A DNA stretch of 60,126 nt, taken from Frankia nepalensis (GTDB lineage: Bacteria; Actinomycetota; Actinomycetes; Frankiales; Frankiaceae). Below the pieces are notes generated by a model. It saw only the letters and a list, made by a program, of their open reading frames with translations, made no database searches and had not been told where the DNA came from. Of this stretch, positions 1-60,126 are shown piece by piece. Position 1 is the first letter of the stretch. Every line of letters starts with the position of its first letter. Location of the stretch: NCBI RefSeq assembly GCF_016786325.1, contig NZ_JADWYU010000144.1, positions 1-60,126 on the forward strand, written 5' to 3'. The position numbers were made by a program, and so were the translations under genes.

Positions 1-147
1 CCACACCCACGTCCGAGCGGGCAAGGGCCACTGGGGTCATTCTGGCGCGCCCATAGTTACGTTCATTTCCGTTCCAGATCTGCCCGGGCGCCGCCCGCCT
101 CCGCCCGGTCACGGTCGTGGGGTGGCGCCCGGCCGTGGGCGTCGCTG

Positions 148-972
148 TCAGCGCGTGGTTGCCGGCGGCGTGAAGTGCTCGGCCAGCGGGCCGACGCGCA
201 GGCCGCGGGCGGCGCAGTCGTCGAGCAGGGCCGGCAGCGCGCCCAGGGCCGAACGCCACGACAGCGGGGCCGAGGTGCAGTCGCAGTCGTGCAGCAGGAC
301 CGTGCCACCCCCGGCCAGGTCCCGGCGAACCGTGGCCAGCACCGTGGCGGGCGTCGCGCGGCGGGTCCAGTCCCGGCCCCAGGCGGTCCACAGCACCGGG
401 CGCAGGCCGAGCCGCCGGGCCGCCGTCAGGGCCCCGGCGCTGAGCACCCCGTACGGCGGGCGGAAGAACAGCGGTGACCGGCCGGTCACGTCGGTGACCA
501 GGTCGCGGGAGCGCGCCAGGTCGTCGGCGAGTGCCCATGGCGTCCGGAACGTCGTGTACCGGTGCTCCCAGCCGTGGACGGCGACCTCGTGGCCGGCGGC
601 CACCAGCTCGCGGCCCAGGCCGGGCGCGCGGGCCAGCATCGGGCCGAGCACGAAGAACGTCGCCCGGGTGCCGGTCGCCGCCAGTGCCTCCAGGAAGTGC
701 GGCGTGGAGGCCGGGTCCGGCCCGTCGTCGAACGTCAGCGCGACGTGGTCGGCGCGCCCTATGCCGGCGAGCCCCGGCAGCAGCCGCGCCCGCAGCGCCG
801 GCCAGGAGGCGAGCGCGGGCCCCGCGTGCGCGACGGCCACGGCGGCCGCGGCGGTGAGGGCCACCGCGGCGGCCTGTGACCCGGAGGCGCGCGGCCCGGA
901 GGCGCGCGGCGGATCGCTCACCGCGGCCGGCGTTGCCGTTGGCCTGCCACCACATCTGTGTAGCCCAGGCAT
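148..972 (-). CDS. Polysaccharide deacetylase (NodB/CE4 family), membrane-anchored or secreted
   Basis: The product has the CE4 deacetylase motifs in order: TFDDGPD (catalytic and metal Asp), HGWEH (metal His pair), RPPYG and a late LLHDC. An Ala-rich hydrophobic stretch ahead of the domain suggests a signal anchor, so the enzyme probably removes acetyl groups from cell-wall or capsular sugars outside the membrane. The domain is full length. The start is uncertain: an ATG at 972 has only a weak AGG in front, a GTG lies further upstream at 1011, and a GTG at 921 would also keep the hydrophobic segment. No operon partner is visible. The first 147 bases of the window show no supported gene. Confidence 0.85.
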   Translation of the reverse strand: MPGLHRCGGRPTATPAAVSDPPRASGPRASGSQAAAVALTAAAAVAVAHAGPALASWPALRARLLPGLAGIGRADHVALTFDDGPDPASTPHFLEALAATGTRATFFVLGPMLARAPGLGRELVAAGHEVAVHGWEHRYTTFRTPWALADDLARSRDLVTDVTGRSPLFFRPPYGVLSAGALTAARRLGLRPVLWTAWGRDWTRRATPATVLATVRRDLAGGGTVLLHDCDCTSAPLSWRSALGALPALLDDCAARGLRVGPLAEHFTPPATTR

Positions 973-1157
973 GACCTGGTCGCCAGGCCGGTCATGCGCA
1001 CCGCCGGGCACCCCGCCGCCGGAAGGGCTCCCGGGCTGTCGCCCTTCGCTGTCACCCCACTGCGGCGATCAGGTGCGGGAGCATCCCGGCCGGGCCAGCC
1101 ACCGCCGGTCCGGGCCCGGGCGGTCCGCCGTGGATGGGAAAGACCCGTTTCGGGTGG

Positions 1158-1766
1158 TCAGCCACGGATGAGAAGGACGACGGCGGCGAGGACCAGGCCG
1201 AGGGCGATCGAGGCGAGGCCGACGTCGAGCCGGTGCTCACGCAGGACCGGGAGATGGTGGTCGACCGAGAAGCGGCCTGGGCCGGTCAGGGCCAGGGCCG
1301 CGCCGCCCATGGCGAGGACCACCTCGTACTCGATGCCGCCAGAACCGTAGAGGCTGCCGCTCCACACCACCGCCATCGCGTTGATCATCACTCCGAGGAT
1401 CGCGGCGCCGGCGAGTGGCGTGAGCAGGCCCAGCACGAGGCCGGCCCCGCCCAGGGCCTCGGTGAGCCCGGCTACGACGGCGAACAGCCGGCTCGCCGGG
1501 AAGCCGGCCCTGTCGAACGACGCGGCGACGCCGTCGAGCCCGCTGCCTCCGAACCAGCCGAACAGTTTCTGGGTGCCGTGACCGAACATGATCACGCCGA
1601 TGGTGGCGCGCAGCAGGAGGAGGCCGAGGTCACGCCCGGACCGGGCTGGCCGCGTTCGCGCGGTGCCCGGGTGCCCCGAGCCCAGGCGCCACAGGTCCGG
1701 GTGCCACAGGGTGGTGCGCGGTCTGGTGCGCGGACTGGTCTGCGAACTGGTGCGAGGTGTGGTCAC
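1158..1766 (-). CDS. DoxX family membrane protein
   Basis: About 202 residues. After a Ser/Thr/Arg-rich head come four hydrophobic segments with the DoxX signature (LLLLRATIGVIMFGHGTQKLFGWFGG begins the core, shown here only as a landmark near residues 55-75 and read as GHGTQKLFGWFGG). The family is linked to quinone or thiosulfate redox chemistry and to redox homeostasis in actinobacteria, but the substrate here is unknown. The GTG at 1766 is chosen because AGGAG lies 5 nt upstream; an ATG at 1799 has no such site. The coding region for the head contains short imperfect repeats (near 1700-1760), giving repeated TSSQT/SPRTRPRT-like residues. Confidence 0.8.
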   Translation of the reverse strand: MTTPRTSSQTSPRTRPRTTLWHPDLWRLGSGHPGTARTRPARSGRDLGLLLLRATIGVIMFGHGTQKLFGWFGGSGLDGVAASFDRAGFPASRLFAVVAGLTEALGGAGLVLGLLTPLAGAAILGVMINAMAVVWSGSLYGSGGIEYEVVLAMGGAALALTGPGRFSVDHHLPVLREHRLDVGLASIALGLVLAAVVLLIRG

Positions 1767-1861
1767 GGGAGCTCCTGACCGCCCGGGCGGCCGCCCCATG
1801 GCTGGGCAGCGCCCGCCCAGGTTCTCCGTCTGTCCGGCGTCTCGCCTGTCTGGCGTTGCTC

Positions 1862-1889
1862 ACCTTATGTATCCACTCGATTACCACAA
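1862..1889 (-). promoter_or_regulatory. Possible promoter for the doxX-like gene
   Basis: Read on the minus strand, TTGTGG (1884-1889) and TAAGGT (1862-1867) are separated by 16 nt in an AT-richer patch upstream of the DoxX gene. This resembles a housekeeping -35/-10 pair. It is seen by eye only; the rest of 1767-2049 shows nothing else. Confidence 0.35.
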
Positions 1890-2049
1890 TACGCTGGCGG
1901 GTGACGGTCCCGCGGTGGTCGAGGGCGCCACGGACCTGGCGGCGCTGGGGGAGCGCGAGTTCGCCGGGGCACGGACGACGAGGCGCCCGGAATGCCGGCG
2001 ATCGGCCGTACGCGCTCCTTGACGCCCGGCCGGGGCGCACGATGGGTCC

Positions 2050-2796
2050 ATGGCGGTCGACGACCTCGCGGACAGGGTGGCGCCCGGGCAGTGCCCGTTC
2101 ACCGTGGAACGGCCGGTGATGCGGCAGCGCTGGGAGCGGCTGGCGTTCCTGCACTGGCGCTACGAGCCCGACGTGGTGCGGGTGCTGCTGCCGCCGGGGC
2201 TGGAGGTCGACACCCATCACGGTCAGGCGTGGGTGAGCCTGGTGCCGTTTCTCATGCGGGTGTCGACCGGGAGGCACGGGCGCCGGGTGCCCGGGGGAGT
2301 CTTCCCGGAGACCAACGTGCGTACCTATGTGCGCGACGCCGCCGGCCGGCCGGGGATCTGGTTCTTCTCGCTGGACGCTGCCCGGCTCGGGGCCGTCGTG
2401 GTCGCGCGGACCACCTACCGGCTGCCCTACTTCTGGTCGGCGATGCACGTGGACCAGCGCGACGACACCCTGACCTACACCTGCCGGCGGCGCTGGCCCG
2501 ACCCGCGGCCGGCGGCCAGCCGCGTCGTCGTCCGTGCCGGCGAGCTGATCTCGCATGGCGACCTCGACGCCCGCGATCACTTCCTCACCGCCCGCTTCCG
2601 GCTGTTCAGCCCGGTACGCTCCGGCCCGCCGCGCACCGCCCGCGCCTGGCACGAGCCCTGGCCCCTGTGGAGCGCCGAGCTGCTCGAGCTCGACGACACC
2701 CTGGTCACCGCGGCTGGCCTGCCCGCGCCGGAGGGCGACCCGCTGGTGCACTGGTCCCAGGGAGTCGACGTGCGGATCAGCCGCCCCGAGACCTGA
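2050..2796 (+). CDS. DUF2071 (YqjF-like) protein
   Basis: 248 residues. The sequence matches the DUF2071 pattern: an early W-x-x-LAFLHWRYEPD-type segment with LLPPGLEVD, then VSLVPFLM, ETNVRTYV and GIWFFSLDA. The family is structurally related to acetoacetate decarboxylase, but no reaction is assigned to this branch. The protein looks complete and soluble. No clear ribosome-binding site precedes the ATG, so the start is uncertain by a few codons. It is read divergently from the DoxX gene and upstream of a VOC-family gene on the same strand. Confidence 0.8.
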   Translation: MAVDDLADRVAPGQCPFTVERPVMRQRWERLAFLHWRYEPDVVRVLLPPGLEVDTHHGQAWVSLVPFLMRVSTGRHGRRVPGGVFPETNVRTYVRDAAGRPGIWFFSLDAARLGAVVVARTTYRLPYFWSAMHVDQRDDTLTYTCRRRWPDPRPAASRVVVRAGELISHGDLDARDHFLTARFRLFSPVRSGPPRTARAWHEPWPLWSAELLELDDTLVTAAGLPAPEGDPLVHWSQGVDVRISRPET

Positions 2797-2963
2797 CCGG
2801 CCCCTCCGCCCGGACGGCCCTCGGCCGGCAACGGTCGCAGCCTGCCGCCGGCCGGCCGGACGGCGTCGGATTCGAAGCTCACGAGTCCCCGCGACGGAGA
2901 CGGGTGAAGTGGGTGACGGTGTCCTGCCAGCGAGCCTGATTGGCGTCCTGGCAGGATGGCGGC

Positions 2964-3317
2964 ATGGAGCGTGTGCTTGGAATCGGTGGCTATTTCCTGC
3001 GGGCCGCCGACCCGGCGGCCCTGAGCGCGTGGTATCGCGACTGCCTGGGTTTGGACGCGGACGGGAACGGTCTGTGGAGCCAGGAAGCCGGGCCGACGGT
3101 GTTCGCGACGTTCGAGGCCGAGAGCGACTACTTCGGGTCCCGCGCCCAGCGGACCATGCTCAATTTCCGGGTCCGTGACCTGGACGCGATGCTCGCGCAA
3201 CTACGCGCCAAGGGCGCGGACGTCGTCGAGGAAACGCAGGACATGGCGGGTGTCGGTCGATTCGGCTGGGTCACCGACCCCGCGGGCAATCGGGTCGAGC
3301 TGTGGCAGCCCGCGTGA
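2964..3317 (+). CDS. VOC (glyoxalase/bleomycin-resistance) family protein
   Basis: 117 residues with a single VOC beta-alpha-beta module pair: GIGGYFLRAADPAALSAWYR at the front, a central NFRVRDLDAML, and the ending FGWVTDPAGNRVELWQP. Those ends carry the usual metal-ligand region (E of VELWQ). The substrate cannot be predicted. ATG 2964 is preferred over an in-frame TTG at 2940, because AGGA lies 7 nt before it. The next 383 bases (3318-3700) have no supported gene apart from the regulator's upstream region. Confidence 0.8.
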   Translation: MERVLGIGGYFLRAADPAALSAWYRDCLGLDADGNGLWSQEAGPTVFATFEAESDYFGSRAQRTMLNFRVRDLDAMLAQLRAKGADVVEETQDMAGVGRFGWVTDPAGNRVELWQPA

Positions 3318-3588
3318 CCACGTCGTCACGCGGGTACCGCTCCGGGAACTGGATCGAGTGCCCGTTTCGCGCGCGCCACACGCCGTGCGCCGACGGGATT
3401 CTTCCGCGGACCTCGGCGTCCTTCTCATGAACTGGATTTGTGGCCGTGGCCACGAGCGGTCCGCCGGCGCCAGCGCGACGGACGAGATCAGGGATGTCCC
3501 GCCGTGCGGCGTGTCGCCCAAATGACATCACGGCGAAGATCGAACTCGGGCGCCGCGGGCGACAAGCCCGACGGGCCGTGACCACATT

Positions 3589-3603
3589 CAGGTCTCATAC
3601 CTG
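3589..3603. promoter_or_regulatory. Inverted repeat upstream of the SARP-LuxR regulator
   Basis: CAGGT and ACCTG flank a 5-nt spacer about 100 bp before the regulator start. It is a possible operator, perhaps for autoregulation. Only the symmetry supports it; the surrounding 3318-3700 shows no other clear element. Confidence 0.3.
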
Positions 3604-3700
3604 ACAGGCGCCCGCTCGCTTTCCGGTGCCCACGCGCCCTTTGACCGGTTACCTTCGGTCTCAGGGGGCGATCTCGCCCGAATCGGCTGTTGGGGAGATC

Positions 3701-6700
3701 GTGTCAGTCTTCGTGCGGCTGCTCGGCCCTGTGGACGTGATGCTGGAAGACACCGTGCGGCCGGTGCCGGGCCTGCGCCGCAAGGCCGTCCTGGCCCGAC
3801 TGGCGCTGCGGCCCGGCGAGGTGGTCAGCACGGACCTGCTGATTGACGCGGTGTGGGACGGACAGCCCCCGGCGACGGCGGTGAACACTCTTCAGCGGCA
3901 TGTGTCCTACCTGCGGCGCATCCTCGGCGCGCCGGACGCGATCCGTGCCCAGGCGCCGGGCTACCTCCTCGGGGTCACCGCCACGGACCTGCGCCAGGCA
4001 GAGGATCTGATTGAGCGGGGCCGCGGAGCCGCGACACCAGCGGATGGCCTGGCCGCGCTGGAGCAGGCCCTTGAGCTCTGGCGAGGGCAACCCCTGATTG
4101 ATGTCGCCGCGCTCAGCTGGTTCTCTCACGAGGCCGACCGGCTGGAACGCATGCGGCGGGCCGCCGAGCAGGCGGCGGTGGAATGCCGCCTGGCGCTCGG
4201 TCAGCACGCCACGCTGATACCGGAGCTCGCGAAGCTGTGCGAGCAACGCCCCTTCGACGAGGACCAGCATGGCCAACTGATGGTCGCCCTCTACCGAGGT
4301 GGCAGGCAGGCGGAGGCGCTGTCGGTCTTCCACCAGCTGCGGGCACGGCTGATGGACGAACTCGGCATCGACCCGAGCGGGCCGATCCGTGACCTGCACG
4401 CGGCGATCCTGCGTCAGGATCCCGGCCTCGACCTCCCACCGGCGCCGGCCTCCCCCGGACCGCCGGTGAGCGGGTCCACCCACCTCATCGAGCGGGCCGA
4501 GGAGACCGCGCTCATCGACCAGGCGCTCAGCCGCGCACTCGACTCCCGAACCGGACGAATTCTGATCTTCGAGGGGCCCGCGGGAATCGGCAAGACGAGC
4601 CTGCTCGACCTGGCCAGGAAACGTGGCTCCGTTCTGGGGTACACCGTCGTGTCGGCGCGTGGGACGGATCTGGAGACCGACTACGGCTGGGGGTGCGCCC
4701 GGCAGCTCTTTCACCGCTACGGCGAGGCCGAAAGCGCCATCTCGCCGTTTCCGCCAGCCGACCAGGAGGCATCAGGCGGCGAGTACCAGCCGATCACGTC
4801 GCTCTTCTGGCTCGCGTGCGACCTGGCGTCGAGGAATCCCCTGATGATCGTCCTCGACGATCTGCAGTGGGCGGACACCCCATCGGTCCAGTTCCTGGCG
4901 TTCTTGGCCTCCCGCCTCGACGCCCTGCGTATCGTGATTGTCCTTGGGCTCAGACCCGGCTACGAACGCATCGGCAGGTTCGTCTCGTCCATCGCGGGAC
5001 TGCCTTACAGCAGCACGGCGGTGCCGCGCCCGCTCAGCCCGCAGGGCTGCGTCGAGCTTCTCGCCGAGGTGATCGATACGCCCGATCCGGAGCTCGCCGA
5101 CCGCTGTCAGGCCCTCACCCGCGGCAACCCCTTCCTGATGAAGGAACTGGCCCTGTCTCTGTCCGCGGCCGGCGGCGACCTGACGAAGGCGTTGCCCGAA
5201 GGCTCGCCCACCGTCCACCGCTTCGTGGCGCGGCAACTGCGCTACCTGCCCCCGTTCTCGGTCGAGGTGGCCCAGGCCCTCGCGGTGCTGGGCGACGGGA
5301 CCGGCAGCGACTGGTTGGCGACGATGACGAGGACCTCGGCTCAGGACGCGCTCCACGCGCTGCCACCACTGGTGTCGAGCCAGCTGGTCGTCGCCGAGGG
5401 CATTCCCGTGCGTTTCTCCTTCGGCCATCCGTTGATCCGCGACAGTGTCTACGAATCGATTCCCGCCGCGCAGCGAACCGAACTGCACCTGCGCGCGGCC
5501 CACGCGGCCATGGGAGCCCACGACCCGATCAGGGCCGCGACCCATCTGCTGCGCGTTCCGCCCGGCTACGGCACGTACGACCCCATACCGATCCTCGCCG
5601 AGGCGGCGGACATCAGCCTGGCGAAGGGCTCGGTGAACAGCGCGGTCACCTTCCTGCGCCGGATCATGGAGGCGGACCTGGGCGAGCGCCGGACCGAGAT
5701 GCTGACGCGCCTGGGCTCGGTCGAGGCGCTCGTGGACCCCAGTTCGGCCATCGAGCACCTGTCCGAGGCCCTCGCCCGGTCACCCGGCCCCGAAGCCCGC
5801 GCGCGGGTCGCGTGCGGGCTGGCCTCCACGCTCTGGATCGCCGGCCGACCCCGGGAGGCCGCCCGTGTCTGCCTGGCGGCGCTCGAACGCGACCGCGGCA
5901 TAGCGGACGACACCCGGCAGTTCCTGCGGGGCTGCCTGGCCATGGTGGCGTACGGAACGCGGCACGGCACCGACCTCATCGGGCTGATCGACACCTATCA
6001 GGACGAGACGACCGGCGCCTCGATCGGAGGAAGAGTCCTCGACGCGGGCATGGCGCTACACCACATGCATCAGAACCGTCGCGACGACGCGGAGCGCCGG
6101 GCTCTGAGCGCCCTCGCCGGCGACCGCCTGATCCACGAGCCGATGGCGGCCGGAGCGTCCTTGACCTGCGCCTGGTACGCGCTGGTGCCATGCGACTCAC
6201 CGGCTCTGCTGCCGTCCATCGAGAACGCGCTCGACCACAACCGCCGGTCGGGCTCGTTGAGCGGACTGTCCGGCGCCCTCTACCTCCGCTCGGAGGCGAT
6301 GTACGCCCAGGGCCACCTCAGGGACGCGCTCAGCGATGCCTGGGAGGCATGGGAGGTCAGTGACATAGCCGGCGTTCGGCTCGGCGGATCGTTCATCGCG
6401 AGTGTGCTTCTGCGGACCCTGGCCGCGCGCGGCGAGTTCGACCGGGCGGTGGAGATCCTGCGGCAGACGAAGGCCAGGCACGCCACCGGCGTCACTCCTG
6501 TGCTCTACGCCCCAGGAGAGATCGCCCTTCATCTCGCGATGGGCCAGACCCGGCGCGCGTTGGCCGCGGCGCTCGCGACACGCGACCAGTGCGCGGGACG
6601 CATCTTCAACCCGGTCGTCAGCGACTGGCGGGCTCCGCTGGTCCGCTGCTACAGCCTGCTCGGACGCGAGGACGAGGCACGGGCGACGGCCGAGGAACTG

Positions 6701-7195
6701 CTGTCCGCGTCGAGGGAGTGGGGCACGGCCCGTGCCGTGGGACGGGCGCTGCGCCATGCCGCCGTCGTCGAGTCCGGTACCCGTGAGCTCGAGCTGCTCG
6801 AGGAGTCCGTCCGGCTGCTGGACACCACCAAGGCGGCCCTCGAACAGGCCACCTCCCTGTACGCCTTCGGGAATGCCCTGAATCGTTGCGGCCATCCGGT
6901 GGAGGCGTGGCGCCGGCTGGGCGCGGCGTTCGATCTGGCCGAGTTCTGCGGCGCCCGCCTGCTGCGGGACGCGATCGGCTCCGCCCTGCGCCGCGCCGGC
7001 GAAGCGCCGCTGACACCGGCGGTGATGGCGGCTCTGTCCCCCACCGAGACGAAGGTGGCGGACCTCGCGGGCCGCGGCATGTCCGCCCGGGAGATCGCGG
7101 AGGAGCTGTACCTGACCGTGGAAACGGTGCGGCAACGGCTCGCGGTCATCGAACGCAAACGAGCGGGCACGAGCGGGCCGTCGGCTGCCCGATAG
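3701..7195 (+). CDS. Hybrid transcriptional activator: SARP + BTAD + AAA ATPase + TPR-like + LuxR HTH
   Basis: About 1164 residues. Residues 1-95 form an OmpR-type winged helix as in SARPs (VRLLGPV, RRKAVLARLAL, VNTLQRHVSYLRRIL), and 95-250 a BTAD helical region ending DELGIDPSG. An AAA module follows, with Walker A GPAGIGKTS near 292 and Walker B LMIVLDDLQWAD near 380. A long helical TPR-like region leads to a C-terminal LuxR helix-turn-helix (LSPTETKVADLAGRGMSARE onward, then LTVETVRQRL). SARPs activate antibiotic pathways by binding direct repeats at promoters; having DNA-binding domains at both ends is unusual. GTG 3701 follows GGGGAG, closely spaced; an upstream GTG at 3626 is possible. 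It converges on the PrnB-like gene set, its likely target. Confidence 0.85.
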   Translation: MSVFVRLLGPVDVMLEDTVRPVPGLRRKAVLARLALRPGEVVSTDLLIDAVWDGQPPATAVNTLQRHVSYLRRILGAPDAIRAQAPGYLLGVTATDLRQAEDLIERGRGAATPADGLAALEQALELWRGQPLIDVAALSWFSHEADRLERMRRAAEQAAVECRLALGQHATLIPELAKLCEQRPFDEDQHGQLMVALYRGGRQAEALSVFHQLRARLMDELGIDPSGPIRDLHAAILRQDPGLDLPPAPASPGPPVSGSTHLIERAEETALIDQALSRALDSRTGRILIFEGPAGIGKTSLLDLARKRGSVLGYTVVSARGTDLETDYGWGCARQLFHRYGEAESAISPFPPADQEASGGEYQPITSLFWLACDLASRNPLMIVLDDLQWADTPSVQFLAFLASRLDALRIVIVLGLRPGYERIGRFVSSIAGLPYSSTAVPRPLSPQGCVELLAEVIDTPDPELADRCQALTRGNPFLMKELALSLSAAGGDLTKALPEGSPTVHRFVARQLRYLPPFSVEVAQALAVLGDGTGSDWLATMTRTSAQDALHALPPLVSSQLVVAEGIPVRFSFGHPLIRDSVYESIPAAQRTELHLRAAHAAMGAHDPIRAATHLLRVPPGYGTYDPIPILAEAADISLAKGSVNSAVTFLRRIMEADLGERRTEMLTRLGSVEALVDPSSAIEHLSEALARSPGPEARARVACGLASTLWIAGRPREAARVCLAALERDRGIADDTRQFLRGCLAMVAYGTRHGTDLIGLIDTYQDETTGASIGGRVLDAGMALHHMHQNRRDDAERRALSALAGDRLIHEPMAAGASLTCAWYALVPCDSPALLPSIENALDHNRRSGSLSGLSGALYLRSEAMYAQGHLRDALSDAWEAWEVSDIAGVRLGGSFIASVLLRTLAARGEFDRAVEILRQTKARHATGVTPVLYAPGEIALHLAMGQTRRALAAALATRDQCAGRIFNPVVSDWRAPLVRCYSLLGREDEARATAEELLSASREWGTARAVGRALRHAAVVESGTRELELLEESVRLLDTTKAALEQATSLYAFGNALNRCGHPVEAWRRLGAAFDLAEFCGARLLRDAIGSALRRAGEAPLTPAVMAALSPTETKVADLAGRGMSAREIAEELYLTVETVRQRLAVIERKRAGTSGPSAAR

Positions 7196-7281
7196 GTCGG
7201 GCCACGCCCCGCCGGCGATTTCGAGTACCGGGTCCCCGGCTCCGGGCCTGAGCGGCCGCCCATAGACACGTCGAGGCGCGC

Positions 7282-7314
7282 CGACGGGTGCGGAAATCCT
7301 CGCCGCACCCGTCG
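7282..7314. terminator. Bidirectional hairpin between convergent genes
   Basis: A perfect 12-bp stem (CGACGGGTGCGG with its complement) closes a 9-nt loop between the stop of the regulator gene and the stop of the PrnB-like gene. There is no U-tract, as is common in high-GC actinobacteria. Its position between convergent genes supports a terminator. Confidence 0.65.
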
Positions 7315-7428
7315 ACTCAGGCCCGCGCGCAGGGCCGTGGCAACCCGTGGCTGGATGTCCCCATCGCCTCACCCGTGCCCGCCAGGAAGATCCCGCCGGT
7401 GCTTCTCCGACGCCGGGGGCGTCGACGG

Positions 7429-8538
7429 TCATCGTTCGCCCGTGATCTCGGTCCCAGTCGCCGTCGGGACCAGCGCGGCGTTGCGGCGGGTGAGCAGAAG
7501 GAGCTCGTCGAGCAGCGCGAGGCCGCCGCGATGGGCAACGAGCCCCGTATCCGGAAGCAGCTCAGGGGTGTAGGTCCGGCGCGCGATCGTCAGATGTTTT
7601 CCGCGGAAGACGACCAGGGCGCGCAGCGAGCGAGCAAGCTCCCTCGCGCTGGAGGTGACCGCGGCGGCGGATCGCGCGGGGGAGCCGCCGACCTCCGCCA
7701 GCGCGGCCGCGGTCCGGGTCACCAGGGAGGGCCGGTCGGCGAATTCCTCATAACAGCGCCTCCACTGGGGAAGCCCATACTGCGCCACGCCTCGCCAGTA
7801 GTCCCGATATCCGGATGTCGCGTGGTCGGACGCCCACAGCTGAAGATCGATCAGCGGTACCGGCACATGCGCCGCCGCCGGTCCGACGTAGCTGCCGTCG
7901 CCCACCCGTACCTTGCTCACGAAATACGGGCGCATGGTGAGCGCGAAGAACTCCGGCGTGACATTCGCCGTCACGGAGTCGATGGAGTCCTCGAGCGCCA
8001 GCAGTGTCTCGGCCAACTGCTGGGCGCCCTGGGCGAAGTCCGGTTGCCGCGGATCGAGTTCCGCCAGGCGCGAGCCGGCCTCGATGGCGGCCGCGAGCGC
8101 GGGCATCGGCTCCCGAACCGACGCGACGAGCGCGCGCTCCATGGGCTCACCGGTGAAGAGGCGCTCCCGTGCTCCGACCGGGTTCCACGTGCAGTAGTGA
8201 TGCACCGTGTCCCGCGGGATCATGCCGGTACGCGCGCCGAGCGCGAGCAGGACGGGCTCGGCTTCTCGGACCGTCTCGACCGGCTCCGCGCCGTGCCGGC
8301 GCAGCGAGCCGACGATCAAGCCGAGGTCCCGCATCGCGGCGAGTGACTCGGGCAGCGAGAACCCGGCGAGACGGTCGTCCGCCGGAAGCGAGTCACGCAG
8401 CAGGGATGCCAGCGCGTCGACGTCGGCGCGGGCGTTCATTTCCCACAGCCGAGGCAGACGCGAGTCGACGTCGAGCGGATCGAGAGCGGTCACCGCGGCG
8501 GGGCTGACGTCGAGCGTGACGATGTCCGTCGTGGTCAT
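7429..8538 (-). CDS. PrnB-like heme protein of the tryptophan/indoleamine dioxygenase superfamily
   Basis: 369 residues, all-helical in character. The key segment is FRGKHLTIARRTY (His near 315) followed by LVAHRGGLALLDELL. This parallels the proximal heme His motif FRxxHxxxxxR and the following Gly-rich helix start of TDO. Length and layout fit the PrnB family (monodechloroaminopyrrolnitrin synthase), whose founder rearranges 7-chlorotryptophan in pyrrolnitrin synthesis. The chlorinase and Rieske genes of that pathway are absent here. ATG 8538 has GAGGG 8 nt upstream. The gene is last in a minus-strand set with a cucumopine-synthase-like gene and a cupin, so an amino-acid-derived product, perhaps from tryptophan, is inferred. 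Confidence 0.7.
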   Translation of the reverse strand: MTTTDIVTLDVSPAAVTALDPLDVDSRLPRLWEMNARADVDALASLLRDSLPADDRLAGFSLPESLAAMRDLGLIVGSLRRHGAEPVETVREAEPVLLALGARTGMIPRDTVHHYCTWNPVGARERLFTGEPMERALVASVREPMPALAAAIEAGSRLAELDPRQPDFAQGAQQLAETLLALEDSIDSVTANVTPEFFALTMRPYFVSKVRVGDGSYVGPAAAHVPVPLIDLQLWASDHATSGYRDYWRGVAQYGLPQWRRCYEEFADRPSLVTRTAAALAEVGGSPARSAAAVTSSARELARSLRALVVFRGKHLTIARRTYTPELLPDTGLVAHRGGLALLDELLLLTRRNAALVPTATGTEITGER

Positions 8539-8630
8539 CGTCAGACCCTCGCGATCCCGACGGCGGGCGCGGACATCCCTGCCAGGGCCTGTTCGCCCAG
8601 GTCGTCGTACGGGTATTCGACTCCGTGCCG

Positions 8631-9539
8631 TCAGGGGAACAGGTGGAGGTTCCACGTGTTGAGGCAGTTGGCGTAGAGCGCGAGCGGCCACAGGACCCGG
8701 ATGAACTCGTCCTTCGTGCGTGTCTCCCGAACGGCCAGCAGTGTGCGTTCCGTGTAGTCCCGCAGCTTCTCGAGCCCGCAGTATCCGAGGAACTCCGCCG
8801 GCGTGTGGACGAAGTTCGGTGTGATCAGCTGAAGTGCCTGCAGGGTGAGGTCAGGACGCTGACCGAGCCGGATGAGGCCGTTCAGCGCGCAGTAACCGAG
8901 GGGGCGCGTCTCCCCGTTGACGAAGACCTGGGTACTGAAGTACTGGTCGCGCGACCCGGCCCGGCTCCTGATCCGCCCGGTATGAATGTCGAGCAGTTCC
9001 TCGGGCGGGTACAGCCAGATGCGTTCGGTCTCACCGATGATCTCCTCCACCAGTTCCTGGAGCCAGGCCCGTGAAAGCGCGGGGAGGCGGGGGAGCCGGC
9101 CGACCGGAGTGGGGTCGTCCTTTCGGTGGACCCGCACCTCGACGACCTCCTTCGAGGTGTAGGCGGACTCCCAGCAACGAGCGCCAGCCTCCTTCAGGAG
9201 GGCGATGTCCTCCGCGCGCACCCGTCCCACGGGTGCCGCCGGCAGATACTCGGAGAGCGGTCCGTACTTGATCCCCACGTGCTGGAGCTGGGAGAGGAAG
9301 ATTGTTCCGTCGGGCTCCTTCGTGCGGTCCGCGACCCGCATCGTCGGCTCCGTGTAGATGAGCTCCGGATGCGGGACCAGGTGATACAGATGGTCGCCGG
9401 AGACCAGAGCGTGGTTCTGGAGGCTGTTGTAGGGGAGCTTGGACCACAGCAGGTCGACGAGGTTGGGATTGCGCTCCTCGTCCAGGTCCGCGGTCACGCG
9501 GATGCCCGCGGGCCGCCACTCGATCTCTATCTGACGCAT
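8631..9539 (-). CDS. Cucumopine-synthase-like / Pictet-Spenglerase-type protein (DUF3830-like N-terminus)
   Basis: 302 residues. The first half resembles the cyclophilin-like fold of DUF3830 and cucumopine synthase (LVDLLWSKLPYNSLQNHALVSG shortened to LWSKLP..NHALVSG, then IFLSQLQHVGIKYGPLSEYLP). The second half is a helical domain (WLQELVEEIIGETERIWLYPPEEL; GYCALNGLIR; FLGYCGLEKLRDY). Cucumopine synthase joins histidine to 2-oxoglutarate in a Pictet-Spengler-type condensation, and bacterial relatives reportedly act on tryptophan-type amines. That this protein does so is inference. ATG 9539 has GGAAGG about 11 nt upstream. It lies between the cupin and PrnB-like genes, spaced 49 and 92 nt, as in one operon. 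Confidence 0.55.
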   Translation of the reverse strand: MRQIEIEWRPAGIRVTADLDEERNPNLVDLLWSKLPYNSLQNHALVSGDHLYHLVPHPELIYTEPTMRVADRTKEPDGTIFLSQLQHVGIKYGPLSEYLPAAPVGRVRAEDIALLKEAGARCWESAYTSKEVVEVRVHRKDDPTPVGRLPRLPALSRAWLQELVEEIIGETERIWLYPPEELLDIHTGRIRSRAGSRDQYFSTQVFVNGETRPLGYCALNGLIRLGQRPDLTLQALQLITPNFVHTPAEFLGYCGLEKLRDYTERTLLAVRETRTKDEFIRVLWPLALYANCLNTWNLHLFP

Positions 9540-9588
9540 CTGACACCGCACCTTCCGAGCGGGTGGCTCCCGCGCCGGCACCTAGTGA

Positions 9589-9990
9589 TCACGGGACGAG
9601 TGAGTCCAACTCCGGCATGAGGACGACGGTCTCGTCCGCCGTGGGTTCCGTGCGCGCGACGACCCCGACGATCGCGGCGGTCGCGCTGCGGTTCACCGAC
9701 ACGTGTGGACAGCCGGGCGGAACGTAGATGAGGTCTCCCGGGCCGACCTTCATGCAGTTCTCCAGCCGCTCGCCCCACCACATCTCGGCCTCGCCGCTGA
9801 CCACATAGAGAACCGACTCGTGCCCACCGTGCCGATGAGCCCGGGCGCGACCGCCGGGCGGGATGGTCACCTCGTGCATGCTGATACCCGTGGAACCGGC
9901 CGTTTCGCTCGTGATCCCCACCCGGTAGGGAAGGCCTCCCCTCGTCTCAAAGGTCGAGACGTCGCGAAACACCTTGCACTCGAGGGCCAC
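9589..9990 (-). CDS. Single-domain cupin
   Basis: 133 residues with both cupin motifs intact: HRHGGHE (His, His, Glu metal ligands) within GGRARAHRHGGHESVLYVV, and PGDLIYVPPGCPHVSVN (final His ligand). Such small cupins act as dioxygenases, isomerases or cyclisation helpers in biosynthetic operons; the reaction here is unknown. GTG 9990 is chosen because GGAGG stands 7 nt upstream, clearer than any upstream codon. It is the first fully intact gene of the minus-strand set, just downstream of a broken carrier-protein-like gene. Confidence 0.8.
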   Translation of the reverse strand: MALECKVFRDVSTFETRGGLPYRVGITSETAGSTGISMHEVTIPPGGRARAHRHGGHESVLYVVSGEAEMWWGERLENCMKVGPGDLIYVPPGCPHVSVNRSATAAIVGVVARTEPTADETVVLMPELDSLVP

Positions 9991-10038
9991 TGAAAAACCT
10001 CCACATGGAGCGGAACTGGCGGGGTGAGGGGCCACCGG

Positions 10039-10287
10039 TCATCGCGCGCGACTCCGGTATCGGCAATCGTGATGAAAGCTCGCGGGTTCCGGAATCCGTC
10101 GACCGCCCTCTCGTCGAACGGGATCTCCCGGTCGGTCGCCTCCTGGAGCACAATCGAGAAGTCCATGAAGCGCGGTGACTCGACTACCGGTTGTCGACCA
10201 GCTCCAGGTCGTCATCCAGCTCGACGTCGGCACGGGATCCCGCGGCCAGGACGCGACGTCGTCGCCCACGAGTTTCCGCCCTCGCAC
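10039..10287 (-). pseudogene. Acyl/peptidyl carrier protein-like gene broken by frameshifts
   Basis: Read on the minus strand, carrier-protein-like sequence runs through three frames. GTG 10287 opens with KLVGDDVASWPRDP. The next frame gives ADVELDDDLELVDNR, then a stop at 10184-10186. The third gives VESPRFMDFSIVLQEATDRE, IPFDERAVDGFRNPRAF and on. Together these resemble a phosphopantetheine-binding domain, with the attachment Ser in ESPRFMDF where DSLxF is usual. The two shifts are in the same direction, one base missing each time, and a third would restore the frame that stops at 10039, giving about 82 codons, the usual carrier length. It may be a decayed gene or a read error. It sits directly before the cupin. 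Confidence 0.45.
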
Positions 10288-10394
10288 CCCTTAGATGGAT
10301 TTGGCGGCTCCGGCGCCCCGACCTATTTAAACGGCTTGTCGAGGTGTCCGTCGCAACGCTTTCGGCGTTTCTTCTGCCACTTCAGCACCGTGCG

Positions 10395-10425
10395 CTGAAA
10401 CCGCGCTGATGTGTCACTGAAACCC
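10395..10425. promoter_or_regulatory. Three direct repeats at 11-bp spacing, candidate SARP operator
   Basis: CTGAAACCG begins at 10395, CTGATGTGT at 10406 and CTGAAACCC at 10417, so the repeat starts are exactly 11 bp apart (GGTTTCAG on the minus strand). SARP regulators bind short direct repeats spaced 11 or 22 bp on one DNA face, and a SARP gene lies at 3701-7195. The site is about 110 bp upstream of the carrier-like relic and 320 bp from the divergent flavin-dependent gene. A TTCAGC/GCTGAA inverted pair (10381-10399) overlaps it. An AT-rich TTTAAAT lies near 10325-10331. The rest of 9991-10743 shows no other supported element. Confidence 0.45.
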
Positions 10426-10743
10426 GGCGCGGACGCCGCCGAACCGAACGAGTTTGAAAACACCAGGGAAACGAGGCGCATTCAACGCCCTCGTAACCCA
10501 ATATTTACCCGGCGTTGCGTCGACCAGCGTGACGACGAGGTCGGAGGCTGTTCCGGGCCTTGATCCCGGGCGTCCACCCGGCGGTGAGGCGCCGGGTAGA
10601 CGCCCGGGCCCGGCCAGCGCGACGAGAGCGCCCGCGACGGCGGTGAGCGCGCTGGCGCGCGCCGCGTGGGGATCGTCCGGGGCGCGGGGCCGCTCGGGAC
10701 GGGCGCGGGGAATGCGGCTGACCGGCGTGCCCTTGAGCTGAAG

Positions 10744-11763
10744 GTGAGTGGCGTTGAGGGTTCGCTTCCGTTGGCCGTGTTGGACTTCGTCGGGATCGAG
10801 CACGGCGAGAGCCCGAGCGCGGCGATCGCCGGCGCGGTGAGCATCGCCCAGTCCGTCGAGGCGGCCGGGTACCGGCGGTACTGGGTGTCCGAGCACCACA
10901 ACATGACCAGCCTGGCGTGCAGCGCCCCGGAGCTGCTGACCGCGCACGTCGGCGCGCACACGTCCCGGATCCGGGTCGGCGCCGCCGGGATCATGTTGCC
11001 CAACCACACGTCGTTGAAGGTCGCCGAGACGTTCCGGACGCTGCTGGCGATGTACCCAGGGCGGATCGACCTCGCGCTCGGCCGCGCGCCGGGCACCGAT
11101 CCGCTGACCGCGCATGTGCTGCGCCGAGGGGTGTCCACCGACCCGGGCGCGGAGTTCCCCGCGCAGGTCGGGGAGCTGCTGGCCTTCCTCGGGGACGGCT
11201 TCCCGGCCGGGCACCCCTACGCGCAGCTGGTGGCCGCTCCGGTGCTCGACGAGCGGCCCGAGCTGTTCGTGCTGGGATCGAGCCCCTACGGCCCACGGTT
11301 CGCCGCCGTCAACGGTCTGAGCGCGGTGTTCGCGCATCACATGAGTCCCGACCTCGCGTTCGAGGCGTTGCGCGCCTACCGGCGCGAGTTCACCGCCCGG
11401 AGCGAAGGCGCGGCGCCGTACTCGGCGATGTCCGTGCTGGCCTTCGCGAGCGCGGACGAGGAAGCGACGCTCGAGTTCGCGGCGGCGTGGACGCTGACCA
11501 TCCAGAACATCAGCCGCGGCAGACGTGAGCCGCTGCGACCGGAGGACGTCCGCGAGTTCGCCCGGTCGGCGCGGTTCCGCGCGGCCCGCCACGACGACGG
11601 CCGGATGGTCGTCGGCGAGCCGAAGGCCGTCGCCGAACGACTCCTGGAGATGAAGCGGGACGCCCAGGTCGACGAGATCGTCGTCGTCACCCCGAGTCTG
11701 GACCGCGATCGCCGCAAGGCCAGCTTCACCGCCCTGGCCGAAGCCTGGCGCCACACGATGTGA
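10744..11763 (+). CDS. Luciferase-like (LLM class) flavin-dependent oxidoreductase
   Basis: 339 residues from the GTG at 10744. The protein begins LPLAVLDFV, then AAGYRRYWVSEHHNM, GAAGIMLPNHTSLKVAETF and PGRIDLALGRAPG, the standard layout of the bacterial LLM group that includes MsnO8-type monooxygenases. It is a TIM-barrel enzyme using reduced flavin and probably oxygen. No strong ribosome-binding site marks the start, and an in-frame GTG at 10666 would add 26 unconserved residues. It diverges from the PrnB-like set across a shared upstream region, so it could belong to the same pathway or be an ordinary redox gene. Confidence 0.8.
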   Translation: MSGVEGSLPLAVLDFVGIEHGESPSAAIAGAVSIAQSVEAAGYRRYWVSEHHNMTSLACSAPELLTAHVGAHTSRIRVGAAGIMLPNHTSLKVAETFRTLLAMYPGRIDLALGRAPGTDPLTAHVLRRGVSTDPGAEFPAQVGELLAFLGDGFPAGHPYAQLVAAPVLDERPELFVLGSSPYGPRFAAVNGLSAVFAHHMSPDLAFEALRAYRREFTARSEGAAPYSAMSVLAFASADEEATLEFAAAWTLTIQNISRGRREPLRPEDVREFARSARFRAARHDDGRMVVGEPKAVAERLLEMKRDAQVDEIVVVTPSLDRDRRKASFTALAEAWRHTM

Positions 11764-11942
11764 ACAGACGCCGAGGCTTGTTCGTCCCGGGATATCCGTG
11801 GGATGCCCGGGTCCGCGCTCAGCTTGCCGCGGTCACGCTCGAGGTCGCCGGCCGGCCCGCGGCCAGGCTTCGCCGTCTCGCTCGCCGGTCGCTCGGTCCA
11901 GGCTGACAGGCCGAGGATTCTCTCGCGGGCCGGGTGCCCGGG

Positions 11943-12944
11943 TCAGTCGGGCGCCGGCCGCGGCGTCGGCGCGCCGGACGTGTAGAGCCGGGTGACGACC
12001 TCCTCGATGGGCGGCTCGCGGATCGACAGGTCCACCAGCGGGTAGCGGGCGGCGATCTCGGCGACGAGCGGCGCGGCGCTCGCGGTGGCGGGGAACGCGA
12101 GCCACTGGCGGGGCCCGTCGACCCGGATCACCCGTGCCCCCGGCGTGGCGACGGACAGCGCGGGGAGCGGCTCGGCGAGGTCGACGACCAGGGTGCGGTC
12201 GCCGCCGAGGCGCTCGCGCAGGACGGCCAGCTCGCCGTCGAAGCCGAGCCGGCCGTGGTCGATCACCAGGACCCTGCGGCACAGCTGCTCGATGTCGGCC
12301 GTGTCATGCGTCGTCAGCATGATCGTCGTGCCGTTCTCGCGGTTCGTCTCGGCGAGGAACGCCCGCACCGCCGCCTTCGACACGACGTCCAGCCCGATCG
12401 TCGGCTCGTCGAGGTAGACGATCGCCGGGTCGTGCAGGAACGCGGCCGTCAGGTCACCGCGCATCCGCTGCCCGAGCGAGAGCTGACGCACCGGGGTGTC
12501 CAGGAACGGGCCCAGGTCGAGCATCTCGACGAACCGGCGCAGGTTGGCCTGGAACCGGTCGTCCGGGATCCGGTACAGGTGGCGGGCCAACGCGAAGCTG
12601 TCCCGCAGCGGCAGGTCGTACCACAGCGTCGAGCGCTGCCCGAACACCACGCCGATCCGGCGGGCGAGCGCGATCCGCTGCCGGGCCGGATCGATCCCGG
12701 CGACCCGCAGGCGGCCCGAGGTCGGGGTGAGCACCCCGATCAGCATCTTGATCGTCGTGCTTTTCCCGGCGCCGTTGGGGCCGAGGTAGCCGACGATCTC
12801 GCCAGCCCGCACGGTGAACGACACGTCCCGCACCGCCGCCACGTCGACCCGCTCGCGCCGCAGCCGCCGCTCGCCGCGGCGGCGCTGCACGAACGTCTTC
12901 GTCGCCCCGGCCACCTCGATCACCACGTCGTCCTGGTCGGTCAC
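11943..12944 (-). CDS. ABC-2 type exporter ATP-binding protein
   Basis: 333 residues. Walker A is GPNGAGKST, the signature is LSLGQRMRGDL in place of LSGGQ, and Walker B is IVYLDEPTIGLD. A C-terminal extension follows. The VFGQRSTLWYDLP segment is typical of the ABC-2 family whose permeases are encoded upstream here (13586-15273). GTG 12944 has GGGGAG a few nt ahead. The start lies immediately after the stop of a leftover permease tail, suggesting the ATPase was once translationally coupled to a permease now lost. The exported substrate is unknown. Confidence 0.88.
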   Translation of the reverse strand: MTDQDDVVIEVAGATKTFVQRRRGERRLRRERVDVAAVRDVSFTVRAGEIVGYLGPNGAGKSTTIKMLIGVLTPTSGRLRVAGIDPARQRIALARRIGVVFGQRSTLWYDLPLRDSFALARHLYRIPDDRFQANLRRFVEMLDLGPFLDTPVRQLSLGQRMRGDLTAAFLHDPAIVYLDEPTIGLDVVSKAAVRAFLAETNRENGTTIMLTTHDTADIEQLCRRVLVIDHGRLGFDGELAVLRERLGGDRTLVVDLAEPLPALSVATPGARVIRVDGPRQWLAFPATASAAPLVAEIAARYPLVDLSIREPPIEEVVTRLYTSGAPTPRPAPD

Positions 12945-12946
12945 CG

Positions 12947-13061
12947 TCAGCTCCCCGTGCTTCGATGGCGGCGGTCGCCGGCACGCCAGGCCAGCGTCGC
13001 GAGGGCGGTGGTGACGAGCGCGACCAGCGGCGAGGCGAACCGGAAGCGAGCGGCAGGCCGA
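12947..13061 (-). pseudogene. Relic C-terminus of a second ABC-2 permease
   Basis: In frame and ending at 12947, about 37 residues read RFASPLVALVTTALATLAWRAG then DRRHRSTGS-stop. The intact permease at 13586-14425 ends RFASPLVALLAAAVATLAWR then AGVRRYRSTGN-stop, so the two tails are clearly homologous at protein and DNA level. No upstream coding part survives. The relic abuts the ATPase start. Confidence 0.75.
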
Positions 13062-13126
13062 ACGCGGGCCTCAAGACGGGGGTTCGCGGAGGTTGGCCGG
13101 TCCAGAGGGCGGTGGATGCGTCGCGA

Positions 13127-13507
13127 CTACTCGCGGATGACGTCGTCGAGGGTGGTGGCGGTGACGGCGCGGCGGAGCCAGATGTCGAGCTGGTCGAGGT
13201 CGGTGCAGGCGATGATGCGTTCGCGGGCGTCGTCGGGCACGTGCACGCGGCGGATCTCCAGGATGGTCAGCAGGTCTTCGGCCTTGCCCTCCGCCTTGCC
13301 TTTGGCCTGGAGGTCGCGGAAGATCTTGCTGCGGTACTCGCGCTTGACCATGGTGGCCATGTAGTCCTCCCAGAGTGACCTGAGCGCCTCGGGTAGCCCG
13401 GCCAGGACGATCTCATGATACTTCTCGCCCATCTCGGGGCTGAGTGTCTGCATGCCTTCGGCCAGCGCGGGGAAGGCCTGCCGCGCCTTCGTGCGGTGCC
13501 AGAGCAT
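13127..13507 (-). pseudogene. C-terminal fragment of an Rpn-family (recombination-promoting nuclease/putative transposase) protein
   Basis: 126 residues resembling the C-terminal half of Rpn-type proteins: LWHRTKARQAFPALAEGMQT, YHEIVLAGLPEALRSLWEDY, and a Lys/Gly-rich AKGKAEGKAEDLL helix before the end domain. The N-terminal PD-(D/E)XK nuclease part is missing. In-frame homologous residues extend slightly upstream (NHPAVALLS) before a stop near 13535. It lies between an exporter permease gene and its ATPase gene, together with a duplicated permease tail, so it marks an old rearrangement point. The fragment itself is unlikely to be active. Confidence 0.65.
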
Positions 13508-13585
13508 GGAGAGCAGGGCGACCGCGGGATGGTTTTCTTAAGGCCTTGAGAGTAAAAGTTTCGCCGGAACTCCTTCCTTTGGTGG

Positions 13586-14425
13586 TCAGTTCCCGGTGCT
13601 CCGATACCGGCGGACCCCGGCGCGCCAGGCGAGCGTCGCGACGGCGGCGGCGAGCAGCGCCACCAGCGGCGAGGCGAACCGGGTAGCGAACGGCAGGCCG
13701 AACGGGTCGGGCCGGTCGAGGACGTACAGCGCCGGCAGCCAGCTGACGAACCCGATCGGCGCGGCGACGGTGAGCAGCAGCCCGAGGCGCCGGCCGTAGA
13801 TCGTCATCGGGTAGCGCGCCGCCAGCGCCGAGCCCTGGGCGAGCGCGGCGACGGCGACGGTCGCGTCCGGGGCGACGAACAGCACCGACGCGGCGGCGAC
13901 GAACGCGCTCCCGGCGATCACCGTCCCGCACAGCACCATCGCCGGGACCAGCAGGGTCCTGCCCGCTGTCCAGTCGACGTCGAGCGCCGCGCAGCTGACG
14001 ACGACGATCACCGCCGGCTGGACGACCCGGCCGATCCGCTGCGGCGCGAAGCTGAGCGTCGCCGCCTGGACGAGCACGCTCACCGGTCGGATCAGCACCA
14101 CGTCGAACCGTCCGTCCCGGATATGCCAGCCAAGCCGGTCGACGGGCCCGACCAGCGCTTCGGCGAGGGCGAACGCGAGGGCCGAGGTGCCGTACAGGAA
14201 CGCCACCTCGGCGAGCGAGAAACCGTCGAGCGCCGGCAGGTGGGCGAACACGATCCCGATCGCGGCCAGGTCCAGCATGGTCGCCGCGACCTCGGTGGCG
14301 GTCATCAGCGCCAGCGAGGCCCGGTACTGCGCCGCCTGCCGGAACGCGATGCGCACCAGCAGCAGGTAGGCGCCCAGCTGGGCGCGCAGCACACCGACCG
14401 GGCCGGCCTCGTCGACGGGCGCCAC
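13586..14425 (-). CDS. ABC-2 type permease (second subunit)
   Basis: 279 residues with about six hydrophobic segments, ending AGVRRYRSTGN. It is homologous in layout to permeases of the ABC-2/DUF990 group that pair with an ATPase of the type encoded at 11943. The GTG at 14425 lies 5 nt after the stop of the first permease and is preceded by GGGCGG, indicating translational coupling. The ATPase gene is no longer adjacent, because relic sequence of about 640 bp intervenes. Transcription may still run through. Confidence 0.85.
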   Translation of the reverse strand: MAPVDEAGPVGVLRAQLGAYLLLVRIAFRQAAQYRASLALMTATEVAATMLDLAAIGIVFAHLPALDGFSLAEVAFLYGTSALAFALAEALVGPVDRLGWHIRDGRFDVVLIRPVSVLVQAATLSFAPQRIGRVVQPAVIVVVSCAALDVDWTAGRTLLVPAMVLCGTVIAGSAFVAAASVLFVAPDATVAVAALAQGSALAARYPMTIYGRRLGLLLTVAAPIGFVSWLPALYVLDRPDPFGLPFATRFASPLVALLAAAVATLAWRAGVRRYRSTGN

Positions 14426-14430
14426 GGCCG

Positions 14431-15273
14431 TCAGCCGCCCTGGGTGACGAGCCGGCGCAGCGCGACTCGGGTCACCAGCCAGCTCACGGTGAACAGCGCG
14501 GCCGCCCAGCCGGCCTGGAACGCCAGCAGCTGCCCGATCCCGGCCCCGCCGGCCGGGCGCAGGTAGACATCCATCGGCACCTGCAGCACGGCGGCGAACG
14601 GCAGCGCCCGGGCGACCGACCCGAACACCCCCGGGAAGATCGTCAGCGGCAGCACCGCGCCGGAGAAGAACGTCAGCGCCAGCGACGACGCCGCGAGCAC
14701 GCCGCGCACGTCCGTCGTCCAGAACACGGTCATCGCGACCAGGTAGCGGATGGCGAACCCGACGAGCAGCGCCAGCGCCAGGCTCACGGCGAACGCGGCG
14801 CCGGCCGCCCGCGAGGCGGGCGGCTGGGCGCCGAACAGCGCCACGCCGACGACACCGGCCGGCACGGCCCGGCTGGCGAAGAACACCGCCGCCCGCCCGA
14901 GCTCCCGGGCCAGCCACCAGCGCAGGAACCCGAAGGGCCTCGCCAGGTCGACGACGATCGCGCCGCTCTCCACCCGCCACGGCACGTCGATCATCCCGCC
15001 GAACACCGCGAACGTGGTCACCAGCGCCTGCCCCAGCACCACGAAGGTGATCGCGTCGTCCAGGTCATAGCCGGCGAGGCCCGGCCGCGCCTCCCAGACC
15101 GCGATCGCGAGATAGCCGCGCAGCACCGTCATGATGACGTTCGACAGTGTCGACGCCGCGACCGTCGCCCGGTAGGCCACGTTGACCTTCGCGGTCGCCG
15201 CCGCGACCGCCGCCCACGCCCGGGCCTCGGCCCAGACCTCGCTCGGACGGGCCCGGGTCGCCTCGACAGCCAT
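14431..15273 (-). CDS. ABC-2 type permease (first subunit)
   Basis: 280 residues, six predicted hydrophobic segments. SNVIMTVLRGYLAIAVWEA and FVVLGQALVTTFAVFGG sit early, and LTFFSGAVLPLTIFPGVF late; the last is a feature of the family. It forms a heteromeric exporter with the second permease and the ATPase encoded downstream. ATG 15273 has a GGAGGG 5 nt before it; a GTG at 15279 is less well spaced. It is the first gene of this minus-strand operon. Confidence 0.85.
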   Translation of the reverse strand: MAVEATRARPSEVWAEARAWAAVAAATAKVNVAYRATVAASTLSNVIMTVLRGYLAIAVWEARPGLAGYDLDDAITFVVLGQALVTTFAVFGGMIDVPWRVESGAIVVDLARPFGFLRWWLARELGRAAVFFASRAVPAGVVGVALFGAQPPASRAAGAAFAVSLALALLVGFAIRYLVAMTVFWTTDVRGVLAASSLALTFFSGAVLPLTIFPGVFGSVARALPFAAVLQVPMDVYLRPAGGAGIGQLLAFQAGWAAALFTVSWLVTRVALRRLVTQGG

Positions 15274-15458
15274 CGGCACCCTCCCCCGCGGGCTCCGCGC
15301 TCTCGCCGGCCGCCCGTCGCCGGCCAGGACTGGCCGTCACCAGTGTCCCCGGCGAGCGCGCCCCGCGCGGGGCCTTGCCCCAGCCGCCGTGACCTCCGCG
15401 TGGCCCACGGCGGCGCCCACGGAGGAAACACGACGCGATGTCGCCCAGGCCGGACCGA

Positions 15459-16007
15459 TCAGGACGTGTCCTGGCCGGCCGGTCGCAGCCGGTACACGTG
15501 CAGCGGCCCGTGATCGCCTTGCCGCGTGTCGGTCCGCGTCGCCCCGAGGCGGCGCACGAGCGCGAGCGACGCGCCGTTCGCCTCGTCCACCTCGGCGTGG
15601 ACCTCCGCGAGCCCCAGCGTTGCGAACGCGTGCGCGAGAACCGCTCGCGACGCCTCCTGGGCGAGGCCCTGGCCCCAGCGCGCCGGGGTGAGAGAGCACA
15701 CCAGCTCGACTCCGTCGCCGGCCGCGCGGTCCATCAGCCCGCACACCCCGACCGGTTCCCCGACCGGTTCACCGGCCCGAGTCTCGGGACCGGGCGTCGC
15801 GCGGCGCAGGGCCCACAGGCCGCGCGCGGACGCGGCCATCGTCGTCACGCTCGCCTCGACCAGTTCGGCCACCTGATCCGCGGTAACCGCCACGTCGTCG
15901 AACAGGTACCGGCGGACCGCCGGTGAGTCCCACAGGTCACGCAGCCAGGACCGGTCCGCGGCCGTCACAGGACGTAGGACCAGGCGCGCGGTCCGCAGCT
16001 CGGGCAC
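15459..16007 (-). CDS. GNAT N-acetyltransferase (RimJ/RimL-like)
   Basis: 182 residues beginning VPELRTARLVLRPVTAAD, the usual RimJ/L-type front. The acetyl-CoA loop region reads ARWGQGLAQEA, followed by EVHAEVDEANGASLALVRRL. It probably acetylates an amino group on a protein or small molecule. The GTG at 16007 fits the family start; longer in-frame options upstream would add an unconserved Pro/Arg-rich head. It is read divergently from the P450 gene at 16341. Confidence 0.8.
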   Translation of the reverse strand: MPELRTARLVLRPVTAADRSWLRDLWDSPAVRRYLFDDVAVTADQVAELVEASVTTMAASARGLWALRRATPGPETRAGEPVGEPVGVCGLMDRAAGDGVELVCSLTPARWGQGLAQEASRAVLAHAFATLGLAEVHAEVDEANGASLALVRRLGATRTDTRQGDHGPLHVYRLRPAGQDTS

Positions 16008-16340
16008 GATCCCATGATCCGCGTCACCGACCGGCTCGGCCACCGGGTTTCCGCGCGGCACCGGGTCTACGCCGGTGGGCGTGTCCAGGCGCTGACGGCC
16101 AGCTTGCCGGTGGTGCCGAGGTCGACGTGGAGTGCCACGGCCACCGGATCGGCGCCCTGCTGGTCTCGCAACCTGAGCAGCGAGATCCCTGCTCTCGGAC
16201 GTCGGGTAAACGCCCCAAGACCGGGTCGGAGCAGGCACGCGGGTTTCGCGGGGTGCTTGTTTGGGCGCATCGTGAGCTCAGGTGAGCGATATTGGCTGTG
16301 CGACAGGCGTCACATCGGTCCGTGGTCAGGAGGTCCAGCG

Positions 16341-17594
16341 GTGACGGTCACCAACCAGGATCCGGACGCGGCGGCCGGCCCCGGGGCCGGTCCTGAGGCC
16401 GACGCGGAGGCCGACCGGGCCGGGATCTACTACGACCCCTATGACGCCGTCATCGACGCCGACCCGTATCCGGCCTGGCGGCGGCTGCGGGACGAGGCTC
16501 CGCTCTACTACAACGAGAAGTTCGACTTCTTCGCGCTGAGCCGGTTCGACGACGTCGAGGCGGGGCTCGCCGACTGGCGCACCTACCGGTCGGGGCGCGG
16601 CTCGGTGCTGGAGTTCATCAAGGCGGACCTGGACCTGCCGCCGGGCCTCATCCTGTTCGAGGACCCGCCGGCGCACACCGTGCACCGCGGCATCCTTTCC
16701 CGGGTCTTCACCCCGAAGAAGATGCTGGCCCTGGAGGCGAAGGTCCGGGAGTTCTGCGCGCGCAGCCTCGACCCGCTCGTCGGCGCGGGGCGGTTCGACT
16801 TCGTCACGGACCTGGGCGCGCCGATGCCGATGCGCACCATCGGCTACCTGCTGGGCATCCCGGAGTCCGACCAGGAGTCGATCCGCGACGGGATCGACGA
16901 GGGCCTGCGGCTGGAGGGCGACGGCACCGACCTGGCGCCGACGGTCAGCGACGGCTCCCAGTACGCCGAGTACATCGACTGGCGGGCCCGCCACCCGTCG
17001 GACGACCTGATGACCGAGCTGCTCACCACCGAGTTCGAGGACGAGACGGGGACGACGCGCACCCTCACCCGGTCGGAGATCCTGGTCTACGTGAACCTGC
17101 TGGCGGCGGCGGGCAACGAGACGACGACCCGGCTGATCGGCTGGGCCGGCAAGGCGCTCGCGGAGAACCCCGACCAGCGAGCGGAGCTCGTCGCCGACCC
17201 GGCGCTGATCCCGAACGCGGTCGAGGAGCTGCTGCGCTACGAGGCGCCGGCCCCCGCGCACGCCCGTTACGTCGCCCGCGACGTGGTGCACCACGGCCAG
17301 CCGGTCGCTGAGGGCAGTGTCATGGTCTTCCTCGTCGGCGCGGGCAACCGGGACGAGCGGCGCTACCCCGACCCGGACCGGTTCGACATCCACCGCGACG
17401 TCGGCCGGCACCTCACGTTCGGCTACGGCATCCACCACTGCCTCGGCGCCGCGCTCGCCCGCCTCGAGGGCCGCGTCGCCCTCGAGGAGGTGCTGCGCCG
17501 CTTTCCCACCTGGGAGGTCGACTGGCCGCGCGCGGTGCGCGCCCGCACGTCGGTGGTCCGCGGCTGGGAGTCGCTTCCGGTCCTCACCGGCTGA
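16341..17594 (+). CDS. Cytochrome P450 (copy 1)
   Basis: 417 residues, class I bacterial type. The I-helix has AAAGNETTTR, the K-helix EELLR (ExxR), and the heme loop FGYGIHHCLGAALAR with the Cys ligand. AGGAGG stands 7 nt before GTG 16341. The protein is closely related along its whole length to the P450 at 25512-26738; many blocks are identical, for example the stretch beginning FTPKKMLALE. No ferredoxin or reductase gene is adjacent, so electrons come from partners elsewhere. The substrate is unknown. Confidence 0.93.
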   Translation: MTVTNQDPDAAAGPGAGPEADAEADRAGIYYDPYDAVIDADPYPAWRRLRDEAPLYYNEKFDFFALSRFDDVEAGLADWRTYRSGRGSVLEFIKADLDLPPGLILFEDPPAHTVHRGILSRVFTPKKMLALEAKVREFCARSLDPLVGAGRFDFVTDLGAPMPMRTIGYLLGIPESDQESIRDGIDEGLRLEGDGTDLAPTVSDGSQYAEYIDWRARHPSDDLMTELLTTEFEDETGTTRTLTRSEILVYVNLLAAAGNETTTRLIGWAGKALAENPDQRAELVADPALIPNAVEELLRYEAPAPAHARYVARDVVHHGQPVAEGSVMVFLVGAGNRDERRYPDPDRFDIHRDVGRHLTFGYGIHHCLGAALARLEGRVALEEVLRRFPTWEVDWPRAVRARTSVVRGWESLPVLTG

Positions 17595-17628
17595 GCCGCG
17601 CGGCGGCGTCACCGGGCACACCCGTCAC

Positions 17629-17668
17629 CCGGCCCGCGAACCCTTCCGAGGGAGGGTTCGCGGGCCGG
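17629..17668. terminator. Strong hairpin between convergent genes
   Basis: A perfect 16-bp stem (17629-17644 with 17653-17668) closes an 8-nt loop after the P450 stop and before the converging gene. It is U-tract-free and probably works for both strands. Confidence 0.75.
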
Positions 17669-17741
17669 CCATCGATCATGCGCTGAGCTCCTCACGCCTG
17701 GCCGAGCCCGCCCCTGGCGGAGCCACCCGGCTGCCGGCGGG

Positions 17742-18677
17742 TCAGCCGACGCCCTCCGGCGCCGAGACCGGCGGCGGCACCCGCGTGAAGCCGGCCGGTG
17801 GCACGACGGTCAGATTGGCCAGCGCGTCCGGCGTCCGCGCCAGCTCGCTGAAATCGGAACGCACCGTCATCCTGATGCCCGGGGTCGCCTTCTCCGCCTG
17901 GGTCCGGAGCACGTCGTAGGTCTCGGCGTCCACCCAGATCTGCTCCGAGCCGCCGGTCCCGGGGGCATCGTCCTTGAAGTCGCGGCGCAGGCAGATCGTG
18001 GCCCTGCCGTCGAGCTCCGCCGGACCGACGACCGTCCAGGACTCGGAGGCGCCGGTCAGCGAGTCGCGCACGTCGGACGGCGTCGTGCCGAGCAGGCCGC
18101 CGCCGACGTACGGACCTTCGCCGGCCGACCGTGGCGGGAAGGTCTCGGTCCACCAGGTCCGGCTGGCGAAGTCCACGACCGTCGTGACGACGTTGCCACC
18201 GGGCGAGGCCTCGGCCATGGCCTGGTCGCGCCGCGGGCTGCTCGGCGAGTCGGCGCCGACGATGCGCTGCGCCCCGGTCACCGTGTCGAACCAGGTCTCG
18301 CTCTGGCTGGTCTGACCGTCGAACGTCACCTGGCTCACGACGTGCTGGACGACGTCGCCGGTGTTCGACACCGCCGCGTCGACCCGCGCCGCGACGAACG
18401 CGACCGTCGGGAGCTCGGCGATGACGGCCGGCGAGGTCGCGCCAGGCGAGACCGCGCCAGGCGGTGGCGCCGCCGGCCCCGCGGGGCCGCCACCGATCGC
18501 GACGACCAGGACGGCACCCGCGACCGTGAGGGTGCCGGTGGCCGACGCCGCGCGGCGCGCCACGACCCGGCGGCGATGCCGGCGGGCCGCCGCCACGAGG
18601 ACGTCACCGCCGAGGCGGACCGAGGCGACCCGCTCGGCCATGCCGGCGGTGAGTTCCCGTTCGAGATCGGTGGTCAT
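17742..18677 (-). CDS. Membrane-anchored partner of the adjacent sigma factor (CU044_5270-like)
   Basis: 311 residues. An N-terminal cytoplasmic part with Arg-rich RHRRRVVARRA precedes one membrane segment (TGTLTVAGAVLVVAIGG), then a Pro/Ala linker and an outside domain. Its start overlaps the sigma-factor stop by 4 nt (ATGA). This pairing is common for SigE-family sigma genes in actinobacteria, where the second gene encodes a regulator or a lipoprotein-like sensor. No zinc anti-sigma HxxxCxxC motif is seen, so an anti-sigma role is only inferred from position. Confidence 0.7.
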   Translation of the reverse strand: MTTDLERELTAGMAERVASVRLGGDVLVAAARRHRRRVVARRAASATGTLTVAGAVLVVAIGGGPAGPAAPPPGAVSPGATSPAVIAELPTVAFVAARVDAAVSNTGDVVQHVVSQVTFDGQTSQSETWFDTVTGAQRIVGADSPSSPRRDQAMAEASPGGNVVTTVVDFASRTWWTETFPPRSAGEGPYVGGGLLGTTPSDVRDSLTGASESWTVVGPAELDGRATICLRRDFKDDAPGTGGSEQIWVDAETYDVLRTQAEKATPGIRMTVRSDFSELARTPDALANLTVVPPAGFTRVPPPVSAPEGVG

Positions 18678-19198
18678 GAGGCAACTCCGTTCCTGGTGTG
18701 GGTCTCCTCGACGGCCCAGGCGGCGGTGACGTCCCGCAGGCGGGCCAGCCCGCGCGAGGCGGTGGACTTCACGGTCCCGACCGAGCAGCCGAGCACCGCC
18801 GCGGCCTCGGCCTCGGTCAGCTGCTCCCAGTACCGGAGCACGAGAACCGCCCGCTGCCGGGGCGGCAGCGTCCCCAGCGCCTGCACCAGGGCACCGCGCA
18901 GGTCCAGGGTGTCGGTGCCGTCCGGCTGCGGCGCCGGCTCGGTGGGGGCGAACACCTCGGGACGCCGGCGGCGGCGCCGCCAGTCGTCGACCGCGAGGTG
19001 GTACATCGTCCGGCGCAGGTAACCCTCCGGGTCACCGGACATCCGGTGCCAGTTCCGCATCAGCCGTTCGAGGGCGGACTGGACCAGGTCGTCGCCGGCC
19101 GCCCGGCTGCCGGTGAGCAGCACCGCCGTCGCGAGCAGCGCGTCGCCGCGTTCGGCGACGAACGCATCGAGTCCGTCGAACGTGTTCCTGCCACGCAC
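18674..19198 (-). CDS. SigE-family (ECF-like) RNA polymerase sigma factor
   Basis: 174 residues with sigma region 2 (DDLVQSALERLMRNWHRM, GYLRRTMYHLAVDDWRRR) and region 4 (LPPRQRAVLVLRYWEQLTEAEA, GCSVGTVKSTASRGLARL). There is no region 1 or 3, as in the SigE-like ECF group. GTG 19198 is preceded by AAGGAGG at 5 nt. It is co-transcribed with the membrane partner gene that overlaps its stop. Confidence 0.92.
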   Translation of the reverse strand: MRGRNTFDGLDAFVAERGDALLATAVLLTGSRAAGDDLVQSALERLMRNWHRMSGDPEGYLRRTMYHLAVDDWRRRRRRPEVFAPTEPAPQPDGTDTLDLRGALVQALGTLPPRQRAVLVLRYWEQLTEAEAAAVLGCSVGTVKSTASRGLARLRDVTAAWAVEETHTRNGVAS

Positions 19199-19321
19199 TC
19201 GGACCTCCTTCCGTCGCCACCAAGTACGACGCGCGAACCAGAATGGTTGACCCGGTCGACGACGAGACGGCGGTGGGCGGGACGGCTGCCAGCCGAGCGG
19301 CCCGCGGACGGCGGGCGTCGG

Positions 19322-19915
19322 CTACGAGGACGAGGCCGCGGCGAGGCGAGTGAGCTCCTCGCGGGCGAGGTCCGTGGCCCAGGCGGGGTCGGCGTCGCGG
19401 GGCTGGGTGAGCAGGTGGAACGCGAGGCCGTCGACGAGGGCGTGCAGCCGCCGGCCGTCGGCCAGGGTGCGCTCGTCGCGGGGCCGAGCGGTGAGGAACT
19501 CGACGACCTGGATGCACAGGTCCTCGACCTGCTGGTTGGCCTCGTCGCGGATCGCCGCGAGCCGTGGCACGACCGGGCTCTCGGCGAGCAGCGCGATCCA
19601 GATCTCGAGCTCGGCCCGGCTGTCCGGTTCCAGCGGCAGCAGGTGGCGAACGATCCGGAAGGCGTACTCCAGCGGGTCGTCGGCCTGGGGGGTGGCGCGG
19701 ATGCGGGCGCTGGCGCGCTCGACCGCGAGCTCGGCGGAGAACTCCAGCAACTCGGCCCGGGTCGGGAAGACGTGGCGCAGCGAGCCGACGACGACGCCGG
19801 CCTGCTCGGCGACGGTGCGCACGGAGACGGCGCCGATGCCGCGCTCGACGACGATCCGCCAGACGGCCTCGGCGAGCTGGGCCTTGCGGGCGTCGCGGTC
19901 GATCGTCCTCGGCAC
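19322..19915 (-). CDS. TetR-family repressor
   Basis: 197 residues. The N-terminal helix-turn-helix (VRTVAEQAGVVVGSLRHVFP) is standard and the C-terminal part is a typical ligand-binding helical bundle. It is divergent from the small membrane-protein gene at 19984, and two palindromes lie between them. The simplest reading is that it represses that gene and itself. The start is a GTG at 19915. Confidence 0.9.
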   Translation of the reverse strand: MPRTIDRDARKAQLAEAVWRIVVERGIGAVSVRTVAEQAGVVVGSLRHVFPTRAELLEFSAELAVERASARIRATPQADDPLEYAFRIVRHLLPLEPDSRAELEIWIALLAESPVVPRLAAIRDEANQQVEDLCIQVVEFLTARPRDERTLADGRRLHALVDGLAFHLLTQPRDADPAWATDLAREELTRLAAASSS

Positions 19916-19925
19916 GAGCGCAAAC

Positions 19926-19968
19926 TAGCACGCCCGTGCTACCGTCTTTTTCTAGTACAGCCGTGCTA
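19926..19968. promoter_or_regulatory. Two TetR operators between divergent genes
   Basis: A perfect 16-bp palindrome, TAGCACGCCCGTGCTA (19926-19941), is followed by a near copy, TAGTACAGCCGTGCTA (19953-19968), with centres 27 bp apart. They fill the gap between the TetR start and the ribosome-binding site of the divergent gene, as expected for operators of that TetR protein. Confidence 0.75.
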
Positions 19969-19983
19969 CGAAAAGGAGGAGCT

Positions 19984-20529
19984 GTGATCGCCGGAGTCAT
20001 CGTCGCCTGTGAGATCGGCTTCTGGGTGCTCGTCGGCCTTGGTCTCGCCACCCGCTATGTGCTGCGCCGGCGGCGGGCGGGCCTGGTCCTGCTGGCCCTG
20101 ACGCCGCTGGTCGACGTGGTCCTGCTGGTGGCGACGGCGCTCGACCTGCGCGCGGGCGCGACCGCGAACCCCTTCCACGGCTTGGCGGCCCTCTACCTGG
20201 GCTTCTCGGTCGCCTACGGCCACAAGCTGATCCAGTGGGCGGATGTCCGCTTCGCGCACCGGTTCGCCGGCGGCCCCGCCCCCGTCCGGCTGCACGGCGG
20301 GGCGTACACGCGGGAGTGCTGGCACAACGTGCGCCGCACGGCGACCGGCGTGCTCGTCGCCGCGGCCGCCCTCTGGTTCCTGACGGTGCTCGTCGGCGAC
20401 CCGGAGCGGACCAGCGACCTGGAGGCCCGCTACCCGCTGCTGGCCATCATCTTCGTCGTCGACCTGATCTGGGCCACCAGCTACACCGTCTGGCCGCGCA
20501 AGCCCAGGCGGCTCGCCGAAACGGGCTGA
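19984..20529 (+). CDS. Four-helix integral membrane protein, function unknown
   Basis: 181 residues with about four hydrophobic segments (IAGVIVACEIGFWVLVGLG; LVLLALTPLVDVVLLVATAL; ALYLGFSVAYGHKLIQW; TATGVLVAAAALWFLTVLV) and a final LLAIIFVVDLIWATSYTVW. I do not recognise a catalytic motif. GTG 19984 has AAGGAGG just upstream. It is divergent from a TetR gene, with two palindromic operators between, so it is probably induced by the ligand of that TetR. Confidence 0.8.
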   Translation: MIAGVIVACEIGFWVLVGLGLATRYVLRRRRAGLVLLALTPLVDVVLLVATALDLRAGATANPFHGLAALYLGFSVAYGHKLIQWADVRFAHRFAGGPAPVRLHGGAYTRECWHNVRRTATGVLVAAAALWFLTVLVGDPERTSDLEARYPLLAIIFVVDLIWATSYTVWPRKPRRLAETG

Positions 20530-20647
20530 GGAGGGATCCGAGGCGCGACCGGGCGCGGGCCGCGGACGCGGGCATCCACCCGTGCCGCGGCACCACTCGA
20601 TCATCGACCTGTTCGGGTCCGCTCCTCGTCGTGCTGGTCACGGTCGA

Positions 20648-21256
20648 TCAGGATCGGCTCGCCGGCCACGGCCACGCCCTGAACGCGATCATCGCGGTGG
20701 ACTCCAGCTCTCGACGCGAGGCGCCGTCACGTGCCTGTTGGGCCATCCCCTGCAGGACCACGCCCGTGAACACGGCCAGCGACCGCGCGTCGGCGTCCTC
20801 CGGTAGCTCGCTGGCGCGGATGGCGGCACGGATCGCGCGCTCGAGCGCGTCGACCCCGCTGGTGCGCAGCGCGCGCAGCGACTGTTCGACCTCGGGCGAC
20901 CCGCAGTTGACCGCGGCGCTGACGGCGAGGCAGCCGGGCGGCCGGTCCGGGCGCGTGTAGGCGGCGGCGGCCTCGCGCAGCAGCCGTTCCAGCCCGCGCC
21001 GGAAGGTCGGTTCCTCGCTGAACGCCCGCACCATGAAGGCCCGGTACACCTCGCAGTACACCTCGAGGACCTCGTCGAACAGCGCCCGCTTGCTGCCGAA
21101 GGCGGCGTAGAGGCTCGGGGGACCGACGCCCATCGCGGCGGTGAGGTCGGCGATCGAGGTGGCTTCGTAGCCCCGGTCCCAGAACAGAACCAGTGCCCGC
21201 TCGAGCGCGGTGGCTCGGTCGAACTCCCTCGGTCGCCCACCACGGGAGGTGGTCAT
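20648..21256 (-). CDS. TetR-family regulator (AcrR/YxaF-like)
   Basis: 202 residues with the N-terminal HTH (GYEATSIADLTAAMGVGPPS, LYAAFGSKRALF) and the C-terminal domain of the TetR_C type that contains PPGCLAVSAAVNCG, a pattern of this subgroup. It is divergent from an SDR gene at 21343, and the TetR-SDR pair with intervening repeats is a common local regulatory unit. The ATG at 21256 has GGAG-like bases only weakly. Confidence 0.9.
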   Translation of the reverse strand: MTTSRGGRPREFDRATALERALVLFWDRGYEATSIADLTAAMGVGPPSLYAAFGSKRALFDEVLEVYCEVYRAFMVRAFSEEPTFRRGLERLLREAAAAYTRPDRPPGCLAVSAAVNCGSPEVEQSLRALRTSGVDALERAIRAAIRASELPEDADARSLAVFTGVVLQGMAQQARDGASRRELESTAMIAFRAWPWPASRS

Positions 21257-21263
21257 GACGGGA

Positions 21264-21321
21264 TTCTATAGCGGTCATTAAAGAACCTGCTACGGTGAGC
21301 CGGCGAGGTTCTGTAGTGGTC
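21264..21321. promoter_or_regulatory. Direct-repeat operators for the TetR/SDR pair
   Basis: TTCTATAGCGGTC (21264-21276) and TTCTGTAGTGGTC (21309-21321) are near-identical 13-mers 45 bp apart in the divergent gap. One is near each gene start, which suits autorepression of the TetR gene and control of the SDR gene. Confidence 0.6.
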
Positions 21322-21342
21322 GCTAGGAAAGGGTGGCTGAGC

Positions 21343-22116
21343 ATGGGTACGTTGGCCGGCAAGACGGCGCTGGTGACCGGCGCAAGCCGGGGGATCGGCC
21401 GGGGCATCGCCCAGCGGCTGGCCCGCGAGGGCGCCCTCGTCGCCGTTCACTACGGCAGCAACGAGGCGGCCGCCCGGGACACGCTGGCCGCCATCACGAC
21501 GGCCGGCGGCCAGGCGTTCGTGCTGCGGACCGAGCTCGGACGGGCCGGGGACGCGCACGCGCTGTGGTCGGCCTTCGACAAGGGCGTCCGCGAGTTCACC
21601 GACTCGCCGCACGTGGACGTGATCGTCAACAACGCCGGGATCGCGCTTTACGCCCCGGTCGGCGACGTCGCGGACACGAGCTTCGACGAGGTCTTCGCGG
21701 TGAACGCCAAGGCGCCGTTCTTCATTCTCCAGCACGGCCTCGACCGGCTCCGCGACGGCGGCCGCATCATCAACATCTCGTCGGGAGCCGCCCGGCTGGC
21801 GACCCCGATGCTCATCGCCTACGCGATGACCAAGGGCGCGCTCAACGCCCTGACGCGCACGCTCGCGCTGGAGCTCGGGCCACGCAACATCACGGTCAAC
21901 TCCGTCGAGCCGGGCATCGTCGAGACCGACATCACGTTCTTCCTCTCCGATCCCCGGATGAGCGAACTGGCGGCGTCGTGGTCGGCGTTCAACCGGCTCG
22001 GACAGCCAGCCGACATCGCCGACGTCGTCGCGTTCCTCGCCTCGCCGGACTCGCGCTGGATCACCGGGCAGGCCATCGACGCGTCCGGCGGCCTCCTGCT
22101 CGGCCCGACCTTCTAG
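21343..22116 (+). CDS. Short-chain dehydrogenase/reductase (FabG-like)
   Basis: 257 residues. The NAD(P) motif TGASRGIG is near residue 13, then VNNAGIA, and the catalytic Ser-Tyr-Lys set is INISSGAARL with YAMTKGALN. The protein ends with IDASGGLLLGP, typical of this family. ATG 21343 is preceded by AGGAAAGGG; a longer reading from 21295 adds an unconserved head that would run through an operator. The substrate is unknown. Expression is probably under the divergent TetR. Confidence 0.9.
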   Translation: MGTLAGKTALVTGASRGIGRGIAQRLAREGALVAVHYGSNEAAARDTLAAITTAGGQAFVLRTELGRAGDAHALWSAFDKGVREFTDSPHVDVIVNNAGIALYAPVGDVADTSFDEVFAVNAKAPFFILQHGLDRLRDGGRIINISSGAARLATPMLIAYAMTKGALNALTRTLALELGPRNITVNSVEPGIVETDITFFLSDPRMSELAASWSAFNRLGQPADIADVVAFLASPDSRWITGQAIDASGGLLLGPTF

Positions 22117-22374
22117 GGCCGGCGACCAGGACACCGAACGGCGACTACGAGCCCAGCCCGTGGCCGGGCCCGGAGGACCCGCTGGCACGCCCATGAATCG
22201 TCGTCCTTGCCACGTCCCGCCAGGGGCTACGACCACGGCTACCTGCGCGCCTTCCTCCGCGAATGCGGGATCATCCCGTGCATCGCGCGGTGCGGCAGCG
22301 AGTCGAGCGAGAAACTCGGCTGAACCGGGCGGACCGGCGGACGGGGCGGCAGTGGCGCGGCGCACACTGCTGGC

Positions 22375-24216
22375 ATGTGTGGGCACGGCGACGAAGCCTC
22401 GACCCCGGCCACCGCCCCGGCGTCACCGCCGGCGGCCTGGGCCGCACCCCCCGCGGCCGGACCCGCCGCCAGTCCGGCCACGGAGCCAGCGCCGCCCGGC
22501 GAACCAGCGGCGCCTGAGACGGCGCCGGACACCGCGCCGCTGGCGCCGCCGGGGCGGTGGCGGCGCTGGCCGTCGCGGCGCGGGCTGATCCTCGGCGGGG
22601 CGGCCACGCTCGGGCTCGCCGCCTGCTCGGACGGCGGCGGGTCGAGCGCGGGGGCGCCGCGGGCGACCGTCACGAGCTTCCCACCGGCCCGGCGGGTGGT
22701 GCTCACGGCGACCGCGGCCTCCCGCGGCCAGTATTTGTACCTGCCGTTCGACGTCGGCCCGGGGGTGAACCGGGTCCAGGTCGACCTGGAGAAGGCCGAC
22801 CCGAACGCCAAGGTCGGCGTCGGCCTGTTCGACCATCGCGGCCCGGCCTACGGATCGCCGGGCTTCCGCGGCATCTACGGCGAGGAACGGACCTCGTTCT
22901 TCGTCGCGGCGGACAGCGCGTCGCAGAGCTTCCTGCCCGGTCCGGTCGAGCCGGGCCGCTGGACGGTGATCGTGCCCGTGTTCGCCGTGCCCGCCCCGTC
23001 GCAGATCAGGGTGACCGTCACGCTGTCCGGCGGGCCGGCGCCGGCGAAGCCGTTCACCGCCGGCGCCACCGTCGGCACCGTGCTCGACCGGCCCGGCTGG
23101 TACCGCGGCGACCTGCACTGCCACACCCCGGAGTCGTCGGACGCCTGGAAGCAGCGCACGGCGCTCACCCCGGCGGACTGGGCGCGGACCTGCCGCGAGC
23201 TCGGCCTCGACTTCGTCGCGATGACCGACCACAACGTCGTCTCGCAGAACCTGTTCCTCGGCCGCGACGCCGGCTCCGACGTCCTGCTGATGCCCGGAGA
23301 GGAGATGACCGACTGGTTCAACGGGCACGCCACGGTCTCCGGGATCGACGTCGGCGACTGGCTCGACTTCCGGCACTCGCCCGAGGGCGTGGCGCTGATC
23401 GAGAACGGCGCCCGGATCGACCGCTTCATCGCCACCGCCCGCGACCTCGGCGCCTACGTCGCCGCCGCGCACCCGTCCTTCCCGTCCCTGAAATGGGGGT
23501 TCGGCGCCGAGATGGAGCGGCCCGCCGGCCGCACCGACGGCTACGAGGTCTGGACCGGTTCGTTCGGGCCGGACGACGAGGAGTCGGTGCGCGCCTGGGA
23601 CGGCATGCTGCGCCGCGGCTGGCGGGTCTGGGCGAACGGCGGCAGCGACCTGCACGGCGTCGACAACCAGTACGGCTTCCGCGCGGGCACCCCGACGACC
23701 ATCGTCTACGCCGACGCCCTCGAGACCAGGGCGGTCGTCGCCGCGCTGCGCGCCGGGCGCAGCTTCGTCACCCGCCGCCCCGACGGCGTCGAGTGCTACC
23801 TGACCGCCACCCGGCCCGGCCAGCAGGCGATCGTCGGCGGCACGGTCTACGGCGCCGCCGGCGACCCGGTCGAGGTGAAGGTCCGGATCCGTCGCGGCGG
23901 TGGCTACCGGGCGATCCTGCTCACCCAGGACGGCGTGCTGTCCACGACCCCGCTGACCGCCGACGACCAGACCATCGAGGCGACCATCCCGATTCCGGCC
24001 GGCGCCACCGACAAGGGGGCCGGGGGCGGCTTCGTCCGTGTCGAGGTGCGCGGCGCCCGCCGCGACTACCCGGGCCAGCCGCTCGCCGGCGAACTCGACA
24101 TGGAATGCCTCACCAACCCGATCTTCCTCGCCGCCGGCGACCCGCCCGCCGACCTGCGCCCCATGACCGCGCCCCCGCCGGACCGCCCCGGCCCTCGCCG
24201 GGTCACCACGGCCTGA
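22375..24216 (+). CDS. Tat-exported CehA/McbA-type metallohydrolase (PHP-like)
   Basis: About 613 residues. A Pro/Ala-rich head leads to a twin-arginine signal and lipobox region (SRRGLILGGAATLGLAAC), so the protein is likely exported and lipid-anchored. A beta-rich domain follows, then the PHP-type metal core: DLHCHTPESSD near 244, MTDHN, HPSFPSLKW, and NGGSDLHG. The CehA family hydrolyses phosphoester or ester substrates outside the cell, carbaryl esterase being the named example. The start is unclear because no ribosome-binding site is seen; residues before the twin Arg may not all be real. The gene is single, converging on an esterase gene. Confidence 0.82.
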   Translation: MCGHGDEASTPATAPASPPAAWAAPPAAGPAASPATEPAPPGEPAAPETAPDTAPLAPPGRWRRWPSRRGLILGGAATLGLAACSDGGGSSAGAPRATVTSFPPARRVVLTATAASRGQYLYLPFDVGPGVNRVQVDLEKADPNAKVGVGLFDHRGPAYGSPGFRGIYGEERTSFFVAADSASQSFLPGPVEPGRWTVIVPVFAVPAPSQIRVTVTLSGGPAPAKPFTAGATVGTVLDRPGWYRGDLHCHTPESSDAWKQRTALTPADWARTCRELGLDFVAMTDHNVVSQNLFLGRDAGSDVLLMPGEEMTDWFNGHATVSGIDVGDWLDFRHSPEGVALIENGARIDRFIATARDLGAYVAAAHPSFPSLKWGFGAEMERPAGRTDGYEVWTGSFGPDDEESVRAWDGMLRRGWRVWANGGSDLHGVDNQYGFRAGTPTTIVYADALETRAVVAALRAGRSFVTRRPDGVECYLTATRPGQQAIVGGTVYGAAGDPVEVKVRIRRGGGYRAILLTQDGVLSTTPLTADDQTIEATIPIPAGATDKGAGGGFVRVEVRGARRDYPGQPLAGELDMECLTNPIFLAAGDPPADLRPMTAPPPDRPGPRRVTTA

Positions 24217-24308
24217 CACCGCTTGGCCGTACCCGCGCCTGGATCGTCGTCAGGTCCTGGTCGTCGGATCACGGGATCCGGGCCGAGTCCCTCGGCTCGC
24301 CCGCGCCG

Positions 24309-25265
24309 TCAGGAGGTGGTCGTCCGCGCGGGGCGCAGCGCGCCGTCGAGAAAGGCGACGATGCCGGGAAGGCGGTCCGCGAGCGGGAACGCCAGGCCGT
24401 GCTCGACTCCGGGCAGGATCGTCAGCTCGACGGACCCGCCGACGGCGCGCAGGCCGGCGGCCAGCTCCTCGGACTGCTGGTAGGGCACCAAGCTGTCCCG
24501 GTCGCCGTGCTCGATGAGGAACGGCGGCGGGGTCCGGCCCGGGCTGAGGTAGCTGACCGGGTTGGCCTCGCGGACCAGGTCCGGCACCTTGCTTATCCGC
24601 CGGCCCAGGAACAGCGACTCCGGCGACTTGCGGGCGTCGTGGACCATCGGGCGCCGCACATGCGGGTTCGCCCGCTGCTGGGCGTCCATCGTCAGGAAGT
24701 TGACCGGGCCGAAGAGGTCGACGACGGCCTGCACGGCGTGCGGGACGCCGTGGTTTCCCAGCGCGGCGTCCTGCGGGAAGACGAGGTCGCCGGAGGTGCC
24801 GAGCATCGCGGCGAGATAGCCGCCGGCCGACTCGCCCACGGCCGCGATCCTCGTCGGATCCAGGCCATACCGGTCGGCGTTGGCCCGCAGCCAGCGCACC
24901 GCGCCCTTCACGTCCACCACCGCCGCCGGGAAGGCCGCCTCCCCGGAGAGCCGGTAGTTCACGCTGGCCACCGCGTAGCCCCGCGGCACCAGCGCGTGCG
25001 CGAACCGGCGCATGTGCTTCTTGTTCCCGCGCAGGAACCCGCCGCCGTGCAGCGCCACGACGACCGGCAGCGCCGCCGCCCGGCCGCCCTCCGACTGACC
25101 GTCGGCGGCCGGAGTGGGCGGGCGGAACAGGTCGAGGCGCTGGGCCCGGGACAGCGATCCGTAGGCGAGATCGAGGTCGGCGCGCATGCCGGCTGGCGCC
25201 GGCCACCGGTCCTCCTCGGAAACGATGTCCGATCTGACCCCGAGTAGCGCGCTCAGGTCCGCCAA
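24309..25265 (-). CDS. Alpha/beta-hydrolase esterase (BD-FAE/HSL-like)
   Basis: 318 residues. The oxyanion motif is HGGGFLRG, the nucleophile elbow is GESAGG, and the acid and His are probably in HGDRDSLVP and GVEHGLAF. The fold matches small carboxylesterases of the feruloyl-esterase-like group. The start is a TTG at 25265, because GGAGGT lies exactly 6 nt upstream; a longer frame from 25421 has an unconserved head without such a site. The substrate is unknown. Confidence 0.88.
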   Translation of the reverse strand: MADLSALLGVRSDIVSEEDRWPAPAGMRADLDLAYGSLSRAQRLDLFRPPTPAADGQSEGGRAAALPVVVALHGGGFLRGNKKHMRRFAHALVPRGYAVASVNYRLSGEAAFPAAVVDVKGAVRWLRANADRYGLDPTRIAAVGESAGGYLAAMLGTSGDLVFPQDAALGNHGVPHAVQAVVDLFGPVNFLTMDAQQRANPHVRRPMVHDARKSPESLFLGRRISKVPDLVREANPVSYLSPGRTPPPFLIEHGDRDSLVPYQQSEELAAGLRAVGGSVELTILPGVEHGLAFPLADRLPGIVAFLDGALRPARTTTS

Positions 25266-25511
25266 CGCCCGACCTCCCGTCGATCCGCCCCTGCTGTGAG
25301 CCGGTTTCCCGACCGCCCCGCGCGGGACGGCGCCACCCTCAGCCTGGCAGGCGCCCGCCGGACGCCTTCGGGTGGCCCCGCGATGAGACTTCGGGTGGCC
25401 GGGCGACCCGGCCTCGGGCACGGCCGGTGACCCGGACCCGGACCAGCGCGCTCCGGCGCTCCGGTTCAGGTCCTCCAGGTCCAGGTCCGGGTCGAGGCTC
25501 AGGATCGAGGA

Positions 25512-26738
25512 TCAGGAGGTGGGGATGGCGACGGGCAGCGTCTCCCAGCCGCGGACCGTGGAGGTGCGGGCCTGGACGGCGCCCGTCCAGTCGACGTCCC
25601 ACTCGGGGAAGCGCGCGAGGACCTCGTCGAGGGCGACGCGGCCCTCGAGGCGGGCGAGCGCGGCGCCGAGGCAGTGGTGGATGCCGTAGCCGAACGTGAG
25701 GTGCCGGCCGACGTCGCGGTGGATGTCGAACCGGTCCGGGTCGGGGTAGCGCCGCTCGTCACGGTTCCCGGAGCCGTTGAGGAACACCATGATGGATCCC
25801 TGGGGGACCGTCCGGCCGTGGTGGGTGACGTCGCGGGCGACCCAGCGGGCCTGCACGGGGGAGGGCGCCTCGTAGCGCAGCAGCTCCTCGATCGCGTTCG
25901 GGATCAGCGACCGGTCGGCGACGAGCTCGCGGCGCTGGTCCGGGTTCTCGGCGAGCACCTTCCCGGTCCAGCCGATCAGCCGGGTCGTGGTCTCGTTGCC
26001 CGCGCCGGCCAGCAGCATGATGTAGGTGAGGATCTCGGTGCGGGTCAGGGTGCGCCGCGTGCCCGTCTCGTCCTCGAACTCGGTCGTGAGCAGCTCGGTC
26101 ATCAGGTCGTCCGACGGGTGCTGGGCCCGCCAGTCGATGTAGTCGCCGTACATCTCGGCGCCGGCCGTGTAGTCGACCTCCGGGACGAGGTCGGTGCCGT
26201 CGCCCTCCAGCCGCAGGCCCTCGTCGATCCGGTCGCGGATCGCCTCCTGGTCGGACTCCGGGATCCCCAGCAGGTAGCCGATCGTGCGCATCGGCATCTG
26301 CGCGCCCAGGTCCCTGATGAAGTCGAACCGGCCGGAGCCGACCAGCGGGTCGAGGCTGCGGGCGCAGAACTCCCGGACCTTCGGCTCCAGCGCCAGCATC
26401 TTCTTCGGGGTGAAGACCTGAGAGAGGATCTTGCGGTGGACCGTGTGGACCGGTGGGTCCTCGAACAGGATGTTGCCGGGCGGCAGCGTGATGTTCGCCT
26501 TGATCAGCTCCAGGACGGAGCCCCGGCCCGACCGGTAGGTCTGCCAGTCGGCGAGCCCCGCCTCGACATCGTCGAACCGGCTGAGCGCGTAGAAGTCGAA
26601 CTTCTCGTTGTAGTAGAGCGGAGCCTCGTCCCGTAACCGCCGCCACGTCGGGTACGGGTCGACGTCGATCACCGCGTCGTACGGGTCGTAGTAGACCTCG
26701 CCACCGGTCGTCGTCGCGTTCTCGTTGGTGGTCGTCAC
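25512..26738 (-). CDS. Cytochrome P450 (copy 2)
   Basis: 408 residues with I-helix AGAGNETTTR, ExxR in EELLR, and heme loop FGYGIHHCLGAALAR. AGGAGG stands 6 nt before GTG 26738. It is a close paralogue of the P450 at 16341-17594, differing mainly in the N-terminus, a small insert (EVDYTAGAEMYG) and the K-L region. The opposite orientation and 8-kb distance suggest a duplication followed by rearrangement or independent gain. No redox partner gene is adjacent. Confidence 0.93.
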   Translation of the reverse strand: MTTTNENATTTGGEVYYDPYDAVIDVDPYPTWRRLRDEAPLYYNEKFDFYALSRFDDVEAGLADWQTYRSGRGSVLELIKANITLPPGNILFEDPPVHTVHRKILSQVFTPKKMLALEPKVREFCARSLDPLVGSGRFDFIRDLGAQMPMRTIGYLLGIPESDQEAIRDRIDEGLRLEGDGTDLVPEVDYTAGAEMYGDYIDWRAQHPSDDLMTELLTTEFEDETGTRRTLTRTEILTYIMLLAGAGNETTTRLIGWTGKVLAENPDQRRELVADRSLIPNAIEELLRYEAPSPVQARWVARDVTHHGRTVPQGSIMVFLNGSGNRDERRYPDPDRFDIHRDVGRHLTFGYGIHHCLGAALARLEGRVALDEVLARFPEWDVDWTGAVQARTSTVRGWETLPVAIPTS

Positions 26739-26878
26739 CGCTGCCCTCCTGGACGCCCGTCGCTGTGACGAGCGTCGCACGCCGGGACGGTTCGGGTCAC
26801 GTTCACACGTCGCCGCGGGTGCCTCGGGTCGTGGCTATGCGGCGTGCGCGACCGGGAAAGAGCAGGCGGCCCAGCCTG

Positions 26879-28003
26879 TCAACTCGCGGCCGGTGGCCAC
26901 GACGCCGGCCGTTGGAAGTCCGTCGACAGTCGCGTCCGTGCGTTCCCGCTTGCCACATCCAGCTGTCCCGGGACCAGGCCCCGCGCGTCGACAAGGTCCG
27001 CTCCACCCAGCTCCGTCGCGTCCAGGCTGGCGCCGGTCAGGTCCGTCCTGTTCAGCCGGGCGTCGGTCAGGTTCGCGAGGTTCAACGTGGCGTCGGTCAG
27101 ATTCGCGTCGAACAGCGAGGCGCGCGTCAGGTCCGCGTCGAACAGCACGGCGCGCTTCAGGCTCGCGCCGTCCAGCCGGGCGCGGGACAGGTTCGCCTCG
27201 ACCAGCACCGCGCCGGTCAGGTCCGCCCCGTCCAGCCGGGCGCCGGTCAGGTTTGCCTCCACGAGCAGGGCGTTGGTCAGGTCCGCTCCGGCCAGCCGAG
27301 CGCCGGTCAGGTTCGCCCCTAGCAGCGCGGAACCCGTCAGGATCAGGTTGTTCAGCTGGGCGCCGGTCAGGTTCGTCCGGTGTAGCCGGGCCTCGGCCAG
27401 GTTTGCCGAGCTCAACTCGGCGCCGGTCAGGTCGGCGTCGGTCAGATCGGCGCGGTGAACACCTCTACGGAGGGGCAGGCGCCCCAGGATGGTCAGCGCG
27501 GCCTGCACATCGGGCTCGAGCCGTCTCGGCCCGGCCGGGGTAGCTGGCCCAGCTGGGGCTGGCGCCGACGGGCGGGCCTTCTCCCGAACGAACGCGGAGA
27601 CGACCTCGACCACGGTGCGCTGGTCGTCCGGCGAATCCTTCGCGATGCGCTCCAGCGCGTAGATCCCGCCGAGCCGGACCGTGATGTTTTCCGAGCCGAG
27701 TTGGTCCACCGCCCGGGTATAGAGCTCGCGGACGTGGGTGTTCGCGTTCGATCGCCGGGTCTCCGCCAGCGCCACGAGGCCGCCCACGACCGCGACCAGT
27801 GCCGCGGCCGCCGTCAACAGCCCAGACTGCAACGCCGCCCGCGCATCGGAATGGTCCGCCGTCGGGTCCACCGACCGGTACACCACCGGAGGCAGCAGGA
27901 ACACCGCCACCACGGTCGCCGCCGCGAACGTCCCCGCGACGCAGATCGCCACCCATAGCCAACGCTGCCCGGAACGCCGCCGCGTTCCCCCGGTACCGGC
28001 CAT
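26879..28003 (-). CDS. Membrane-anchored pentapeptide-repeat protein
   Basis: 374 residues. Two hydrophobic segments (near 15-37 and 60-82) are followed by a conserved module (HVRELYTRAVDQLGSENITV, then GIYALERIAKDSPDDQRTVV). About 28 A(D/N)LxX pentapeptides follow, near residues 180-345, predicted to form a right-handed beta-helix on the cytoplasmic side. DNA encoding the repeats shows a strong 15-30 bp periodicity (GGCGCCGGTCAGGTTCGCC-like). The function is unknown; such proteins are often linked to stress or to interaction with membrane partners. The region 26739-26878 shows no gene. Confidence 0.9.
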   Translation of the reverse strand: MAGTGGTRRRSGQRWLWVAICVAGTFAAATVVAVFLLPPVVYRSVDPTADHSDARAALQSGLLTAAAALVAVVGGLVALAETRRSNANTHVRELYTRAVDQLGSENITVRLGGIYALERIAKDSPDDQRTVVEVVSAFVREKARPSAPAPAGPATPAGPRRLEPDVQAALTILGRLPLRRGVHRADLTDADLTGAELSSANLAEARLHRTNLTGAQLNNLILTGSALLGANLTGARLAGADLTNALLVEANLTGARLDGADLTGAVLVEANLSRARLDGASLKRAVLFDADLTRASLFDANLTDATLNLANLTDARLNRTDLTGASLDATELGGADLVDARGLVPGQLDVASGNARTRLSTDFQRPASWPPAAS

Positions 28004-28066
28004 GTACAGGGTTGTACGCCATTGTCACCACACGCCATGACAAGAACGACCTGACCGCTGTCACCC

Positions 28067-28771
28067 TCAGCACGGCGAGGCGGGCGCGGTGAGCGCGGCT
28101 GACGCCATGTCGAACAGGTCGGTGACGTACCGCTCGTAGGGCACGGCCCCGGCCGGGGAGTCCAGGAGGGGGTCCCGGGACGGGCCGGGTGCCGGGAGCC
28201 GGTCGTAGTCGGCCAGGGCCGTCAGGCACATGATGGTCGCGTGCCGCAGCCGCAGCCGGCGCAGCGGCTCGGGCACCGCGGTGAGGCGGTCCAGGATCGC
28301 CAGGGTCACCTCGTGGCCGACCGGGGCCGCCGGCTCGCCGGCCGACCACCACGGGTGCTGCTCGGGGGGATGGGAGCCGAAGCGGCGCAGGAAGCGGACG
28401 TAGTGACTGTCCGGCCGGCGCGCCTCCTCGGCGAGCGGGCGCAGCAGGACGTCGAGCAGCTCCCGCGCGCCCGGCTCGCGGCCCGCCGCCCCCACCGCCG
28501 CGAGCAGCGCCGCCCGGCGCTGGTCGAGGGGGCCGACCCGGTAGGCGACGATCGCCCGCAGCAGCCCCGCCTCGTCACCGAAGTGGTACTGGACCGCGTT
28601 GTTGTTGCCGTTGCCGGCCGCCCGGCAGATCTCGCGCAGCGACACCGCGTCGTGTCCCCGCTCGGCGTAGAGCCGCTCCGCGGTGAGCAGGAGCCGCAGC
28701 CGCGCCTCCCGCGACCGCGGCCCGGCCGCGGGAGGCGCCGGCTCGGGCGCTGTGGCAGTGGTGGGGCTCAT
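28067..28771 (-). CDS. TetR-family regulator at the end of the sulfonate operon
   Basis: 234 residues. The HTH region is VSLREICRAAGNGNNNAVQY with a following HFGDEAGLLRAIV, the pattern of a TetR subgroup with NNNAVQYHFG. It starts 6 nt after the stop of the ABC ATPase gene on the same strand, so it is probably the last gene of that operon. It could feed back on the operon or sense its substrate; no operator was recognised. Confidence 0.85.
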   Translation of the reverse strand: MSPTTATAPEPAPPAAGPRSREARLRLLLTAERLYAERGHDAVSLREICRAAGNGNNNAVQYHFGDEAGLLRAIVAYRVGPLDQRRAALLAAVGAAGREPGARELLDVLLRPLAEEARRPDSHYVRFLRRFGSHPPEQHPWWSAGEPAAPVGHEVTLAILDRLTAVPEPLRRLRLRHATIMCLTALADYDRLPAPGPSRDPLLDSPAGAVPYERYVTDLFDMASAALTAPASPC

Positions 28772-28777
28772 CGGCGG

Positions 28778-29602
28778 CTACTCGGCGCCAACGTCGGTCT
28801 CGATGCTCATCTCCTCGCCGGTCTCGCCATCGGTCTCGTCGTCGGTGACGCCGAGCTCGGCGAGCAGGCGGGCGCGCAGGGCGCCGAACTCGCGGTCGGA
28901 CCGGTGGCGGGCCTCGGCCAGGCGGACCGGCTCGTCCAGGGACAGCCGGCCGTCGGTCAGGACGAGCACGCGGTCGGCGAGCAGGATCGCCTCGTCGACG
29001 TCGTGGGTGACCAGCAGCACGGCGGGGCGGTGACGCCGGCACAGGTCACGCAGCAGGGTGTGCATCCGGATGCGGGTGAGGGCGTCCAGCGCGCCGAACG
29101 GCTCGTCGAGCAGCAACAGCCCGGGGGAGCGGACCAGCGCCCGCGCGAGCGCGGCGCGCTGCGCCTCCCCGCCGGACAGGGTCGCCGGCCAGGCGCGTTC
29201 GTGGCCGCCGAGGCCGACCTCGGCGAGCGCGGCGCCAGCGGCCGCCCTAGCCCCTTTGCCCTTCAGCCCGAGGGCGACGTTGTCGAGCACCCGCGCCCAC
29301 GGCAGCAGCCGCGGGTCCTGGAAGACGACGGCGTTGCGGTCGGGGACGGTGGCGTGGCCGGTCGCGTCGGGGTCGAGGCCGGCGAGGATGCGCAGCAGGG
29401 TGCTCTTGCCGGAGCCGGAGCGGCCGAGCAGGGCGACGAACTCGCCGGGCGCGATGTCCAGGTCGATCCCGGCGAGCACCGCCCGGCCGGCGAACTCGCG
29501 GCGCACCCCGCGTACCCGCACCGCCGGTGCCCCTGCCTCGTCGGCGGTCGGGCCGGCCGCGCGGCCGTCGGATGCCGCCAAGGCGGCCGCGAGGGTGGTC
29601 AT
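28778..29602 (-). CDS. Sulfonate/taurine-type ABC transporter ATPase (SsuB/TauB-like)
   Basis: 274 residues with Walker A GRSGSGKST, Q-loop VFQDPRLLPW, signature LSGGEAQRAAL and Walker B LLLLDEPFGALD. The MTTL start at 29602 overlaps the permease stop by 4 nt. The C-terminal tail is acidic and slightly longer than usual. It powers import with the permease and binding protein encoded upstream. Confidence 0.9.
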   Translation of the reverse strand: MTTLAAALAASDGRAAGPTADEAGAPAVRVRGVRREFAGRAVLAGIDLDIAPGEFVALLGRSGSGKSTLLRILAGLDPDATGHATVPDRNAVVFQDPRLLPWARVLDNVALGLKGKGARAAAGAALAEVGLGGHERAWPATLSGGEAQRAALARALVRSPGLLLLDEPFGALDALTRIRMHTLLRDLCRRHRPAVLLVTHDVDEAILLADRVLVLTDGRLSLDEPVRLAEARHRSDREFGALRARLLAELGVTDDETDGETGEEMSIETDVGAE

Positions 29603-30558
29603 GTCGCCTCCAGGCCGCGACGCCAGGCGAGCGCGTGGCGTTCGAGGAGTCGGACGAGGGCGTCGGACAGCAGGCCGAGCAGGCCGTAGACGGCGAGGCC
29701 GACGACGATGACGTCGGTCTGGCCAAAGGTGCGGGCCTGGTCCATAAGGTAACCGATCCCGCTGGAGGCGTTGATCTGCTCGCTCACGACGAGCACCAGC
29801 CAGGAGACGGTGAGCGCGAACCGCAGGCCGACGAGGAACCCGGGCAGCGCCCCGGGCAGCACCACCCGGCGGATGACCGCGGCCCGGCTGAGCCGGACGG
29901 TGCGCGCCAGCTCCATGAACCGGGCGTCGACGCCGCGGATCGCCGCGAACGTGTTGATGTAGACCGGGAACGCGGTGCCCAGCGCGACCAGGAAGATCTT
30001 CACCTGCTCGCCGATGCCGAACCAGAGGATCGCCAGCGGCACGAGGCCCAGGATCGGCACCGCGCGCAGGATCTGCACCGGGGCGTCGACAAGGTCCTCG
30101 CCGAGCCGGAACAGCCCGGCGACGACGGCCAGCACGACCGCCGCGCCGACGCCGAGTACCAGGCCGAGCGCGACCCGGCGCAGCGAGACCAGCAGGTTCT
30201 CGTGCAGGGTGCCGTCGGCGGCCAGGTCGTAGCCGGTGTGCAGCACCGTCCAGGGCCCGGCGAGCACCGAGGAGTCGATCAGGCCCGCCGACGAGCCGAC
30301 CTGCCAGAGCGCGACCAGCAGCACCGGCCCGAGCAGCCGGCGCAGCCCGCGCGGGACCGGCCGGCGCGCCGGCCGGTCCGGGTCGGCGAGCGCGATCTCG
30401 ACACGTCCCGCCGGCCCGCCGCCGGGCGCGGCACGTCCGGGCTTGCCGGCCCGGTGCGGCTGCGTTCCGGGAGCCGCCTGGGCCCCGGGCGCGGCCGGGC
30501 CGCCGGAGCCGTCGAGGACGGCTCCGGCGCCCTGACCGTCGAAGACGGCGGTGGTCAC
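29599..30558 (-). CDS. Sulfonate/taurine-type ABC permease (SsuC/TauC-like)
   Basis: 319 residues. After a Gly/Ala/Pro-rich head of about 60 residues come six hydrophobic segments and the EAA-like loop MELARTVRLSRAAVIRRVVL followed by PGALPGF. GTG 30558 overlaps the TauD stop by 4 nt. It is part of a five-gene operon with binding protein, dioxygenase, ATPase and TetR. Confidence 0.9.
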   Translation of the reverse strand: MTTAVFDGQGAGAVLDGSGGPAAPGAQAAPGTQPHRAGKPGRAAPGGGPAGRVEIALADPDRPARRPVPRGLRRLLGPVLLVALWQVGSSAGLIDSSVLAGPWTVLHTGYDLAADGTLHENLLVSLRRVALGLVLGVGAAVVLAVVAGLFRLGEDLVDAPVQILRAVPILGLVPLAILWFGIGEQVKIFLVALGTAFPVYINTFAAIRGVDARFMELARTVRLSRAAVIRRVVLPGALPGFLVGLRFALTVSWLVLVVSEQINASSGIGYLMDQARTFGQTDVIVVGLAVYGLLGLLSDALVRLLERHALAWRRGLEAT

Positions 30559-31478
30559 GAGAACGAACCGCCCTCGAGGGCCTCGGACGGCTTGCCGTCG
30601 GGGCCGACCGGCACGTCGCCGGCCAGCGTGATCCGGTGCATCACGCGGTCGTAGCCCAGGTGGCCGTAGTCGGTCGGGACGAGGTGTGCCGTGGCGCGGT
30701 TGTCCCAGAAGGCGATGCTGTCGGGCTGCCAGCGGAACCGGACCGTGAAGGCGGGCGTGGCGAGGTGCTCGTAGAGCAGGTTCAGGATCGCCTTGCCCTC
30801 GGTGTTCGACAGCTCGACGATCCGCTTGGTGAAGTTCGGGTTGACGAACAGCGCCCGCTCGCCGGTCTCCGGGTGCACCCGGACCACCGGGTGGACGGTC
30901 TCGTACGGCGTGCTCGCGAACTGGGCGGCGAGCTTGTTGCCGTCGCCGTACTCGAGGTGCAACTGGTTGACGTGCACCGCGTGCAGGCCGTCGATGAACG
31001 TCCGGACCTCGGGGGAGAGCGTCTCGTAGGCGGTGACCAGGTTCGTCCACTGGGTGTCGCCGCCGTAGGGCGGGACGATCAGGCCGCGCAGGATCGAGCC
31101 CATCGGCGGGTTCAGGACGAACGTGACGTCGGTGTGCCACAGGCTCTTGACCCGGAAGCTGTCGCCCAGGCCCTGGTAGGCGCGGCTGTCCAGCGGGAAG
31201 ACCTCCGGGTGGCCCTCCAGCGTCGGCAGCGTCGGGTGGCCGGGGGTGACCTCGCCGAACAGCCGGCCGAACGCGATCTGCTGGGCCGGGGTGAGCGGCT
31301 GGTCCCGGAAGAAGACGACCTTCCACTTCAGCAGCGCCGCGCGGATCTCGGCGACCACGGCGGGCTCCAGCGGCGCCCGCAGGTCGACGCCGAAGATCTC
31401 CGCGCCGATGTGCCCGGACATCGGCCGCACGTCGAGCCCGACGGCCGACGGTGCGCTGGTTTCGGATGTGGTGGTCAC
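30555..31478 (-). CDS. tauD: TauD/TfdA-family 2-oxoglutarate-dependent dioxygenase
   Basis: 307 residues. The iron-binding WHTDVTF (His, Asp) and the distal YDRVMHRITL (His, Arg for 2-oxoglutarate) are intact, with WDNRATAH nearby. TauD splits taurine to sulfite and aminoacetaldehyde; relatives act on other sulfonates or aryloxyalkanoates. GTG 31478 overlaps the binding-protein stop by 4 nt and has GGAGG upstream. The gene lies inside the uptake operon, so imported sulfonate is probably oxidised at once. The exact substrate is not certain. Confidence 0.88.
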   Translation of the reverse strand: MTTTSETSAPSAVGLDVRPMSGHIGAEIFGVDLRAPLEPAVVAEIRAALLKWKVVFFRDQPLTPAQQIAFGRLFGEVTPGHPTLPTLEGHPEVFPLDSRAYQGLGDSFRVKSLWHTDVTFVLNPPMGSILRGLIVPPYGGDTQWTNLVTAYETLSPEVRTFIDGLHAVHVNQLHLEYGDGNKLAAQFASTPYETVHPVVRVHPETGERALFVNPNFTKRIVELSNTEGKAILNLLYEHLATPAFTVRFRWQPDSIAFWDNRATAHLVPTDYGHLGYDRVMHRITLAGDVPVGPDGKPSEALEGGSFS

Positions 31479-32539
31479 TTCGTGGCCTCCTCGACCGCTG
31501 AGTTGTAACGGGTGTCGAAAAGCTTCGACATGTCGAGCTTCTTGGGGATGACGCCGCTGTCCTTGAACAGGTCGGCGAGTTTCTGCGCGCCCTCGACGAC
31601 GGAGCCGTCGATCGGCGTGAACGTCGCCACGCCCTGTTTCGTCAGCAGCAGCTTCCCGATCTCGGCCGGCTGGTTCTGCTTCTCGACGTACTGCTTCTGG
31701 ACGAATTCGTCGACGTGGGTGTCGCGCCAGGTGAGCCCCCTGACCCATCGCTTCACGAAGTCGCCGATCGCCGCGGCCTTCGCCGGGTCGTCGAGCACGT
31801 CGCGCGTGGTGATCAGGTACTGGACGAACGGCGCGACCGAGCCGCCGCTGACGACCAGGCGCGCCGTCGGGTTGTCCTTCAGGTAGGGGCTCGCGAGCGG
31901 CTCGACGAGCACGCCGGCGTCCGCGTCCCCGCGGGACAGGGCGCTGCCGATGTCGGTCGGCAGCAGGTTGACCTGCTCGACGTCGCGCTGCCCCAGGCCC
32001 ACGCTGTCGAGCGCCCGCAGCGCGAACGCCTGCAGGATCGTGCCGGTGGAGTACGCGACCTTCTTGCCCTTCAGGTCGGCGAGGTCGTCGATGTCGCTGC
32101 CCGGGCGGGTGACCAGCGTCATCTGGTCGCCGGACGACTTCCAGGAGGCGACGACGGCGAGGTCCTGGCCGGAGGCGGCGGCGAGCACCGGCGGGGTGTC
32201 CGCGACGAAGCCGATGTCGACGGCCTTCGCGCGAAACGCCTCGAGCAGCAGCGGGCCGGCCGCGAACGTCGACCAGTCGACCGAGTACGGCAGGTCGGTG
32301 CCCTGCCCGGACAGCTCGATGGGTCCCCGCAGGGTGTCGCCCTGGTCTCCGACGCGCAGCTTGGTGCCCGCGGGAACGGCGGTCGGATACCCGGTGACGG
32401 CCGCGGCCGACGGGGCCGGTGTGCCGTCGTCGCCGCCGGAGCCGCAGGCGGCGAGCCCGGCGACGGCTATCAGCACGGAAAGGACCGGAACGAGGGCGCG
32501 GCGCGGCCGCGTTCGGCCGGCCCGGCGAGCAGGCAGCAC
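31475..32539 (-). CDS. Lipoprotein substrate-binding protein of the sulfonate-type ABC importer
   Basis: 354 residues. The lipoprotein signal ends at VAGLAACGSGG, with Cys as the likely lipidated residue. The body matches the SsuA/TauA-like type II binding fold (DIGFVADTPPVLAAA, LKGKKVAYSTGTILQAFALR, DADAGVLVEPLASPYLK). GTG 32539 has GAGGAG 8 nt upstream. It is the first gene of the operon, and the large upstream gap probably carries its promoter. Confidence 0.88.
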   Translation of the reverse strand: MLPARRAGRTRPRRALVPVLSVLIAVAGLAACGSGGDDGTPAPSAAAVTGYPTAVPAGTKLRVGDQGDTLRGPIELSGQGTDLPYSVDWSTFAAGPLLLEAFRAKAVDIGFVADTPPVLAAASGQDLAVVASWKSSGDQMTLVTRPGSDIDDLADLKGKKVAYSTGTILQAFALRALDSVGLGQRDVEQVNLLPTDIGSALSRGDADAGVLVEPLASPYLKDNPTARLVVSGGSVAPFVQYLITTRDVLDDPAKAAAIGDFVKRWVRGLTWRDTHVDEFVQKQYVEKQNQPAEIGKLLLTKQGVATFTPIDGSVVEGAQKLADLFKDSGVIPKKLDMSKLFDTRYNSAVEEATK

Positions 32540-33109
32540 GGGACGAGCTCCTCACAGATAGGCGGCCGCGAATGCTCGATGCGGCCGTGAAAGGGCGATC
32601 CGTGGGCGGAACGCAGCCCACGAAAGACCGGCGCCTGGCAGCGTCCGTAGTAACGGAAAACGGACGGTGACGACGGCGCGTGGTGGTCGGCGCGACGGCG
32701 GCAAGGCGTCGCGGACGGCGGGGTCAGTGAGCCGTCGGGCGCCTCGGCGTGTTGCCGGGTTTGTCTTCCGTGCCCTCACTGAAGCAGTTAAGTCAGCTGT
32801 TTGTCAACCAACTCGGTGGAAATGCTGCGGTACTGTTACAGGTCGATCTTCACGCGCCCGCCGTGCCCGTCGAGGCCCGTCGTCACGGTGGCCACGGCGG
32901 CGGCGTGCCTCGAGCGCGGTCGGCGGGGCTGTGCCGCCATTCGGCCGGCGCCCGCGCGCCGCGCTCCCGTCGGGCGCGGATGTGTCGAATCGGTCGCGCG
33001 ACCCTTGTGCGGAGCGACCCTCCGGCGGCGATGATGTCTACGCTGTGACGTCGGACACGCCAGCGGGCCGGAACGGGAGCGGGCCCGTTCCCGAGCGAAG
33101 GAGCATGCG
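32540..33109. other. 570-bp divergent intergenic region
   Basis: No gene is supported here. An AT-richer patch (32770-32850) includes TTGACA on the minus strand near 32799-32804, which could be the -35 of the sulfonate operon, but no clear -10 follows at 17 nt. Ribosome-binding bases AAGGAG at about 33098-33104 belong to the mscR-like gene. No riboswitch was recognised. Confidence 0.5.
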
Positions 33110-34195
33110 GTGAGTCGTCAGGTCAAGGGCGTCGTGTCGATGAGGAAGGGCGCGCCGGTGGAGCTGCGCACCGTCGTCGTGCCGGACCCGGGGCCCGGCG
33201 AGGTGACCGTCGACGTCAAGGCGTGCGGGGTCTGCCACACCGACTTCCACTACCGGGAGGGCGGGATCAACGACGACTTCCCGTTCCTGCTCGGCCACGA
33301 GGCCGCCGGTGTCGTGGCCGAGGTCGGCCCCGGCGTCAGCAACGTGGCTCCCGGTGACTACGTGGTGCTCAACTGGCGGGCCGTCTGCGGCCTGTGCCGC
33401 GCCTGCCGGCGTGGCCGGCCCTGGTACTGCTTCGACACGGCGAACGCGACCCAGAAGATGACCCTCGAGGACGGCACCGAGCTTTCCCCCGCGCTCGGCA
33501 TCGGCGCGTTCCTGGAGACGACGCTCGTCGCCGCCGGCCAGTGCACGAAGGTCGACCCGGCCGCGCCGCCGGAGGTCGCCGGGCTGCTCGGCTGCGGCGT
33601 CATGGCGGGGCTGGGCGCGGCGACGAACACCGGCGAGGTCGGCCGCGGCGACAGCGTCGCGGTGATCGGCTGCGGCGGTGTCGGCGGCGCGGCCATCGCT
33701 GGCGCCCGGCTCGCCGGCGCCGCGCGGATCATCGCGGTCGACCTCGACGACCGCAAGCTGGAGCTGGCGACGACGCTGGGCGCGACCCACACGGTCAACT
33801 CCGGCCGGACTGACGCGGTCACGGCCATTCAGGAGCTCACGGGTGGCTTCGGCGCCGACGTCGTCATCGACGCGGTCGGCCGGCCGGAGACCTGGAAGCA
33901 GGCGTTCTACGCCCGCGACCTCGCCGGCACGGTGGTCCTCGTCGGCGTGCCCACCCCGGAGATGACCCTCGAGATCCCGCTGCTCGACGTGTTCGGCCGC
34001 GGCGGGAAGCTGAAGTCGTCCTGGTACGGCGACTGCCTGCCCGAACGCGACTTCCCGATGCTCATCGACCTCTACCTGCAGGGCCGGCTGCCGCTCGAGA
34101 CGTTCGTCTCCGAGAAGATCGCCCTTACCGACGTCGAGGCGGCCTTCGAGGCGATGAAGCGTGGGGATGTGCTGCGTTCGGTCGTGATGCTCTGA
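33110..34195 (+). CDS. mscR: S-(hydroxymethyl)mycothiol dehydrogenase (mycothiol-dependent formaldehyde dehydrogenase)
   Basis: 361 residues of the zinc alcohol dehydrogenase family. The catalytic zinc region is [15 protein letters not shown] and GHEAAG. The structural zinc Cys set is [15 protein letters not shown], and the NAD motif is GCGGVGG. Overall similarity and the following metallo-hydrolase match the MscR/AdhE2 locus, which detoxifies formaldehyde (as the mycothiol adduct) and reduces S-nitrosomycothiol. AGGAG lies 6 nt before GTG 33110. The product feeds the hydrolase encoded next. Confidence 0.87.
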
Positions 34196-34938
34196 TGTGC
34201 GGCCCGACCCACCGCGCCCCCGGCAAGGGAGATGAGCTGGTCGCCGCGCCGGACGGCGGCCCGCCCGCGGCGCCGCCCGACGACGAGCCGGCCGGCGGCC
34301 GGATCCGCGTCGATCACCTGGTCACGTCCGGGGTGTTCACCCTCGACGGCGGCCGCTGGAACGTCGACAACAACGTCTGGCTGATCGGCGACGACGAGGA
34401 ATGCGTGCTGCTCGACGCGCCGCACAACGCGGCGGCGATCGTCGCCGCGGTCGGCGACCGGCGGCTGCGCGCGATCCTGTGCACGCACGCGCACGACGAC
34501 CACGTCGACGCGGCCCTCGCCGTCGCCGCCGCCACCGGCGCGAGGATCTGGCTGCACCCGGCCGACCGGGAACTGTGGGACCGGACCCATCCGAACCGCG
34601 CCCCCGACCACGAACTCGCCGCCGGCGCGGAGTTCACGATCGGCGCCGGCGACGACGCCGTCAGCCTGACCGCGCTGCACACCCCGGGCCACACCTGGGG
34701 GAGCGTCTCGTTCTACGCCCCCGCCCTGAGCACGGTCTTCACCGGGGACACCCTGTTCCAGGGCGGGCCCGGCGCCACCGGCCGCTCCTTCTCGGACTTC
34801 CCGACCATCATCGACTCGATCACCGGCCAGCTCCTCGGCCTACCGCCGGAGACCGTGGTCCGCACCGGCCACGGCGGCTCCACGACGATCGGCCGGGAGG
34901 CGCCCGCCCGCCAGTCGTGGATCGACCGCGGCCACTGA
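34195..34938 (+). CDS. MBL-fold hydrolase paired with MscR
   Basis: 247 residues. The metal motif THAHDDHVDA (HxHxDH) is followed by HTPGHTWGS and FTGDTLFQGGPGA, as in glyoxalase-II-like enzymes. The ATG shares bases with the MscR stop (TGATG), so the two are translationally coupled. In other actinobacteria this partner is thought to hydrolyse the formyl-mycothiol made by MscR; here that is inferred. The first 40 residues form a Pro/Asp-rich head, part of which is duplicated at 36772-36895. Confidence 0.87.
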   Translation: MCGPTHRAPGKGDELVAAPDGGPPAAPPDDEPAGGRIRVDHLVTSGVFTLDGGRWNVDNNVWLIGDDEECVLLDAPHNAAAIVAAVGDRRLRAILCTHAHDDHVDAALAVAAATGARIWLHPADRELWDRTHPNRAPDHELAAGAEFTIGAGDDAVSLTALHTPGHTWGSVSFYAPALSTVFTGDTLFQGGPGATGRSFSDFPTIIDSITGQLLGLPPETVVRTGHGGSTTIGREAPARQSWIDRGH

Positions 34939-34972
34939 CCGGCCGCGAGGAGGCGTCAGCGGCTGTCTGGTG

Positions 34973-36352
34973 TCAGCGGCCGCCTCCGGCGATCGCTGGC
35001 TCTGGCCAGCGGTGAGCCCGCGGTGCCTGCCAGGGAATGAACGGCAGCATCCGGTGCGCGGCGCGGTGGCGCGACCGGGACAGCCGCCGGCGCATCAACA
35101 GGCGCCGGGCGGGCCGTTCCACCGAGTGGTGCAGCACGGCGGCGAGCGCGGTCGCCAGCACGAGGCACAGGAACAGGCCGAGCCCGGCCCTGGCGGCGGT
35201 CGTGACGTCGAACAGGCCGAGCTCGACGCCGATGGTCAGCGCGACCGGGTGAACCAGGTAGAAGGCGTAGGAGATCTCGCCGAAGTAGACCACCGGGCGA
35301 GAGCCGAGCACTCTGATCCGGCCTCCATCCGCTTCCCGCGTGCCTATCAGGAAGATCAGCGCGCCGAAGGCAGGGATGAGGAAGCTGTCGATCAGGCCGT
35401 GCCGGTGGCCGTAGTCGGAACCGAGCAGGAAGGCGGTGGTGATCCAGGCAGTCGTGCCGACGGCGAGCGCGGCGCGGAGCCGCCGCGATCCGCGGACGCC
35501 TTCGCGCGCCATCAGGCCGAGCGCGACCCCCAGCACGAACTCGCCGATCCGCAGCCCGGGGTTGGCGTAGGCGGCAAGGTCGAACTGGTTACCAGCGAAG
35601 CTGGCCGTCACCGCGACCAGCGAGGTCGGAAGGACGACCACGGCGGCTGCCCGGAGCCGGCCGCGGGTGTCCCGGCCCGCCAGGCGCCGGTAGATGATCG
35701 GGAAGGCGAGGTAGAAGAACGCCTCACAGGACAGCGACCACAGCACGGCGCCGCCCCAGCCGAAGTAGATCGACTGATCGGGCACCCAGGCCTGCAGGAG
35801 CAGCAGAGCCGGCAGGATCGCGAAGAGCTTCGAGCCGAACTCGCCGAACATCTCGTAATGCCAGGCCAGCGCCAGCCAGATCCAGACCGATACGAAGTAC
35901 AACGGGTAGATCCGGGCGAACCGCCGCCACCAGAACGCGCTGTCCGTGCCCGACCCGGTCGACCAGGCCAGGACATATCCGGACAAGATGAAGAAGAACG
36001 TCACCCCGGCGTAACCGATATCGCCGAGCACGGCGATCGCGGGGATCAGGACCTCGACATCGACGTAGATGTGCCGGGTGAAGACCATCAACGCGGCCAC
36101 GCCGCGCAGCCCGGTGAGCGTCGGTAGCTGGAGGTTGACGTCCGGCGGCCGCTCGGCCCGTCCTGCCGCCGGGTTGCTCGCCGCCCGCTGGCTGGCGAAC
36201 AACGGCATGGTCGACGGATCCGGGCCGGCCTGGGCCGCTGGAACGCGATCGTGCCCGGTCGGTCGGCTTCCGCGGATTCTGATCGGAACTGTGGGCCGGC
36301 CGGTGCTGCCAGCATGGCCCGCCAACGGTCGAGTCGCCTCGGCCGGAGTCAA
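34973..36352 (-). CDS. Acyltransferase 3 family membrane protein
   Basis: About 459 residues with ten or so hydrophobic segments. It begins LPTLTGLRGVAALMVFTRHI, then YAGVTFFFILSGYVLAW and RRFARIYPLYFVSVW, and ends with YFGEISYAFYLVHPV. These are the OafB/WecH-type O-acyltransferase marks. It probably acylates a surface sugar or lipid. A TTG at 36352 has AGGGAG 5 nt upstream and lies just after a possible -10 (TATACA on the minus strand, 36387-36392); an ATG at 36208 is an alternative. It converges on the MBL hydrolase gene. Confidence 0.82.
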   Translation of the reverse strand: MTPAEATRPLAGHAGSTGRPTVPIRIRGSRPTGHDRVPAAQAGPDPSTMPLFASQRAASNPAAGRAERPPDVNLQLPTLTGLRGVAALMVFTRHIYVDVEVLIPAIAVLGDIGYAGVTFFFILSGYVLAWSTGSGTDSAFWWRRFARIYPLYFVSVWIWLALAWHYEMFGEFGSKLFAILPALLLLQAWVPDQSIYFGWGGAVLWSLSCEAFFYLAFPIIYRRLAGRDTRGRLRAAAVVVLPTSLVAVTASFAGNQFDLAAYANPGLRIGEFVLGVALGLMAREGVRGSRRLRAALAVGTTAWITTAFLLGSDYGHRHGLIDSFLIPAFGALIFLIGTREADGGRIRVLGSRPVVYFGEISYAFYLVHPVALTIGVELGLFDVTTAARAGLGLFLCLVLATALAAVLHHSVERPARRLLMRRRLSRSRHRAAHRMLPFIPWQAPRAHRWPEPAIAGGGR

Positions 36353-36620
36353 TGCGCTCTCCCTCGCGGTGTTGGAACGCCCGGTCTGTATACGCGCGCG
36401 CCCTCTGCGCAAATCCACCCTAACGTGAGGGTTGTGCGGCCCCGCCCGGGGTCCAGACCGCTGGCTGCCCACCGTCGCAGGCTCTCGCCGTATGGCGCAG
36501 CCCAGGCGCGCAGTGGCGCAAGGCAGGGCGGCGCGGCCCGCGCGTGCACGCGGCGCCGCGTCCGGTGACGTTCCGCCGAGACGCGCGCGGGGCGGCCGTC
36601 GGATGAGCGCTCCGCGGCTC

Positions 36621-36770
36621 TCAGTGTCCGACGATCACCCAGAGTGCGGCGAGAGCGAGGGAGAGCGCTCCCGCCAGCAGGGCGCGGCGGAACAGGTCGA
36701 ACTCTCGGGCGGTGATGGTGGCCAGCGTCATGGCCTGTGTCCAGGCCTCGCGCCGCACGGCCTCCGGTGT
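36621..36770 (-). pseudogene. C-terminal relic of a PycTM-like (DUF5706) gene
   Basis: An in-frame stretch of 49 codons ending at 36621 reads TPEAVRREAWTQAMTLATIT, then a hydrophobic end LLAGALSLALAALWVIVGH. The intact neighbour at 36959 ends TPNDIRREAWDQAKTLAGIA and a similar hydrophobic tail, so this is a paralogous 3' end. No start or N-terminal half is present. The relic stops abruptly at a 124-bp fragment copied from the MBL hydrolase gene. Confidence 0.75.
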
Positions 36771-36771
36771 G

Positions 36772-36895
36772 GATGAGCTGGTCGCCGCGCCGGGCGGCGG
36801 CCAGCCCGCCGCTTTCCCCGATGACGAGCCGGCCGGCGGCCGGATCCGTGTCGATCATCTCGTGACGTCCGGGGGGTTCACCCCCGACGGCGGCC
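36772..36895 (+). repeat. Displaced copy of the 5' part of the MBL hydrolase gene
   Basis: These 124 bases align without gaps to 34231-34354, with roughly nine of ten bases identical by eye. The piece still encodes DELVAAPGGG, DDEPAGGRIRVDHLVTSGGF and TPDGG in frame, but lacks the start and the metal motif, so it cannot be functional. It sits between the PycTM relic and the intact PycTM-like gene. Confidence 0.85.
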
Positions 36896-36958
36896 TGAAC
36901 CGCGCCGAGCACCAGCCGAACCGCCGGCCGGCGGTCGGCGGCCGTCCGACGGGCTGGG

Positions 36959-37543
36959 TCAGCTGGGAAGAGTGATGGTGAAGACGGCGAACAGCAGGGC
37001 GGCGGCGGCGCCGGCCCGCAGGGCGAGCAGGAAGCCGCGGTACTTCGCGAGAGCTATCCCAGCAAGGGTCTTGGCCTGATCCCATGCCTCACGTCGGATG
37101 TCATTCGGCGTCGCCGCCGTCACCACCTCGTCCAACGAGGTCACGGCGAGATAGGAGAAGGAGAACCGGTTGCGACCGTGGTAGGGAGTACGGGGCTTCA
37201 GAGCGGAGTACAGGCCGACTCCGGCGACGCACAACGCGACCATCCCCGCCGCGGCGAACACGAGGGCCGCGATTCCCCGGACCCCCGGATCGCGGAATAC
37301 CGCCTCGACCTCGCCGTGCTTTGTCACAACTGTCCCGCCGAGGATGGCGAGCGCGGCGCCCAAGATGCCCACCTTGCCGTCGGCGTTGTCGATACGGCTG
37401 CTGACCATCTCGATGGCCGCGATCGCGTCGTCTCCGGTACGAAGAGCCTCGCCGCTGGGAGGCGCTGATCCCGCCGAGGACTCCCCACCGGGCGACGTCG
37501 AACCGGCCGAGTTCCCACTCTCGCCCTGCGTGGCCGTCACCAT
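36959..37543 (-). CDS. PycTM-like membrane protein (DUF5706, Pycsar effector family)
   Basis: 194 residues. After a Gly/Ser-rich head comes SSRIDNADGKVGILGAALAI (helix entering membrane), a second hydrophobic segment (IAALVFAAAGMVALCVAGVG), a loop with NRFSFSYLAV, a conserved REAWDQAKTLAGIALAKYRG helix, and a last hydrophobic tail. This is the DUF5706/PycTM layout. In Pycsar defence, PycTM disrupts the membrane when a phage-induced cCMP or cUMP binds it. No pyrimidine cyclase gene is adjacent, so a defence role is uncertain. ATG 37543 has GGGGG 3 nt ahead. A broken paralogue lies downstream. Confidence 0.65.
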   Translation of the reverse strand: MVTATQGESGNSAGSTSPGGESSAGSAPPSGEALRTGDDAIAAIEMVSSRIDNADGKVGILGAALAILGGTVVTKHGEVEAVFRDPGVRGIAALVFAAAGMVALCVAGVGLYSALKPRTPYHGRNRFSFSYLAVTSLDEVVTAATPNDIRREAWDQAKTLAGIALAKYRGFLLALRAGAAAALLFAVFTITLPS

Positions 37544-37932
37544 GTTCCCCCTGACTGACATGCCGAGCGCTGCGATGCCCGGACGACGCGACACCTCGAT
37601 GATCTGCGGCAAGGTTATCGAGGCCGGCCAGAAGAGACCCCGACAGCGGAGTTGGACTCGGCGGGCGGCGCGGCTCGACGCGGCATCCCCGTACCACCCG
37701 CCTCAGCCGCCCGTGACCAGTTGAGAGGTGGGGCCGCGGCGTCGGTGGCGGCTGACCTTCGTGCTGGCCCAGGGAGGACGCCGCCACCAGGCCAGCACGG
37801 GCCGGGCTCGAGGGCGGCGAGGATACGAGGGATGACAGGAACAGGTACCGGGTCTTCTTGACGGTCAGGGCGGCGGGCAGTCGTTGTCGGGTGCGCCGGT
37901 CGGCGATCCCCGGGTGGCGCCGCGCGGGGCGC
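37544..37932. other. Intergenic region, no feature recognised
   Basis: About 390 bases upstream of the PycTM-like gene and downstream of the GNAT gene. I see no convincing coding sequence; the long open frames here have poor codon usage. A promoter for the PycTM-like gene must lie within it but was not identified. Confidence 0.4.
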
Positions 37933-38505
37933 TCACCCGGACTCGTCGGTCCAGGGACCGTTGGCGCGGGCAAGAAAAGCCCGCGAGGCGGACGCGTCGG
38001 GGTCCACGGCGAGCACCATCAGCAGGTAGACCTTCCCGCCCGGATTCTCGCGGTCGGGCGACGGGCTGCCGACCTGGGTGAACCCGTGACGCCGGTACAT
38101 TCGCTGCGCGGGGACGTTCCTGATCTCCACCCACAGCCGGACCCCGATCGCGCCGACCGAGCGAGCCCAGGCCACCGCCGCGCTCACCAACAGGTCAGCG
38201 GCCCCGGTCGCGCGCATCGCCGGCGCGACCCACATCGCCGCGAGTTCGCGGAACTCCGGTACCAGGGAAGGCTGATGGACGTCGACCATGCCAACCGGTT
38301 CGCCGTCGTGCTCCAACAGGAAGGTCGCGTGGGCATGGCCCGCGGCGTTGCGGGCGGCGCGACGCCGCCAGTCGTCGTCCGGGCGGGCGGCCTCGGCCTC
38401 CCAGGTCTGCCAGAACGCTCCGGGCGCCTCGGCGAGTGCCGCGAGCCGCACCTCACGCAGCCGCGCGCCGTCGCCGGCGGAAACACGCCGAACTTCGCCC
38501 ACCAT
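37933..38505 (-). CDS. GNAT N-acetyltransferase
   Basis: 190 residues. It opens VRRVSAGDGARLREVRLAAL, with TFLLEHDGEPVGMVDV in the middle and LAAMWVAPAMRATGAADLL as the acetyl-CoA region. The end is VRLWVEIRNVPAQRMYRRHG FTQVG, read here as RLWVEIRN and MYRRHGFTQVG. The substrate is unknown. ATG 38505 fits the domain start and has AGGGAA some 11 nt away; an ATG at 38571 would add 22 residues. Confidence 0.82.
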   Translation of the reverse strand: MVGEVRRVSAGDGARLREVRLAALAEAPGAFWQTWEAEAARPDDDWRRRAARNAAGHAHATFLLEHDGEPVGMVDVHQPSLVPEFRELAAMWVAPAMRATGAADLLVSAAVAWARSVGAIGVRLWVEIRNVPAQRMYRRHGFTQVGSPSPDRENPGGKVYLLMVLAVDPDASASRAFLARANGPWTDESG

Positions 38506-38586
38506 CTTTGTCCGTTTCCCTGGAAACAGGCCGGGTGCCGCCGGGACGGGTGGTTCGTCCAGCCCTCTCATGATTGATTCTCGAGC

Positions 38587-38934
38587 CTAGACGCCATAGC
38601 GGGACTGGTATTTGTCGAGTATGGCCGCCGTGCGGTTCCTCATTCTGTTCTCCGCGCGGGACCGCGCGAGTTCGCCAATGCTCGCCGGATCGTTGCCGAG
38701 CCAGCGCATCAGGTTCAGGGCGACGCTTATCAGGTCGATGACCTCGTACTCCGCGCCCTTGCGGTTGTCTGACGCCAGATGCGCCTCCATCTCGTCGAAC
38801 TGGATCTCCAGCACGCGACGGAAATGTGACAGGGGCTTTTCCGTGATCTCTCGGTGCGACTCCTCCCACGCGTCCCAGAGGGGTTGGAACGGGCCCAGGT
38901 CCTCGTTTGCGGGCCCGTTTTCGGCGGTGATCAT
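38587..38934 (-). CDS. Small helical protein, possibly MazG-like nucleotide pyrophosphohydrolase
   Basis: 115 residues, all-helical. The centre has QFDEMEAHLASDNRKGAEYE followed by VIDLISVALNLMRWLG. The acidic cluster DEME and the ExxD of EVID recall the metal site of MazG-type all-alpha pyrophosphohydrolases, and the C-terminal RSRAENRMRNRTAAILDKYQ fits a closing helix. The first acidic pair is not a perfect ExxE, so the call is tentative. AGGG stands 10 nt before ATG 38934. It is just upstream of, and co-directional with, the GNAT gene. Confidence 0.55.
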   Translation of the reverse strand: MITAENGPANEDLGPFQPLWDAWEESHREITEKPLSHFRRVLEIQFDEMEAHLASDNRKGAEYEVIDLISVALNLMRWLGNDPASIGELARSRAENRMRNRTAAILDKYQSRYGV

Positions 38935-39656
38935 TGTCGTGCGGCCCTCCGTTATTATTCCGTTGAAGTGAGATCATCGGAGCGTCGGGTGACCTTCGAC
39001 GCGGGAGCCGCGGGCCAAAGTCGAACGCCGACAGGAAGATCAAATGGCCGAGGTTGTCGGATGGCGGCGCCCGGGCGAGCGTTCTTCGGTGGTTCTGCGC
39101 CTCAACGGGCACAGGCCGCTCGTGGCTTGGCGGGCACCACGGCGCCCCGCTCGTCACCGACTGTCCAGACTTGGGGGGAATTGTCGCCGTCCGGGTCGCT
39201 GTTGTCAACAAGCGACGCCGAATACCGCGACCCGATGACGAGGGCGCGATATCAATGACAGAACGTGTCGCGGGCGATCGGCGCCCCGCGTGGATCATCG
39301 GCTCCCCGCGCAGGCCGTCGAAGGCGGGTCCAGCGCCACCTCATGGGCACGATCGGAGCCATGGCCTGGCGGCTACGTTGATGGCCGGTACCACTCTTGG
39401 CGACGTTCGCCCGGTCAGCAGGCGCCCGACCACCGGCATGATCACCGAATGCTCGCGAAAACTGCTCGCGTCATCATTTCCGCGAGCAAACTGGTGATCA
39501 GCGGGCCGGGACGCAATCATCCGACACCAGGCGCTGGCTGGGTGTCGGTCGTCTTCGAGGACGAGGTCGGCCGAAAGGGGCGCCCGCGGTCGCCCCTGGC
39601 CTCCGGGATCCCAACGCGCGGATCCCGGAGAGCCGGGTCCTGGTGAAGACGGTAGG
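38935..39656. other. 722-bp region without a supported gene
   Basis: The segment between the small helical protein gene and the ABC exporter gene contains short open frames only, none with a credible domain or a start with a ribosome-binding site. The base composition is somewhat less GC-rich than the flanks around 38940-39000. It may hold promoters or gene debris. Confidence 0.4.
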
Positions 39657-41513
39657 TCAGTCGTTGACGAGCATCTCGCCGGACTGCTGCTGCCAGAGGC
39701 GGTAGTAGTGGCCCTCGGCGTCGAGAAGGTGCTCGTGGCTGCCCTGCTCGACGATCCGGCCGGCGTCGAGGACGACGATCCGGTCCATCCGCAGCAGGGT
39801 GGACAGGCGGTGAGCGACCGCGATGACGGTGCGCTCCCGCCACAGCTCCTCCAGGGCGTGCTGGACGAGCAGTTCGCTCTCGCTGTCGAGCGCGCTCGTG
39901 GCCTCGTCGAGCACGAGCAGCGGCTTGTGGTCCAGGAACGCCCGGGCGATCGCGATCCGCTGCCGTTGGCCGGTCGACAGCCGGATGCCGCGCTCACCGA
40001 CGAGCGTGTCGTAGCCCTTGGCCGCGCGAACGATGAAGTCGTGGGCGTGCGCCCGGCGGGCCGCCCTCTCGACTTCCTCGTCCGCGATCCCCTCCAGAGC
40101 GCCGTAGGTGATGTTGTCCCGAATCGATCGGTGGAACAACGAGATGTCCTGCGGAACGTAGGAGATCGCGCGGGCGAGCTGGCGGTTCGGCAACGGGCGG
40201 CCGTCGAGGGCGATCATGCCCAGAGGCAGCGGGTAGTAGCCGAGCAGCAGCTTCAGCAGTGTCGTCTTGCCGCTGCCCGAGCGCCCGACGATCCCGACCT
40301 TCTCGTGCGGGGCGAGCGTGAGCGTCACCCCGTCGAGGACCCGGACCGCCGAGTTGTCCGGGTAGGCGAACGTGATGCCGCGCAGCTCGAGGCTCCCCAG
40401 CGGCCCGCCGCCGATCCCGCCGCCGTCGTCGCGGGGGCGGGTCGCGGCGACGCCGATCGCAGCCTGGGCCGGGATCTCCTCGGGGCCGGGGGCGTCGGCG
40501 TCCGGGAAGTTCTTCGGGTCGAGGATCTCGCGGTCGCCGAACAGGTAGCCGTAGGCCTCCTCGACCCGGGCGAGCCGCAGGTTGAGCTGCGAGAACTCCC
40601 AGATCATGGCCCAGATGTAGTCCGAGAAGATGACCAGCGCCGCCAGGAAGGTGGTCAGCTCGCCGATCGTCAGCCTGCCGTGCAGGAACAGGTACAGGTT
40701 GAGCAGGATCGCGGTCGGCCAGATGAGGTAGCGCACCACGAGGCTCATCGAGCCCCAGAAAACGATGGCCCAGAACATCGACCGGTTCGCGGCCTTCACG
40801 ACCGCGTGGCGGCGCTCGACGACCAGCGTGTGCTCGACGCGCTCCCGGCGGAACGACTTCACGCTGACGAAGTTGGCGACGACGTCGAGAATGTAGCTCT
40901 CCATGTCGGCGTTGACGTCGGTGAATCCCTTTTCCTCCTTGGCCGACCGCCGCGCGGTGTACCGGCCGATGAGGAACAGCAGCGCGATCGCGCCGGTGAA
41001 CAGCAGGCCCGTGGGCACGTTCACGGCGAACATGATGATGACGATCGACGGGAGCCGGACCACCAGCTCGACGTAGTTGAAGCAGGTGTTGTCGAGGAAG
41101 TCGCGGTACTCCTGGCCGAGGGTCCTGACGTACCCGCCGATCTTTCCGGTCGCCCGGTCCGCGAAGAACGGGTACTCCTGGTGGACGACCCGCCGGAACA
41201 GCAGGTTCTGGTAGTCGAAGCCACGCGGGTTCAGTAGCTTCATGTAGAACAGCTCGGCGCCTCGCCAGAACAGGTCGTGGCCGACGCTGCAGGCGATCAG
41301 CGCCGCCGTGTAGAAGACGACGTCGTCGTGCGGGATCGGGTTGCTGTCGAGTGTGGCGACGAACCGGCCGATGAACAGCGGAATGATCGCGATCAGGACG
41401 TCGGCGACGACGAACAGCGCGATCACCAGCGCGAGCGGCCGGCGGAAGGTGGCCGTGAACCGGAGGTAGGAACGAAGCCCGGCGTGCCGTGCGCGCCGCG
41501 TCGCCTTGTCCAT
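39657..41513 (-). CDS. ABC exporter, fused membrane and ATPase domains
   Basis: 618 residues. Residues 1-330 form a six-segment membrane domain (LALVIALFVVADVLIAIIPL onward). The ATPase half follows, with Walker A GRSGSGKTT, signature LSTGQRQRIAIARAF and Walker B LLVLDEATSALD, then the His-switch VIAVAHRLSTL. It works as a dimer or heterodimer to export lipids, peptides or drugs; the substrate is unknown. The signature has T for the usual second G. ATG 41513 follows AAGGAG closely; longer in-frame starts upstream, to 41765, add an Arg-rich head and cannot be excluded. Confidence 0.88.
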   Translation of the reverse strand: MDKATRRARHAGLRSYLRFTATFRRPLALVIALFVVADVLIAIIPLFIGRFVATLDSNPIPHDDVVFYTAALIACSVGHDLFWRGAELFYMKLLNPRGFDYQNLLFRRVVHQEYPFFADRATGKIGGYVRTLGQEYRDFLDNTCFNYVELVVRLPSIVIIMFAVNVPTGLLFTGAIALLFLIGRYTARRSAKEEKGFTDVNADMESYILDVVANFVSVKSFRRERVEHTLVVERRHAVVKAANRSMFWAIVFWGSMSLVVRYLIWPTAILLNLYLFLHGRLTIGELTTFLAALVIFSDYIWAMIWEFSQLNLRLARVEEAYGYLFGDREILDPKNFPDADAPGPEEIPAQAAIGVAATRPRDDGGGIGGGPLGSLELRGITFAYPDNSAVRVLDGVTLTLAPHEKVGIVGRSGSGKTTLLKLLLGYYPLPLGMIALDGRPLPNRQLARAISYVPQDISLFHRSIRDNITYGALEGIADEEVERAARRAHAHDFIVRAAKGYDTLVGERGIRLSTGQRQRIAIARAFLDHKPLLVLDEATSALDSESELLVQHALEELWRERTVIAVAHRLSTLLRMDRIVVLDAGRIVEQGSHEHLLDAEGHYYRLWQQQSGEMLVND

Positions 41514-42037
41514 CGTCTCCTTGTCCCGCGCGGAATTGCCGGGCGTGCTGACCGGAGCGCCGTCGTCCGGAGCGATGACGTCCAGAGAGCCGTCGTCCCG
41601 CGTGGAATATTTGGCCGGCTGAGGGCCGCTTCGACTCGGCTCAGGGGAGGTGACGAGGGAAATCCCGGTCACCGGCCGTCGCCGCCGAGACCGCCGGCGG
41701 GCCTGTGCTCGTTTTCGCCAGGGTCCGCGCGGGCGGCTCCCTACCGGTTCTGCCCCGTTGTCCACCGAGACAGGATCGCCGCCCTCGCCGAAAGCCGCAT
41801 CCCATTTTCCGGCGACCCGGAATGCCGCGGTCTCCCGCCCGGCGTCCCACGCCGTTGTCCACGCCGTTGACGGCCCGGCCGTGAACGAAACGATCTTGGG
41901 TGGGGTGTCTCGGCGAGGCGAGGACTTCGTAGTCCTATTGACCCGTTGTCATCAGGTGGGTCACATCGGCCCAGGACCTGGCCGGGGTGGCCCATGGCGG
42001 CGGGGAGAGGAGGGAGACCACCCTGGCAACCACGCCG
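41514..42037. other. Intergenic region before a broken methyltransferase gene
   Basis: No gene is supported in these 524 bases. They contain the possible N-terminal extension of the ABC exporter on the minus strand and an unremarkable GC-rich stretch. AGGAGGG at about 42008-42014 may once have served the methyltransferase relic. Confidence 0.35.
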
Positions 42038-42245
42038 GTGAGCGAGGCGGACCAGAAGGCGATGTGGAACGGATCCGGTGGAAACGGCTGGACTTCGGCG
42101 CAGGACCTGATCGACGGCGCGGACCGGCCCTTCGAGGCTTTGCTCGCCGACGAGGTCGCTTCCGGGGCGAATGTGCTCGACGTCGGCTGCGGCACGGGCG
42201 CGACGACGGTCGCGGCCGCGCGGCGAGCAGCGTCGGCGGAGGATA
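42038..42245 (+). pseudogene. N-terminal fragment of a SAM-dependent methyltransferase
   Basis: From a GTG, the sequence reads VSEADQKAMWNGSGGNGWTS, then LIDGADRPFEALLADEV and motif I ANVLDVGCGTGATTVAAARR, as in class I methyltransferases. Homology then stops near 42225, and the frame runs into the 3' end of the opposite-strand thioesterase gene. The rest of the enzyme (about 200 residues) is missing, so it is a truncated gene. Confidence 0.7.
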
Positions 42246-42269
42246 TCGCGGCGGCCGGAAGGTATCTGT

Positions 42270-43067
42270 TCAGCGAGCCTGACCGAAGGTCCGGGTCGTC
42301 GCGAGCACGGCGAGGCGGTCGTCGGCGCCGCTGTCGCGCACCTCCACCCGGCCAAGGCCGCCGCGGACCCGCGCGGTGGCGACGACCGGGCCGACCCGGG
42401 CCGGGCGCAGGTAGCGGATCGCGAGGGAGGCCAGCGTCTCGCCCGGAGTGAGGGACAGGGCCGCCTCCTCGGCGGTCAACGCGAGCAGCCCGCCGTTGAT
42501 GGTGTTCGACGCGTTGAGCGCGTCCTCGGCGCGGGGCAGTGTGGCCACGCCCGGCTCACGGATCTCGCAGCGGGCTCGCTCGGCCAACGGCCTGCTCAGG
42601 CGTCGCCGTGGGCGCGGGCGGGTCCGTAGGTCCGCCAGGTCGGGCGGCATGACCACGGCGGGGTTCGGCGCGGCCATGAACGAGGTGACGGCGAACCCGA
42701 TCCGCCCACCGTCGCTGCCGGTGAACTCGACCTCGACGACGCCGACCGACTGGCCGGCCTTGACCAGCCGGGCGGCCGCGTGGATCGTCTCGGACTCGCG
42801 CGGCGGAGCGAAGACCTGGACCTCCAGGTCGAGCGTGACCGGGACGCGTGGCGCGAACCGGTCCATGACCGTGTAGCCGGCCGCCGTGTCGGCCCAGATC
42901 GCCAGGATCGAGGTACGCACGCTACGCGTCCCGGGGGCGAACATCTCCGGGACGACCGGCGCCGACCCGCGCCACTCGCCGTCGACCAGGTCCAGGCCGA
43001 AACCCAGCTCGAGCAGGATGTGGTCGTCAGGGTGCCTGACGGGCTGGACGCTGTCGATCGTGGTCAT
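42270..43067 (-). CDS. Double-hotdog acyl-CoA thioesterase-like protein
   Basis: 265 residues with two hotdog halves. The first contains RTSILAIWADTAAGYTVMDR and PVTLDLEVQVFAPP; the second has NASNTINGGLLALTAEEAAL and LASLAIRYLRPARVGPVVAT. This is the PaaI-type layout in duplicate, for which acyl-CoA hydrolysis is the usual activity. The start ATG at 43067 has only a weak G-rich site upstream. A truncated methyltransferase relic abuts its 3' end. Confidence 0.78.
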   Translation of the reverse strand: MTTIDSVQPVRHPDDHILLELGFGLDLVDGEWRGSAPVVPEMFAPGTRSVRTSILAIWADTAAGYTVMDRFAPRVPVTLDLEVQVFAPPRESETIHAAARLVKAGQSVGVVEVEFTGSDGGRIGFAVTSFMAAPNPAVVMPPDLADLRTRPRPRRRLSRPLAERARCEIREPGVATLPRAEDALNASNTINGGLLALTAEEAALSLTPGETLASLAIRYLRPARVGPVVATARVRGGLGRVEVRDSGADDRLAVLATTRTFGQAR

Positions 43068-43406
43068 CGCCGCTGCCCCCGGGCTGTGCGGCCGCCCGGC
43101 TCGCCGGGCCGGCGACGGCGCGCGTGCCTACGTCGGCTGAAACGGCTTGGGCCGGGCACTGATCTCCGATCCGTTCCTCGGGGCGGAGCACGAGCAGGCG
43201 TCCAGCTGGCAGCCGCGGAACTCCGTGGTCCACCCATACTGGCGTCCTGGTCAGGACACGCGACCGTAGGTGTGGCGCACCACCCATCCATGGCGCCGAC
43301 GGCGCTCAGACGAGCGCGCGCCGCGTGTCCGTGTCCGTGCCCGGCGCGGGGCACGCAGCCCTTCCTGACGGCGGTCGTACCGCGCGCGACTCCAGGATTC
43401 TCGGCG
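43068..43406. other. Intergenic region, no feature recognised
   Basis: About 340 bases upstream of the thioesterase gene and downstream of the amidase gene. Nothing convincing is seen. Confidence 0.4.
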
Positions 43407-44885
43407 CTAGGCCACGTCGGGGACGCGGTCGAACCAGGGGCGGGCGGTCTCCAGCTGGGCGGCCAGGCGCAGCAGGGTGCCCTCGCCGCCCAGCGGGGCG
43501 ACGAACTGGACGCCGAGCGGGAGCCCGCCGGGCGTCCAGTACAGCGGCACGCTCATCGCCGGCCGGCCGGTCATGTTCGCCAGCTGCGTGTAGGGCACCC
43601 AGCTCAGGTTCGCGAGCACCGCCTTCTCGACGAGGCCGAGTCGGCGCAGCAGCTTCCCGCCGCGCAGCCGGACGAACGCGCCTCCGGCCGCCCGTTCCCG
43701 GGCCGACGTCGCGACCTCGCCGACCCGCAGCGGCGCGCGGCCCAGCGTCGGGGTGAGCAGCAAGTCATAGGAGCGGTGGAAGTCGGCCAGCGCCCGGATG
43801 TGCGCGTGCCAGCGGGCCCGGCTGCGCTCCAGCTCGACGGCCCCGGTCGCCCTGCCCAGCTCGGCGGCGATCAGTGTGTCCGGCTCGAAGCCGCCGTCGC
43901 CGCCGCCGAGCTCGCGGGCCCGCTCGACGAGCACCGCCGACTTGGCGAACCAGGTCGTCAGGAAGTCGGTGGCCACGGCGGCCTCGTCGACGATCTGCTC
44001 GACGGGCTCGACGGTGTGCCCGAGCTCGGCGAGCAGCGCGGCCGCGTCCTCGACGGCGGCCACGGCCTCGGGCGCGGGCGTCGGGTTGAGCGCCGACGCT
44101 GTCCGCATCCCGATCCGCAGCCGCCCCGGCGCGCGGCCGACCTCGGCGAGGTAGTGCCCGGGCGGGGCCGCCGCCGGCAGGTACGGGGCGTACGGGTCGG
44201 CGCCGGCGAGCACGTCGAGCATCGCCGCGCTGTCGCGCACCGAGCGGGAGACGACTCCGTCTGTCGCCATCCCGGCGCCCTCGCCCTCCGTGGGCCCGTG
44301 CGGGACCAGCCCGCGCCCGGGCTTGAGCCCGAACAGGCCGCAGCAGGCGGCCGGGATGCGGATCGAGCCGCCGCCGTCGTTCCCTCCGGCGACGGGAACG
44401 ATCCCGGCGGCGACGGCGGCCGCCGAGCCCCCTGAGGACCCGCCGGGGGTGTGGGCCAGGTTCCACGGGTTGCGGGCCGGCCCCCACAGCGTCGGCTCGG
44501 TGATCCCCTTGGAGCCGAACTCGGGCGTGTTGGTCTTGCCGAAGATCACCAGGCCGGCGTCCAGCCACCGCTGGACGACCGTCGCGTGCTCGGTGGCCGG
44601 CACGTCGGCGAGCGCCCGGCAGCCGCCCGACGTCGGCACGCCAGCATAGTGCTGGCCGAGATCCTTGATCAAGAACGGCACTCCGGCGAATGGGCCGGTC
44701 AGGTCCTCGGTGAGCCGCTGGTCGGCGATGTCGTCCATCGGGCGGACGATCGCGTTGATCTTCGGGTTGACGGCGGCGGCGCGTTCGCGGGCGGCGGCGA
44801 GCAGCTCCGCCGGCTTCACCTCGCCGTTCGCCACCAGCTCGGCCATCGCCACGCCGTCGAGGGACCGGTACCGCGTGAAGTCCAT
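43407..44885 (-). CDS. Amidase-signature family hydrolase
   Basis: 492 residues. The Ser-Ser-Lys triad is visible: Lys in PFLIKDLGQ, the cis-Ser in TPGGSSGGSAAAVAAG, and the nucleophile in GGNDGGGSIRIPAACCGLFG. The sequence is closest in feel to NylA-type and other aliphatic amidases. It would hydrolyse an amide bond in the cytoplasm. ATG 44885 has GGAGG 5 nt upstream, with a TTG directly before it as another option. A single gene, converging on none. Confidence 0.9.
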   Translation of the reverse strand: MDFTRYRSLDGVAMAELVANGEVKPAELLAAARERAAAVNPKINAIVRPMDDIADQRLTEDLTGPFAGVPFLIKDLGQHYAGVPTSGGCRALADVPATEHATVVQRWLDAGLVIFGKTNTPEFGSKGITEPTLWGPARNPWNLAHTPGGSSGGSAAAVAAGIVPVAGGNDGGGSIRIPAACCGLFGLKPGRGLVPHGPTEGEGAGMATDGVVSRSVRDSAAMLDVLAGADPYAPYLPAAAPPGHYLAEVGRAPGRLRIGMRTASALNPTPAPEAVAAVEDAAALLAELGHTVEPVEQIVDEAAVATDFLTTWFAKSAVLVERARELGGGDGGFEPDTLIAAELGRATGAVELERSRARWHAHIRALADFHRSYDLLLTPTLGRAPLRVGEVATSARERAAGGAFVRLRGGKLLRRLGLVEKAVLANLSWVPYTQLANMTGRPAMSVPLYWTPGGLPLGVQFVAPLGGEGTLLRLAAQLETARPWFDRVPDVA

Positions 44886-44982
44886 CAATCCTCCGGGTGG
44901 CCGACGGTTTCGCGCACGTTAGCGCACCGGGTGGGCCGCGGCGTGCCCGGCGCGATGCGCCCACCCCGGTCGGCCACCCCGC

Positions 44983-45960
44983 TCAGGCCACCCCCGACAG
45001 GCTGGCACGGTGCTCGGCGGGGCTCACGCCACGGACCCGCTTGAACGCGGCGCTCAACGCGAACGCGCTGCCGTACCCGACGCGGCGGGCGACGGCCTGC
45101 AGCGTCACGTCGCGCTCGTCGCGCAGCAGGCTCGCGGCGAGGTCCAGGCGCAGCCCGGTCAGGTAGGTCATCGGCGGTTCACCGACCAGGTCGGTGAACC
45201 GGCGGGCGAGCGCCGCCCGCGACACCCCGGTGTGGGCGGCGAGCACGGCGACCGTCCACGGATGATCCGGGTTGTTGTGCAGCAGCCGCAGCGCCCGCCC
45301 GACGACCGGGTCGGTGTGCGCGCGCAGCCACGGCGGCTCGCCGTCGCCGTCGCCGCCCTCCGGGCCGTCCTCGCCGTGGCCGCGGGCGAACCAGGTCCGC
45401 AGCACATCGATGAGCAGCAGGTCGAGCAGCCGGTCGAGGACCGCGTCCTGGCCAGGCCGGTCCCGGGGGATCTCGCTGGCGAGCAGCGGCAGGACGGGGC
45501 TGTCCCAGCTGTCGGCCGCGAGCACCAGCAGCCGCGGCAACGCGTCCAGCAGCCGCCGGTTCACCTCGCCGGCGAGCTGGTAGACGCCGACCAGCATCAC
45601 CGTCTCGCCGTCGGCGGCGTCGCCCCAGGTCCGCACGCCGAGGTCCATGTCGTCGCACAGGTCGACGCCGCCCGGGGTGGTGGTCCGCTGGCCGGGATGG
45701 ATCACGACCCGCGGTGGGGTCGACGGGTGGTCGGCCACGGTGTACGGCTCCGGGCCGCGGACCACCGCCACGTCGCCCGGCCCGAGCCGCGTCGGCCCGC
45801 CGTCGTCGAAGGAGATCCAGGCCTCGCCGCGCCACTGCGCGACGACCGTGAGCGGCGACCTGTCCTGGACCCGCAGCGACCAGGGCGGGTCCAGCACCGC
45901 CCGCAGCAGGAAGGCGCCGCGTGCCCGCGCGCCGTCGAGCAGGTCCGCGAGGGCGTCCAC
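44983..45960 (-). CDS. AraC-family regulator with cupin sensor domain (cupin_6-like)
   Basis: 325 residues. The N-terminal cupin-like domain (WSLRVQDRSPLTVVAQWRGE, LGPGDVAVVRGPEPYTVADH) is followed by two AraC helix-turn-helix motifs: VAVLAAHTGVSRAALARRFT and VTLQAVARRVGYGSAFALSA, ending FKRVRGVSPAEHR. The likely start is GTG 45960. A TAGACT hexamer (minus strand, 45966-45971) ends 5 nt before it and no ribosome-binding site is seen, which suits a leaderless mRNA. It is divergent from the DUF1772 gene, a common arrangement for this type of regulator. Confidence 0.87.
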   Translation of the reverse strand: MDALADLLDGARARGAFLLRAVLDPPWSLRVQDRSPLTVVAQWRGEAWISFDDGGPTRLGPGDVAVVRGPEPYTVADHPSTPPRVVIHPGQRTTTPGGVDLCDDMDLGVRTWGDAADGETVMLVGVYQLAGEVNRRLLDALPRLLVLAADSWDSPVLPLLASEIPRDRPGQDAVLDRLLDLLLIDVLRTWFARGHGEDGPEGGDGDGEPPWLRAHTDPVVGRALRLLHNNPDHPWTVAVLAAHTGVSRAALARRFTDLVGEPPMTYLTGLRLDLAASLLRDERDVTLQAVARRVGYGSAFALSAAFKRVRGVSPAEHRASLSGVA

Positions 45961-46088
45961 ACCAGCGAGTCTAGATCGCCGGGCACCTGGACGACGGCGT
46001 ATGCGCCGAAGCCTCTCGGCGATGGCCGCGACCCCCGCGCACGCGGCTTCATGGAGGGGACCTGAGGGACGAACCGGAGGAGACGGAC

Positions 46089-46586
46089 GTGACCGGCGTA
46101 CGGATCGGGACACTGCTGGGGGCGACCCTGGCGACGGGGCTGATGGCGGGCATCTACTTCGCGTTCGCCTGCTCGGTGATGCCGGGCCTGCGCGCCACCG
46201 ACGCGCGGACGCTGGTGGGCACCATGCAGTCCATCAACGTGGCGATCGTCAACGGCTGGTTCCTGCTGGTCTTCGTCGGCGCCCCGCTGCTCACGCTGGT
46301 CGCCGGCGCGGCCCATCTGCCGGTCGCCGGCCGCGGCGCGCTGCCGTGGATCGCGGCCGGTCTCGCGCTCAACGTCGTCGCCTTCGTCGTCACCGGCGCC
46401 GCGAACATCCCGCTGAACAACGCCCTGGACGCCGCCGGGCCGATCGACCAGATCGCGGACCTGGAGGCGGTCAGGGACCGTTTCGAAGATGCCTGGATCC
46501 GCTGGAACCTCGTGCGCACCGCCGCGACGACGGCCGCCTTCGCCTGCCTCGGCTACGCCCTCGTCCTCACCCACCGCCCGCGCTGA
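46089..46586 (+). CDS. DUF1772 (anthrone-oxygenase-like) membrane protein
   Basis: 165 residues, four hydrophobic segments. It begins GTLLGATLATGLMAGIYFAF and ends with the DUF1772 mark NIPLNNAL...RFEDAWIRWN, which carries the conserved Asn, Arg and Trp. Some relatives help oxidise anthrones, but most are uncharacterised. GGAGGAG precedes GTG 46089. The adjacent divergent AraC gene probably controls it. Confidence 0.85.
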   Translation: MTGVRIGTLLGATLATGLMAGIYFAFACSVMPGLRATDARTLVGTMQSINVAIVNGWFLLVFVGAPLLTLVAGAAHLPVAGRGALPWIAAGLALNVVAFVVTGAANIPLNNALDAAGPIDQIADLEAVRDRFEDAWIRWNLVRTAATTAAFACLGYALVLTHRPR

Positions 46587-46607
46587 AGCCACCGCCCGCG
46601 CTGACCG

Positions 46608-47819
46608 TCAGGCCAGAACGCCTTCCTCCGGGTGAAGCAAATCCCCGGTCACGAAACGCAGGTCGCCGGACGGGGTGACGTAGGTGATCGCGCAGGTGAA
46701 GGCGCGGCTGCCGGCCCGCCAGCTCTCCTCGGCGATCGGCAGCCAGCCGACGCGGACGGTCTCGGTCTGCTGGAACGATGGCCCGAGATAGTCGCGCGCC
46801 ACGGCCGCGCAGAGCGGCTGCGCCTGGGCCTTGAACTCCTGCTCCGACGGCGCCGCGCCATGCCGGGTGTCCGCGAGCCGGGCGCCGCCGATCGCCACCT
46901 GCTGATGAGGCTCGGCGCACGCGACGCCGACCACGCCGTCGGCGTCGGACGCCAGGCAGGTTCCGGCCGGGAAGACCCATGCCTGGTCGGCGCCCTCGGC
47001 GCTGCCGGTGAAAAGGTCGTGCCGGCCGGGCGTGGCGGCGTACGGGGTGCGCCCGCTCAGCCCGCAGTGGACGTCGCGCTCTCCGCGCTGCCAGCCGTCC
47101 AGTGAGGGATGGACCGCCGACAGGTAGAACCTGCCGTACGGGTCGAGTGGGTGGCCAAGAAAGCGTTCCACCGGGTCGACGCAGTACCTCTCCTCGAGGG
47201 CGATCCACGTCTGGTAGTCGGGGTAGGGGGCTCCTAACCGGTATTCGGATCCAATATCTACGGCGTCGCCGCTGACCGACTGGAACAGGTGGGGTTCGGC
47301 GCAGGGGACGGTCCGCACGCTCGTCTGGGCCGCGTCCTGGTCCCAGCGGTAGCAGTCCCCGCGCCGGTAGTCGTGCCGCCACAGGTCAGGCCCGGTTGTG
47401 CCTTCCGGGCCGGGCGACGGATCACCGGCCGGTGGGCGACCGGAGGCAGCCGGCCCGTCGTCAGCGCCGTTCCCGCCGCTCCACGGGAACGGGAGGCCCA
47501 CGACGAGGTAGCCGGCGACGAGGGCGAAGATCAGGATGACGGCCGTGCTGATCACACGCCGTTTGCGCCGCGCCGGTGTCGTCTCCTCGGTGGGGGTCCA
47601 GGAGCGGGGCGACGCCGGGGTGACCGGCGGCGCGGGCCTGGAGCGTCGCCGCCGGCGCGACGGGGCGCCGGGCGCGCCGGCGAGCTCACGGCGCACGGCC
47701 AGCCGGCTGCGGGCCGGGGCCTCGTAGACGGAGGCCGCCCTGACGAACGCCTCGTCGAGGACGAGACCGGCGAAAGGGTCGTCCGGATCGGCCAGGTCGC
47801 TGGGCTGGTCGTCGGTCAC
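46608..47819 (-). CDS. Septum-formation-domain membrane protein (copy A)
   Basis: 403 residues. An Arg-rich cytoplasmic head precedes one membrane segment (VISTAVILIFALVAGYLVVG). The outer part has two Cys-containing repeats of the septum-formation-related domain (DYRRGDCYRWDQD..VPCAEPHLFQ; GTCLASDADGVVGVACAEPHQQ). The invariant C-x-EPH pairs are visible, suggesting disulfides. It is homologous over most of its outside part to the protein encoded at 48037-49275. The role in septation is suggested only by the family name. The ATG or GTG start at 47819 lacks a strong site. Confidence 0.75.
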   Translation of the reverse strand: MTDDQPSDLADPDDPFAGLVLDEAFVRAASVYEAPARSRLAVRRELAGAPGAPSRRRRRSRPAPPVTPASPRSWTPTEETTPARRKRRVISTAVILIFALVAGYLVVGLPFPWSGGNGADDGPAASGRPPAGDPSPGPEGTTGPDLWRHDYRRGDCYRWDQDAAQTSVRTVPCAEPHLFQSVSGDAVDIGSEYRLGAPYPDYQTWIALEERYCVDPVERFLGHPLDPYGRFYLSAVHPSLDGWQRGERDVHCGLSGRTPYAATPGRHDLFTGSAEGADQAWVFPAGTCLASDADGVVGVACAEPHQQVAIGGARLADTRHGAAPSEQEFKAQAQPLCAAVARDYLGPSFQQTETVRVGWLPIAEESWRAGSRAFTCAITYVTPSGDLRFVTGDLLHPEEGVLA

Positions 47820-48036
47820 GGCGGTCGCTTCCTCGTCGGTCGGGCCTGTCGGTGGGGCGGCGCGCGGGGCGGCGCCGGGAGCGCACGCCCACGGCGCCGG
47901 CGCGCGGGCCCGGATGTGTGGCGCCGCACATTACAGCGCCGGGTGTCCGGATTCGACCGGTAGGACCCGGTAGTAGGCCATCGGCGATGGCGGCGGCCCG
48001 GACCGGTCCGGGCCGCCGCGGTCGAGCTGGCCCCGG

Positions 48037-49275
48037 TCAGGCCGGGATCGGGTTGCGCGCGTCGCCGGTCACCGGCCTGGGATCACCGGTCGGGGTCACA
48101 TAGCTGACCAGGCAGCTGAAGGACCGGCTTCCAGCCGCCCAGCTCTCCGGGGAGAGCGTGAACCAGCCGACGTAGACCGAGTCCGTCTCCTGGAAAGGCC
48201 CCCCGAAGAACGTGCCCGCGACGGTCGCGCACTCGCGCGCGGCCTGCTCGTCGAACGCGTCGTCGGTCGGCGGCGGGCTGCCCGGGGCGCCGGGAAGGTG
48301 GACGTCCCCGATCGCGACGTGGTGGTGCGCCGTCGCGCAGGTCACCGCGTACAGGCCGTCCGCGTCCTCCACGAGGCAGGTGCCGGGCCCGTAGACCATC
48401 GACTGGTCGGCGCCCTTCGCCGACCCGGAGACGAGGTCGTTGTCGGGGTTCTCGGCGGTCGGGGCGTACCCGCCGATGCCGCACTGCAGATCGCGGTCAC
48501 CGAGCGCCCAGCCCTCCTCCGTCGGCCTGATCGTCGAGATCCCGAACCGGCCGTACGGGTCGAGCGGGGAGCCGAGGTAGGCCGCGACCGGGGCGCCGCA
48601 GTGCTCGTCGGCCAGCCGCGACCACTCGTCGTCGGTGGCGGGGAACGGGGCGTCCGGCGGGAACGACGCGGCCATGCTCACGGGGTTGTCGCTGACTGCC
48701 TCGAACCGGTGTGGCTCGGCGCAGTCCACCTCGTCGACCTTCGAGGAGGCGCCGTCGAGGTCCCACAGGTAGCAGCGCCCACGCTCGTAGGTCCGGTCGG
48801 TGAGCTCGGGATCAGTGGTCGCCGACGCGGCGCCCGACGGCACGGGCGCCGCCGCCGGCCCCGAGCCGCCGTCGTCGTCACCGGCGGCGAAGCCGATCGC
48901 GGCCAGGCCGACGAGCACGACGACGACGCCGCCGGCGACCACGGCCGCGACGCGCCCACGGGTCCACCGCGACCGCCGGGGCGGGGGCGGGGAGGGCCGC
49001 CAGGGCTGCGGCGTGCCCGGTGCCGGGGCACCGGGCTGCCCGTACGGCTGCCAGGGCGCGCCCGGCGCGCCCCAGGAAGGCGTGCCCGGCGCCGGGCTCC
49101 CGCCCGGGGCGGGCCAGCCGGCGGGCGGGGGCGCGCCGCCCGCCGCGGGCTGCCCCGGGCCCTGCGGCCAGGGTGTTCCCGGCTGCTGGGGCCACGGCGT
49201 GGCCCCTGGTCCCGCCTGCGGCGGGCCGGCCTGTCCTGCCCCGGGTCCCTGCGTCGGGGGCGTCTCGTCGGCCAC
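48037..49275 (-). CDS. Septum-formation-domain membrane protein (copy B)
   Basis: 412 residues. A Pro/Gly/Ala/Trp-rich head of about 100 residues leads to one membrane segment (VAAVVAGGVVVVLVGLAAIG). Two septum-formation modules follow, with TYERGRCYLWDLD, EVDCAEPHRFEAVS, GTCLVEDADGLYAVTCATAH and others. The outer region matches copy A in order and spacing, including the ending SYVTPTGDPRPVTGD. The tandem same-strand position implies a local duplication. The function is not known. Confidence 0.77.
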   Translation of the reverse strand: MADETPPTQGPGAGQAGPPQAGPGATPWPQQPGTPWPQGPGQPAAGGAPPPAGWPAPGGSPAPGTPSWGAPGAPWQPYGQPGAPAPGTPQPWRPSPPPPRRSRWTRGRVAAVVAGGVVVVLVGLAAIGFAAGDDDGGSGPAAAPVPSGAASATTDPELTDRTYERGRCYLWDLDGASSKVDEVDCAEPHRFEAVSDNPVSMAASFPPDAPFPATDDEWSRLADEHCGAPVAAYLGSPLDPYGRFGISTIRPTEEGWALGDRDLQCGIGGYAPTAENPDNDLVSGSAKGADQSMVYGPGTCLVEDADGLYAVTCATAHHHVAIGDVHLPGAPGSPPPTDDAFDEQAARECATVAGTFFGGPFQETDSVYVGWFTLSPESWAAGSRSFSCLVSYVTPTGDPRPVTGDARNPIPA

Positions 49276-49642
49276 GGTCGTCTCGCTCCACCCATCGTGT
49301 CGGGCGCCGCCGACGGTCGGGTGAGCGCGCCGCGTGGCCAGGCCACGCCGCTCCGCTCGGCCCGCTTGGCGTCGCGGCGCGCAGATTGTGGCGCGCAGAA
49401 TATCGGCGGCCTGCGACGGTTTGCGCGCAGGGTGCCGTGTGCCCGGAATGGCCCGTCACCTGGTCGTTCACCCGGCTGCCCGCCGGCGCGGCCGGAACTG
49501 TCGGCGCCGGGTCCTAGGCTGATCCTGTCCGCGGTGGGTTCGCGCCCGCGGACGTGGGTGACTGGCTCGGTGGGTTGGCTGGGCGCATTGGGTTGGCTGG
49601 CTCGGCGGGCCCGGCCAGGGGCGCAGGGGAAGGGGGCGGTCG
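49276..49642. other. Intergenic region between divergent genes
   Basis: About 370 bases upstream of both copy B and recD2. No gene or clear operator is visible; the promoters of both genes should be here. Confidence 0.4.
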
Positions 49643-51946
49643 GTGACCGCGGTGCCGGCGGCGCGGGGGCAGCGGCCGACAGGGCCGGCGGGGCCGGGGG
49701 AGGCGCCGCGCTGGGCGCTGCTCGACGCCGTCCTCGAGCGGATCACCTACGCGAACGAGGAGAACGGCTACACCGTCGCCAAGGTCGACACCGGCCGGGG
49801 CGGGGACCTGGTGACCGTCGTCGGCGCGCTGCTGGGGGCGCAGCCGGGGGAGTTCCTGCGGATGCGGGGCCGGTGGGGGAGCCACCCGCAGCACGGCCGG
49901 CAGTTCCAGGTCGAGGACTACACCCAGGTCCTGCCGGCCACGGTCCAGGGCATCCGCCGCTACCTCGGCTCGGGCCTGATCAAGGGGATCGGGCCGCGGC
50001 TGGCCGAGAACATCGTCGACCACTTCGGCGTGGACGCCCTCGACGTGATCGACCGGGAGCCCGAGCGGCTCATCGAGGTGCCCAAGCTCGGCCCGAAGCG
50101 GACGAAACTGATCGCCGCCGCCTGGGAGGAACAGCGCGCGATCAAGGAGGTCATGGTCTTCCTGCAGAGCGTCGGCGTCTCCACGTCACTCGCGGTCAAG
50201 ATCTACAAGAAGTACAAGGACGAGTCGGTGGACGTCGTGCGCCGCGAGCCGTACCGGCTGGCGAACGACGTGTGGGGGATCGGTTTCCGCACCGCGGACA
50301 CGATCGCCCGGGCCGTTGGCATCCCGCACGACGCCCCCGACCGGATCAAGGCCGGCCTGCAGTACACCCTGTCCGAGTCGACGGGCGACGGGCACTGCTA
50401 CCTGCCCGAGCAGCGGCTGATGGCCGACGCGGCGCAGATCCTCGAGGTCGGCCTGGAAGGGGTCATCGACGCGCTAGGCGAGCTGGTCGCCGAGGAGGGC
50501 GTCACCCGGGAGGAGATCCCCGGCGACGACCCGGAGCAGCCGGTCGCCGCCGTCTACCTGGTGCCGTTCCACCGGGCCGAGGTGTCGCTCAGCAACCAGC
50601 TGCTGCGCCTGCTCGACGCCGACGCCGACCGGCTCGCCGCGTTCGGGTCCGTCGACTGGGACGCGGCGCGGCGCTGGCTGCGCGCCCGCACCGGCGCGGA
50701 CCTGGCACCCGCCCAGGACGAGGCGGTGCGCCTGGCGCTGACCCGCAAGGTCGCGGTGCTCACCGGCGGCCCGGGCTGCGGCAAGAGCTTCACCGTCCGC
50801 TCGATCGTCGAGATGGCGGCGGCCAAGGGCGCCAAGGTGCTGCTCGCGGCGCCGACCGGCCGGGCCGCCAAGCGGCTCACCGAGCTGACCGGCCACCCGG
50901 CGGCGACCGTGCACCGGCTGCTGGAGCTGCGCCCCGGCGGGGACGCCGCCTTCGACCGCGACCGGCCGCTGGACGCCGACCTGGTCGTCGTCGACGAGGC
51001 GTCGATGCTCGACCTGCTGCTCGCCAACAAGCTCGCCCGAGCCGTCGCGCCGGGCGCGCACCTGCTGCTCGTCGGCGACGTCGACCAGCTGCCGTCGGTC
51101 GGCGCCGGCCAGGTGCTGCGCGACCTGCTCGCCGAGGGCACGCCCGTGCCGCACGTCCGGCTGACCCACGTGTTCCGCCAGGCCGCCCAGTCGGGCGTCG
51201 TCACGAACGCGCACCGGATCAACGCCGGCGAGTTCCCCCAGGTCCAGGGCTTGCCAGACTTCTTCCTGTTCGCCTGCGACGAGGCGGAGGACGCCGCGAA
51301 GATCACGGTGGACGTGGTGGCGAACAGGATCCCGCGCAGGTTCGGCCTCGACCCACGGGTCGACGTGCAGGTGCTGACTCCGATGCACCGCGGCCCCGCC
51401 GGCGCCGGCTCGCTCAACGGCCTGCTGCAGGAGGCGCTCACCCCGAGCGGGCCCGGGACGGCGGAGCGGCGTTTCGGCGGCCGGGTGTTCCGCGTCGGCG
51501 ACAAGGTCAGCCAGATCCGCAACAACTACGACAAGGGCGCGAACGGCGTCTTCAACGGCACCCTCGGGGTCGTCACCGCGCTCGACCCCGTCGAGCAGAC
51601 CCTCACCGTGCGCACCGACGAGGGCGAGACCGTCTCCTACGACTTCGCCGAACTCGACGAACTGACCCACGCCTACGCGCTGACGATCCACCGGTCGCAG
51701 GGCAGCGAATACCCGGCCGTCGTCGTCCCGGTGACGATGAGCGCCTGGATGATGCTGCAGCGCAACCTGCTCTACACGGCCGTGACCCGGGCGAAGAAGC
51801 TCGTCGTCCTCGTCGGCTCGAAGAAGGCGATCGGCCGCGCCGTGCACGCCGCCTCCGCCGGCCGCCGGCACACCGGCCTCGCCCACCGGCTGCGCGCACG
51901 CCGCATCGTCACCCTCGCGCCGCCGCCCGGCCCCGCGGACGCGTAG
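49643..51946 (+). CDS. recD2: RecD2-type SF1 helicase
   Basis: 767 residues. The N-terminal part carries RecD2-specific helices (FQVEDYTQVLPATVQGIRRY, the HhH-like GSGLIKGIGPRLAENIVDHF). The helicase core has Walker A LTGGPGCGKSFT near 371, motif II VVVDEASMLDL, and the C-terminal UvrD-like motif YALTIHRSQGSEYP. RecD2 unwinds DNA 5'-3' and is not part of RecBCD, acting in repair or fork maintenance. GTG 49643 has GGGGG a few nt before. It directly precedes the Y RNA cluster and rsr on the same strand. Confidence 0.93.
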   Translation: MTAVPAARGQRPTGPAGPGEAPRWALLDAVLERITYANEENGYTVAKVDTGRGGDLVTVVGALLGAQPGEFLRMRGRWGSHPQHGRQFQVEDYTQVLPATVQGIRRYLGSGLIKGIGPRLAENIVDHFGVDALDVIDREPERLIEVPKLGPKRTKLIAAAWEEQRAIKEVMVFLQSVGVSTSLAVKIYKKYKDESVDVVRREPYRLANDVWGIGFRTADTIARAVGIPHDAPDRIKAGLQYTLSESTGDGHCYLPEQRLMADAAQILEVGLEGVIDALGELVAEEGVTREEIPGDDPEQPVAAVYLVPFHRAEVSLSNQLLRLLDADADRLAAFGSVDWDAARRWLRARTGADLAPAQDEAVRLALTRKVAVLTGGPGCGKSFTVRSIVEMAAAKGAKVLLAAPTGRAAKRLTELTGHPAATVHRLLELRPGGDAAFDRDRPLDADLVVVDEASMLDLLLANKLARAVAPGAHLLLVGDVDQLPSVGAGQVLRDLLAEGTPVPHVRLTHVFRQAAQSGVVTNAHRINAGEFPQVQGLPDFFLFACDEAEDAAKITVDVVANRIPRRFGLDPRVDVQVLTPMHRGPAGAGSLNGLLQEALTPSGPGTAERRFGGRVFRVGDKVSQIRNNYDKGANGVFNGTLGVVTALDPVEQTLTVRTDEGETVSYDFAELDELTHAYALTIHRSQGSEYPAVVVPVTMSAWMMLQRNLLYTAVTRAKKLVVLVGSKKAIGRAVHAASAGRRHTGLAHRLRARRIVTLAPPPGPADA

Positions 51947-51956
51947 AAAAACCTGT

Positions 51957-51984
51957 TTGCGGCCGGTGGGGCGACCGTTAGGCT
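51957..51984 (+). promoter_or_regulatory. Promoter for the Y RNA cluster
   Basis: TTGCGG (51957-51962) and TAGGCT (51979-51984) are 16 nt apart. The expected transcript start, 6-7 nt downstream, falls on the first paired base of the first Y RNA at 51991. This match of promoter and RNA end supports both. Confidence 0.6.
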
Positions 51985-51990
51985 TTGTCC

Positions 51991-52062
51991 TGTCCGAAGT
52001 GAGGACCGCGGGCTACTTCGTTTGCCGAATGATCGAGCCCTCGGTCGGCTGGTTCTCGGACG
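51991..52062 (+). ncRNA. Bacterial Y RNA 1, minimal form without tRNA-like module
   Basis: The ends pair: TGTCCGA (51991-51997) with TCGGACG (52056-52062). The Ro-stem signature CCGAAGTG (51994-52001) lies on the 5' strand and CTGGTTCTCGG (52049-52059) on the 3' strand, identical in the two RNAs that follow. An inner stem pairs GACCG.GGGCT (52004-52014) with AGCCC.CGGTC (52036-52046), with one mismatch. The CCGAAGTG core recalls the CCGAGUGCAGUG of vertebrate Y3 RNA. A short apical loop region replaces the tRNA-like module. It would bind the Ro protein encoded downstream. Confidence 0.75.
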
Positions 52063-52078
52063 TCACCGTCGGATATGT

Positions 52079-52222
52079 CGGTGCCGAAGTGCACGGCGAA
52101 GCGTACTTCTGATCTGCGGGTCGCGGGTTCGATTCCCGTCCGGGTTCTCTGTGAGCGCCCGGTAGCTCAGTGGAGAGAGCTGCAGAAGCGCGCGCGCTTC
52201 CCGAACCTGGTTCTCGGCACCG
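52079..52222 (+). ncRNA. Bacterial Y RNA 2 (YrlA-like) with permuted tRNA mimic, UCU loop
   Basis: The closing stem is CGGTGCCGA (52079-52087) with TCGGCACCG (52214-52222), 9 bp, carrying the shared signatures CCGAAGTG and CTGGTTCTCGG. Between them lie tRNA pieces in permuted order. First is an anticodon-like arm (52101-52117, loop CTTCTGA, anticodon UCU), then GGGTC and a T arm (GCGGG-TTCGATT-CCCGT, 52123-52139). Next is an acceptor-like stem closed by a loop (CCGGG 52140-52144 with CCCGG 52158-52162), TA, and a D arm (GCTC-AGTGGAGA-GAGC, 52165-52180). A hairpin (52185-52200) follows. It has no free acceptor end, so it is not a tRNA. Confidence 0.82.
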
Positions 52223-52234
52223 TCTTCCGTGATG

Positions 52235-52370
52235 CGACACCGAAGTGCAGGGTGGGGTTCCTTCCGCTGTCAACGGGGTAACGCGGGTTCGAATCCCGTC
52301 GGAGCTTCGGGCTCCGTCGTCTAGTGGCCTAAGACGCCTTGGTCCGCACCCGACCTGGTTCTCGGTGTCG
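52235..52370 (+). ncRNA. Bacterial Y RNA 3 (YrlA-like) with permuted tRNA mimic, GUC loop
   Basis: The closing stem is CGACACCGA (52235-52243) with TCGGTGTCG (52362-52370), 9 bp and different in sequence from RNA 2 but still perfectly paired. The order inside is an anticodon arm (TTCCG-CTGTCAA-CGGGG, 52262-52278, anticodon GUC), variable bases, a T arm (GCGGG-TTCGAAT-CCCGT, 52283-52299), an acceptor-like hairpin (CGGAGC with GCTCCG around TTCGG, 52300-52316) and a D arm (GTC/GAC, 52319-52335). The acceptor stem is thus sealed by a short loop, and the chain enters and leaves at the D/anticodon junction. It ends 45 nt before the Ro gene start. Confidence 0.82.
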
Positions 52371-52415
52371 TTTCACGGAAATCCGATGTGGCGTCCCCGA
52401 CAGGAAGGGGTCAAG

Positions 52416-54017
52416 GTGGGAAAGCTCGCGAAGGCGATGTCGAAGCGCGGTATCACCGGTCCCGTCCGCACCACGGGCCGGCGTACGGTCACCGCCGAGG
52501 GCGGCGCGGGCTGGTCGCGGGATGTGAAGGGCGAGCTGTTCACGCTCGCGGTCACGAACCTCGTCGCGGAGGACACCTTCTACGAGCGTGGCCGCGACCG
52601 TGACGACCGGTTCGTGAGCCTGCTGTGGGAGGCCGTCGCCCAGGACGCCGGCTGGGTCGCCCGGTTCGTGCCGTGGCTGCGCGACGGCGCGAACATGCGC
52701 ACCGCGTCGGTCGTCGCCGCCGCCGAGTACGCCCGGGCGCTGGCCGCGCTGCCCGCCGACGCCCGCGCGGCCGCGCCCACGGCCCGGTCGGTCATCGCGG
52801 GCGCGCTGCAGCGCGCGGACGAGCCCGGCGAGTTCGTCGCCTACTGGCTGGCCGGGCGCCGCCCGGCCCGCAACAGCCTGCCGGGTGGTGTGCAGCGCGG
52901 CGTCGCCGACGCGGCGACCCGGCTGTTCACCGAGCGCGCGGCGCTGAAGTACGACGGTGTGGCGCAGGCGGTCCGCCTCGGTGACGTCGTCGAGCTCGCC
53001 CGGCCGACCCCGGCCGCGCCGTGGCAGAACGACCTGTTCCGCTACCTGCTCGACCGCCGCCACCACGGCGACGGCGTCGCGACCGAGAACCTGCCGATGC
53101 TGCGCGCCCGCGCCCAGCTCGAGGCGGTCCCCGCGCCGCGGCGCGGCGCCGAGCTGCGGGCCTGGGGCGCCGACGCGCCGCGCCGGCTCGCGGAGGCGGG
53201 CGTGACGTGGGAGGCGCTCGCCGGCTGGCTCGGCGGGCCGATGGACGCCGTCGCCTGGTCGGCCGTCGTGCCCTCGATGGGCCTGATGGCCGCCGTGCGC
53301 AACCTGCGCAACCTCGACCGGGCCGGGGTGGACGACCAGGTCGCGGAGCAGGTCGCGGCCCGGCTCGCCGACGCCGCGCAGGTCCGCGCGTCGCGGATGT
53401 TCCCGCTGCGGTTCCTGTCGGCCTACAAGGCGGCGCCGTCGGCCCGCTGGGCGCGGCCGCTGGAGCAGGCGGTGGGGCACTCGCTGGCGAACGTGCCAGC
53501 GCTGCCGGGGCGGACCCTGGTGCTCGTCGACCAGTCCGGGTCGATGGCGGCCCGGCTGTCGGCCCGCTCCGACCTGACCCGGGCGGAGGCAGCGGCGCTG
53601 TTCGGCTTCGCGGTCGGCCTGCGCGCCGAGGAGGCGGACGTGTACGTCTACGGCGCGGACGGCGGGTGGAAGGACATGACGCCGAAGCACCGTCAGGTGC
53701 GGATGCCGAAGGGAGGCTCGCTGCTGCGGCTCGTCGAGAAGCACGGCCGGGCGGACCTGGGCGGCACCCTCACCTGGACGACGCTGCGGCGCACCTACCA
53801 CGGCCACGCCCGGGTAGTGATCGTGACGGACGAGCAGGCCCATGACTCGCCGGACAACCTGCCGGACGTTCCGATCATCACGTTCAACGTGGCCGGCTAC
53901 CGCGCCGCGCACGTCGAGGCGGCCCCGAACCGGGTGACGGTCGGCGGCCTGTCGGACGCCGGGTTCACCATGCTCGGCCACCTCGACACCCGCCACCGCG
54001 GCGGCTGGCCGTTCTGA
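52416..54017 (+). CDS. rsr: Ro60/TROVE-domain RNA-binding protein
   Basis: 533 residues. The first two-thirds form the TROVE HEAT-like ring (RTTGRRTVTAEGGAGWSRDV, FVSLLWEAVAQDAGWVARFV and others). The last third is a von Willebrand A domain with the metal site DQSGSMA near residue 372. Ro binds the ends of misfolded RNAs in the ring and Y RNAs on its outer face, and bacterial Rsr works with exonucleases in RNA repair or decay. GTG 52416 has AAGGGG 5 nt upstream. Frames running upstream into the RNA cluster are not coding. The adjacent Y RNAs are its natural partners. Confidence 0.92.
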   Translation: MGKLAKAMSKRGITGPVRTTGRRTVTAEGGAGWSRDVKGELFTLAVTNLVAEDTFYERGRDRDDRFVSLLWEAVAQDAGWVARFVPWLRDGANMRTASVVAAAEYARALAALPADARAAAPTARSVIAGALQRADEPGEFVAYWLAGRRPARNSLPGGVQRGVADAATRLFTERAALKYDGVAQAVRLGDVVELARPTPAAPWQNDLFRYLLDRRHHGDGVATENLPMLRARAQLEAVPAPRRGAELRAWGADAPRRLAEAGVTWEALAGWLGGPMDAVAWSAVVPSMGLMAAVRNLRNLDRAGVDDQVAEQVAARLADAAQVRASRMFPLRFLSAYKAAPSARWARPLEQAVGHSLANVPALPGRTLVLVDQSGSMAARLSARSDLTRAEAAALFGFAVGLRAEEADVYVYGADGGWKDMTPKHRQVRMPKGGSLLRLVEKHGRADLGGTLTWTTLRRTYHGHARVVIVTDEQAHDSPDNLPDVPIITFNVAGYRAAHVEAAPNRVTVGGLSDAGFTMLGHLDTRHRGGWPF

Positions 54018-54030
54018 GGCCCGGGCCCTG

Positions 54031-54078
54031 GGCCGGAGGCGGCGCGGCGGATCCCCACCGCCCGCGCCGTCTCCGGCC
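54031..54078 (+). terminator. Hairpin after rsr
   Basis: A 17-bp stem with a single G-U pair (54031-54047 with 54062-54078) closes a 14-nt loop 14 nt after the stop of the Ro gene. It probably ends the Y RNA-rsr transcript. The rest up to 54274 is extremely GC-rich and shows no gene. Confidence 0.65.
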
Positions 54079-54274
54079 TCCGCGCGTCTCGGTGCCCCTC
54101 TGAGGCGCCGGCTCACCCGGAGCCGGGCCGGGCCGGGCGTCGCGCCGGCCCGGAGGCCGGCCCCGTGCCCTCGGCCCGGCGGACTACCGGGTGCCGGTGG
54201 CCGTCCCGCGGCGGTTCTTGTTGCGGGTGACGGCGTCGGCGGGGCCTCCAGGCCCGGGTTGGCCGGTGTCGCGC

Positions 54275-55303
54275 CTAGCCAGCGGCGGGGGTCGCGGGGT
54301 CGGCGGGTCCGCCCATGCTCGAGGTCGCCGTTGCCGTCACTGCCGACGACGGCGACGGCAGGCGGGTCTGGGCGACCTCCGGGGCACTGCCGCACACCGG
54401 CACCGGGTTGCACATGGTGGCCGTGGACCGGGCGAGCAGTTCGCCGGCGGAGCTGTAGGCGTAGAGGGTCAGCGGCATCTGGCCGATGGCCTGGAACTGG
54501 GCGAAATTCGGGGCGGTGACCTGGATACGGACGATGAATGCGCCGGTCGAGGGCTCGAAGGGGACGACGACGGCGTCCGTGGTGGGGAGCGCGGCGACGA
54601 GCAGGGCGACCTGCGGGGACACCTGGCCGACGGCCCACTGCCGCGCGTTCCACTCGATTGGCCCGCCGGACCCGTCCCCGCCGGAGCTGAACACCTCGAC
54701 AGGGCTGGTGGGCGGCTTCGTCAGGTCGTGGCGGTCGCCTGACCAGAGGATCGGGCCGTTGATGTCGGTGAGGTCGGGGACGGCGGCGGGGCCATTGAAG
54801 GTCCGGCACATCCCTGCGCCGTAGTCGCCCGTGAGGAAGGCCAACACGCCCCACCGATCGGCGACGGCGATGATCAGGCGCGCAGCCTCCGGCGCGCAGT
54901 GGGCGTCGATCTCGTCGCGCTGGGCGTCGGTGAGGGTCAGCAGCCGGGGGGTATCGACGTAGCGTAGCTGCAGCGGCGGGCCGCTCGCGGCGGCGGGGAC
55001 CTCGGAGGGGATCGCCGGCGCGGGGCCGCGGACCACGGTCGGGGACCCGGCGGCAGGCTGGATCGTCGTCTGGCTGCCCGCCCGGCCGCCGACGAGCACG
55101 CCCGCCCCGATCACGACGGCCGCCAGGACGGCGGCGCCGGCCGGGACGGCGACGGCGAGGCGGCGCCGCCGCCGGGCGGCGGGCACCGTGGCCAGCGCGG
55201 CGGGCAGCAGACCGGCCGGCGGTCGGACCTCCAGCTGGCCGGCTGCCGCGCGCAGCCAGCCGGCGACCGTGTCGTCGGAGCTGGCGGGCGGGGTGCCGTT
55301 CAT
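54275..55303 (-). CDS. Membrane partner of the adjacent sigma factor
   Basis: 342 residues. The cytoplasmic head (residues 1-45, ending ARRRRR) is followed by one membrane segment (LAVAVPAGAAVLAAVVIGAG) and an outside domain I do not recognise (PLQLRYVDTPRLLTLTDAQR and beyond, with Cys at CAPEAA, MCRTF and MCNPVPVC). The ATG overlaps the sigma-factor stop by 4 nt. The arrangement copies that at 17742-19198, although the outer domains are unrelated by eye. An anti-sigma or sensor role is inferred from position. Confidence 0.68.
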   Translation of the reverse strand: MNGTPPASSDDTVAGWLRAAAGQLEVRPPAGLLPAALATVPAARRRRRLAVAVPAGAAVLAAVVIGAGVLVGGRAGSQTTIQPAAGSPTVVRGPAPAIPSEVPAAASGPPLQLRYVDTPRLLTLTDAQRDEIDAHCAPEAARLIIAVADRWGVLAFLTGDYGAGMCRTFNGPAAVPDLTDINGPILWSGDRHDLTKPPTSPVEVFSSGGDGSGGPIEWNARQWAVGQVSPQVALLVAALPTTDAVVVPFEPSTGAFIVRIQVTAPNFAQFQAIGQMPLTLYAYSSAGELLARSTATMCNPVPVCGSAPEVAQTRLPSPSSAVTATATSSMGGPADPATPAAG

Positions 55304-55863
55304 GGCGACTCCTCTCGCTCCCGCGCAACGACGGGGTACGCGACCTGGGAAGGGACTGGCGCGCCGGCCGAACCGGTGAGCGCGGGGTGGGCACGCAGCT
55401 TGGCGAGGCCCTTCGCCGCCTGGCTTTTCACCGTGCCTGCCGAGCAGCGCAGCAGCGCGGCGACCTCCGCTTCGGGCAGGTCCTCGCAGTAGCGCAGCAC
55501 GACGACGGCCCGCTGCCGCGGTGGCAGCGTGGCGAGCGCCGCGGCGAGTCCTGCCCGGTCCTCGACGGCGGCGAGCTGCGGCGACGGCTCCGCCCGCTCC
55601 GGCGGCACGTCGACGAGCACCTGGCGGACCCGGTGGCGGCGGAACCGGCTGGCGTTCGCGTTGACCATCACCCGGCGGGCATAGGCGTCGGGCCGGTCAT
55701 GGCCGCGGACCCGCCCCCAGACGACGAACACCCGGGCCAGCGTCGTCTGCGTCAGGTCCTCCGCCTCACCCGCGTCGCCGGTCAGCAGATAGGCGAACCG
55801 CAGCAGGCCGGCAGCCCGCGGCGTGAAGTACGCCGTGAATCCGCCGTCGTCGCCCTCGTCCAT
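55300..55863 (-). CDS. SigE-family RNA polymerase sigma factor
   Basis: 187 residues. Region 2 has LLRFAYLLTGDAGEAEDLTQ and DAYARRVMVNANASRFRRHR; region 4 has LPPRQRAVVVLRYCEDLPEA and CSAGTVKSQAAKGLAKL. The ATG at 55863 lies 11 nt after GGAGG; a TTG at 55869 is better spaced and equally possible. It is co-transcribed with the overlapping membrane-protein gene. Confidence 0.9.
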   Translation of the reverse strand: MDEGDDGGFTAYFTPRAAGLLRFAYLLTGDAGEAEDLTQTTLARVFVVWGRVRGHDRPDAYARRVMVNANASRFRRHRVRQVLVDVPPERAEPSPQLAAVEDRAGLAAALATLPPRQRAVVVLRYCEDLPEAEVAALLRCSAGTVKSQAAKGLAKLRAHPALTGSAGAPVPSQVAYPVVAREREESP

Positions 55864-56319
55864 ACGCAACACGACCTCCCTTGCCTACAGAGGCCGGCGG
55901 GCCGTCTCCAGGTTGCCCGGCTTGCGAACTTTCCGAGGGCGTTGCCCGGCTGTGCGCGGCGGGGCAACGCCCTGGGCGTCAGGGCATACCCGGCGCCGCG
56001 GCGAGCTGGGCGAGCGGTTGTCGACGCCCCGCGGGGTCTGCGGGCAAGCGCGGGGCCGGGTGGACAGGCGACCGTTTGGCGACGAGATCGCGCGACGTGC
56101 CCGGCCGCGCGGAGCTACCTGTTGTCTTCTTACGTCGACCGAGCACCGGGCTCTACACGGTCCCGTTGTACGGATGGCCGGTCCCGAGCGCTCAGAACAC
56201 TCGAACCTGTGGCCTAGTCGTTGTCCTGCGGGATCATGGGCCTGAACAGGCGCTTGTCACGCTGGACGGCGGTGGGGTCCGCTGCGAGCCTGCGGTCGAA
56301 GCCGAACCAGGGGGCGGGC
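55864..56319. other. Intergenic region between divergent genes
   Basis: About 450 bases upstream of both the sigma gene and the FkbM gene. No gene is convincing. GTTGTACGGATGG-like bases near 56163 are unassigned. Confidence 0.4.
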
Positions 56320-57075
56320 GTGAACGCACAGGTCAACCGGTACGTCGGACGGGCGCGTCGTGTAGCCCAGGACGCCGGTCTCGGCCCGGCACTGAAGCTG
56401 GCCCGGCGCCACATGCTGCCGAGCGCGCGCCGCAACCGGATCGACGACCGGAACCTGGGTCTGCTGATCTCGTTCCTGCTGCGCGAGGACTCGAACTGCA
56501 TCGACGTGGGCGCCCACCGAGGCGACGTGCTGCGGGCCATCGTGAACCGGTCGCCGCGGGGCCAGCACATCGCCTACGAGCCGATTCCCGACCTCTACGC
56601 GGAGCTGTGCGCCGAGTTCCCGGGTGTCATGGTCCGGCGGGCGGCGCTGGCGGACCGGGTCGGAGTCAGCTCGTTCGCCTACGTGCGCAGCCGCCCCGCC
56701 TACAGCGGGCTGCGGCAGCGGGTGCCGGACGGCATGGAGGAGATCGAGCAGATCAGCGTGGACGTCGAACGGCTCGACGACATCGTGTCTGTCGACCGCC
56801 CGGTGACCCTGATCAAGATCGATGTCGAGGGCGGCGAGTACGGCGTCCTGGCGGGCGGGCAGAAGCTGGTGACCCAGTCCCGCCCCCATGTGGTGTTCGA
56901 GTTCGGCGCCGCGGCCCGCGAGTACGGCGTCAGCCCGGACGACATGTACGGCCTGGTCGACTCCGACCTCGGCCTGCGGATCTACGACCTGGACGGATCC
57001 GGCCCGTTCACCCGCGTCCAGTTCCGCCGCATCGCCGAGACGGGCCGCCGGTTCAACTTCGTCGCCCATCCCTGA
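56320..57075 (+). CDS. FkbM-family methyltransferase
   Basis: About 251 residues. The SAM-binding motif is NCIDVGAHRGDVLRAIV, with IAYEPIPDLYAELCAEF after it. FkbM-type marks follow: VDVERLDDIVSVDRPVTLIK and IDVEGGEYGVLAGGQKLV. It probably O-methylates a sugar or polyketide hydroxyl; the partner is not in the window. GTG 56320 is preceded by GGGGGC; an ATG upstream (56221) would add 33 residues without a motif. Confidence 0.83.
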   Translation: MNAQVNRYVGRARRVAQDAGLGPALKLARRHMLPSARRNRIDDRNLGLLISFLLREDSNCIDVGAHRGDVLRAIVNRSPRGQHIAYEPIPDLYAELCAEFPGVMVRRAALADRVGVSSFAYVRSRPAYSGLRQRVPDGMEEIEQISVDVERLDDIVSVDRPVTLIKIDVEGGEYGVLAGGQKLVTQSRPHVVFEFGAAAREYGVSPDDMYGLVDSDLGLRIYDLDGSGPFTRVQFRRIAETGRRFNFVAHP

Positions 57076-57077
57076 AC

Positions 57078-57110
57078 GGGGCGCGCGGCATTCGGCCGTC
57101 CGCGCGCCCC
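57078..57110 (+). terminator. Hairpin after the FkbM gene
   Basis: A perfect 11-bp stem (GGGGCGCGCGG, 57078-57088, with 57100-57110) closes an 11-nt loop 2 nt after the stop codon. Confidence 0.65.
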
Positions 57111-57437
57111 GGCCGTCGCGGCAGTCCCTGACAGCGGGCCCCATGAGTGCCGCACCCGGCAACGTTCGCCCGTCCCAGAACGGCAGTCGGGAGATCACGT
57201 CGCATCGACGTTCCGTTCAGTCAGACATTCCGCGTCAGGGGCGGCGCGCCCTGTCTGCCAGCAACGTTCGCCCTGTGCCCGCGTGCGGCCGGGTGCTCGT
57301 CCTGTCCGACGTGGCGGGGAATCGTGTCCGACACCAGAGCCAGGACCAGCGCCGTTTCGTGCCCCTGATGTCTGAGCGGACGTCCGGGATCTCTCGGGTG
57401 CCTTCCACGGTGCGGGAGAGGGTGGCGGGGGCGCGGG
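57111..57437. other. Intergenic region with a 13-bp direct repeat
   Basis: GCAACGTTCGCCC occurs at 57159-57171 and again at 57261-57273, 102 bp apart. No gene is supported here; short open frames have no recognisable domain. Confidence 0.4.
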
Positions 57438-58049
57438 CTAGTCCCAGTGCTCGGCGAGGCCACCGGTGGTGGTGGGCCGGAAGACCGGGATGCGGCCGAG
57501 CGAGACGACCAGGTCCGCGTCGTCGCCGAGGGCGGCGCGCCAGCCGGAGCCCTCGACGAGCAACGCGCCGATCGCGACGACGTCGGCCCCGGCGGCGCGC
57601 AGCAGCCGCAGCGACGCGGCGATCGAGCCGCCGGTGGCGATCACGTCGTCGACGAGCGCCACCCGCCGCCCGGCGACGGCCGGCATCCGCGCGCGGTCGA
57701 GCAGCAGCCGCTGCGGCGTGCCGGTCGTGATCGACTGGAGCGGCTCGGCGAGCGCGTCCGCCAGGTGGGCCTTCGGGGTCTTCTGCAGGATCAGGTAGTC
57801 GTCGAGGCCGAGCGCCCGGCTGACTTCCAGCGCCACCGGGATGCCGAGCGTCGCCGCGGACACCACGATGTCGGGCCGGCTGGGGGCCAGCAGCGCCGCG
57901 AGGTCCGCGCCGGCCGTGGCGATGAAGGAGACCCCGGTGTCGATGGTCATCAGCAGCGCGACCGTGAGGTCGTCGGAGATCCGGGTGAGCGGCAGGTCGA
58001 CCCGCTGCGACCCGATCGTCACCTGGTAGGCCGCCCGCTCGTCCGCCAT
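57438..58049 (-). CDS. Adenine-phosphoribosyltransferase-like protein
   Basis: 203 residues. The PRPP-binding motif is RRVALVDDVIATGGSIAASL near residue 128. An upstream nucleobase-side region, PDIVVSAATLGIPVALEVSR, follows, and the protein ends FRPTTTGGLAEHWD. The length and motif fit the type I phosphoribosyltransferases of the Apt/PurR group, which salvage purine bases. It lies just downstream of, and co-directional with, an amidohydrolase gene of the nucleobase-deaminase group, so both may act in purine or related salvage. Confidence 0.83.
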   Translation of the reverse strand: MADERAAYQVTIGSQRVDLPLTRISDDLTVALLMTIDTGVSFIATAGADLAALLAPSRPDIVVSAATLGIPVALEVSRALGLDDYLILQKTPKAHLADALAEPLQSITTGTPQRLLLDRARMPAVAGRRVALVDDVIATGGSIAASLRLLRAAGADVVAIGALLVEGSGWRAALGDDADLVVSLGRIPVFRPTTTGGLAEHWD

Positions 58050-58121
58050 GTCGGTTCGGTGTCCCTTCCTCGGCTGTCTGTCGGCTGATCCGCCGGTGCC
58101 CCGTCCCGGCCCGTGGTCGTG

Positions 58122-59579
58122 TCAGGTCCGCGGCTGGCCGCCGGCCGCCGTGGGCAGGCCGGCGCGGCGCGCGAGGTCGGCCGCGGCCCGGCCCGCTTCG
58201 GCGAGCACGGCGCGCGACTCGGCGTCCCCGAGCCAGGTGGGCGCGCCGTCGCGCAGTACCCAGCGGCCGTCGACCAGCACGTGGCGGACGTCGGTGGGCC
58301 GGGCGTGCCGGACGAGGGCGGTCGCCCAGTCGGCGGCGCGCGGCCACCAGTGCGGGCCGGTCGCGTCGACGACCGCCAGGTCCGCGCGCATCCCGCGGCG
58401 AAGCACGCCGATCTCGCCGGCCAGGCCCAGGCAGCGGGCGCCGTCGACGGTCATCATCCGCAGCAGCGCCGGCTCGTCGAGCAGGCCACCCGCGGCGGGG
58501 TCACCGCCCCGCAGCCGGGCGAGCCGGGCGGCCCAGCGCGCCTCGGCGAACAGGTCGATGTCGGGGTTCAGGCTCGGGTTGTCGACGCCGAGGCCGACGG
58601 TCACACCGGCGCGGCGCAGTGCCACCACCGGCGTGACCGGCCCGGCCAGCGCGGCCGACGCCGTCGGGCAGTGCGCCACCCGCACATCGCGCGCCGCCAG
58701 CAGCGCGACCCCCGCGTCGTCGACCGCCGCGACGTGCGCGCCGAGCAGCCACGGGCCGAGGACGCCGCCGGCGTCGAGCTCGGCGAGCGGTGCCGCGGCG
58801 GCGCTCGGCGCCGACGCGGCCAGGTGCGTGCACAGCGGGACGCGCGCGGCGCGGGCCAGGTCGAGCACGGCGGCGCGCAGCCGTGCGGTGGCCATCTCCG
58901 GCAGCTCGGGCGCCGGGCAGACCACGATCCGCCCGCCGGCCGGGAAGCGGCTCATCAGCGCGCCGACCTCGGCGACGACCCGGCCGGTGGGCGCCACGAG
59001 CGTCGCCGGGTCGACGTCGTGGACGGCGGCCGCCTCGGCCAGCGGGGCGGGCAGCGTGTCCCCGAGCATCCGGGCGAGCAGGACCCGCCCGCCGGCGCGG
59101 GTGTACGCCACGAGAGTGGCCTCGGCGCAGGCCGCGACGTGGGCGGGCGCGGCGCCGGCGGCCACACCCCAGTTGTCGCAGACCGTGGTGATGCCGGCCC
59201 GCTGGCTGGCCAGCGCCGACAGGGTGGCGGCGAGGCCCGCGTCGTGCGGGGTCATCGCCGCCACGCCCCGGTAATAGACGCCGAACAGCCAGCCGGGGAA
59301 GTCACCGGGGCGGGCGGTGCTTGCCCGCAGCAGGTAGTCCATCGAGTGCTGGTGCGCGCTGACGAGCCCCGGCAGCACGACGTGACCGGTCAGGTCGACC
59401 GACACCCGCGCGTCTGGCAGCGGGTCGCCGGCGCCGCCGACGGCGTGGATCCGGCCGCTGTCGACGGCCACCCAGCCGCCCTCGAGCACCCCGCTCCCGG
59501 CGGCGCCGTCCGGGTTGTCGTCCGGTTCGCCGTCCATGGTCACGACGGCGGCGGCGGAATGCAGGAGCAGGTCGACCAT
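58122..59579 (-). CDS. Amidohydrolase (ATZ/TRZ, cytosine/guanine deaminase-like)
   Basis: 485 residues. The metal HxH is in VSAHQHSMDYLLR. The next metal His is probably in THLAAS, the third in LLGAHVAAVDD, and the Asp in GLGVDNPSLNPDID. In most relatives the His of THLAAS is followed by a catalytic Glu (HxxE); here the position is Ala or Ser. The remaining fold (LTGHVVLPGLVSAH, GMRADLAVVD) is complete. It probably deaminates or hydrolyses a ring C-N bond, unless the change has altered activity. It is 72 nt upstream of the phosphoribosyltransferase gene. 59580-59802 shows nothing clear. Confidence 0.82.
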   Translation of the reverse strand: MVDLLLHSAAAVVTMDGEPDDNPDGAAGSGVLEGGWVAVDSGRIHAVGGAGDPLPDARVSVDLTGHVVLPGLVSAHQHSMDYLLRASTARPGDFPGWLFGVYYRGVAAMTPHDAGLAATLSALASQRAGITTVCDNWGVAAGAAPAHVAACAEATLVAYTRAGGRVLLARMLGDTLPAPLAEAAAVHDVDPATLVAPTGRVVAEVGALMSRFPAGGRIVVCPAPELPEMATARLRAAVLDLARAARVPLCTHLAASAPSAAAAPLAELDAGGVLGPWLLGAHVAAVDDAGVALLAARDVRVAHCPTASAALAGPVTPVVALRRAGVTVGLGVDNPSLNPDIDLFAEARWAARLARLRGGDPAAGGLLDEPALLRMMTVDGARCLGLAGEIGVLRRGMRADLAVVDATGPHWWPRAADWATALVRHARPTDVRHVLVDGRWVLRDGAPTWLGDAESRAVLAEAGRAAADLARRAGLPTAAGGQPRT

Positions 59580-59802
59580 GACGGGCGCACTGTACCCGGC
59601 CCCGGTTTCGTCCAGCGTCGTGACCAGCGTGGGCTCGCCGCCAGCTGCTCGCGGCGGGCGGGCCTGTTCGATCTTTCCGGTGGGGTGGCGAAGGGCTGGC
59701 CGACGTGCCGGCGCTTGGTCTCAGTCGCGGCGGCCCACGGCGAGCCTGCGTTTTCTCGGATGCGGTCCTGGCGTCATCGGCAGGGTTCTGTGACGCCGGA
59801 AA

Positions 59803-60126
59803 TCAGACGTTGTGGAAGAGGCTGTAGTTGCCGCTGGCGGATCCGTCGTGGCCGCCGCTGGCGGGGCAGGGTGGGTTGGATGTGTTGCCGCCGTAGAAAA
59901 GGCCCTGGCATTTGTTGCACCATAGCCAGCCTGGTTGCCGGTCGCTGGCTGAGGATGCGTTGTGGAAGAGGCTGTAGTTGCCGCTGGCGGATCCGTCGTG
60001 GCCGCCGCTGGCGGGGCAGGGTGGGTTGGGTGTGTTGCCGCCGTAGAAGAGGCCCTGGCATTTGTTGCACCATAGCCAGCCTGGTTGCCGGTCGCTGGCT
60101 GAGGATGCGTTGTGGAAGAGGCTGTA
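59803..60126 (-). CDS. 3' end of a gene for a zinc-ribbon-like repeat protein (partial)
   Basis: No start lies in the window, so this is read in from beyond 60126 to a TGA at 59803-59805. The 107 visible residues consist of a 50-residue unit repeated more than twice: QPGWLWCNKCQGLFYGGNT, NPPCPASGGHDGSASGNYSL, FHNASSASDR. Each unit has C-x2-C, a further Cys and a His, as in a widespread GWRWCxKCQGLFF-type repeat of unknown function often found at C-termini of secreted actinobacterial proteins. The start, length and any N-terminal domain cannot be seen. The protein may be a surface or secreted lectin- or ligand-binding tail. Confidence 0.8.
   Translation of the reverse strand, partial: YSLFHNASSASDRQPGWLWCNKCQGLFYGGNTPNPPCPASGGHDGSASGNYSLFHNASSASDRQPGWLWCNKCQGLFYGGNTSNPPCPASGGHDGSASGNYSLFHNV
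59808..60126. repeat. Tandem 150-bp repeat array, running off the window end
   Basis: Units begin at 59808, 59958 and 60108 with CGTTGTGGAAGAGGC. The first two full units differ at only two or three positions (for example at about 59880 and 59900). The third is cut by the end of the window. Such near-identity means recent duplication or conversion within the gene. Confidence 0.92.

Follow-up and report, generated by a model that had tools for sequence, protein, structure and literature searches.

The window, a 60,126-nt stretch of DNA from Frankia nepalensis, carries adjacent genes for an McbB-type Pictet-Spenglerase and a PrnB-like heme enzyme. The coupling of these two enzymes, proposed in an earlier note made from the sequence alone, corresponds to a real adjacency, and among the sequences searched we found the two genes side by side in one genome only. 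No report of the pair appeared among the matches listed in the literature searched. We consider it fairly probable that the locus is a short β-carboline gene set of mosaic composition, of which the sequences searched gave this single instance and which is probably decaying. We read it as a mosaic because the nearest relatives of both enzymes have other partners, and as decaying because of its lesions: a split carrier-protein gene, a stop in the McbB-type gene at a position where Trp is conserved, and a PrnB-like protein without the GS[GS]G motif.

In this gene set, the McbB-type enzyme would condense L-tryptophan with an oxo-aldehyde or a 2-oxo acid to give a 1-substituted β-carboline-3-carboxylate. 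More tentatively, the heme enzyme might oxidise tryptophan or the β-carboline, and the cupin might tailor the substrate or the product. The lesions suggest that a carrier-dependent branch has been lost and that the enzymes left may no longer be active or may have changed.

Layout of the locus and the smaller genes

The set lies on the minus strand, with all members codirectional, in the order broken carrier protein (10053..10222), small cupin protein (9589..9990; 133 aa), McbB-type gene (8631..9539; 302 aa, with a premature stop) and PrnB-like gene (7429..8538; 369 aa). Positions 8541..8630 hold what was once the tail of the McbB-type gene, 29 codons that are still open past the stop. GC content by codon position is coding-like in each long frame of the set. 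A regulator of 1189 aa is encoded on the plus strand (3626..7195), beginning slightly outside the locus start of 3701 given previously. The regulator and the set converge; the description of the regulator as facing the minus-strand genes holds only tail to tail. Its identification as a SARP-type protein stands, with both a BTAD domain (E = 1.4e-35) and a winged-helix DNA-binding domain (Trans_reg_C, 3.2e-9) present in Pfam searches, followed by an ATPase/TPR middle (AAA_16, 1e-14). The LuxR part of the same claim is weak: the C-terminus matched GerE at E = 0.0066 and 16.5 bits, under the cut-off of 23.5. As had been stated, the usual pyrrolnitrin genes are absent: a Pfam scan of 11 reading frames from 2050 to 13507 gave no halogenase or Rieske match, such that the prnABCD company of two halogenases and a Rieske oxygenase has no counterpart around the window PrnB.

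The cupin assignment was upheld (PF07883, 2.3e-14). Of 161 plasmid records, the 15 that were listed are 46-54% identical to this protein, and the three neighbourhoods that we compared were each different. In the putative carrier protein, of the stand-alone type, a break a few residues ahead of the attachment serine puts the two halves in different frames. Neither frame, nor a read-through of the two, gave a Pfam carrier match, and a PDB search with the pieces gave no match. One same-family genome, G419, does have an intact carrier-like protein whose adjacent segments, residues 21-32 and 33-65, match the two halves (E = 0.003); only 1/2000 and 0/2000 shuffles reached these scores. A second carrier protein showed no likeness to the halves, with 1104/2000 and 364/2000 shuffles reaching the scores. 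In the PDB the G419 protein matches peptidyl and D-alanyl carrier proteins, at best with E = 1.8e-6, and it has no Pfam match at 0.001. We accept the relic as a carrier protein, as the earlier note had it, because of the comparison with the G419 protein.

The condensing enzyme and the heme enzyme

Both enzymes fall inside the families to which they had been assigned at the profile level. The condensing enzyme, previously called cucumopine-synthase-like, matches PF18631 (Cucumopine_C) at E = 2.5e-45; by identity, tree and residues, it is of the McbB type. Its closest solved relative is McbB (PDB 3x27), at 60% identity over the whole domain, and its predicted model superimposes on 3x27 with a Z score of 42.2 and an rmsd of 1.5 over 301 residues, in the same domain order. 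In a 44-row tree, for which the sequences of L104 and L105 were shortened by extraction, the window enzyme groups with enzymes of Marinactinospora, Actinoalloteichus and Nocardiopsis (support 93/81, not starred), whereas three cucumopine-type rows split off at 100/100. R72, H87 and E97, which we take to be the catalytic residues of McbB-type enzymes, occur in 41/41 McbB-type rows including the window; R72 and H87 occur in none of the three cucumopine-type rows, and E97 is common to both types. Identity is 31-35% to the three cucumopine-type rows and 30-31% to the cucumopine synthase of Rhizobium rhizogenes plasmids. At a threshold of 1e-4, NCBIfam named neither the McbB-type nor the PrnB-like enzyme. 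Judged by its McbB-type sequence, the condensing enzyme very probably uses tryptophan, and an indole-derived β-carboline, not an imidazole alkaloid or opine, is to be expected as its product. Hence, of the indole- or imidazole-derived alkaloid suggested previously, the indole side is retained and the imidazole side is not.

The same comparison revealed the lesion in this gene. In all 41 other rows that were read to their end, a Trp follows FP, and the window gene stops at that position. The sequence past the stop retains the character of a gene: its GC content by codon position is 0.77/0.50/0.83, as in genes; its peptide RHGVEYPY resembles DHGKEYPY of a Nocardiopsis enzyme (L010); and the frame, read past the stop, ends 2 nt before the ATG of the PrnB-like gene.

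The PrnB-like protein matches PF08933 at E = 8.7e-40 (137.1 bits; cut-off 27) and the solved PrnB structure 2v7i at 7.9e-54. The His of the FRGKH motif, His315, lies in the heme-ligand column, where 35 of the 36 rows, the window included, have His; the proposal of a heme enzyme with its ligand in this motif is thus confirmed at the level of family and residue. The tree, from which L073 and L075 were left out (L052 had no match to the window PrnB), places the protein in an FRGKH subclade, grouped with L047, L070 and L077 at 97/92 on long branches. A GS[GS]G motif, which may be inferred to sit in or beside the substrate loop, is present in 33 of the 36 rows and missing from the window protein; the other two rows without it are a manually entered fragment and the frame-broken L075. 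The earlier count of three intact genes therefore fails for two of them. Given that the frames are open, that their GC content is coding-like and that the lost McbB tail would be short (3x27 has only about 12 residues beyond the window stop position), both enzymes could still work. The McbB-type stop and the carrier frame break might stem from errors in sequencing or assembly, the source assembly being a draft of 398 contigs, and the change in the PrnB-like protein could reflect altered function rather than decay.

Conservation of the gene pair and competing explanations

The gene set was not found to be conserved. A PrnB-like gene was present in 0/40 McbB neighbourhoods (flanks of up to 10-12 kb, many ending at contig ends) and an McbB gene in 0/27 PrnB neighbourhoods (9 kb). 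These counts were made by tblastn; the McbB of L010 and L032 and the PrnB of L096 are absent from the gene calls. One of 39 McbB genomes, a set drawn from a scan with two peptide patterns that relatives lacking those patterns can escape, has a PF08933 gene; it lies on a different contig from McbB and groups with pyrrolnitrin PrnB. Likewise, one of the 48 PrnB-bearing genomes of a genus that we guess to be Streptomyces (48/392 genomes) has a Cucumopine_C gene, of the McbB type at 49%, on a different contig from PrnB. Many of the PrnB genes in this genus sit in one conserved cluster, whose product we did not trace in the literature searched. Searches for each family, counting the genome of the window itself, gave 1 and 2 matches in 396 genomes of the phylum and 2 and 2 in 35 genomes of the order, where the match in G397 aligns as two pieces in swapped order; the window PrnB as query gave 8 matches in 393 genomes of the class. 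McbB relatives are partnered by McbA/McbC or by an FAD oxidase and a P450, and homologues of mcbA and mcbC lie beside mcbB in L006, L007, L008 and L010 but not beside the window gene. McbB-type genes thus join several different partner sets.

We considered whether the two genes are unrelated remnants of different clusters, accidental neighbours that each act, or once acted, alone. This is a less probable explanation, although one to be taken seriously: neither gene was found in the neighbourhoods of the other, both families combine with several partners, and on a contig of the same-family genome G415 a different cluster, one that includes a ketosynthase, contains a PrnB fragment (83 aa at 51%). 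However, the 2-nt gap between the past-stop McbB frame and the PrnB ATG is the spacing of coupled genes, and the four pieces lie on one strand with little space between them. The reading of the set as making a histidine-based, opine-like or imidazole alkaloid, with a cucumopine synthase as its enzyme, takes its support from the Pfam name of the C-terminal domain. We rejected it as very improbable on the 100/100 split in the tree, the different residues at 72 and 87, and an identity to cucumopine-type sequences far under the 60% to McbB; moreover, no histidine-utilisation gene adjoins the window enzyme, unlike in L103 and L104.

The spacing of the two genes would also suit a working two-enzyme pathway, in which a β-carboline from the McbB-type enzyme would be opened at its indole N-C bond by the PrnB-like enzyme to yield an aminophenyl-pyridine resembling rings of streptonigrin. 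The genes are adjacent and codirectional. Passages of two papers place the Pictet-Spenglerase StnK2 and lavendamycin on the route to streptonigrin (PMC7955054, PMC4742848), and the second cites titles on oxidative β-carboline cleavage and on N-C bond cleavage. Nevertheless, we regard such a pathway as unlikely, since we found the genes side by side in no second genome and the GS[GS]G motif is missing from the window PrnB. To our knowledge, no PrnB-family enzyme acts on a β-carboline. None is named in those streptonigrin passages. Slightly more doubtful still is the specific version in which the heme enzyme breaks the N-C bond to yield a 4-(2-aminophenyl)pyridine carboxylate in two steps, the loss of the motif reflecting a larger, ring-closed substrate; if true, a streptonigrin-like ring system would be made by a PrnB-family heme enzyme. 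The mechanism of PrnB is still unsolved, and one study reports that its usual heme intermediates lack competence (PMC11791213); a neighbouring gene whose enzyme would make a ring-closed tryptophan derivative offers a new candidate substrate. Our preferred explanation remains the mosaic, probably decaying β-carboline set.

Relation to known systems

The cucumopine synthase of Rhizobium rhizogenes plasmids shares the Pfam C-terminal domain and E97 with the window enzyme, but forms a separate clade and lacks R72 and H87. KslB (9ns6, 9k0a) shares the fold of window residues 1-140 (Z 20.6-22.7; 30-31% identity), although its domain order is opposite, the matched part being the KslB C-terminus. The PrnB of pyrrolnitrin (2v7i, 9dfg) has the family and the heme-ligand His in common with the window protein, with 37% and 32% identity over aligned fragments, but belongs to a different subclade; it has the GS[GS]G motif, which the window protein lacks, and halogenase/Rieske company (annotated in L049), of which the scanned surroundings of the window gene gave no match. 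The nearest PrnB relatives, at 44-54% identity, are in PrnB-family clusters of a Streptomyces sp. NBC_01717 plasmid (L047), G585 and G636, which share the FRGKH and AA[AS]H motifs. Their partners are an FAD monooxygenase, ketosynthases (KSIII among them) with a carrier protein, a methyltransferase, or an aminotransferase, with no McbB in the stretches compared. The closest counterpart of the condensing enzyme is McbB of the marinacarboline system of Marinactinospora thermotolerans (3x27), with 60% identity over the whole domain, the same predicted fold, and R72, H87 and E97 in common. The window gene stops at the Trp that comes after the domain, and it is accompanied by a cupin gene and a PrnB-like gene where McbB has an AMP ligase and a PLP decarboxylase as partners.

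The gene set and its two enzymes

Read in transcription order along the minus strand, the set consists of a broken carrier protein (10222-10053), a cupin (9990-9589; Cupin_2, 2.3e-14), a McbB-type condensing enzyme (9539-8631; Cucumopine_C, 2.5e-45) and a PrnB-family heme protein (8538-7429; PrnB, 8.7e-40), and a SARP-type regulator of 1189 aa on the plus strand (3626-7195) runs towards it. These Pfam matches bear out the gene set that an earlier note had described from the sequence, including its reading of the two enzyme families. The SARP part of the regulator, which that note had called SARP-LuxR, is confirmed (BTAD, 1.4e-35), but the LuxR end is weak (GerE, 0.0066, under the cut-off). The source genome is a 10.7 Mb draft in 398 contigs, probably actinobacterial to judge by the kin of its genes. 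A luciferase-like monooxygenase of the MsnO8 family (10666-11763) diverges from the carrier relic, and nothing ties it to the set; farther along, at 16014-17594, 25512-26738 and 30555-31748, lie three more genes, two for P450s and one for a TauD-type dioxygenase. The cupin family has matches in 161 plasmid records, mostly from Rhizobiales, and the three neighbourhoods of cupin relatives inspected had three different contexts.

The condensing enzyme is of the McbB type. Among solved structures it comes closest to 3x27 (4.6e-120; 60% identity), whose entry title reads 'Structure of McbB in complex with tryptophan' and which, in an excerpt of PMC11015028, is used as McbB from Marinactinospora thermotolerans. 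The AlphaFold2 model, made with 16 relatives (mean pLDDT 88.1), matched 3x27 with Z 42.2 and an rmsd of 1.5 across 301 residues, whereas the next structural match, the bacterial Pictet-Spenglerase KslB, reached Z 20.6-22.7 over 129-137 residues and has the opposite domain order. Relatives came from a scan of an 84,980-species collection (39) and from a plasmid search (record L005). In the 44-row tree the enzyme groups with those of Marinactinospora, Actinoalloteichus and Nocardiopsis (93/81), and three cucumopine-type rows split off at 100/100; its exact place is unsure, since its branch is long and no starred set holds it. We take R72, H87 and E97 to be catalytic. R72 and H87 are present in 41/41 McbB-type rows, the window counted, versus 0/3 cucumopine-type rows, and E97 is kept in all 44. 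Given this enzyme type, the likely substrate class shifts from the indole or imidazole origin suggested previously to tryptophan.

The heme protein is a member of a large PrnB clade. It is 54% identical to a protein on a plasmid of Streptomyces sp. NBC_01717 (L047), 42-49% to proteins of a genus presumed to be Streptomyces (g3), 36-37% to pyrrolnitrin-type rows, 32% to the solved family member 9dfg and 31% to another Streptomyces plasmid protein (L048). The smallest starred set that holds it in the 34-row tree comprises the window, L047, L070 and L077 (97/92), with long branches, and FRGKH occurs in these four of 36 rows only. The heme-ligand column is His in 35/36 rows, the exception being L075, where the frame is lost at that place. 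The L070 gene may also be broken, because its match falls in two frames; in its genome (G636; L106:9282-10312) it lies beside genes for an aminotransferase of class III and for an O-methyltransferase.

Partner genes and conservation of the pairing

The pairing of McbB and PrnB is not conserved. Searches for the window PrnB and cupin in 40 McbB neighbourhoods (E 0.01), and for the window McbB in 27 PrnB neighbourhoods of 9 kb (E 0.001), found none, contrary to the expectation that the genes travel together. A PF08933 gene occurs in one of 39 McbB genomes, recorded as Burkholderia multivorans WS-FJ9; this PrnB (L082) is of the pyrrolnitrin group and sits on a longer contig than the one with the McbB-type gene (59%; L009). 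Of 48 genus g3 genomes with PrnB, one has a Cucumopine_C gene; it is McbB-type, lies on a contig other than PrnB's and adjoins an FAD-oxidase homologue.

McbA and McbC homologues are both present in four McbB neighbourhoods (L006, L007, L008, L010). An FAD-dependent oxidase homologue is found in 35/40 McbB stretches and a P450 homologue in 34/40, with Pfam run on representatives; L009 has a zinc dehydrogenase in their place. Stretches L005 and L011-L044, mostly Nonomuraea, pair McbB-type genes with these oxidase and P450 homologues, and it is possible that such sets match β-carbolines such as nonocarbolines, obtained from a Nonomuraea strain (PMC7148486, in part).

The partners of PrnB relatives differ again from those of McbB relatives. 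In genus g3, a PrnB-family gene is present in 48/392 genomes. Stretches L084-L101 show a conserved PrnB-family cluster: glgP-, HpaB-, MFS-, FAD-monooxygenase- and PrnB-type genes occur jointly in 15/20 fetched stretches, and in 14/20 a glgE-type gene additionally stands at the opposite side, accompanied by HpaB and PrnB (Pfam run on L098 alone). At L047:17908-23441 a PrnB-like gene precedes an FAD monooxygenase, a ketosynthase, a KSIII-like protein and a carrier protein, possibly a PrnB-polyketide hybrid cluster. In a genome of the window's family (G415; L050:2034-9554), FAD-monooxygenase-, HpaB-, MFS-, NmrA- and ketosynthase-type genes are followed, close to where the contig ends, by a PrnB-like fragment adjoining a frame that is transposase-like by eye.

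Lesions in the set

The gene set looks damaged. Two carrier pieces in different frames, ELDDDLELVDNR and one starting VVESPRF, align with a carrier-like protein of genome G419 (residues 21-32 and 33-65, respectively) that a search of 35 genomes had turned up (E 0.003), with scores reached by 1/2000 and 0/2000 shuffles; the frame breaks a few residues ahead of the serine. This agrees with the carrier-protein relic proposed earlier. None of the window pieces shows a carrier domain in Pfam, and the carrier reading therefore rests on this one comparison and on the PDB matches of the G419 protein, which are peptidyl and D-alanyl carrier proteins. In G419 (L113:1453-1698 and L117) that gene lies in a cluster that also encodes an AurF-type N-oxygenase, a nitronate monooxygenase, a class III aminotransferase, a ring dioxygenase and sugar-kinase-like functions.

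The window McbB stops at FP, where Trp follows in the 41 other rows with the end read (40 McbB-type and L103). The 29 codons past the stop stay open in this frame; they resemble the end of a Nocardiopsis protein and finish 2 nt ahead of the PrnB ATG. The GS[GS]G motif, found in 33/36 PrnB rows, is missing from the window, and two other rows lack it, L075 and a typed fragment. In FbPrnB, a Ser of the substrate-closing loop holds the carboxylate (excerpt of PMC11791213); judged by its position behind the His, the motif would belong to that loop. GC by codon position is normal in the frames, which runs counter to decay, and lesions known from one genome may be sequencing errors.

A possible route and its precedents

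The pair has been observed once and has lesions, which lowers the new alkaloid pathway claimed for this locus to a possibility. What the analysis demonstrates is family, predicted fold, residues and gene order. The McbB-type enzyme would condense tryptophan with an oxo compound to a β-carboline-3-carboxylate; the heme enzyme might then oxidise tryptophan or the β-carboline, and the cupin might have some tailoring role, both less firmly. McbB itself converts tryptophan and oxaloacetaldehyde to the marinacarboline skeleton (PMC7024544, in part), and the reaction known for PrnB includes both cleavage and formation of C-N bonds, along with decarboxylation (PMC11791213). A bolder, hypothetical conversion of the McbB product to an aminophenyl-pyridine would be chemically sensible, since streptonigrin offers a precedent for oxidative β-carboline cleavage (titles cited in PMC4742848).
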